Part shown: positions 1 through 33,687 of the stretch, piece by piece
Layout of the letters: every line of letters begins with the position of its first letter
How positions within the stretch are numbered: position 1 is the stretch's first letter
Origin: an uncultured Rickettsiales bacterium
Lineage (GTDB): Bacteria; Pseudomonadota; Alphaproteobacteria; Rickettsiales; UBA1997
Direction: 5' to 3'
Length of the DNA stretch: 33,687 nucleotides
NCBI GenBank assembly: GCA_905478165.1
Contig: CAJQHK010000023.1
Coordinates: 1 to 33,687, forward strand
Made by a program: the position numbers and the translations under genes
The notes under the pieces: generated by a model
What the model was told of the DNA's origin: nothing
What the model saw: only the letters and a program-made list of their open reading frames with translations
Database searches by the model: none

Positions 1-316
1 TGAATAAAGAATAGTTTGGAGTGCTGTCTGTTAGTCCGAATTGACAAAACCACTTAGAAGTAAGATTAGTTTTTAATGATTCTTCTAATTCTCTATCACT
101 TAGATCTTCCATGAACTGAACCAGAAGGCATAAAAACAATCTAAAAGCACCGAATCCTTTGTGATCTGAGTTAACTTCCATCTTACTCATTTCTTTTTCT
201 ATTTCAGAGAAATTCCACAATTCTTTGAATTTTCTGTAAATGTGAGCGGCTGGGACTAACTCTTCTAATGAAACTATTTCTACCTGAGAGGATATATCGG
301 AATTCTTAATATTTAA
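1..316 (-). CDS. Transposase N-terminal part (IS1182/IS5-like), runs off the left edge
   Basis: The reverse strand gives about 105 uninterrupted codons matching the N-terminal domain of DDE transposases of the IS1182/IS5-like type. Recognisable blocks are VSLEELVPAAHIYRKFKELW, then FRLFLCLLVQFMEDLSDREL, then KWFCQFGLTDSTPNYSLF at the window edge. The frame has no internal stop, but no ATG, GTG or TTG lies at its start: an in-frame TAG (317-319) comes immediately before TTA AAT ATT. Either a rare ATT start is used or the 5' end has been damaged. The first internal Met is about residue 42, inside the conserved domain. The catalytic DDE residues would lie beyond the edge. A degraded relative of the same segment is at about 33301-33390. 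Confidence 0.8.
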
Positions 317-334
317 CTAAAAACAAATCAAATT

Positions 335-375
335 AAGCAGCATTAAGCTAGGTAAATACTAGCTTAATGCTGCTT
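335..375. repeat. Perfect 17-bp hairpin in the IS end
   Basis: AAGCAGCATTAAGCTAG (335-351) and CTAGCTTAATGCTGCTT (359-375) are exact inverted repeats around a 7-base spacer. A second inverted repeat, CAAATCAAATTAA (324-336) and TTAATTTGATTTG (415-427), encloses it. It lies in the leader of the leftward transposase, so it could limit read-through transcription or translation of the transposase; that role is an inference. Confidence 0.75.
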
Positions 376-459
376 TTAGGCAAGAGGAAATGCTAGGAAA
401 TTAGAGGATTGTTTTAATTTGATTTGCGACAGGCCCAAAAGATATTCCATAATTTTTGA

Positions 460-488
460 TTGAATCCTTTAATCATTTATGCTGTAAT
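460..488 (+). promoter_or_regulatory. Candidate sigma70 promoter for the 520-3055 gene cluster
   Basis: TTGAAT (460-465) and TGTAAT (483-488) are separated by 17 bases, which predicts a transcript start about 25 bases upstream of the ATG at 520. It lies just outside the IS end, so the cluster has its own start rather than depending on the IS. It is judged only by similarity to consensus in AT-rich DNA. Confidence 0.4.
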
Positions 489-519
489 TTTATTTTACAT
501 TTAACTGAATTACCACAAT

Positions 520-1260
520 ATGGATTTTGGATATATTTTTGCTGCAATGTTTGGTGCTATTTCTGGCTCTTACACCACCCTTTTTATTTATAGAATTCCG
601 ATTGGAGAATCATGTTTTGGTCGCTATTTTGGCCCAAAATCAAGATGCCCCAATTGTAATAGAATAATTCCTACCCGAGAATTAATTCCAATCATCAACT
701 GGCTGTTTACCTTAGGAAAATGTACTAATTGCAAAATTTCTATACCAAAAAGATATTTTATTGCAGAAATTTTATCTACCCTGCTATACGTTATATGTTA
801 TCACAAATACGGCTTTTCAGATAATTTTATTTTATATTCTCTATTGATGAGTGCCATTGTGGTTTTAGTCGTAATTGATTGGAATTTTAAAAATCTTTAT
901 GATCCTGTATTATATGCTATACTAACAATTTCCATTGCTATTAGGGTTTTGCAAGATGGAGAAATTATTAATTTATTATTTTATATTGCTATAGCAACTT
1001 TTCTATCTGCAATTTTTTATCAATTTCTTAAATCAAAATTCTTTTTTAATCAATTAACAGAAAATCAAATATTACAATATAGTAAATTCTTAATTATTTG
1101 CTCTATTTTACTATCATTTGGTTGGTTTTTATATTATTTTATTTTGATTTTAATATTTTTATCACTATGCTCAATTATATATAGAAAAATTCTTGAAAAA
1201 GATACCTATGTTGGATTTTATATGATATCTAATTTATTAATAATGTTATTTTTAGGATGA
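520..1260 (+). CDS. Prepilin peptidase-like membrane protein (A24 family), catalytic GxGD motif missing
   Basis: The protein has 246 residues, a normal length for the PilD/GspO family, which cleaves and N-methylates type IV prepilins in the inner membrane. The N-terminal domain is well kept: [17 protein letters not shown] near residues 11-27, then zinc-type pairs CPNC (43-46) and CTNC (68-71) around LIPIINWL. The first catalytic Asp region is present ([14 protein letters not shown]120). The second, normally GxGD followed by K and L, aligns with ILQYSKFL (184-191), so the Gly and Asp are gone. The usual conserved C-terminal loop is also altered. The rest is a run of hydrophobic helices. Its stop overlaps the ahcY start by 4 bases (ATGA). 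Loss of peptidase activity is inferred from the missing motif; a pilin-like gene lies 2.3 kb downstream. Confidence 0.8.
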
Positions 1261-2576
1261 ATAAAGCAAACTTACAAACAGAAGCTAATTTTACTGATTA
1301 TAAAGTTAAAAATATTGCCTTGGCTGAACTTGGTAGAAAAGAAATTTCTTTGGCAGAATCTGAAATGCCTGGTTTAATGTCATTACGACAAGAATTTAAA
1401 GCAAAACAACCTTTAAAGGGTGCTAAAATTGCTGGTTGTCTTCATATGACTATCGAAACTGCTGTTTTGATTGAAACTTTAATTGAACTTGGAGCGGAAG
1501 TAAGGTGGAGTTCTTGCAACATCTTTTCAACAGTCGATTCGGCCGCTGCTGCAATTGCTGCTAAAAATATTCCAGTTTTTGCTTGGAAAGGAGAGAGTGA
1601 AAAGGAGTATGAATGGTGTATTGAACAAACAATTGCCGGTAAGGATGGTTGGAGACCAAATATGATTCTAGATGACGGAAGTGACTTAACTGTTATTATG
1701 CACGATAAATTTCCAGAAATTTTAGAAAACATTAGAGGTGTCTCGGAAGAAACAACTACTGGAATAGCCAGATTAGTACAAATGGCCAAAGAAAATAAAT
1801 TACAATTACCAGTCATTAACGTTAATGATTCTGTTACCAAGGCTAAATTTGATAATCTTTATGGCTGTCGTGAGTCTGTAATTGATGGTATTAAAAGAGC
1901 TACGGATGTCATGATTGCTGGGAAAAAAGTTGTTATTTTAGGATATGGAAATGTTGGAAAAGGTTGTGCCGAAGCATTTAAAATGTCAGGTGCCAGAGTT
2001 ACAGTTACAGAAATTGACCCAATCTGCGCTCTACAAGCTTCAATGTGTGGATATGAAGTCCTAACAATGGAAGATGTAGTGTCTGATGCTGATATTTTCA
2101 TCACAACAACAGGTAACAAGGATGTTATTACATTTGAACATATGGAGCAAATGAAGGATTCGGCTATTATTGGAAATATTGGTCATTTTGACAATGAAAT
2201 TCAAGTTGAAAAATTAAGAAGCTTAGAGTGGGAAAATATTAAACCTCAGACTGATCAAATTATTTTTCCAGATGGTAAAAAAATTACTCTTTTAGCTGAA
2301 GGTAGATTATTAAATTTAGGTTGTGCAACTGGTCATAGTGCTTTTGTAATGTCAACAAGCTTTACCAATCAGGTTTTAGCACAAATTGAACTTTGGAATA
2401 ATCACAATAAATATCAAAATGCTGTTTATTTATTACCAAAAGAACTTGATGAAAAAGTAGCAACATTGCATTTAGATAAATTAGGCATCAAACTAACAAA
2501 ACTAAGTGAAGAACAGGCAAAATACATCAGTACCGATATTAACGGCCCATTTAAAACTAATGATTATAAATATTAA
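1257..2576 (+). CDS. ahcY: Adenosylhomocysteinase (S-adenosyl-L-homocysteine hydrolase)
   Basis: This cytosolic NAD-dependent enzyme splits S-adenosylhomocysteine, the by-product of methylation, into adenosine and homocysteine. At 439 residues it has full length. Seen are the substrate-binding [10 protein letters not shown] (60-69), [10 protein letters not shown] (85-94), NDSVTK with the expected catalytic lysine K195, the NAD-binding loop GYGNVGKG (229-236), and the family C-terminus ending in DYKY. The ATG overlaps the stop of the preceding peptidase gene by four bases, suggesting translational coupling. The gene ends six bases before greA. The homocysteine product fits with metX/metW elsewhere in the window, although they are not in the same transcription unit. 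Confidence 0.97.
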
Positions 2577-2581
2577 ATAAA

Positions 2582-3055
2582 ATGGAAGAATTTCTAATTA
2601 CAGAATCTGGCTTAGAAAGATTAAAACAAGAAGTTATTAACCTTAAGGACATAGAGAGGCCAAAAGTGATTAATCAAATTTCAGAAGCTAGAGATCTAGG
2701 TGATCTTAAGGAAAATTCCGAATATCACTCTGCAAAAGAAAAGCAAGCAATGATTGAGGCTAAACTATCAAACCTTACAAATAAACTAGCTAGAGCAAAA
2801 GTAATTACAAAAAAAGACCTAACAACAAAAAAAGTTACATTTGGAGTAACTGTTGAGTTAGAAAATCTTAACAATGGAGATGTTGTTAAATATAAAATTA
2901 TCAGTGAGTATGAATCTGATATTGATTTAGGATATATATCTGATAAATCACCTATCGCACGGGCCCTTATAGGCAAAGAAAGTGGTGATGAGGTTGAAAT
3001 AAGAACTCCAGGAGGATTAAAAGAATATAAAATAAATAACATATCAATATCCTAG
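2582..3055 (+). CDS. greA: Transcription elongation factor GreA
   Basis: GreA binds the secondary channel of RNA polymerase and stimulates cleavage of backtracked transcripts. The 157 residues match the usual 155-160. The N-terminal coiled coil holds the signature SEARDLGDLKENSEYH (34-49) with the tip acidic residues D41 and E44. The C-terminal FKBP-like domain ends with the typical SPIARALIGKESGDEVEI block. It starts six bases after the ahcY stop, so it probably shares the transcript that starts near 490. No convincing intrinsic terminator follows: a weak 5-bp CTAGG/CCTAG pair around the stop has no T-run. Confidence 0.97.
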   Translation: MEEFLITESGLERLKQEVINLKDIERPKVINQISEARDLGDLKENSEYHSAKEKQAMIEAKLSNLTNKLARAKVITKKDLTTKKVTFGVTVELENLNNGDVVKYKIISEYESDIDLGYISDKSPIARALIGKESGDEVEIRTPGGLKEYKINNISIS

Positions 3056-3494
3056 GAACCTCTAAAAACCTAGTAAAGCAACCACAGATGTGAGTATTGA
3101 TGGAACCTATAATTTTCTTTGATATTTTTCTATTTTCCAACTCTCCGATACCCACATACATTCTTACATGATATGCTTTTCTACCAATATCTCCGTGCAG
3201 GATATACGTAATGTTAAATAATTTTACTAAGGAATTGTGAAGAAATAACTAGAACATTGTTAAAATATTTTTTCTTTCAGATTTTCCTTTTAATCGACGT
3301 TATAGCAAGCTATTGTAACATTAAAAACAAGAAAGATAATGATAATATTGAAGTTATATTTGACTATTTTCTAAGAATTAATTATTCAATATTTTACCGT
3401 GATCAACTCTATGATTGACAAAGATGAATTATGAAGAAGAAATATTTAAGACATATTATATATACTTCTTACAGTACGTTTGCACAATAACTTC
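3056..3494. other. Long gap between greA and the pilin-like gene; nothing coding recognised
   Basis: About 440 bases of AT-rich sequence with no convincing ORF, RNA gene or repeat arm. A 28-base stretch (3233-3260) resembles 10903-10930 at 22 of 28 positions without gaps. The gap may be decayed DNA like the other long gaps, but no mini-element could be aligned to it by eye. Confidence 0.5.
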
Positions 3495-3523
3495 TTGACT
3501 TTATCTTTATAAAATATTATACT
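3495..3523 (+). promoter_or_regulatory. Strong sigma70-type promoter of the pilin-like gene
   Basis: TTGACT (3495-3500) and TATACT (3518-3523) are separated by exactly 17 bases. The predicted start near 3530 leaves a 45-base leader before the ATG at 3576. The leader (AT-rich, ending ATAATAAAATT) has no Shine-Dalgarno-like purine run, as with many genes here. Confidence 0.75.
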
Positions 3524-3575
3524 TTAAACTATAGATTAAAATATTTAATTAATAACAAACATAAATAATAAAATT

Positions 3576-4460
3576 ATGTCTAGCTCCAAAACTTTTTCTT
3601 TCAAAAAAAATACCAGAAAAGCATTCACACTTATAGAACTTTCTATTGTACTTATTATTATAGGTCTATTAATTGTTGCAATTACCTCCGGCTCAAGTTT
3701 GATCAGAAATGCAAAATTAAGATCAATAACGAATGAAGCTAAGCAATATCAAGTTGCTGTTAATAGTTTCTATATGAAGTTTGACGAATATCCTGGTGAC
3801 TTTAATCAACAATTACCAGCGGTTTCCTCTATCACAGCTGCAGCAGGTGCAAAAGAAGATATAGCAATTGGTCATAATAATGATATCATAGAATGGGTTT
3901 CTCACAATGGTACCAGTCCAGTTAACGAAGGTTCAAATGCTTGGTTACAATTAGTTGCTTCTGCTATCTTACCTTCAGATATAACAAGTAATATGGATGT
4001 AAGTAAAATGTTAGATGTTGTTGATATAACCTTAGTACCAACTACTCATTTTCCAACATCTGCTGAAAATGCAGCTGGTTGGATATTTAATTCCGACACA
4101 CAAAACGGCATCACAACCAATTATGTTCAACTTGTAAAATCATTTAACAGTCAATTTGCTAGCGGTGCTTCATCATCATTTTCAAGGCCATTAATAGATG
4201 CTGTAAAAGGTGGTGGAGCCCTTACTCCGGCCGATGCCTTCTCAATTGACAACAAAAATGATGATGGCCTTAGAAACTCTGGCGATGTAAGAGAAGTGTT
4301 TGCTATGGCAATTAATGCTGATGGTTCTTCTACTGGTTCGTCTAACAGTGCAGATGGTGATTGCGACGCTTCCATTACAACAACTGTTAGTGGCCAGTAT
4401 GATTTAGACAATGGTACAGAAAATATCTGCTCTTTAGCATTCAAAGTAACTATTAACTAG
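3576..4460 (+). CDS. Type IV pilin-like / pseudopilin-like secreted protein
   Basis: The 294-residue protein starts with a prepilin-type signal: a basic leader of 16 residues ending in KA, then FTLIELSIVLIIIGLLIVAI. Cleavage is expected between A16 and F17, with the conserved Glu at position 5 of the mature chain (E21). The hydrophobic helix continues into an amphipathic stretch typical of the pilin stalk. The C-terminal part contains DNKNDDGLRNSGD (225-237), an Asp-rich loop of the kind that binds calcium in pseudopilins, and two cysteines (C263, C285) that could close a disulfide loop. It stands alone between its own promoter and terminator. It could form a fibre, act as a minor pilin or serve in DNA uptake; the sequence does not decide between these. 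Confidence 0.85.
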   Translation: MSSSKTFSFKKNTRKAFTLIELSIVLIIIGLLIVAITSGSSLIRNAKLRSITNEAKQYQVAVNSFYMKFDEYPGDFNQQLPAVSSITAAAGAKEDIAIGHNNDIIEWVSHNGTSPVNEGSNAWLQLVASAILPSDITSNMDVSKMLDVVDITLVPTTHFPTSAENAAGWIFNSDTQNGITTNYVQLVKSFNSQFASGASSSFSRPLIDAVKGGGALTPADAFSIDNKNDDGLRNSGDVREVFAMAINADGSSTGSSNSADGDCDASITTTVSGQYDLDNGTENICSLAFKVTIN

Positions 4461-4493
4461 TAATCACAGTACTTTAATAAAAAAATACTTTTT

Positions 4494-4520
4494 AAAAGCG
4501 TCAATATGGCGCTTTTTTTT
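4494..4520 (+). terminator. Intrinsic terminator after the pilin-like gene
   Basis: AAAAGCGTC and GGCGCTTTT form a 9-bp stem (one G-T pair) around the loop AATAT, followed by a run of eight T (4513-4520). It begins 33 bases after the pilin stop codon and would make the pilin a single-gene transcript. Confidence 0.85.
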
Positions 4521-4523
4521 GCG

Positions 4524-4686
4524 ATACATTAAATTCCACCTTCTATATCCCTTCACTCTCTTAAAACAAGATTCTCTATTATTATCGACATTAGGTTTAT
4601 CAAAACTTAAGCAACTCACTATTCAAATATGTAAAATATTACTACTAACCCCTAACCTCATAATTATCTTAGCAATTGATTGGTAT
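4524..4686 (-). repeat. Possible ancient, highly decayed copy of the 171-bp mini-element
   Basis: The stretch begins ATACATTAAATTCCACC and ends AATTGATTGGTAT, resembling the terminal repeats ATACCAATTCCCA and GGAATTGGTAT of the element at 33078-33248. Internally, ATCAAAACTTAAGC and CACTATTCAAATATG align with ATCAAAAAGCCTTAC and CCCTATTAACATAGG of the reverse complement of that element. Similarity is weak and by eye only, so this is the least certain member. Confidence 0.35.
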
Positions 4687-4849
4687 GACTCTAATACTAA
4701 TTTTACACAAGAGATCTTGAATTCCAAAAGTAGTTACGCCAAAATTTATATATAACTCAGCATTTAGATAGGTTAGTTTGAGTCAGAAATTTATTATTAA
4801 GTCTATATTTAACATCAGAATGTATTTATCTAAATTTTATGGTAATTAT

Positions 4850-5022
4850 TAACCAATAACAAGGAGCGTATATGTTGCATTATAGATAAACTTTACCACC
4901 AAGATATCTTCTTCATCTTTTTACCTCTAAATCATTATCTTATTAGTGTAAGTCTGACATTTTTTAACAATTTATGAATAAAAATATCTCAAAAAACCAC
5001 TTTAAAGGTGCGATATTGGATA
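4850..5022 (-). repeat. Decayed 171-bp mini-element, inverted relative to the copy at 33078
   Basis: The 3' half (GACATTTTTTAACAATTTAT followed by GAATAAAAATATCTC and CACTTTAAAGGTG) matches the reverse complement of 33078-33248 almost base for base, and the total length (173) agrees. Both termini are eroded (AACCAAT at the left, GATATTGGATA at the right). It lies between the pilin terminator and sucA. Confidence 0.7.
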
Positions 5023-5090
5023 AGTAATAGCGTGATCTAGTTTCCTTTTAAACTTCTAACTGCTAACAAGACTTATACCCTGTGAACAAT

Positions 5091-5121
5091 TTTATGGTTT
5101 ATGACTTAAATCAACCATAAA
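5091..5121 (+). repeat. Small perfect hairpin upstream of sucA
   Basis: TTTATGGTT (5091-5099) and AACCATAAA (5113-5121) are exact inverted repeats around a 13-base spacer. There is no T-run, so it is not a normal terminator; it could be an operator or a chance pairing. It lies 105 bases before the sucA ATG. The rest of 5023-5226 holds only a possible TATAAT at 5210-5215 without a good -35 box. Confidence 0.4.
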
Positions 5122-5226
5122 TAGTTGAAAAATCTATTTTACAATTGTATAGTTAAGCTCCTTGCGTAATACCGAGATCCATCTTAAAAATTATGTTAAA
5201 AAATTAAGCTATAATTAGAAGTTACG

Positions 5227-8052
5227 ATGCAATTAGATACAAAATTAAATAAAACCGCTCTTTTCAGTTCAAACTTACCTTTTATAATTGAAATTTACCA
5301 AAAATATCTTCAGAACCCTAGTGATGTAGATGCTAGTTGGATAGAATTTTTTAGTGATAATTCTGATGATATTGAAAAATTAATTGGCGATAAAAATGGA
5401 GCTTCTTGGTCTAAAAAAGATATCTCTATCTTAAATTTTGATTATGATATTTCCTCAATGGCAAAGCCTGAAGAGAAAAAATCTAAAAAAATTAATAAAT
5501 CTGCCGATCTTGAGATTAAAATTAACAACTTAATTGCTGCTTACAAAAATTTTGGCCACTTAAATGCTGATTTAGATCCTCTCAAATTATCAAAAAGAGA
5601 GTTTCCAATTGAAATTGACCCAAAATTTCATAATATTTCTTCCGAGGAGTTAAATAAAGAAACCGACCTTAAAGGTAAATTAGGTTTAAAAAAAGTTAAA
5701 ATTATTGATATTGTTAATAAGTTAAACCAGATCTACTGCTCTAAGATTGCTTCAGAATTTGAATATATCAGAAACCCTGAGCAAAAAAAATTCTTAGAAG
5801 AGAGAATTGAACATTTAGCTGATGATAAAATATCTAATCAAAATCAAATTCGTATTTTAAAAGATGTTATTCGTACTGAAAATTTTGAGCAGTTCTTACA
5901 TAAAAGATTCCCTGGTGCCAAAAGATTCTCTGTTGAAGGTGGAGATAGCTCAATCAACGCCATTGAAGAGATTATTGATATTTCTGCCAAAAATCAGGTT
6001 AAAAAAATTATTATTGGAATGGCCCATAGGGGTCGTCTTAATATTTTAACTGGAGTTATGGGTAAGCCATATTCTCAAATGATTGCTGAATTTAAAGGTA
6101 AGGCTGGAATTCCAAAAGAGATCACTAAGTCTGGCGACGTGAAGTATCACATGGGCTACGCCAATTCTCGTGAGATTTATGGTAATAAAATTGACCTCTC
6201 TCTTGCCTTTAACCCTTCTCACTTAGAAGCTGTAAACTCCGTTGTCTGCGGTAGAGTTAGAGCTAAGCAAGATTCTTATGGTGACACGGAAAGAAAAACT
6301 GCTTTAGCAATTTTAATTCATGGTGACGCCGCTTTTGCTGGCCAAGGATCAGTTGCTGAAAATCTTATGATGAATGGCTTAGATGGTTATAATACTGGTG
6401 GTGTAATTCACATTATTACCAATAATCAAATTGGCTTTACTGCCAATCCTAATGATTCTCGTAGCACGCATTATGCCTCTGATCTTGCTAAAGCAATTGA
6501 TGCGCCAATTTTTCATGTTAATGGCGACGATGTCGAATCCGTTGTAAAAATTACTAAATTGGCAGCAGAATTTCGTCAAAAATTTAAAAAAGATATTATT
6601 TTAGATATTATTTGCTACAGAAGGTATGGTCATAATGAGGGGGATGAGCCTTTATATACTCAGCCAATTATGTATAAAATTATTAAAAATCACCCTACCC
6701 TAAAAAAAATCTATTCTGAAAAATTAATCTCTACCGGAATAATATCTACTGAAGAATTCAACAAATTAAATGATGAATTTAATTCCCATCTAGAAAAATC
6801 CTTCATCGAATCAGAGAAATTTGAAGCTAAACAGGGAGATTGGCTAGAGGGAGATTGGTCAAATATTAAAAATGGCGATGATAGAATCCCAGAAACTGGT
6901 ATTGATACTAAAAAATTAAAAGATATTTTCGCTAAAATTAGTGACATTCCAAAAGATTTTACTATAAATCCAAAAATTTCTAAACAATTAGAACAGAAAA
7001 TTATTGTTTTCAGTTCAGGAGAAAATATTAACTGGAGTATCGCGGAATCTTTAGCTTTTGGATCTTTAATTAAGGAAGGTTCTAATGTCAGAATTACTGG
7101 ACAAGATGCTGGAAGAGGAACCTTCAGTCATCGTCACTCAGTTTTAACTGACTATGATAGTGGTAAAAGAATTGACACTTTAAATAATATTGAAGGTGCA
7201 AATTATGAAGTTCATGACTCATTCCTTTCGGAATATGCAGTTTTAGGATTCGAGTATGGCTATTCCCTGTCTTCTCCAGATAGTTTAACTATTTGGGAAG
7301 CACAATTTGGAGATTTTGCCAATGGTGCGCAAATTATTTTTGATCAGTTTATCACTTCAAGTGAGGCAAAGTGGCTTAGAAAATCTGGCCTAGTTTGCTT
7401 ACTTCCTCATGGTTATGAAGGTCAAGGTCCAGAACATTCTTCCGCAAGATTAGAAAGATTTCTACAATCAGCGGCAGATGATAATATGAGAATTTGCAAT
7501 ATTACAAATCCCGCAAATTTCTTCCATGTTCTACGTCGCCAAATTCACAGCAAGGATAGAAAACCTCTGATTGTAATGTCACCAAAATCATTACTTCGTC
7601 ATAAATTGGCAGTTTCAAAACTAGAAGAATTTGGTCCCAAAACTAAATTTCAACCGATTTTAACTGAAAATTCTGATTCTAAAAAAATTAAGAAGGTAAT
7701 CCTATGTTCTGGTAAAATTTATTATGAGTTAATCCAAGATAGAGAAGAGAAAAAATTAGATAATGTCACAATTATTAGATTAGAAGAAATTTACCCATTT
7801 CCATCTGAATTGCTTAAAAAAGAATTACAAAAATATAAATTAGAAGAAATAATTTGGTGCCAAGAGGAATCAAAAAATATGGGCGCTTGGTTCTTTATTC
7901 GTGATTACATTGATGAAATTTTCAATGAACTAAATATCAATATCAAGTTAAAATATGCCGGCAGAGTTGCATCCGCATCTCCTGCTACTGGCTACGCCTC
8001 TTACCATAAGGAAGAGCAAAAGAAGCTAATTGATGAAGCATTAGCAATTTAA
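5227..8052 (+). CDS. sucA: 2-oxoglutarate dehydrogenase E1 component
   Basis: E1 decarboxylates 2-oxoglutarate with thiamine diphosphate and passes the succinyl group to the lipoyl arm of SucB in the citric acid cycle. The 941 residues match the family (about 930). The N-terminal peptide with [15 protein letters not shown] (28-42) is the usual E2-contacting start. Further motifs are GMAHRGRLN (264-272), SHLEAV (331-336), the thiamine-binding region [10 protein letters not shown] (365-374), NNQIGF (399-404), [12 protein letters not shown] (464-475) and [12 protein letters not shown] (626-637). The end, [12 protein letters not shown], is also typical. sucB follows after ten bases, so the two are cotranscribed. 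The third subunit, dihydrolipoamide dehydrogenase, is not in the window. Confidence 0.98.
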
Positions 8053-8062
8053 ATTAATTAAA

Positions 8063-9229
8063 ATGTCGATAGAAATACAAGTTCCAGTTTTAGGAGAGTC
8101 AGTTAGTGAAGCAACGATTGCAAAAATTTATAAAAATGTTGGCGACGCCATTGAGGCTGATGAAATATTGGTTGAATTAGAAACAGACAAAGTAACTTTA
8201 GAAGTTAATGCTCCTGCAAGTGGTGCAATCACTGAAATTAAATTCTCTGAAGGGGATAATGTTACAGTTGGTCAAATTCTAGCTATTATGAATGAAGGTG
8301 CATCTGGATCAGTGAAGATTGTAAAGCCCACAAATCAAGATACATCACCAATACAAAGAGAATCTACTTCAAGCAAAAAATCAGACCATTTATCTCCCGC
8401 ACCAAATAGAATTATTAATGAAAATTATCTTAGTAAAGACTCTATTACTGGTACCGGTAAGGATGGTAGAATTACTAAAGAAGATGCTTTAAATGCTGCT
8501 AAAAATCAAAATAATATTGTCATCGATGACAAGCCGATTGAGAGAGTTAGGATGTCTAAACTTCGTCAAATTGTTGCTAAAAGATTAAAAGAATCTCAAA
8601 ATACCGCTGCAATTTTAACAACTTTCAACGAGGTTGATATGAGCAATGTTATGGCACTTCGTAATGAATATAAGGATAAATTTTTAAAGAAACATGATGT
8701 AAAATTAGGATTCATGTCCTTCTTTGTTAAGGCTGCCATATCGGCTTTAAAAGATATTCCAGCCGTTAATGCTGAAATTGATGGAACTGACATTATTTAC
8801 AAAAATTATTATGATATTGGTGTTGCAGTTGGATCACCTCAAGGTTTAGTTGTTCCAGTTTTAAGAAAAGCTGATAAATTATCAGTTGCTGGTGTCGAAT
8901 CTGGTATCTTAGATTTAGCTTTAAAAGCAAGAGATGGTGAATTATCCATTTCCGACTTAACTGGCGCCACTTTTACAATTTCTAATGGCGGTGTTTATGG
9001 ATCATTGATGTCTACCCCAATTATTAACCCTCCACAATCAGGAATTCTGGGGATGCATAAGATTCAAGAAAGACCAATGGTAGTAAATGGTGAAATCAAG
9101 ATTAGACCGATGATGTATCTTGCACTTTCTTATGATCATAGAATTATTGACGGTAAGGAAGCTGTTACTTTCTTAGTAAAACTCAAGGAGTTAATTGAAG
9201 ATCCAAGAAGATTATTATTGGATATATAA
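8063..9229 (+). CDS. sucB: Dihydrolipoyllysine-residue succinyltransferase (E2), copy 1
   Basis: E2 forms the core of the 2-oxoglutarate dehydrogenase complex and transfers succinyl from its lipoyl arm to CoA. The 388 residues show three parts: the lipoyl domain with [12 protein letters not shown] and lipoylated K43; a linker followed by the E3-binding domain (about 111-146, ending [12 protein letters not shown]); and the acyltransferase domain with SYDHRIIDG, catalytic H359 and D363. It follows sucA by ten bases, the classical order, and is probably the ancestral locus. The stop is TAA. The coding sequence reads as identical at nucleotide level to the copy at 9735, with similarity ending at the start and stop codons. 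Confidence 0.98.
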
Positions 9230-9396
9230 TTTCCTATCTAAAATCTAAAAACTCCCTGGATATCGTTCTATTTTTTTAACTTTGTGATACTAACTTCTTT
9301 TAGATAAAATTGTTGCTAAATTTTAATATCCAACATTATACATCATATACAATTTTTATTTCAGCAAAAATTATTAAAGAAGTTTTAATTAGAACT

Positions 9397-9570
9397 ATTA
9401 CCAAGACTCACCCTTAAAATAAGCAATATATCAAAATATTCTTACCTATCATTTGTAAAAAATGACTAGAATATGACCGTATTTGACAAGGTTTTTTGTA
9501 AATTACAGGTAAAAAGATGCAGACAGATTACTTATATTTGTGACATATTTTTTAACATGGGTCTTGGTAT
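9397..9570 (+). repeat. Heavily decayed 171-bp mini-element between the two sucB copies
   Basis: The ends ATTACCAAGACTCACCC and ACATGGGTCTTGGTAT resemble the termini of the element at 33078-33248. Internally, CAAAATATTCTTACC, GTAAAAAATGAC, GACAAGGTTTTTTG and CAGACAGATTAC follow the same order and spacing, with total length 174 against 171. At 9572 a second left-type terminus (ATACCATTTCCTATTTATAA) begins directly, so two element ends abut and form the palindrome TGGTATAATACCA. Flanking 9230-9396 shows nothing recognisable. Confidence 0.6.
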
Positions 9571-9703
9571 AATACCATTTCCTATTTATAATATTAAATG
9601 AGCAATGGTACGATCTAGCTTTATCTCTTGAGTCTCTGATAAGTTCTAGATCCCAATGGAACAAATCAGGAATTGCAAAATAATATTCAATTACTTAAAA
9701 TAT

Positions 9704-9709
9704 TATACT
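9704..9709 (+). promoter_or_regulatory. Possible -10 box for sucB copy 2
   Basis: TATACT sits 25 bases before the second sucB ATG, inside AAAATATTATACT, a 13-base string that also forms the -10 region of the pilin promoter (3511-3523). No acceptable -35 box lies 16-18 bases upstream, so promoter activity is uncertain. Confidence 0.3.
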
Positions 9710-9734
9710 CAGTTTAAGTTAACTTTAAAGATAA

Positions 9735-10901
9735 ATGTCGATAGAAATACAAGTTCCAGTTTTAGGAGAGTCAGTTAGTGAAGCAACGATTGCAAAAATT
9801 TATAAAAATGTTGGCGACGCCATTGAGGCTGATGAAATATTGGTTGAATTAGAAACAGACAAAGTAACTTTAGAAGTTAATGCTCCTGCAAGTGGTGCAA
9901 TCACTGAAATTAAATTCTCTGAAGGGGATAATGTTACAGTTGGTCAAATTCTAGCTATTATGAATGAAGGTGCATCTGGATCAGTGAAGATTGTAAAGCC
10001 CACAAATCAAGATACATCACCAATACAAAGAGAATCTACTTCAAGCAAAAAATCAGACCATTTATCTCCCGCACCAAATAGAATTATTAATGAAAATTAT
10101 CTTAGTAAAGACTCTATTACTGGTACCGGTAAGGATGGTAGAATTACTAAAGAAGATGCTTTAAATGCTGCTAAAAATCAAAATAATATTGTCATCGATG
10201 ACAAGCCGATTGAGAGAGTTAGGATGTCTAAACTTCGTCAAATTGTTGCTAAAAGATTAAAAGAATCTCAAAATACCGCTGCAATTTTAACAACTTTCAA
10301 CGAGGTTGATATGAGCAATGTTATGGCACTTCGTAATGAATATAAGGATAAATTTTTAAAGAAACATGATGTAAAATTAGGATTCATGTCCTTCTTTGTT
10401 AAGGCTGCCATATCGGCTTTAAAAGATATTCCAGCCGTTAATGCTGAAATTGATGGAACTGACATTATTTACAAAAATTATTATGATATTGGTGTTGCAG
10501 TTGGATCACCTCAAGGTTTAGTTGTTCCAGTTTTAAGAAAAGCTGATAAATTATCAGTTGCTGGTGTCGAATCTGGTATCTTAGATTTAGCTTTAAAAGC
10601 AAGAGATGGTGAATTATCCATTTCCGACTTAACTGGCGCCACTTTTACAATTTCTAATGGCGGTGTTTATGGATCATTGATGTCTACCCCAATTATTAAC
10701 CCTCCACAATCAGGAATTCTGGGGATGCATAAGATTCAAGAAAGACCAATGGTAGTAAATGGTGAAATCAAGATTAGACCGATGATGTATCTTGCACTTT
10801 CTTATGATCATAGAATTATTGACGGTAAGGAAGCTGTTACTTTCTTAGTAAAACTCAAGGAGTTAATTGAAGATCCAAGAAGATTATTATTGGATATATA
10901 G
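9735..10901 (+). CDS. sucB: Dihydrolipoyllysine-residue succinyltransferase (E2), copy 2, ORF-exact duplicate
   Basis: This is a second full sucB encoding the same 388 residues with the lipoyl domain (K43), E3-binding domain and acyltransferase centre (H359, D363). Read by eye, the nucleotides match copy 1 throughout with a constant offset of 1672 and no indel. Identity starts two bases before the ATG and stops at the second base of the stop codon: TAA in copy 1, TAG here. The upstream 505 bases contain no sucA and are unlike the sucA-sucB junction. The gene is therefore alone, with at best a weak promoter of its own. It may raise E2 dosage, be a very recent copy or a gene-conversion product, or be an assembly artefact; the sequence alone cannot decide. 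Confidence 0.93.
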
Positions 10902-10975
10902 AAATTGTGCGAGAATAACTAAAACATTATCTTCGTACATTTCTGCAGTATTTAACCAACCTTGTTAATAAATTA

Positions 10976-11425
10976 ATGTTAATCACCATGTTTGAAAATA
11001 ACTCCCTCACTACAAGAATTGGAATCGGTAAATTAACAGGTTTTTCAATATCATTTTTTGGAATATTAATATTTAACTTCTTTACAGGTTATCAATTACC
11101 TACAATATTTGCTTTTGGTATAATATTATTCTATACAACAATTGGAGCTATCATTGGAATTTGTGGAGTCTACAGATATCATCCAGTTCTTAAATTTTCA
11201 ATGCCATGGTGGTTTAGATCTTCTATAATTGGAGTTTGGATGAATTTTATATTAGTATTATTAGCTTATGAACAATTAGAGGAGATCATTATTATAGCAT
11301 TTGGATTTGATACATTTTTCCGCTCACCATTTTGGTTTATTCTTGAGGGCGCTATTGCAGGATTAATTATTGGATATGTGGCTACAAAATTCGGTGGTGA
11401 AGGTAAAAAAATAATTGATAAATAA
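10976..11425 (+). CDS. Small integral membrane protein of unknown function
   Basis: This is a 149-residue protein not assigned to a named family. It has four hydrophobic segments at about residues 22-38, 43-64, 82-98 and 119-137, with charged ends and a C-terminal tail GGEGKKIIDK likely cytosolic. Conserved-looking features include aromatic PWWFRSS (77-83) and FRSPFWFILEGAIAG in the last helix. The ATG at 10976 is used; a second ATG four codons on (10988, MFENN) is equally possible. It starts 75 bases after the second sucB and ends before a hairpin, convergent with the M48 gene. Its codon use looks like that of its neighbours. Confidence 0.7.
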   Translation: MLITMFENNSLTTRIGIGKLTGFSISFFGILIFNFFTGYQLPTIFAFGIILFYTTIGAIIGICGVYRYHPVLKFSMPWWFRSSIIGVWMNFILVLLAYEQLEEIIIIAFGFDTFFRSPFWFILEGAIAGLIIGYVATKFGGEGKKIIDK

Positions 11426-11442
11426 CATGCCAACACTCATCT

Positions 11443-11481
11443 ATGTTATATTTAGTAATTAGCTTTAAATAAATATAACAT
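11443..11481. terminator. Hairpin between convergent genes, possible bidirectional terminator
   Basis: ATGTTATATTTA (11443-11454) and TAAATATAACAT (11470-11481) are perfect 12-bp inverted repeats with a 15-base loop. It lies between the 3' ends of the membrane protein gene (+) and the M48 gene (-). The stem is AT-rich and no T-run follows, so termination is plausible from position rather than proven by structure. Confidence 0.45.
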
Positions 11482-11556
11482 TATAACTAAGGAGTACTAT
11501 TGCACTTATATGAAGTCATTGAAGAGATAGTCTGAATTTGGCAAAAGGATAAATCT

Positions 11557-13446
11557 TTAGATCAATGTAATTGGACAGTCTAAAATGACCCCTATAGACC
11601 TCATTAATTCTACATTTCTAAATGAGTTCGTATCGTGATCAATGTAATTTGAAATCATTTTTAATAATTTTTCCTTATCAAGAACCTTTAATCTCTCTAA
11701 TTTATTCATAGCCTTATCTAAATCTGATATTTTTATATCTTTTTTTTCAAGAAAATTAAATTTAGATACATTATTTTTAGTTACCATCAACTCAAAACAC
11801 TTCCTACTATCATGAGACCTATCATTATGAGATATAACTGACAATAAAGTATCTACCTCATCTTTTATCGATAATAAGCTATATTTTTCACTCTTATTTA
11901 CTACTTTTGAGTTAAATTCTGCATCTAAATTATGAAATATAATTTTTGCAAGTGACCACTCAAAAAGACTAACTTCTTCATCTGATTCAATTAAAGCTAG
12001 TACATTATTCTTAAAAATATTATATTGCGATTTTGATAATTGCCTAAGACTTGGTACTGACATCTCTATTAATGATAAACGAAAAGAATTATCCATACTT
12101 ATCATTATGGGGTGTAATCTTTGTACTAATTTAAATACTACATCATCAGCTTTGTCTTCAAGAATCTTTAATTGCTTTTGATAATATTCATCATTTTTAA
12201 TCAATAGGCAATAAATTATAGCCCTAGCACCAAAACTCTCGTGAGCAGCTTCTTTAATTTCTTCTGGAATATTGAGAATTAAATTATGAGCTTTTTCAAT
12301 TTTTTCCTCTTCAATATTACCGATATTATTTAGCAGAGTAGCCATAGAAGATCTCTTAATATCTTCTTTTTTACTTCTTAAGGGGTTAGATTGGTATTCT
12401 ATTTTTTGGCTATTATTTTCTTCTAAATTAGAGTTAAATTCTCCATCCCAATTAGGATCTACCGCTAAAATTCTTTTTTCAAGTGGTGGATGAGTTGACA
12501 TCAATGATGTTAAGCTATGCGAAGATTCTCCAAAGAACATATGACTAACTTCATTTGCTTTAGGATTCTTAATTGTTGACCCGTGACTTAATGTACCAAT
12601 CTTTTTAAGAGCTGATGCAATTCCATCTTTATTCCTAGTAAATTGTACGGCACTAGCATCCGCCAAATATTCCCTCTGCCTACTGATTGAGGACTTAATT
12701 AATTTTCCAAAAAAATACCCCAAATATCCAACAATAAGCATTATGACTCCTACCGCTATTGCTCCGCTAGATTCTTTACTTCTGCTTCTACTTCTATAAA
12801 GTGAAGAATGAATGATTATTCTTCCTAAAATAGTAAAGAATAATATACCATGTAATATAGAAATTAATTTGATATTAATCTTCATATCCCCATTAAAAAT
12901 ATGACTAAATTCATGGGCAATTATAGCTTGCAATTCATCACGATTTAAATAATTAATAGTACCTTTTGTAACACCAATTACCGCATCAGAAAAATTATAA
13001 CCAGCAGCAAAGGCATTAATTGATTCTTCTTCTATAACATAAATTGGAGGTACAGAAATGCCGGATGCAATGGCCATCTCCTCAACAATATTTAGTAATT
13101 GCCTTTCTTTAAAGTCTCTACTATCAGAGGATATTAATTTTCCTCCCAGAGATATTGCCACATCCTTACCTCCAGAAGATAATGTCATTTTTTTAATAAA
13201 ACTAACAAGGACAATCACAAGAATAATACAAATACTACTATACAAAAAAAGCTTCTTATCAATAGATGTTAAAAAATCTAAAAAAATATTATACCCAGAT
13301 TGATCGTTATTGATATTTGGAATGTGATAATAAAAAGCAATTGAAAGATTAATAATGAATATAATTGATAAAATTGCCATGATGAACATAAATACTAATT
13401 TCTTAGTATTAAGTTTAGCTTTTTCTTGGTGAGCAAAGAAATTCAT
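11557..13446 (-). CDS. M48-family membrane zinc metalloprotease with long C-terminal extension
   Basis: The 629-residue protein has an N-terminal half like HtpX/M48 proteases: two membrane helices (about 17-39 and 66-84), the substrate-side VPPIYVIEEESINAFAAG (132-149), the zinc motif HEFSH (178-182), two more helices (about 195-213 and 229-249), and the third ligand Glu in SRQREYLADASAV (E259). A Ser-Arg-rich stretch RSRSRSK (218-224) precedes the fourth helix. About 300 residues after the catalytic domain form a soluble helical extension not usual in HtpX, which is about 290 long. The gene lies downstream of lemA, and lemA-M48 pairs recur in bacteria. Membrane protein quality control is the family role; the extension's job is unknown. 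HtpX proper is less likely because of the length. Confidence 0.88.
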   Translation of the reverse strand: MNFFAHQEKAKLNTKKLVFMFIMAILSIIFIINLSIAFYYHIPNINNDQSGYNIFLDFLTSIDKKLFLYSSICIILVIVLVSFIKKMTLSSGGKDVAISLGGKLISSDSRDFKERQLLNIVEEMAIASGISVPPIYVIEEESINAFAAGYNFSDAVIGVTKGTINYLNRDELQAIIAHEFSHIFNGDMKINIKLISILHGILFFTILGRIIIHSSLYRSRSRSKESSGAIAVGVIMLIVGYLGYFFGKLIKSSISRQREYLADASAVQFTRNKDGIASALKKIGTLSHGSTIKNPKANEVSHMFFGESSHSLTSLMSTHPPLEKRILAVDPNWDGEFNSNLEENNSQKIEYQSNPLRSKKEDIKRSSMATLLNNIGNIEEEKIEKAHNLILNIPEEIKEAAHESFGARAIIYCLLIKNDEYYQKQLKILEDKADDVVFKLVQRLHPIMISMDNSFRLSLIEMSVPSLRQLSKSQYNIFKNNVLALIESDEEVSLFEWSLAKIIFHNLDAEFNSKVVNKSEKYSLLSIKDEVDTLLSVISHNDRSHDSRKCFELMVTKNNVSKFNFLEKKDIKISDLDKAMNKLERLKVLDKEKLLKMISNYIDHDTNSFRNVELMRSIGVILDCPITLI

Positions 13447-13455
13447 TAATTAAAA

Positions 13456-13632
13456 ATTTTATTTTATATCTTTAAAGTAGTTTTTTCCAAATATTTTTAT
13501 TCATAAATTATTAACAAATGTCTACCCTACGTTAATTTATGCCAATGTGATGTAAGGCTTTTTGATAGCTAAGTTTAATAAGGATAAAAAAATCTGTTTT
13601 AACTTGTATATTTTAAAGGTAGGAATTTATAC
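13456..13632 (+). repeat. 171-bp mini-element copy between lemA and the M48 gene
   Basis: Same orientation as 33078-33248 and clearly related: CTTTAAAGTAGTTTTTTCC, ATTTTTATTCATAAATTA, ACAAATGTC and TGTAAGGCTTTTTGAT all align in order. The right terminus TTTAAAGGTAGGAATTTATAC is diverged but readable; the left terminus is mostly lost (ATTTTATATCTTTAAAG). The right end reaches position 13632, the first base of the lemA stop codon on the + strand. Confidence 0.8.
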
Positions 13633-14228
13633 TAAAACGAAACCTTAGGAACCTGTTTGATTTTCTCCTTATCTTCAAATTCAAGAAGAGTTCCATCCTG
13701 ACCATGTTTAAAAATAGAAGCTAAAATGACTTGCGGAAAGCTTTGTTTATAAGTGTTATAATCCATAATGCCGTCATTATATGCCTGACGAGCAAATGCA
13801 ACCTTGTTTTCAGTCGTAATTAATTCCTCCGAAAGTTGCATCATATTTTGGTTAGCTTTTAAGTCCGGATAAGCTTCCATGACTAAATTGAATTTACCCA
13901 TAGCATTACCCAAGGTAGTTTCGGCAGTAGCTAAATTTTTAATACTTCCTGCATCTATCGGATTGTCGGCAGCATTTTTTAGAGCATCTGAGGCATGATT
14001 CCTAGCTTCAACGACATTTTGTAAAGTCTCTTTCTCGTGAGCAAGGTAACCTTTTGCAGACTCAATAAGGTTTGGTATAAGATCATATCTTCTCTTCATC
14101 TGAACCTCAATTTGTGAAAAAGAATTTTTAAAGCGATTTTTTAGGGCAACTAATTTATTATAAATAGAAATTAAATAAATCACCGTAAGAATTAGAGCTA
14201 CTATAGTTATTATTGTTGAAGTGGTCAT
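13632..14228 (-). CDS. lemA: LemA family membrane-anchored protein
   Basis: This is a 198-residue LemA protein. An N-terminal membrane helix (about 5-25, no typical cleavage site) is followed by the family block YNKLVALKNRFKNSFSQIEV and KRRYDLIPNLIESAKGYL (46-63), then EARNHA (74-79). The rest is the four-helix bundle seen in LemA structures, including AYPDLKAN and NKVAFARQAYND. The molecular role is not settled; it is often coupled genetically to M48 proteases or to envelope functions. Here it sits upstream of an M48 gene with a mini-element between them. The stop codon (13632-13634) touches that element, so the last residues (QVPKVSF) may have been altered by the insertion. guaA ends 48 bases upstream. 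Confidence 0.95.
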   Translation of the reverse strand: MTTSTIITIVALILTVIYLISIYNKLVALKNRFKNSFSQIEVQMKRRYDLIPNLIESAKGYLAHEKETLQNVVEARNHASDALKNAADNPIDAGSIKNLATAETTLGNAMGKFNLVMEAYPDLKANQNMMQLSEELITTENKVAFARQAYNDGIMDYNTYKQSFPQVILASIFKHGQDGTLLEFEDKEKIKQVPKVSF

Positions 14229-14276
14229 GCTTAAATAAGTTAAAATGTGGCTAAAAATAAGAAATATAAACTATAA

Positions 14277-15812
14277 TTACTCCCATTCAATTGTTCCGGG
14301 TGGCTTTGAAGTGATATCATAAGTTACCCTATTAACCCCCCTAACCTGAGAGATTATCTTTCCAGAAAGATCTGCTAAAAATTTTGTATCAAAATGATAA
14401 ATATCAGCTGTCATACCATCTACCGAAGTTACGGCACGAATTGACAAAACATATTCATAAGTTCTTTCGTCACCCATCACGCCAACCGTTCTTACTGGAA
14501 GTAAGACGCAAAATGCCTGCCAGATCTCATCATACAGATTATTATTTTTTAATTCTGTAATATAAATAGCATCAGCCTTTTGTAAGATATTAATTTTTTC
14601 TTCAGATATTTCTCCCAATATTCTGATGGCCAGACCGGGTCCTGGAAAAGGGTGTCTCTTAATAATTTTATCAGGAAGACCCAACTCCTTACCTAATTTT
14701 CTAACTTCATCCTTAAATAAAGTTTTTACAGGCTCAATTAATTTTAGCTTCATATCTTCTGGCAAGCCACCAACATTATGGTGCGATTTAATAGTTTTGC
14801 TATTACCGGAATTTGGATGAGAAGACTCAATAATATCAGGATATAATGTTCCTTGTGCTAAAAATTTAGCATTAATCTTGATTGATTCTTCGTCAAAAAT
14901 ATCAATAAAAGTCTTGCCTATGATTTTTCTCTTTTTTTCGGGATCGGAAATTCCTTCTAAATTTTTTAAAAATACGTCCTTAGCGTCGACATAAACTAAA
15001 TTAATCTTAAAATGATCCTCAAAAACTGCCTTTACCTCCTTACCCTCGTCTTTTCTCAAAAGACCATGATCAACAAAGATGCAAACTAAATTATTGCCAA
15101 CTGCCTTATGAATAAGAGCCGCAACAACAGAAGAATCGACGCCACCACTAAGGCCGCATATTACCTTCTCATTGCAAACCTCTTCTTTAATTTTAGCAAT
15201 TTGTTCATTCATAAAATTACCCATATTCCAATCTTGCTTACATCCGGCAATATTTAAAATAAAGTTAGAGATTAATTTTTGACCTCCTAGTGAATGAGAA
15301 ACTTCTGGATGAAATTGTACACCATAAATTTTTCTTTTGTTACATTTAATGGCAGCAAAAGGTGCGTTATTAGTTGTGGCAATAATTTCAAAATTATCAG
15401 GAATTTTAGTCATAACATCACCATGAGACATCCAAACTTGATTCTCTTTAGAAGAAAAGTTAGCAAAAAGATCTGAGTTTGATTTAATGTTAATCATAGC
15501 TTTGCCAAACTCTCTATCGTCAGCTGGCTCAACCTTGCCACCAAGTAATTTAGCAATTAGTTGTTGACCATAACAAATTCCTAAGATTGGAATATTGAGG
15601 TCAAAAATTTTCTTATCAATTTCGGGGGAAAAATTTTCATTAACAGAATTTGGGCCACCAGAAAAAATAATAGCCTTTGGAGATATTTTCTTGATATCCT
15701 CCAAGGTAATATCACAATTTTTAACAATAGAAAAAACTGATAATTCCCTGACTCTTCTGGCAATTAACTCTGTAACTTGGCTACCAAAATCTATTATTAG
15801 AACTGAATTCAT
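14277..15812 (-). CDS. guaA: GMP synthase (glutamine-hydrolysing)
   Basis: GuaA converts XMP to GMP using ATP and ammonia released from glutamine. The 511-residue chain is full length. The class I glutamine amidotransferase domain shows IDFGSQVTELIARR at the start, GICYGQQL with nucleophile C80, and GVQFHPEVSH with H168 and E170. The ATP-pyrophosphatase domain has the loop GLSGGVDSS (220-228). The C-terminal dimerisation domain includes RHPFPGPGLAIRILGE and ends in the signature KPPGTIEWE. The gene starts 25 bases after the 3' end of tRNA-Gly on the same strand, so one transcript could carry both, with the mRNA 5' end made by tRNA processing. Confidence 0.98.
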   Translation of the reverse strand: MNSVLIIDFGSQVTELIARRVRELSVFSIVKNCDITLEDIKKISPKAIIFSGGPNSVNENFSPEIDKKIFDLNIPILGICYGQQLIAKLLGGKVEPADDREFGKAMINIKSNSDLFANFSSKENQVWMSHGDVMTKIPDNFEIIATTNNAPFAAIKCNKRKIYGVQFHPEVSHSLGGQKLISNFILNIAGCKQDWNMGNFMNEQIAKIKEEVCNEKVICGLSGGVDSSVVAALIHKAVGNNLVCIFVDHGLLRKDEGKEVKAVFEDHFKINLVYVDAKDVFLKNLEGISDPEKKRKIIGKTFIDIFDEESIKINAKFLAQGTLYPDIIESSHPNSGNSKTIKSHHNVGGLPEDMKLKLIEPVKTLFKDEVRKLGKELGLPDKIIKRHPFPGPGLAIRILGEISEEKINILQKADAIYITELKNNNLYDEIWQAFCVLLPVRTVGVMGDERTYEYVLSIRAVTSVDGMTADIYHFDTKFLADLSGKIISQVRGVNRVTYDITSKPPGTIEWE

Positions 15813-15837
15813 GAAATCTATCTTGAAGAACGTAAAC

Positions 15838-15912
15838 TGGAGCGGGTGAAGGGGTTCGAACCCTCGACCCCAACCTTGGCAAGGTTGTGCTCTACCACTG
15901 AGCTACACCCGC
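15838..15912 (-). tRNA. tRNA-Gly (anticodon GCC)
   Basis: The reverse strand folds into a complete cloverleaf of 75 nt: acceptor GCGGGTG/CACCCGC, D arm GCTCAGTGGTAGAGC, anticodon arm CAACC-TTGCCAA-GGTTG, T arm around TTCGAAC, discriminator T and an encoded CCA. The anticodon GCC reads GGC and GGU codons. It lies between the DUF4116-like gene and guaA. Confidence 0.97.
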
Positions 15913-15955
15913 AAAGAAGATGATTATAAATTACTAAAATTAAAAAGACAAATGA

Positions 15956-17329
15956 TTAATCTATATTTGGATCAATGACACTGCTGTTATAATAAGCTCC
16001 TAGCTGATAGAATTTACGATAATTATTTGATTTTGTCTTCTGAAAAATTTGAAAATATTCAGAATATTTATCTTCAACCTTAAAAATAATTGACATATCA
16101 TCACCATCCTGATACAAATCCCAAATATAAAATTTCTTATGACCATTTTTATAGGCAAGATTAGTCTTTATATTTTTATCATAGATAGCGTCCACAATAT
16201 CTAATTTCCACTTACCTTCATTCAAAATTGCAATTGCGGTAAGGGAGTTGACATTGATAATTTCTTCATCAATTTTACTATCAAATAAATGTCTTACTCC
16301 ATATAAATTAAAAATCACTTCTTGATCAGAAATCTTCCAAATAGAAACCGGAGTCAAAGAGTTTATGGCGGAATCATCAATTCTTACTGATAGAAAATTA
16401 TTTATTACCTCTATTAATTTTGGATACTGAGAAAAATCCTTCTCCCAGCCATTTTTAAAATCACTAGCGAGAAGCATTTTGTATCTATCATTACCATCAT
16501 AAGAATTGTATTTTTTCCATTTTAGAGGGTATTTTTGAAAAAATAACCTGTCTTCAAGGAAATTTTTTGCCTGATTAGTTATTTTATACCCCTTAGAAAG
16601 ACTGATTCCTGCATCAACATTAGAATATTCATTTTTTAAATATTTTTTAAAAAATAAATTCTGACTCACACTAGGAATCATTTTTACGTCCTTCACCCAT
16701 CCTTCATTTTGATATTTAGCACTTAGAAAATTAAAATTATACGGATGAGAAATTAGGGCTCGCTCTACGATTCCAATATTATCCCTCTCTTCTTCCGGAA
16801 TTAATAAAAAAATAGTTGGATCATGCTCTAGAGCCATAAGAATTAAATCGACATCCGTAAGTAATTGATCAGAAAGATATAAATATGATTTTGGATTAAT
16901 ATTAATTAGCTCTACAGCAAATTCCTTATCATCTAGTAATCTAAGATCAGCGTATCTAAGAATATCAATATCTATTCTGAGTGAATCTAAAATAAATGCT
17001 TTATTCATTTTTAGATCTTTAGATGCGTATTGTATGATCTTGTGATCTAAAGGTAGAAATTTTAAAACAAAAAAATGGTTTGATCTCAAAAGAGGATCTG
17101 CATATTTAATGTAATGAGGATCTAACTCATTAATTAATATTGAAAGCAATGTCTGACTTCGTTTTTGACAACGACTCAAATTAAAAATAAAATTTTTATC
17201 AGTTTTTATTTTGATTAATAAATTAGCTATTTTTTTCTCAGAAAGTGAGCAAATTGGTAAGGTAGAATGTGCAATGTTAGAAAAGATAAAAAATACAATA
17301 ATAAATAATATTTTTATCCCTCTGCTCAT
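15956..17329 (-). CDS. Secreted protein with DUF4116-like repeats
   Basis: The 457-residue protein opens with a signal peptide (basic MSRGIK, hydrophobic core to about 19, likely cut near AHS at 20-22). Residues about 58-205 contain five or six repeats with a 24-26 residue period, each with a hydrophobic helix, an Asp, and a YAS/YAD-like turn, for example IIQYASKDLKMNKAFILDSL, ILRYADLRLLDDKEFAVELI and YLYLSDQLLTDVDLILMALE. This resembles DUF4116 repeats found in proteins of host-associated bacteria and giant viruses. The C-terminal part (about 280-450) looks like a small mixed alpha/beta domain and was not identified. The DUF4116 assignment is from pattern recognition; the function is unknown, and a secreted role at the host interface is an inference. 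Confidence 0.6.
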   Translation of the reverse strand: MSRGIKILFIIVFFIFSNIAHSTLPICSLSEKKIANLLIKIKTDKNFIFNLSRCQKRSQTLLSILINELDPHYIKYADPLLRSNHFFVLKFLPLDHKIIQYASKDLKMNKAFILDSLRIDIDILRYADLRLLDDKEFAVELININPKSYLYLSDQLLTDVDLILMALEHDPTIFLLIPEEERDNIGIVERALISHPYNFNFLSAKYQNEGWVKDVKMIPSVSQNLFFKKYLKNEYSNVDAGISLSKGYKITNQAKNFLEDRLFFQKYPLKWKKYNSYDGNDRYKMLLASDFKNGWEKDFSQYPKLIEVINNFLSVRIDDSAINSLTPVSIWKISDQEVIFNLYGVRHLFDSKIDEEIINVNSLTAIAILNEGKWKLDIVDAIYDKNIKTNLAYKNGHKKFYIWDLYQDGDDMSIIFKVEDKYSEYFQIFQKTKSNNYRKFYQLGAYYNSSVIDPNID

Positions 17330-17349
17330 AAAATTATTTTATTAAAATA

Positions 17350-17393
17350 ATACCAATTCCCATTTATAATATATTATAGATGGGAATTGCTAT
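17350..17393. repeat. 44-bp near-perfect palindrome made of two mini-element termini
   Basis: The arms 17350-17371 (ATACCAATTCCCATTTATAA plus TA) and 17372-17393 are inverted repeats matching at 20 of 22 positions, with no spacer. The arms are the terminal repeat of the 171-bp element family (ATACCAATTCCCA), so this looks like an element reduced to its two ends. It lies just upstream of the DUF4116-like gene and 40 bases past the nuoK stop. Confidence 0.8.
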
Positions 17394-17433
17394 AAGTATC
17401 TATCCACCAACCACACCACAAATATTTCAAATA

Positions 17434-17748
17434 TTATCCTTGCATCCTTGGCTTCAGATTAATATCAATTCCAGACCGAAGATTGTAATAAACAATCAAA
17501 ATAGCGATGCCAATTGCAGCCTCAGCTCCTGCGATAACTAAGATAAAAATTGCAAAAACTTGACCTAACAAATCCTGATTGTAAGTTGAAAAAGCAACCA
17601 TATTAATATTGATGCTTAGAAAAATTAATTCTATGGACATTAGGATAGTCAATAAATTTTTTCTATTCATAAAAATACCAGAAACACCAACGGTAAAGAT
17701 AATAGTAGCTAAAATAACAAAGTGCATTATGTCGATATCTGGTATCAT
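17434..17748 (-). CDS. nuoK: NADH-quinone oxidoreductase subunit K
   Basis: NuoK is a small three-helix antiporter-like subunit in the membrane arm of complex I. The 104 residues fit the family. The conserved membrane Glu residues in MSIELIFLSININMVAF (37-53) and IAGAEAAIGIAIL (72-84) are present. It is the last nuo gene here: nuoL, which normally follows, is absent, and the next features are a palindrome and the unrelated DUF4116-like gene. nuoJ ends 31 bases upstream. Confidence 0.97.
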   Translation of the reverse strand: MIPDIDIMHFVILATIIFTVGVSGIFMNRKNLLTILMSIELIFLSININMVAFSTYNQDLLGQVFAIFILVIAGAEAAIGIAILIVYYNLRSGIDINLKPRMQG

Positions 17749-17779
17749 GTTAGTGAATTAATTTTTGCTGTTTTCAAGT

Positions 17780-18409
17780 TTAAACATCCAACCCCTTATT
17801 GCTTTTAACCTTAATAATTTCAATAGAGTCTTCTTTTCTACGAAAAACTTGTTTTGATATATTTTGTACCTTTTTAAAATTATCGCTCTCTTTTAGAGTT
17901 AAAATAATAGCGCCGATCATGGCAACAAATAAAATTAAACCAGAAAGTTGGAACTGCAAGAAAAACTCGGTATATAAAATATTACCAATAGCTTTGGCAT
18001 TAGAAATATCATCTGGCATCCTATGATGCTTAAGAAAGAAGTATGCCTTACCAGTAATTTCATCTGGCTTAAGAGAGTTGCTAAGTATGATATAAATCTG
18101 AGTTACAAAAACAACAGAAACTAACGAAAGAACAGGTACATACTTTTTAAGATTATATTCTTTTTTAGCTTCAACATCAAGCATCATTACCACAAAAAGG
18201 AATAATATTGCGATCGCACCAACATAGACAATAATTAAAAGCATTGCTAAAAATTCTGCACCAATCATTAAAAATAAAGCGGAGGCGTTAACGAAAGCAA
18301 AAATTAAAAACATTGCTGAAGTAATTGTACTTTTTGAGAATACAACGAAAATCGAAGATAAAATCAAAAGGATTGAAAACTGATAAAAGAGTATAGTAGA
18401 AAATAACAT
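17780..18409 (-). CDS. nuoJ: NADH-quinone oxidoreductase subunit J
   Basis: NuoJ is a five-helix membrane subunit of complex I. The 209 residues contain helices at about 5-25, 28-48, 54-76, 92-112 and 150-170, with the typical FVNASALFLMIGAEFLAMLL and IVYVGAIAILFLFVVMML, a well-kept stretch of NuoJ. The C-terminal tail is basic (SKQVFRRKEDS). Its ATG shares one base with the nuoI stop (TAATG), a sign of translational coupling. Confidence 0.95.
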   Translation of the reverse strand: MLFSTILFYQFSILLILSSIFVVFSKSTITSAMFLIFAFVNASALFLMIGAEFLAMLLIIVYVGAIAILFLFVVMMLDVEAKKEYNLKKYVPVLSLVSVVFVTQIYIILSNSLKPDEITGKAYFFLKHHRMPDDISNAKAIGNILYTEFFLQFQLSGLILFVAMIGAIILTLKESDNFKKVQNISKQVFRRKEDSIEIIKVKSNKGLDV

Positions 18410-18885
18410 TAATTAGAAGAATTTAATTCAATATTTTTTTGCAAAGCAACCTCCCAACGGTCACCATTATCAAGTAATTTTTGCTTATCATAATACAATT
18501 CCTCACGAGTCTCGGTAGCATATTCAAAATTTGGCCCTTCAACAATAGCATCAACCGGACAAGCTTCGGCGCAAAGACCACAATAAATACACTTTATCAT
18601 GTCAATGCCATAGGCAGTTGTTTTTCTACTACCATCATCTCTTTCTTCGGCTTCAATAGTGATAGCGCTTGCCGGACAAACCGCCTCACATAATTTGCAA
18701 GCAATGCACCTTTCTTCACCATTCGGATAGCGACGAAGGGCGTGTTCACCTCTAAATCTAGGGCTAATTGGCCCCTTTTGATAAGGATAATTAATAGTAA
18801 CTTTTTTTTTAAACATATAAAAAAAAGTAAGAGCCATGCCCTTAATAATTTCTTTAATAGTAAATGCCGTAATAAATCTTATCAT
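18409..18885 (-). CDS. nuoI: NADH-quinone oxidoreductase subunit I (two [4Fe-4S] clusters)
   Basis: NuoI is the ferredoxin-like subunit carrying clusters N6a and N6b at the base of the peripheral arm. The start is placed at 18885 (MIRFITAF), giving 158 residues, because alphaproteobacterial NuoI proteins begin this way and it avoids overlap with nuoH. A start at 18906 would add seven residues and a 17-base overlap. Motifs are [20 protein letters not shown] (28-47), [13 protein letters not shown] (Cys 60, 63, 66, 70) and [16 protein letters not shown] (Cys 99, 102, 105, 109). The sequence is very close in style to rickettsial NuoI, including the [15 protein letters not shown] block before the first cluster. 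Confidence 0.96.
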
Positions 18886-18889
18886 AAAA

Positions 18890-19882
18890 TTAAGATAGAA
18901 AAACAATATAGGATGAAGTCAGAACCACAGATAATAATGATAATGGTAAAAAAACTTTCCAACCAAGTCTCATTAATTGATCATAACGATATCTAGGAAG
19001 GGATGCCCTAACCCAAATAAAACAAAATAATAAGAATAGTATTTTTATTAAAAACCATATAACTCCGGGAATAAAGGATAAAGCCTCAACAGGAGGAAGC
19101 CAACCACCAAGAAATAAAATTACAGCCATAGCGGACATCAAAATCATATTGGCATATTCACCAAGAAAGAACATGGCAAACGGCATCGAGCTATATTCCA
19201 CATTATAGCCAGCAACCAATTCAGACTCAGCCTCAGGTAAATCAAAAGGTAAGCGATTTGTTTCAGCTAGAATTGAAATAAAAAATAGAATAAAAACAGG
19301 AAATAAAGGAAAAACATACCACATACCCTTTTGAGCAAGAATAATTTCAGTTAAATTTAGTGAACCACTAAGTAAAATAACATTAATGATAATTAAACCA
19401 ATCGAAACCTCGTAAGAGATCATTTGAGCAGAAGAGCGAATCGCTCCTAGAAAAGCATATTTAGAATTAGAAGACCAGCCAGCAATTATGATCCCATAAA
19501 CACCGAGAGAGGAGGCTGCTAAAATGTAAATTACGCCAACATTGATATCTGCAATTACAAAATTTTCTGAAAATGGCACTACTGCCCAACCAATAAGAGC
19601 TAAAACAAAAGTAATTACCGGAGCCAAAAGAAAGAGAAATTTATTTGCGTTAGTTGGGATAATAACCTCCTTGAACATCAATTTAACACCATCACAAAGA
19701 GGCTGTAACAAACCAAATGGACCATTAACATTGGGACCCTTACGAAGTTGCATAGCAGCGATAACTTTCCTCTCCATTAACGTTAAATAAGCGACCGCAC
19801 CAAGCAATGGAAGAATAATTAAGAGAATTCTACCAATGATTTCTAAAGAATTTGTTAAATATATTAAATAAATATCTGCCAT
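18890..19882 (-). CDS. nuoH: NADH-quinone oxidoreductase subunit H
   Basis: NuoH is the eight-helix membrane subunit that joins the two arms of complex I and forms part of the quinone cavity. The 330 residues match the family. Seen are [20 protein letters not shown] (35-54), the conserved loop [20 protein letters not shown] followed by NVEYSS, and the end [20 protein letters not shown]. It is the first gene of the nuoH-I-J-K unit. nuoG, its usual upstream neighbour, is not present: upstream are a mini-element and rlmN, with 155 bases between the nuoH start and the element. Confidence 0.97.
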
Positions 19883-20037
19883 TCAAAAAGTAATTATTCA
19901 CACAAAAAAGACTCTAAAAAAACCTGACCATGTCATTTTGACTCAATCTTGTTAGCCAAAATACTAACATTCTAAGTTTTTTAGATACTTCTAAGGTGAA
20001 TATATTGTAAATATTATTTAATTCAATCGAAATTTTA

Positions 20038-20205
20038 TCCTAAAAAGAGCGGTAGAAAATAAATTTAGGTGACCAGATCTTGATACAGATAAATTTTTGA
20101 TAAAGAAATTCTAATAAACCCTTCGGTGAGCGAATCTTTTTTATTAAAGTTAAATGTAATTAGGAGATGGTTGTGTAAATTTACTTTCTACCGCTCTTTT
20201 TAGGA
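20038..20205. mobile_element. Intact 168-bp MITE-like element, second family
   Basis: Thirty-base terminal inverted repeats (20038-20067 and 20176-20205) match at 29 of 30 positions; the outer part reads TCCTAAAAAGAGCGGTAGAA. A TTA triplet directly flanks each end (20035-20037 and 20206-20208), a possible target duplication. The interior has no ORF. It differs from the ATACCAATTCCCA family elsewhere in the window. It sits between nuoH and rlmN, 17 bases from the rlmN stop. Confidence 0.85.
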
Positions 20206-20222
20206 TTATGGATGTAATAAAA

Positions 20223-21302
20223 TTAATTACCACCGATTTCAGATTTTAATTGACCACAAGCAGCCATGACATCTTGACCTTTAGTTTTTCGAATTATCGC
20301 CTGTATACCATATTTTTTAATAATATTATTAAATTTCATAATTTTATTGCGACTTGATGATGTATATGGCGAATCTTTCCAGGGATTAAAAGGGATAATA
20401 TTAATTAAAACTGGTAATTTGTATTTTTTAATCAAATGTACCAAATCCATAGCCTGATCTTCTGAATCATTGACCCCGTTAAGCATGACATATTCAAAAG
20501 TGATTCTAGATGTTGGATTTTCCTTAATGTAATAAACGCAAGACTCCATCAAATCAGCAATTCCATATTTGTTATTTAATGGCATAATTTTACTACGAGT
20601 TTTATCGTCAGCCGCATGTAAAGAAATTGCTAAAATAGTTTTAATATCGTGAGCAAAATCTTTAATTTGTGGTACAATTCCAGAAGTTGAAATAGTAATC
20701 TTTCTTTTAGAAAAGTTTAATCCAGATTTAAAGTTAAGAATGTCAACTGACTCCTTAACATTCTTGTAATTAAAAAATGGTTCACCCATCCCCATATAAA
20801 CAATCGAAGTGATATTTCTTGATTTTTCATTATCATTAATTGACCAATCATCTAAAAGATCCTTCGCCAATAAATATTGCCCAATAATTTCTCCAATTGT
20901 TAAATTTCTAGCAAATTTTTGAGTACCGGTGTGGCAAAATTTACAGGTTAAAATGCAACCAACTTGAGAAGAAATGCACAAAGTACCGCGATCCTTTTCT
21001 GGTATGAAAACCATTTCAATTTCACGATTATCATTAAGTTTTACCAGCCATTTACGAGTTCCATCTTTCGAAAGATTGTCAGAAGAGTTTTTTAAACGTG
21101 AAATATCGTAAGATGCCTCCAGTTTCTTTTGGACTTCCTTAGATATATTAGACATCTCACCAAAAGTTTTGACACCCTTAACATAAAGCCAATTCCAAAT
21201 TTGCCCTGCCCTAAATTTTTTTTCACCAAACCTAACCATTTCATCTACTAACTGATTAAAAGTTAGGTCCATGAGGAAGATTTTGCCATTTTCTAAAATC
21301 AT
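20223..21302 (-). CDS. rlmN: Dual-specificity 23S rRNA / tRNA adenine-C2 methyltransferase RlmN
   Basis: RlmN is a radical-SAM enzyme that methylates A2503 of 23S rRNA and A37 of some tRNAs. The 359 residues include the N-terminal FGEKKFRAGQIWNWLY (25-40), the cluster motif CILTCKFC (116-123) inside SSQVGC...HTGTQ, YMGMGEP for SAM binding, and SLHAADDKTRSKIMP. The C-terminal MAACGQL holds C349, the cysteine methylated during catalysis. The ATG shares one base with the hemW stop. An ATG ten codons later (21272, MDLTFNQ) may be the real start because the first ten residues are not family-like. Confidence 0.96.
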   Translation of the reverse strand: MILENGKIFLMDLTFNQLVDEMVRFGEKKFRAGQIWNWLYVKGVKTFGEMSNISKEVQKKLEASYDISRLKNSSDNLSKDGTRKWLVKLNDNREIEMVFIPEKDRGTLCISSQVGCILTCKFCHTGTQKFARNLTIGEIIGQYLLAKDLLDDWSINDNEKSRNITSIVYMGMGEPFFNYKNVKESVDILNFKSGLNFSKRKITISTSGIVPQIKDFAHDIKTILAISLHAADDKTRSKIMPLNNKYGIADLMESCVYYIKENPTSRITFEYVMLNGVNDSEDQAMDLVHLIKKYKLPVLINIIPFNPWKDSPYTSSSRNKIMKFNNIIKKYGIQAIIRKTKGQDVMAACGQLKSEIGGN

Positions 21303-22459
21303 TAATTTAAATTTTCAAGAATTTCAAAAATTATCCTATTGGTAAGTAACTTACCTTTTTTGGTAATTTTAATCCGATTTTCATCGCAAAGCAAGAAGTT
21401 TCCTGCGGTCATACGCTTCAATTTATCAATTTTTATTAAATCTTTAATATTTTTGTCAAAATTTTCTAAAAAAGCATCATTCTCAATGCCGTCCTCAAGC
21501 CTTAAACCCATCAATAGAAACTCTTCAAGGAATTCTTTTTTGGTAATTTTTTCTTGTTTTTGTATTCCAGAACCTGTTTTTTCTACTTTTTCTAACCATT
21601 TCTCTGGTAAGGAAAGCATTTGTACGGCATTTCGAGAATCATCAAAATTTATTCTACTGTGAGCACCTGCACCAATTCCTAAATACTCTTTGGATGTCCA
21701 ATAAGATAAATTATGTCGTGATTGATATCCTTTTTTAGCATAGTTTGAAATTTCATAATCAATAAAATCATTTTTTTTCATGATCTCATCTGTTTTTTCA
21801 TAAAATTGCGCTGCAAGATCATCCTTAGGCATAATAAAATCACCATCTTGGTGTTTTTTGTAAAATTTTGTGCCCTTTTCAATGGTTAGCTGATACAAGG
21901 AGAGATGTTTTGTTTGAAAATCTAACGCTCTTTGAAGTTCGATTTTCCAATCTTCTATTTGTTGTTCTGGGCGACAATAAATTAAATCAAAAGAGAAATT
22001 ATCAAAAATTTTGGCAGTAATTTCTATAGTTTTCATTGCCTCAGAAGCACTATGATTTCGTCCTAAAAATTTTAAATCATTATCATTTAAAGATTGAATT
22101 CCAAGAGAAATACGATTAATCCCTATTCTTTTAAAATCTTGAAATTTTTTTGCCTCAAAAGATGTTGGGTTAGCCTCTAAAGTTATTTCGCAATTTTCAT
22201 CAATTTGCCATAAATCATTAATTTTAATCATTATTTTTTCTAAAAAATAAATACTCATCAATGAAGGTGTACCACCGCCAAAAAATATGGTTTTTATTTT
22301 TCTTTCGCCAATTTTTTTAGCAAAAAACTCCATTTCAGCTAAATAAGCATTCAGAAAATTATCCTCTTCAATTTCATTTTTAGTGTGAGAATTGAAGTCG
22401 CAATATGGACATTTTGACAGACAAAATGGATAATGGATGTAAAGATGTAAGTTTTTCAT
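21302..22459 (-). CDS. hemW: Radical-SAM haem chaperone HemW (coproporphyrinogen oxidase-like)
   Basis: HemW binds haem and hands it to apoproteins; it was formerly named as a HemN paralogue. The start is set at 22459 (MKNLHLYIHYPFC), giving 385 residues, because an upstream extension to 22540 would overlap prfB and encode non-family residues. The cluster motif CLSKCPYCDF (C13, C17, C20) lacks the extra features of true HemN, and RHNLSYWTSKEYLGIGAGAH is the HemW signature. Also seen are FFGGGTPSL and GIQSLND. The C-terminal HemN-C domain includes LLMGLRLEDGI. It sits between prfB and rlmN on the same strand. Confidence 0.93.
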   Translation of the reverse strand: MKNLHLYIHYPFCLSKCPYCDFNSHTKNEIEEDNFLNAYLAEMEFFAKKIGERKIKTIFFGGGTPSLMSIYFLEKIMIKINDLWQIDENCEITLEANPTSFEAKKFQDFKRIGINRISLGIQSLNDNDLKFLGRNHSASEAMKTIEITAKIFDNFSFDLIYCRPEQQIEDWKIELQRALDFQTKHLSLYQLTIEKGTKFYKKHQDGDFIMPKDDLAAQFYEKTDEIMKKNDFIDYEISNYAKKGYQSRHNLSYWTSKEYLGIGAGAHSRINFDDSRNAVQMLSLPEKWLEKVEKTGSGIQKQEKITKKEFLEEFLLMGLRLEDGIENDAFLENFDKNIKDLIKIDKLKRMTAGNFLLCDENRIKITKKGKLLTNRIIFEILENLN

Positions 22460-22493
22460 TAAATTTGTTAATTTAAAAATAATACACTCCTTT

Positions 22494-23576
22494 TTACGGC
22501 AACAATAAAAACGCTTCAATAAAACCGTCCAACTCACCATCTAAAACTCTTTGATAATTTTTAATTTCGTAGCCAGTCCTAATATCCTTAACCATTTGAT
22601 ATGGGTGCATAACATAAGAACGAATTTGATGTCCCCAACCATTATCAGTTTTACCACTATTCACCCTATCCTTCTCTTCTTGTTTTTTACGCATTTCAAG
22701 TTCAAAAAGGCGAGATTTAAGCATTTTCATCGCTTCCGCTCTATTTTTTAATTGTGAACGATCATTTTGACATTGCACTACAATATTTGTTGGCAAATGA
22801 GTAATCCTAACTGCTGAATCTGTTTTATTAACATGTTGACCACCGGCACCACTAGCACGATAAGTGTCAATTCGAAGATCCTTGTCATCAATTTCAATTT
22901 CAATTTTTTCATCAGCAACCGGATAAACCCAGACAGAAGAAAAGCTAGTTTGCCTTTTACCAACAGAGTTAAAAGGTGATATTCTAACTAAACGATGAAC
23001 TCCAGCCTCGGCACGACACCAACCAAAAGCATTTTTACCAGAAATTTTAATACAAGCTGATTTTATTCCAGCCTCCTCACCATCTAAATAACTGACAATG
23101 TTCGCTTTAAAATTATGCGATTCTGCCCATCTAAGATACATTCTAAGTAACATTTCGGAAAAATCTGCCGCATCATTTCCTCCAACTCCAGTATTTATTT
23201 CCAAGAAACAGTCGCTTGAGTCACTTTCACCACTAAATAAATATTCAATTTTTAATTTTGAAAGCTTAGAAGATAATTCTATCAAAGATTTCTCTACTTC
23301 TTTCAATAAATCAGAATCATTTTCATCCTGACTCATCTTAAAGAGCTCTTTATTATCATAAAATTCACGCTCCAACGCTTCAAAAGCAAAAACCTTATCA
23401 GAAACTTCGGTCTTTTGTTGCATAATTTTATTAGCATCAGAGTGATTCCAAAAATTCTCTTTTAAAGTTATTTTTTCTAATTCTTTTAGCTCTTTTTTTG
23501 CTACACCTAGATCAAAAAAATTAGTAATCACTTTAAAATACCCCTCTATTTCTTTAATTATGTCAGTGATTTCCAT
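22494..23576 (-). CDS. prfB: Peptide chain release factor 2, without programmed frameshift
   Basis: RF2 ends translation at UGA and UAA. The 360-residue chain starts at the ATG at 23576 (MEITDIIKEI); a TTG one codon upstream is less likely. The recognition motif SPF (200-202) identifies RF2 rather than RF1, and GGQ (245-247) within GAGGQHVNKTDSAVRITHLP is the hydrolysis motif. Most bacterial prfB genes need a +1 frameshift near codon 25 at CTTTGAC. Here the equivalent place reads TTT TTT GAT in frame (about residues 20-22), so the gene is expressed without a shift and lacks this autoregulation. It begins three bases after the metW stop. Confidence 0.96.
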   Translation of the reverse strand: MEITDIIKEIEGYFKVITNFFDLGVAKKELKELEKITLKENFWNHSDANKIMQQKTEVSDKVFAFEALEREFYDNKELFKMSQDENDSDLLKEVEKSLIELSSKLSKLKIEYLFSGESDSSDCFLEINTGVGGNDAADFSEMLLRMYLRWAESHNFKANIVSYLDGEEAGIKSACIKISGKNAFGWCRAEAGVHRLVRISPFNSVGKRQTSFSSVWVYPVADEKIEIEIDDKDLRIDTYRASGAGGQHVNKTDSAVRITHLPTNIVVQCQNDRSQLKNRAEAMKMLKSRLFELEMRKKQEEKDRVNSGKTDNGWGHQIRSYVMHPYQMVKDIRTGYEIKNYQRVLDGELDGFIEAFLLLP

Positions 23577-23579
23577 CAA

Positions 23580-24281
23580 TTATAAATTATCTTTTGCCAC
23601 GAAAGATGGAGACAATCCAAACCTTGTTACAATTTTCTTATTTTCAATCTTAATTTCACTACAATTTTGCGGAGCTAAATCTTTTGTGATTAAGAAAATA
23701 CCATATTCAGCAAAAAAATTAGCAAAATATCTCTCTACCATACTATAAATTATGTTATTCTTACGATTAAGGTAGGTTTTGTTTTCAATAGCAATATTCA
23801 TTTTATTACAAAGATTTTTAAAATCCTTAATGGTACAAAAGTGAATATTAGGTGTATTGTACCATTCATGAGGAATAGACTCCCTCACTGGCATTTTGCC
23901 ACCAAAACAAAGTTGAAATCTATTTTGGAAATGAGCGAAATTTGGAAAAGAAACGATAGCAAATTTAGCAATCCTAAGAATTTCTTCAATCATAGTTTTG
24001 GGGTCATTTAAAGCCTGTAAAGTCTGACTTAAAATGGCATAATCAAAATGATTATCAGGATAATTAGTCAAATCCTTTTCGCAATTACCCTGGACAACAG
24101 AAATCCCGCGAGAAATCGCTCCGGAAACTAATTTTTGCTCAATCTCAAGTCCGCGAACATCGATATTTTTCTTCTCTTTTAAGTATTTTAAAAGCTCTCC
24201 GTCACCGCAACCAATATCAAGCACCTTTGAATTAGGTTCAATAAAATTTGCAATTGTCTTAAAATCAGATCTAATATTCAT
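23580..24281 (-). CDS. metW: Methionine biosynthesis protein MetW
   Basis: MetW is a methyltransferase-fold protein that partners with MetX in methionine synthesis. The ATG at 24281 (MNIRSDFKTI, 233 residues) is chosen over an in-frame GTG two codons upstream because the family starts this way. The SAM-type loop is VLDIGCGDGELLKYL (20-34). MetW-specific blocks are LSQTLQALNDP, SFPNFAHFQNR and HEWYNTPNIHFCT (138-150). The gene overlaps the end of the orphan gene by 11 bases and precedes prfB by three. In most proteobacteria metW directly follows metX; here the orphan gene separates them. Confidence 0.94.
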   Translation of the reverse strand: MNIRSDFKTIANFIEPNSKVLDIGCGDGELLKYLKEKKNIDVRGLEIEQKLVSGAISRGISVVQGNCEKDLTNYPDNHFDYAILSQTLQALNDPKTMIEEILRIAKFAIVSFPNFAHFQNRFQLCFGGKMPVRESIPHEWYNTPNIHFCTIKDFKNLCNKMNIAIENKTYLNRKNNIIYSMVERYFANFFAEYGIFLITKDLAPQNCSEIKIENKKIVTRFGLSPSFVAKDNL

Positions 24282-25191
24282 AACCACCTATTTTTTTTCC
24301 TTCAAAAAGAATGCCGACTCGATTAATAGTAGCTAATTCTGGATTATTACTTGAGGTGAACGATCTTCCCAGGATTGACTTCATTTCTGCGGTACCTCCT
24401 ATTGCACCTGGCATATACTCAATTATACCCTCACACAAGTTAGCTGCTTCTATGTAAAAATGTGCATCATTTTTGATACTTTTTGGAAATGACTCAAAAA
24501 GTTCTGATTTTCTAACACCTAAATCTAAACATAACGTTTCATTACTTTCAATATCTTCTGGTAATTGCTTATATATTTCTAGACTTTGAGCTATAATATC
24601 TATGCATGTAAAAATATTTTCTGGATGATACTCTGATATTGGTTCATTTTTCAAGATTGTAACCAACTTTAGGAAAGTATTACTATAGCCATCTGGAAAT
24701 AGTTGATTGAAGAATGGATCATTATTTCTTGTATCTATTGAGATATGCATAAGGAAGTCTGAAAATCTTCTTAAGATATCTATAGAGTTAGAATGTCGTT
24801 CATCATTAGTCATCTCGACAAGCATTATCCCCAACTGCTCTTTTGAATAAAAATCAGATAATTTTTTATTCTTATTATGATATTCTTGGCAATTGGCAAT
24901 ATAAAAGTCTTTATCAGCCCCAGATATATATTGTAGAGTCATTTCCGCCAGACCTTCTGCAAACAATGTTTCTAAAGTCATATTCGGATCCAAGATGCCC
25001 ACTTTACACTCTGTCAATAATTGTATTGGAGAATTCGCACCTAACTTACCAAACAATTCTAAAGAAAGATCCAAAACGCCAAATACCTGCCGATCCTCTA
25101 AAAAAAAATTACCACCTTCTTCTACCAAGGTTACTTTAGTATTGGTTCCAAAAAGGGTTCTGGCTGTCAATGCTATTTCTCTTATTGGCAT
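24271..25191 (-). CDS. Orphan protein of unknown function inside the metX-metW unit
   Basis: The 306-residue protein was not recognised. It has no signal peptide, membrane helix or nucleotide-binding motif; it looks soluble and mostly helical, with an acidic middle. Features that can be seen are LFGKLGANSPIQLL (46-59), a CKVGILDPNM segment, NDERHSNSIDILRRFSDFLM, an EANLCEG-like stretch in the last third, and a Gly-rich MPGAIGGTAEMKSILG before the C-terminus. It starts eight bases after the metX stop and overlaps metW by 11 bases, so it is fully embedded in the operon and probably cotranslated. It could be a recent insertion or a lineage-specific partner of MetX/MetW; nothing in the sequence settles which. 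Confidence 0.75.
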   Translation of the reverse strand: MPIREIALTARTLFGTNTKVTLVEEGGNFFLEDRQVFGVLDLSLELFGKLGANSPIQLLTECKVGILDPNMTLETLFAEGLAEMTLQYISGADKDFYIANCQEYHNKNKKLSDFYSKEQLGIMLVEMTNDERHSNSIDILRRFSDFLMHISIDTRNNDPFFNQLFPDGYSNTFLKLVTILKNEPISEYHPENIFTCIDIIAQSLEIYKQLPEDIESNETLCLDLGVRKSELFESFPKSIKNDAHFYIEAANLCEGIIEYMPGAIGGTAEMKSILGRSFTSSNNPELATINRVGILFEGKKIGGYEY

Positions 25192-25199
25192 AATTTTAT

Positions 25200-26342
25200 T
25201 TATATATTATCTAAGAATCCTCCAATGGTTCTTTCCATAGCATCATTTTTAACTAAAAAGGAGTCATGTCCATGAGAACTGTCAATATTAACATAACTAA
25301 CATTAAGTCCGGCAATATTTAATTTTTGAGATAAAATCTGCAACTCCGATGGTGGAAAAAGCCAATCATCAGAAAAGCTAATCAAACAAAATTTTATCTT
25401 ACTATCAGAAAAAATTTCTGTCAAATCCTGCCCCCTATCCTTCTCCAAATCAAAATAATCCATAGCTTTTGAAATAAAAAGATAAGAATTTGGATCGTAT
25501 CTTGAAATAAACGCGCTACCTTGATGATCTAAATAACTTTCAATCTGAAAATCAATATCAAATTGATAAGAAAGCTCCCTCTTCTCTTGTAAGTTTCTAC
25601 CAAATTTTCTTTGTAAAGACGCTTTTGACATGTAAGTAATATGAGCCGCCATTCTAGCAACAGCAAGTCCTTTTTCTGGAAATGTTTTTTCCTCTAAATA
25701 ATTTCCCGATCTCCAATCAGAATCAGCCATGATTGCCTTTCGACCAATTTCATTAAAAGCAATATTTTCAACATTATGACGAAAAGAGGTGGCAAGAGGA
25801 ATAACAGATTTAACCATTTCTGGATAAGAAGCGGCCCATTCAAGAGCCTGAAAACCACCCATAGAGCCACCAATTACTGAAAATAATTCTTTTATTTCAA
25901 GATGATCAATTAGTAGTTTTTGCGCCCTAACCATATCAGAAATAGTAATAATTGGAAAATTAGCGCCATAAATTTTACCATCTTCTGGGTTGACATCCTT
26001 TGGACCAAAGGAGCCCACACAACTGCCAATAACATTAGAACAAATAACGAAATATTTTTTAGTATCGACAGCTTTATCTTCACCAACTACCTCGTTCCAC
26101 CAACCCTCTTTGCCAGTGATGGGATTATTTGATGCTACATATTGATCTCCCGTAAAAGCGTGACAGATTAGAATTGCATTTGTTCTTTCTTTATTTAGCT
26201 TTCCGTAGGTTTGATAAGAAATATTAAAATTTGAAATATTTTTTCCACAATCAAGAGGTAACTCATTGTCTTTGGCAAGTTTTACAATATTTCCTATTTG
26301 ATATTTTTTAAATTTTGGCCCAAAAATTGAATTAATTAACAT
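25200..26342 (-). CDS. metX: Homoserine O-acyltransferase MetX
   Basis: MetX activates homoserine with acetyl-CoA or succinyl-CoA, the first committed step to methionine. The 380 residues form an alpha/beta hydrolase. The nucleophile elbow is IGGSMGGFQALEW with S160; the acid is in SDDWLFPPSE (D326) and the His in SSHGHDSFL (H359). Earlier blocks LICHAFTGDQYVA and GWWNEVVGEDKAVDT are family signatures, and the loop GSCVGSFGPKDVNPEDG replaces the common GSTGP form. Acyl donor choice cannot be read reliably. The gene heads the metX, orphan, metW, prfB, hemW, rlmN run, and starts 59 bases after the upstream ABC gene ends. Confidence 0.94.
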   Translation of the reverse strand: MLINSIFGPKFKKYQIGNIVKLAKDNELPLDCGKNISNFNISYQTYGKLNKERTNAILICHAFTGDQYVASNNPITGKEGWWNEVVGEDKAVDTKKYFVICSNVIGSCVGSFGPKDVNPEDGKIYGANFPIITISDMVRAQKLLIDHLEIKELFSVIGGSMGGFQALEWAASYPEMVKSVIPLATSFRHNVENIAFNEIGRKAIMADSDWRSGNYLEEKTFPEKGLAVARMAAHITYMSKASLQRKFGRNLQEKRELSYQFDIDFQIESYLDHQGSAFISRYDPNSYLFISKAMDYFDLEKDRGQDLTEIFSDSKIKFCLISFSDDWLFPPSELQILSQKLNIAGLNVSYVNIDSSHGHDSFLVKNDAMERTIGGFLDNI

Positions 26343-26401
26343 AGATAATTTAAAAAATAAGGTTTTTTAATATTCTAAATAGGATCAATATTACAATAAA
26401 A

Positions 26402-28147
26402 TTAAACTTCCTGTAAATCCCATAATTTTTTATAGAGACTATTTTCTCCCCTGATCAGATCATCATGAGTTCCTATTTGATCTACCCTACCCTGACTCAT
26501 TACAATGATTCTATCCATATTTTTTAGAGTAGATAGGCGATGAGCAATAGCAATAACAGTTTTAGATTTATCCTTAATCAATAGGTCTAAACTTTTTTGA
26601 ATTACTTTTTCCGTCTTGGAGTCAAGAGAAGAGGTAGCTTCATCTAGAATTAAAATTGGAGCATCTTTTAAAATTGCCCTAGCGATTGCTATCCTCTGCC
26701 TCTGGCCACCACTAACTTTAATACCCCTCTCGCCCACAATAGAATTGTAGCCCTCCTTCATTTCCATAATATCATCATGAATTTTAGCTTTCTTGCACGA
26801 TTCAATTACCTCCTTTTTTGTAGCTCCATATTTAGCAATTTGTAAATTTTCTAAAATTGTACGATGAAACATAGTAATATCTTGCGGAATAAGAGAAATA
26901 TGAGATCTCAAAGAATCTTGAGTAAAATTTTTAATATTTATGTCATCAATTTTAATTTCACCATGATAAATATCAAAATATCTAATAAGACTTTTAATTA
27001 AAGTGGTTTTTCCATCCCCAGAATAACCAACTATACCAATTTTTTCTCCAGATTTTATCTTTAAATTAAAGTTATTTAGAATTTTTTTACTGTAATCATC
27101 ATAAGAAAAGCAAACATTCTTAAATTCTATCCTCCCCTCAATCTTCTTAATAATTTTAGCTGATTTATCATCAACAATGTCGTATTTTTCATTAATAAAA
27201 GCGTAGGAAGCCTTTATCCCAGCAATTGAAGGATTAATATGAAATAAAATTGAATCTAAAATATGACTCACTTCACCATGTAATTTTAACATTAACATAG
27301 TAGCAAAGGCAAAACTACCAACTGAAATTTGATCATTTTGATACAAATATGCTAAAAGATAAATTTGCACTGCTGACATAATGACAATCATGATTGTGTC
27401 AGTACTATCAACCCAAAAAGCATCAAATTTACGAACTTTTTTATCCCAATTTTGCCTCTCTAAAAGAGAGGGAGTTAATTTTAACTTAAATTCGCTAATT
27501 AAATTTCCGACAATTTTAATGCCGAAAATATTAGAAATAGAATCATTAATAATACCAGCTGTTTTTTGCTTCGATTCTTCAAATGCCTCATTTAACTTTA
27601 ACTGCTTTTTCAATAAAAAATAAATAATTGGCGAATAAATTAATAAAAATAATAGCTGAACCAAGGCTGTCAAATAATGAATTTGAAATAAAAACATAAT
27701 TCCAATAATAATAGCCCAAAGCACAACAAAACTTCTAAAAATATGACGAACAATATCAGTAAAATTAGATTGAAATTTGTTAATTTTATCAGAAATCTCT
27801 CCTGACATATGAGAATCGAACCAATAAAGAGAATGCTTAACGGTTTTTTGATAAATATCTGTAGTAATCTGAGTAACTAATTTTGGAGAATATCGAATTT
27901 CAAGCAATCTGGTGATAAAAAACATACCATGATGAATGAATTTATACAGAACAAATAAGAGAATTAAAAGCGCCAGAGACTCATTTTGTTTGGCGACAAT
28001 TATGTCAATAATTTCCTTGATTTTGTAATGAACAGAAACCTCAAATAATGAGGCGAGGATAGAGATAACAAATAGTGCTAGGAAATAGATTTTGTATTTA
28101 TTGCAAATTTCTAAAATATATCTTCTGAGAGATTGTTGTTTTTGCAA
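26402..28147 (-). CDS. ABC exporter, fused membrane and ATPase domains
   Basis: The 581-residue half-transporter works as a dimer. The N-terminal six-helix domain spans about 20-310 (helices near 20-38, 57-73, 137-155, 160-178, 250-268 and 276-292). The ATPase domain has Walker A GYSGDGKTT (374-382), Q-loop PQD (421-423), signature SGGQ (479-482), Walker B ILILDEA (498-504) and the switch His in IAIAHRLSTL. The family includes lipid, peptide, drug and metal-complex exporters; the substrate is not evident. No ATG starts this frame: TTG at 28147 is the best start, and in-frame TAA lies four codons upstream. It is flanked by tpiA and metX on the same strand. Confidence 0.9.
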   Translation of the reverse strand: MQKQQSLRRYILEICNKYKIYFLALFVISILASLFEVSVHYKIKEIIDIIVAKQNESLALLILLFVLYKFIHHGMFFITRLLEIRYSPKLVTQITTDIYQKTVKHSLYWFDSHMSGEISDKINKFQSNFTDIVRHIFRSFVVLWAIIIGIMFLFQIHYLTALVQLLFLLIYSPIIYFLLKKQLKLNEAFEESKQKTAGIINDSISNIFGIKIVGNLISEFKLKLTPSLLERQNWDKKVRKFDAFWVDSTDTIMIVIMSAVQIYLLAYLYQNDQISVGSFAFATMLMLKLHGEVSHILDSILFHINPSIAGIKASYAFINEKYDIVDDKSAKIIKKIEGRIEFKNVCFSYDDYSKKILNNFNLKIKSGEKIGIVGYSGDGKTTLIKSLIRYFDIYHGEIKIDDINIKNFTQDSLRSHISLIPQDITMFHRTILENLQIAKYGATKKEVIESCKKAKIHDDIMEMKEGYNSIVGERGIKVSGGQRQRIAIARAILKDAPILILDEATSSLDSKTEKVIQKSLDLLIKDKSKTVIAIAHRLSTLKNMDRIIVMSQGRVDQIGTHDDLIRGENSLYKKLWDLQEV

Positions 28148-28237
28148 AATTATTAATTAGATTATTTAACCACAGAAATTACTTAAATAGGAGATCAGTT
28201 AAAGCTTAGGTTTCAAAATGTTATCCAGAATCATTTC

Positions 28238-29047
28238 TTAAATTTTATCCAAAATCTTTATAAAATCTTCAGCATCTATGCTTGCGGCACCAACTAAGAA
28301 TCCGTCAATATTTTCTATATTAGCAATTGAAATATTCTCCTCCTTTACAGATCCACCATAGAGAATTTGATAATTTTTAACATTCTGAAAATTACTTTCC
28401 ATACAAAGTTTAATATATGAAGCAACTTCAGCAATTTCGTCAAAAGTTGGAACTTTTCCAGTACCAATTGACCAAATCGGCTCATAAGCAATAATTAAAT
28501 TTTCAATCTCCAAGCCTTTTGGAACATTATTTTCTAACTGATTTCTAACAAACTCAATATGAGCAACATTTTGCCTAACCTCTTTATTTTCACCAATACA
28601 TAAAATAGGATTTAATCCAGCTATTAGTGCAGATCTTAATTTAGATAAAATTATTTTATCTTCCTCAAAATGATAAGACCTTCTTTCTGAATGACCTATT
28701 ATGACATATTCTGATCCAGACTCAACTAACATTTTAGCACTTATATCGCCAGTAAATGCGCCACTCTCTTCGTGGTGACAATCTTGCCCAGCAAGTGAAA
28801 TATCTCTCATGCCAGAAGTTATTTTTTCTAACTCTTCTTCACTTAAATCTTCAATATCTTGATTCATTTTTTCCACCTTCTCAAGCTCCATATTTAACAA
28901 ATATTCGTCAATATGATCAATCATAATAGATGGAGGAGCTAGTATAATCTTATATTTATTACTTATTTTTGCACTTACCTTCTCTATCCAATATTCAGCA
29001 TATTCAAAAGAATTATTCATTTTCCAATTAGCAACTATTGTTTTCAT
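28238..29047 (-). CDS. tpiA: Triosephosphate isomerase with an acidic insertion
   Basis: TpiA interconverts dihydroxyacetone phosphate and glyceraldehyde 3-phosphate. Catalytic residues are all present: NWKMN with K9, IGHSERR with H119, and AYEPIWSIGTG with E189. The phosphate loop YGGSV is also kept. At 269 residues it exceeds the usual 245-255 because of a charged helical insertion at about 51-80 (NMELEKVEKMNQDIEDLSEE and following) between the second strand and SLAGQDCH. The start overlaps the coaE stop by four bases (ATGA), so the two are translationally coupled. Confidence 0.96.
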   Translation of the reverse strand: MKTIVANWKMNNSFEYAEYWIEKVSAKISNKYKIILAPPSIMIDHIDEYLLNMELEKVEKMNQDIEDLSEEELEKITSGMRDISLAGQDCHHEESGAFTGDISAKMLVESGSEYVIIGHSERRSYHFEEDKIILSKLRSALIAGLNPILCIGENKEVRQNVAHIEFVRNQLENNVPKGLEIENLIIAYEPIWSIGTGKVPTFDEIAEVASYIKLCMESNFQNVKNYQILYGGSVKEENISIANIENIDGFLVGAASIDAEDFIKILDKI

Positions 29048-29655
29048 GAGTTTTGTAAAATTAATTTTATTTGAGAAATAACATTATCTCTGTCCGAATC
29101 ATTATAAATTATTGCATCGGCCAAGATTCTTTTTTCTTTATCAGATTTTTGATTTAATGTAATTTTAGTAAATTTTTGTAATAATTCAAAGTCAGGAATT
29201 TTAGAATTTTTTTCTTTTTCCCTGGTAATAAAACGATCTTTTCTAATATTTATACTAGAAATGATTAAAATTGCAATATCACATCTTTTATAAGAATCTT
29301 TTTCAAACAATAAAGGGATATTTAATAATGCTATTGAGATATTGTTAAATTTACAATCTGCAATAAATTGATCTATTTTTTTATTAATGATCGGATGAAT
29401 AATAGACTCCAACAAATTCAGACTAAATTCGTCACTGAAGATTTTTTTGGCAATTAAATCCTTATTAATTTCATCATTTAGAATAGAGTCGGGAAATTTT
29501 TCTTTAATAACTTTCTGAAATTCAAGATTATCAGAAAATAATTTTGCCACTTCGGCATCGGCATCAAAAATTTTGGCACCAAATTTTAAAAAACATTCAG
29601 AAACAAAATTTTTCCCAGAGGCTACACCTCCACTAACGCCTATTGTAATCATCAT
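29044..29655 (-). CDS. coaE: Dephospho-CoA kinase
   Basis: CoaE performs the last step of coenzyme A synthesis, phosphorylating the ribose of dephospho-CoA. The 203 residues include the P-loop GGVASGKN (9-16), where Asn replaces the usual Ser/Thr after the lysine, the CoA-binding DAD (31-33), HPIINKKI, and NIPLLFEKDSYKRCD, a family signature. The C-terminal helix IRKDRFITREKE carries the lid arginines. The start overlaps the hemC end by about 20 bases (two adjacent ATGs at 29655 and 29652), and the stop overlaps tpiA. Confidence 0.93.
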   Translation of the reverse strand: MMITIGVSGGVASGKNFVSECFLKFGAKIFDADAEVAKLFSDNLEFQKVIKEKFPDSILNDEINKDLIAKKIFSDEFSLNLLESIIHPIINKKIDQFIADCKFNNISIALLNIPLLFEKDSYKRCDIAILIISSINIRKDRFITREKEKNSKIPDFELLQKFTKITLNQKSDKEKRILADAIIYNDSDRDNVISQIKLILQNS

Positions 29656-30565
29656 ATTCTCTCTTAACTTCTAAAGCTCTTTTGGTGATTATGTTAATAT
29701 GATCGTTAATTTTGCTAGAAAAATTTAACTTAAATATCTTACTGCCATCCAAACTTACTATAAAACCTCTAAAATTAACTTCATCATTATCAATTTTACA
29801 AAAAGCAGCAATAGGTGTTTTACAAGATCCATCCAGCAATCTTAAGAATAATCTTTCGGCATCAACCTCTATTCTTGTTTTTGAATCATTAAATTTTTCA
29901 ACCAAAGACTTTACGTGATGATCGTTTTTTCTTGCCTGAAGAGCGATTACACCCTGAGCCGGAGCTGGTAAAAACTCGTCAATAGAAAAAATTTGACTGA
30001 CCCTAGCTTCTAAACCTAACCTCTTAATTCCAGCGTAAGATAGAATAGTAGCGTCAACCTCTCCCCTATCAAGCTTTAATAGTCTAGTTAAAACATTGCC
30101 ACGAAAATTAACAATTTTCAAATCTGATCTTTTTTGTAAAATAATAGACTTCCTTCTTAAAGATGACGTGCCGATAATGGCATTTTTTGGCAATTCTTCT
30201 AGTGATGAATATTTGTTGGAAATGAAGACATCTCTAGCATCTTCTCTGACAGGTACCGATACTATAGACAAATTATCATGACAAATAGTTGCCATATCTT
30301 TCATTGAATGAACTGCTATATCAACAGAGTTATCAAGCAAAGATTCTTCAATCTCCTTAGTAAATAAACCCTTACCACCAATCTCAGATAATAGTTTATC
30401 AATAACTATATCAGCTTTAGTAGTAAAACTTCTCATCTGTATGAAAGAGGAATTATCTCTATATTCAGAATTACAATTTAAGATTAGATCTCTTATTATA
30501 TCTGACTGAATAACTGATAATTTACTAGATCTACTGCCGATTATAATCTTTTTTAACTCTCTCAT
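29633..30565 (-). CDS. hemC: Porphobilinogen deaminase (hydroxymethylbilane synthase)
   Basis: HemC joins four porphobilinogen units into hydroxymethylbilane for haem synthesis. The ATG at 30565 (MRELKKIIIG, 310 residues) is preferred to a TTG two codons upstream. Motifs are GSRSSKLSVIQ (10-20), HSMKD (86-90), REDARDVFI (108-116), GTSSLRRKS (132-140), NFRGNVLTRL (153-162), PAPAQGVIALQAR (200-212) and LLDGSCKTPIAAF with C248, which carries the dipyrromethane cofactor. It follows rpmJ by 22 bases and overlaps coaE. Confidence 0.97.
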   Translation of the reverse strand: MRELKKIIIGSRSSKLSVIQSDIIRDLILNCNSEYRDNSSFIQMRSFTTKADIVIDKLLSEIGGKGLFTKEIEESLLDNSVDIAVHSMKDMATICHDNLSIVSVPVREDARDVFISNKYSSLEELPKNAIIGTSSLRRKSIILQKRSDLKIVNFRGNVLTRLLKLDRGEVDATILSYAGIKRLGLEARVSQIFSIDEFLPAPAQGVIALQARKNDHHVKSLVEKFNDSKTRIEVDAERLFLRLLDGSCKTPIAAFCKIDNDEVNFRGFIVSLDGSKIFKLNFSSKINDHINIITKRALEVKREYDDYNRR

Positions 30566-30587
30566 CGGCAACTATAAATATAAACTA

Positions 30588-30713
30588 CTAACCTTGATAG
30601 GCTTTAAACCTAGGTTTTAATTTATTAATAACATAAAGCTTACCTTTTCTACGGACTAGTTTACAGTTTTTATCTCTATTTTTTGCCGATTTTAACGAAC
30701 TATATTTTTTCAT
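30588..30713 (-). CDS. rpmJ: Ribosomal protein L36 (bL36), 41 residues
   Basis: A short reverse-strand gene encodes a 41-residue basic protein: it opens [20 protein letters not shown], then [20 protein letters not shown] with a final G. This is the longer, zinc-free type of L36, which has the single Cys and lacks the full zinc-ligand set. It is too short for most ORF cut-offs but unmistakable. It lies between tRNA-Cys and hemC on the same strand; in alphaproteobacteria rpmJ is often found alone, away from the ribosomal protein operons. Confidence 0.95.
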
Positions 30714-30725
30714 TTAAAATAAAAT

Positions 30726-30799
30726 TGGAGGCCGAGGACGGAATCGAACCGACGATAAAGGCTTTGCAGGCCTCTGCATTACCACTTTGCTACTCAGCC
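30726..30799 (-). tRNA. tRNA-Cys (anticodon GCA)
   Basis: The 74-nt reverse-strand sequence folds into a cloverleaf: acceptor GGCTGAG/CTCGGCC (one G-T pair), a D arm with AGTGGTAAT, anticodon arm AGGCC-TGCAAA-GCCT with anticodon GCA, T arm around TTCGATT, discriminator T and encoded CCA. It lies 12 bases past the BI-1 family gene and 12 bases before rpmJ. Confidence 0.96.
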
Positions 30800-30811
30800 A
30801 AATTAATTATA

Positions 30812-31528
30812 CTACCTCCTATCACCAAAAAGTCTTAACAACATTATGAATAGATTAATAAAATTCATATATAAACTTAAGGCAGACATAACAGCAACCT
30901 TCTGAATTGTAGATGAATCACCTGATGCTACTTGATAATACATATTTTTGGCCTTCTGGGTATCATATGCAGTAAGGCCAGTAAATACTATAACACCTAT
31001 AATAGAAATGGCAAAGTCCAATGCACTACTTTGCATAAAACTATTTACAATTGAAGCTATAATAACACCTATCAGACCCATCATTAAAAAAGAACCCCAA
31101 CCAGTTAAATCTTTCTTAGTAACATAACCATAAAAACTGGTAACGCCAAACATGCAAGAAGTAATTAAAAATACCCTAACAACAGAATGACCTGTATAGA
31201 CAAGAAGTAGGTAAGATAGACTAAGACCCATTAAAGCTGAAAATGCCCAAAGGCAATTTTTGGCAGCAGTGGCAGACATGGAATGAATTTTGCTAGCAAA
31301 AATAAATACGAATCCAAGAGGAGCAAGCATTACAACCCATTTAAGATTTGTAGCGTGAATTACCCTCATTAATTCATTATTCTTTGAAACAAAAAATGCA
31401 ATAATAGCAGTGATAAATAAAGCTAAGGACATTAGAGTGTAAATTCTTTGCATGTAGGACCTAAGTCCAGCATCAGAACTTTTACTATTAACTGTTGAAA
31501 ATGAAGATGATCTATAAATATTAGACAT
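30812..31528 (-). CDS. BAX inhibitor-1 family membrane protein
   Basis: The 238-residue protein has seven hydrophobic helices and belongs to the BI-1/YccA/YbhL family, which in structures forms pH-sensitive calcium leak channels. The cytosolic N-terminus is polar and Ser-rich. Family blocks are LRSYMQRIYTLMSLALFITA (22-41), VTSFYGYVTKKDLTGWGSFL, and FTGLTAYDTQKAKNMYY, which holds the conserved Asp of the pore. The C-terminus ends LYMNFINLFIMLLRLFGDRR, a strong YbhL-type signature. It is transcribed divergently from aroK from a promoter that overlaps the aroK promoter. Homologues are common in Rickettsiales and other alphaproteobacteria. Confidence 0.93.
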   Translation of the reverse strand: MSNIYRSSSFSTVNSKSSDAGLRSYMQRIYTLMSLALFITAIIAFFVSKNNELMRVIHATNLKWVVMLAPLGFVFIFASKIHSMSATAAKNCLWAFSALMGLSLSYLLLVYTGHSVVRVFLITSCMFGVTSFYGYVTKKDLTGWGSFLMMGLIGVIIASIVNSFMQSSALDFAISIIGVIVFTGLTAYDTQKAKNMYYQVASGDSSTIQKVAVMSALSLYMNFINLFIMLLRLFGDRR

Positions 31529-31550
31529 TATTTATTACTAAAATTCAAAG

Positions 31551-31579
31551 TTGATTAATTTAATGAATACACATATAAT
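31551..31579 (+). promoter_or_regulatory. Promoter for aroK-argF
   Basis: TTGATT (31551-31556) and TATAAT (31574-31579) are spaced by 17 bases, a near-consensus sigma70 promoter. The start would be near 31586, about 30 bases before the GTG of aroK. The boxes lie within an inverted repeat, AGTTGATT (31549-31556) and AATCAACT (31583-31590). Confidence 0.7.
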
Positions 31580-31600
31580 TACAATCAACTGTAATGACAA
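31572..31600 (-). promoter_or_regulatory. Divergent promoter for the BI-1 gene, sharing the -10 with aroK
   Basis: On the reverse strand TTGTCA (31595-31600) and TATATG (31572-31577) are 17 bases apart. The -10 box overlaps the aroK -10 box almost completely, so polymerase could occupy only one promoter at a time. The transcript would start about 40 bases before the BI-1 ATG at 31528. Confidence 0.55.
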
Positions 31601-31615
31601 CTTTAATATTTTCAA

Positions 31616-32173
31616 GTGAATTCGAAAAATAATAAAAATATTTTTCACAACAAAAGAATTATCTGCCTAATTGGAATGATGGGTGTTGGAAAAACAACTA
31701 TAGGGAAAAAATTAGCAGAAGAATTGGACTATTATTATTTTGACTCTGACAATGAAATATCAGACTTTACTAAAAAAACAATATCAGATATTTTTACTGA
31801 AAAAGGCGAAGAATATTTCCGAAAAATAGAAAAAAATATAATAAAAAACCTAGTAAATAGAAAAGAAAATATAATTATTTCTCTTGGTGGCGGCGCTTTT
31901 ATTGACGAGGATACCAGAAAAATATTACACCAAAATTCAATAATAATTTGGCTCGATGCTGATATAGATTCTATACTGACAAGAATAAAAAACTCTAATC
32001 ACAGACCGTCATTGGCAAAAAGTAAAAATAAAAGAAAATTTCTACTAGAATTAATTACCAAAAGACAAAAATTCTATGAAGAAGCAGACATTAAAATTAA
32101 TACCAACATAGACAATTGTAAAAAAATAATAGATAACATAATAAAACAATTACAAAATGAAACATTTCATTGA
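31616..32173 (+). CDS. aroK: Shikimate kinase
   Basis: AroK phosphorylates shikimate at the 3-hydroxyl in the chorismate pathway to aromatic amino acids. The 185 residues begin at GTG (31616); no in-frame ATG precedes the P-loop, so GTG is the likely start. Motifs are GMMGVGKTT (20-28), the shikimate-binding YFDSDNEI (41-48) with D45, GEEYFRKIE with R69, and SLGGGAF (89-95). The lid region and adenine-binding end are less conserved but in place. The 3' end overlaps argF by 17 bases. In many proteobacteria aroK precedes aroB; that partner is missing here. Confidence 0.93.
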   Translation: MNSKNNKNIFHNKRIICLIGMMGVGKTTIGKKLAEELDYYYFDSDNEISDFTKKTISDIFTEKGEEYFRKIEKNIIKNLVNRKENIIISLGGGAFIDEDTRKILHQNSIIIWLDADIDSILTRIKNSNHRPSLAKSKNKRKFLLELITKRQKFYEEADIKINTNIDNCKKIIDNIIKQLQNETFH

Positions 32174-33074
32174 TTTAGACCAATTTTCACAAAAAGAACT
32201 AAGGTCAATCCTAAACTTAGCAAAAAATATCAAACATAGTCCGGATAAATATCAGAATATATTACGTGGCAAGAACCTTGCTATGATTTTTTCAAAAAGC
32301 TCAACCAGAACAAGGGCTTCCTTTGAAGTTGCGATCAACCAATTAGGAGGAAATGCTATTGTCATGAATCACAATGAAATGCAACTTGGTAAGGGTGAAG
32401 AAATTTCTGACACAGCAATAGTTTTGTCGCGTTATGTTGATTTTATCATGATTCGCTGTCATGAGCATGACCTCTTAACTCAAATGTGCGAACATTCCTC
32501 CAAGCCAATAATTAACGCTTTAACAAACTTCAGCCATCCATGTCAAATAATGGCAAGTATTATGGCTATTGAAGAAAAGTTTGACGCAAACATATCAACA
32601 AAAACATTATCATGGTTTGGAGATGCTAATAATGTTCTTAATTCATATATTCATGCGTCCATACAATTAAAATATACACTAAACATAGCGATTCCAAAAG
32701 AATTTAATTTTAGTAATGAGGAGATAATTAAAGCTAAAAAGAATGGCGCTAAAATTAATATATTCGAAAATGCAGCAGCTGCAGCCAAAAATTCAGATGC
32801 TTTGATTACTGATTGCTGGTTTTCAATGGGTCAAGGATGTGAAGATGATCAAAAAAAGAAGGAACTGCTAATGCCTTTTCAAATTAACGAAAACTTGATG
32901 AAAGTCGCCAATAAAAATGCAATTTTTACCCATTGCCTACCTGCTTTTAGAGGTATGGAAGTTAAAAAATCAGTTATAGATGGCGAAAATTCCATTATAT
33001 TTGAAGAGGCAGAAAACAGACTTCATATCCAAAAGGCAATTTTATTGCTTCTGTCAAATAGCTTAAATTCTTAA
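32157..33074 (+). CDS. argF: Ornithine carbamoyltransferase
   Basis: ArgF makes citrulline from ornithine and carbamoyl phosphate, for arginine synthesis or, in reverse, arginine breakdown. The 305 residues match the family. The carbamoyl phosphate site is FSKSSTRTRASFE (45-57) and the second block is HPCQ (127-130). The ornithine loop is DCWFSMG and the C-terminal HCLPAF begins at H259. The SMG motif distinguishes it from aspartate carbamoyltransferase. It overlaps aroK by 17 bases and so is probably translated from the same mRNA. No other arginine gene is near, so the pathway direction cannot be judged. Confidence 0.95.
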   Translation: MKHFIDLDQFSQKELRSILNLAKNIKHSPDKYQNILRGKNLAMIFSKSSTRTRASFEVAINQLGGNAIVMNHNEMQLGKGEEISDTAIVLSRYVDFIMIRCHEHDLLTQMCEHSSKPIINALTNFSHPCQIMASIMAIEEKFDANISTKTLSWFGDANNVLNSYIHASIQLKYTLNIAIPKEFNFSNEEIIKAKKNGAKINIFENAAAAAKNSDALITDCWFSMGQGCEDDQKKKELLMPFQINENLMKVANKNAIFTHCLPAFRGMEVKKSVIDGENSIIFEEAENRLHIQKAILLLLSNSLNS

Positions 33075-33077
33075 ATA

Positions 33078-33248
33078 ATACCAATTCCCACCTTTAAAGC
33101 AGTTTTTTTTGAAATATTTTATTCATAAATTCTTAAAAAATGTCCGCCCTATGTTAATAGGGTGTAAGGCTTTTTGATGATTTAAGGATAAAATAGATAA
33201 ACAAAAAATCTGTCTTAACTTCTATATTTTAAAGATGGGAATTGGTAT
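33078..33248 (+). repeat. Best-preserved 171-bp mini-element (MITE-like family 1)
   Basis: The ends ATACCAATTCCCACCTTTAAA and its inverted partner at 33228-33248 (TTTAAAGATGGGAATTGGTAT read forward) match at 20 of 21 positions. The interior contains TTCATAAATTCTTAAAAAAT, a CCCTAT/ATAGGG hairpin near 33148, and TGTAAGGCTTTTTGATGATT. There is no ORF. It begins four bases after the argF stop. Related sequences are at 4850, 9397 and 13456, possibly at 4524, and a terminus-only form is at 17350. Confidence 0.85.
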
Positions 33249-33300
33249 AACCTAGTTATAATAACTATTACAATTTAACAAAAATCTATTTCTATTTTTT

Positions 33301-33390
33301 CTAACTCACTTTTAATGTCAAAAAATCCTACAAATCTTTAAATTTTCTGTAAATTTTTAATTGTTTAATACTAGCTCTTCTATTATAACT
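33301..33390 (-). pseudogene. Dead relict of an IS1182-like transposase N-terminus
   Basis: The reverse strand resembles the left-edge transposase: TAGAAGAGCTAGT corresponds to its EELV codons and TTTACAGAAAATTTAAAGAT to its IYRKFKE codons. Translating in pieces gives EELV, then KIYRKFKDL, a stop where Trp is expected, then DF. Several frameshifts and stops make it non-functional. Alignment is by eye against 1-316. Confidence 0.6.
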
Positions 33391-33417
33391 CATGTTTTCT
33401 TTATTAAAAATCTTTAA

Positions 33418-33558
33418 AAAAATACTAAATCTGGAGACAAAATAGAATTATCTGAACAGGATATATTTCTTGATATATCTTTTTCTCAAGAGGATGAAGT
33501 CAAATCTTTTAGAGCCAAATGGAATCCTAAAATTAAAAAATGGATCCCAAAGAAGTAA
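33418..33558 (+). pseudogene. C-terminal fragment of a DUF5710-domain protein
   Basis: The frame encodes about 46 residues, with IFLDISFSQEDEVKSFRAKW (about 13-32) followed by NPKIKKWIPKK and a stop. This matches the DUF5710 pattern, a small domain with a conserved KxxGARWD-type core and a closing Trp-x-x-Pro, often found at the end of plasmid or conjugation-linked DNA-handling proteins. An in-frame stop lies just upstream (33415-33417) and there is no start codon, so it is a remnant. It ends a few bases before the IS3-type terminus. Confidence 0.6.
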
Positions 33559-33562
33559 GGTA

Positions 33563-33687
33563 TGATCTGTCAACAGTTTTCCGGACACTAAATTTAAACA
33601 GATTTTAAAGATTTCTTTAAAAACCTGTTTCTTTTTTCAAACTCGACTGGTGCTAAATAATTATTAGCAGAGTGAATTCGAATTCGA
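33563..33687 (-). mobile_element. IS3-family insertion sequence, 3' end only
   Basis: The end of the element is marked by TGATCTGTCAACAGTTTTCC followed by GGACAC at 33563-33588, a terminal repeat style typical of IS3-family elements that begin TG. It is followed by the 3' end of a transposase on the reverse strand. The element continues beyond the right edge. The exact boundary is uncertain by a few bases. Confidence 0.7.
33594..33687 (-). CDS. IS3-family transposase, C-terminal 30 residues
   Basis: The reverse strand reads RIRIHSANNYLAPVEFEK and continues RNRFLKKSLKSV to a TAA stop at 33594-33596. The HSxxxYLxPVEFE block is the usual end of the integrase domain of IS3-family OrfB, just after the last catalytic Glu. 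The start and the rest of the gene lie outside the window. Confidence 0.8.
   Translation of the reverse strand, partial: RIRIHSANNYLAPVEFEKRNRFLKKSLKSV

Follow-up and report, generated by a model that had tools for sequence, protein, structure and literature searches.

How do two genes come to share every nucleotide of their reading frame, with unrelated DNA on either side? The window (the whole stretch of 33,687 nucleotides analyzed here, which is contig C23 of the genome under study, G000, from a bacterium related to Rickettsia) raises this question, as sucB occurs twice in it in direct orientation. The genome comprises 1,198,634 bases in 31 contigs and is 97.2% complete. If real, the pair would place an E2 gene of the citric acid cycle among the bacterial genes that are kept as homogenized pairs, and this in a small genome of 1.2 Mb; it would also suggest selection for more E2. 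The two tuf genes of the same genome can be used as a yardstick for identity that is exact to the open reading frame (ORF).

Two identical sucB frames with unrelated flanks

Self-comparison of the window aligns the two sucB copies over 1168 bp at an offset of 1672 with zero mismatches (Table 1). No other repeat in the window exceeds 175 bp, and chance is rejected as the cause of the identity. The 5′ edge of the repeat lies two nucleotides (AA) before the ATG, and the 3′ edge lies inside the stop codon, at its second base; this codon is TAA in copy 1 (9227–9229) and TAG in copy 2 (10899–10901). Both ORFs are intact with 388 codons, and both encode the lipoyl, E3-binding, and 2-oxoacid dehydrogenase acyltransferase domains. 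These three domains together with the place beside sucA identify the product as SucB, the dihydrolipoyl succinyltransferase (E2o). The genome has one other E2 gene, located on C1, which is more distant (32–38% identical to sucB). Copy 1 starts just behind sucA with 10 bases in between, and copy 2 follows after 505 bases containing repeats. The flanks of the two copies show no likeness beyond that of shuffled sequences, 141 of 500 shuffles being as good on the 5′ side and 304 of 500 on the 3′ side. Hence, the preliminary description is correct in what it says of the repeat itself, namely the offset of 1672 without a nucleotide difference, the extent from two bases before the ATG into unlike stop codons, the distances of ten and 505 bases, and the unrelated flanks.

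Table 1. Features of the sucB region, with positions counted in the window
Feature	Position	Strand	Remarks
sucA, 2-oxoglutarate dehydrogenase E1 (941 aa)	5227..8052	+	Pfam E1_dh, OxoGdeHyase_C, 2-oxogl_dehyd_N; orthologue upstream of sucB in G002
Exact repeat, copy 1 (1168 bp)	8061..9228	+	self-comparison
sucB copy 1 (388 aa), stop TAA	8063..9229	+	Pfam 2-oxoacid_dh 3.4e-85, Biotin_lipoyl, E3_binding; sucA-sucB order as in G002
Spacer of 505 bases with dispersed repeats	9230..9734		type I 9242–9308, type II 9393–9580, type III 9568–9640
Exact repeat, copy 2 (1168 bp)	9733..10900	+	self-comparison
sucB copy 2 (388 aa), stop TAG	9735..10901	+	repeat of copy 1; position not seen in G002, which has no second sucB
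orf149, hydrophobic, 149 aa, downstream of copy 2	10976..11425	+	no Pfam or PHROG match

Copy 1 stands in the place shared with the sister species

The genome G002 (82% complete) belongs to a sister species, whose sucB is 83% identical to that of G000 at the nucleotide level and 87% at the amino acid level. Its gene order is sucA, sucB, and an ABC transporter gene, with a single sucB. The DNA alignment of the two genomes spans sucA and sucB and stops seven bases beyond the stop codon of copy 1. Copy 1 is thus in the position shared with G002, and copy 2 is peculiar to G000 among the genomes searched. Beyond the first bases, the 3′ flank of copy 1 and that of sucB in G002 are not alike (394 of 500 shuffles scored as high), and the next gene differs too. 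The ABC transporter gene, adjoining sucB in G002, is separated from it in the window by a 17-kb block (9229–26402), most genes of which are on other contigs in G002. Specifically, the M48 peptidase gene and lemA are on C41 of G002 and the genes from guaA to metX on its C12. A counterpart of the spacer and orf149 was sought in the compared stretches of G002, which yielded only a short repeat match and hits at chance level.

The order-wide search covered 262 genomes, with G000 among them. A strong sucB match at E ≤ 1e-90 was obtained in 210, and two such matches in G000 alone; fragments fall below this cut-off, and exact copies may go unnoticed in bins from short reads. When the family was searched with a loose threshold, 41 of 61 genomes gave matches, 37 of them through a SucB-type gene (counted at E ≤ 1e-118), with two full copies only in G000. 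The question posed in the preliminary description, whether related genomes have one or two sucB loci, is therefore answered by a single strong match in all but G000 of the 210 genomes that have one (1/210). The ten best named relatives comprise six entries named Rickettsiales bacterium, two Rickettsia typhi (metagenome bins), one Alphaproteobacteria, and one Proteobacteria bacterium. At the level of titles and abstracts, we found no literature on an exact sucB pair.

In G023, contig C6 ends within the first 78 nucleotides of sucB (C6:1–78), which are identical to the sucB start on C149; the two contigs share five nucleotides before the ATG, and farther upstream their DNA agrees at 155 of 181 aligned positions. 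This second start may be a strain variant or a second copy. For G270, two contigs carry SucB-like pieces, with identities of 58% and 76%. No sucB was found in G001, which is of the same genus and 63% complete; its contig C89 (1–400) has sucA, then a palindromic element some 330 bp long, and then the contig end. In G018, sucB is alone on C34, the 6 kb before it containing no match to sucA.

Frame-exact edges recur at the tuf genes

The preliminary description called a boundary exact to the ORF strange, on the ground that gene conversion usually leaves diverged edges. The tuf genes speak against this view. They break the assembly of G000, which contains the middle of tuf only once; the comparison therefore covers the ends only. 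On the 5′ side (C31 and C17), the flanks have no base in common before the ATG, and the 234 nucleotides held by both contigs have two differences. On the 3′ side (C16 and C19), the last 127 bases are identical and the identity ends inside the stop codon, which is TAG followed by rpsJ (Pfam Ribosomal_S10) on C16, and TAA followed by tRNA-Trp on C19. All three relatives examined, G004, G006, and G010, have similar edges in contig-end stretches of 77–233 bp, the identity starting 0, 1, and 6 nucleotides before the ATG and ending 0, 6, and 3 nucleotides beyond the stop codon, respectively. Between genomes, the tuf matches are 79–86% identical. The frame-exact edges at sucB are therefore not strange, as the same edges occur at the genome's own tuf pair and in 3/3 relatives.

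Such edges follow from conversion between paralogues with differing flanks, which limits the identity to the shared frame. For the tufA/tufB pair of Salmonella, the passages available from one study assume that conversion is unable to extend past the repeated genes (PMC5485169). According to the available part of another study, on 26 prokaryote genes with long-lasting concerted evolution, tuf evolves concertedly in 29 orders; the words sucB, oxoglutarate, and dehydrogenase have no occurrence in the main text of this source (PMC6053082). As for the recombinase, recA has one match over the cut-off in G000 (TIGR02012, 550 bits, C5:23049–24008).

Spacer and downstream region

The spacer has 48 matches within G000 at E ≤ 1, counting itself, and is largely made of dispersed repeats of three types, which are a possible substrate for rearrangement. 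No terminator-like site was found on the + strand of 7900–11600, spacer included; copy 2 could therefore be transcribed by read-through from sucAB, or from a promoter of its own. The promoter scan gave 29 sites versus 19.5 ± 4.3 in shuffles, a result that carries no weight in our conclusions. The stretch 9696–9735 has a 41-bp match (34/41) in AT-rich DNA on C2, comprising the end of a gene that we take to be ispE-like and the DNA following it. The possibility that orf149 indicates foreign DNA was considered and rejected, since this ORF has no relative on viral contigs and no Pfam or PHROG match, and besides its own, only one weak match (G022) in 49 genomes. At the right end of the contig, 33561–33687 is a repeat common to the ends of C13, C24, and C28 (125 bp).

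Flank decay is at most part of the answer

We then inspected how well flanks can be recognized at the distance between G000 and G002, where 84 of 135 four-fold sites (62%) are identical in sucB and 55% in sucA. Nine intergenic regions have conserved neighbors in both genomes, three of which are too short and two of which carry a tRNA gene. The two tRNA-bearing regions are above all shuffles. Of the four tRNA-free regions, three likewise exceed all 1000 shuffles, with matches of 35 to about 77 bases, and the fourth does not. Intergenic flanks are thus not in general unrecognizable at this distance, which indicates that flanks common since the split would often leave a trace; simple decay of the flanks is hence not the full answer. 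The last 500 bases of sucA have no clear remnant in the spacer (121 of 200 shuffles as good). The 5′ flank of sucB in G002, which is the end of sucA, is slightly above most shuffles when compared with the 5′ flank of copy 2 (36 of 500 as good). As there is no clear trace beside copy 2, an origin of copy 2 elsewhere, with a later move next to copy 1, is favored.

Origin of the sucB pair

The reading that we favor, with barely more than an even chance, is that a lineage-specific sucB paralogue with differing flanks was brought beside copy 1, and that the two frames were homogenized by gene conversion. The old locus would be the one behind sucA, and a second locus with different flanks would have been gained in the lineage of G000. 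Copy 2 would first have stood at a separate place and then been rearranged to 505 bp downstream of copy 1, with the dispersed repeats of the spacer as a possible joint. Gene conversion of the RecA type, confined to alike sequence, would have made the frames identical from start to stop codon, and decay of once-common flanks may have contributed. The flanks are unrelated most likely because copy 2 stood elsewhere, the lineage being heavily rearranged and the spacer a chain of repeats. We infer conversion as the cause, juxtaposition through repeats, and expression of both copies; that the E2 core is affected through dosage would be a guess. The uncoupling of E2 dosage from sucA suggested in the preliminary description is likewise conjectural; in G018, sucB already stands apart from any sucA match within 6 kb upstream.

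Several observations agree with conversion. The paralogues are closer to each other than to the orthologue, being 100% identical within G000 versus 83% to G002; the likeness includes the synonymous sites, as the 1168 bp have no difference; and the identity stops at the ends of the frame, just as it does at tuf. The pair was found in one species and not in two or more, G000 being the only case among the 210 genomes with a strong match and the 37 family genomes with a SucB-type gene. Hence, it works like a concertedly evolving pair, with membership not proven, and a pair in a single genome cannot show concerted evolution across species, which is the usual proof. Against the homogenized paralogue stands the fact that direct repeats separated by only 0.5 kb are easily deleted, which speaks for youth of the pair or for selection. 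The two differences in the compared part of the tuf pair, where sucB has none, also count against it. The preliminary description had listed conversion of an old paralogue with diverged flanks among its options. Conversion between frames with differing flanks is the best supported part of it, given the tuf control, and the decay of flanks is supported only in part, given that three of four control regions are recognizable.

An effect of the assembly is unlikely as the whole explanation. Two loci or strain variants would share sucB, and the assembler would have walked the loop sucB-spacer-sucB once; the real copies may then be slightly different, may number one, two, or more, or may occur in part of the population. 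Among the 62 contig ends, all ten end-to-end overlaps of at least 20 bases are exactly 127 bp long, and all ten shared outward ends are 125–127 bp long, the tuf contigs breaking likewise. Exact overlaps of 127 bp suggest a de Bruijn assembler with a word length of about 127, of which they are typical. Repeats above 127 bp are not spanned by the graph word, and the genome is in 31 contigs. It follows from these overlaps that the order, the copy number, and the absence of mismatches are inferred by the assembler. The 1168-bp repeat is probably one graph edge, for which the walk sucA-sucB-spacer-sucB-orf149 is natural and probably does not come from single molecules; small differences between the copies could have been collapsed. 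Nevertheless, junctions made by a graph assembler require real read words slightly above the word length. Both the sucB-spacer and the spacer-sucB junctions still need words of about 128 bases from reads, so they should be real. With sucB at both of its ends, the spacer leaves few other readings, such as a circle or several turns, and the frame-exact edges are not artefacts of word length. The artefact proposed in the preliminary description thus applies to order, copy number, and exact identity, and should not apply to the junctions; part of the exactness of sucB may come from the assembler.

It is improbable that copy 2 is a very recent, ORF-exact insertion 505 bp downstream, made without conversion by a fortuitous or unexplained event such as a template switch or the insertion of a fragment. 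A young age would suit the zero differences, the absence of a second full copy from G002 and the other relatives searched, and the missing remnant of common flanks, though flanks are often recognizable to G002; it would also be natural for tandem direct repeats, which are unstable. However, a random fragment would very rarely have both ends within two nucleotides of the start and stop codons, and the same edges occur at tuf with an ordinary cause. A search for a target-site duplication at copy 2 (matches of 4–20 bases) found only AAAT, which lies within the repeat's own letters.

Ordinary tandem duplication that included flanking DNA, with decay of the non-coding part and conversion keeping the frame, is very improbable. 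In its favor, the copies lie next to each other in the same direction; with four-fold sites only 55–62% identical between G000 and G002, a duplication of that age would have had time for its flanks to decay; and the 5′ flank of G002 gives the slight likeness described above. On the other hand, neither the sucA end nor the 3′ flank of copy 1 has left a clear trace in any of the three shuffle comparisons within G000, and three of the four other tRNA-free intergenic regions are still partly recognizable in G002. Very improbable too is that a process copying one frame exactly from start to stop and dropping it nearby made copy 2 very recently. The unusual copy mechanism of the preliminary description lacks positive support, the candidate target-site duplication not going beyond a four-base match.

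Comparison with known systems

Tandem gene duplication and amplification resemble the sucB pair in having adjacent copies in direct orientation, but carry flanking DNA along, whereas the sucB pair is without duplicated flanks as far as visible. The long-lasting concertedly evolving genes, as described in the part of PMC6053082 at hand, are, like sucB, genes of complexes or pathways, with paralogues that are alike at synonymous sites too; they recur across species, whereas the sucB pair is found in one genome here. The closest likeness is with the tufA/tufB pairs, judged by the available passages of PMC5485169 and PMC6053082. Those pairs are ancient, far apart, and common to many species, in contrast to the sucB copies, which lie 505 bp apart in one genome here, and the tuf pair of G000 has two differences in the compared part where the sucB pair has none. 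In both cases, the copies are near-identical, the identity is confined to the frame, and the flanks are unrelated, as seen for tuf in G000 itself and in three relatives.
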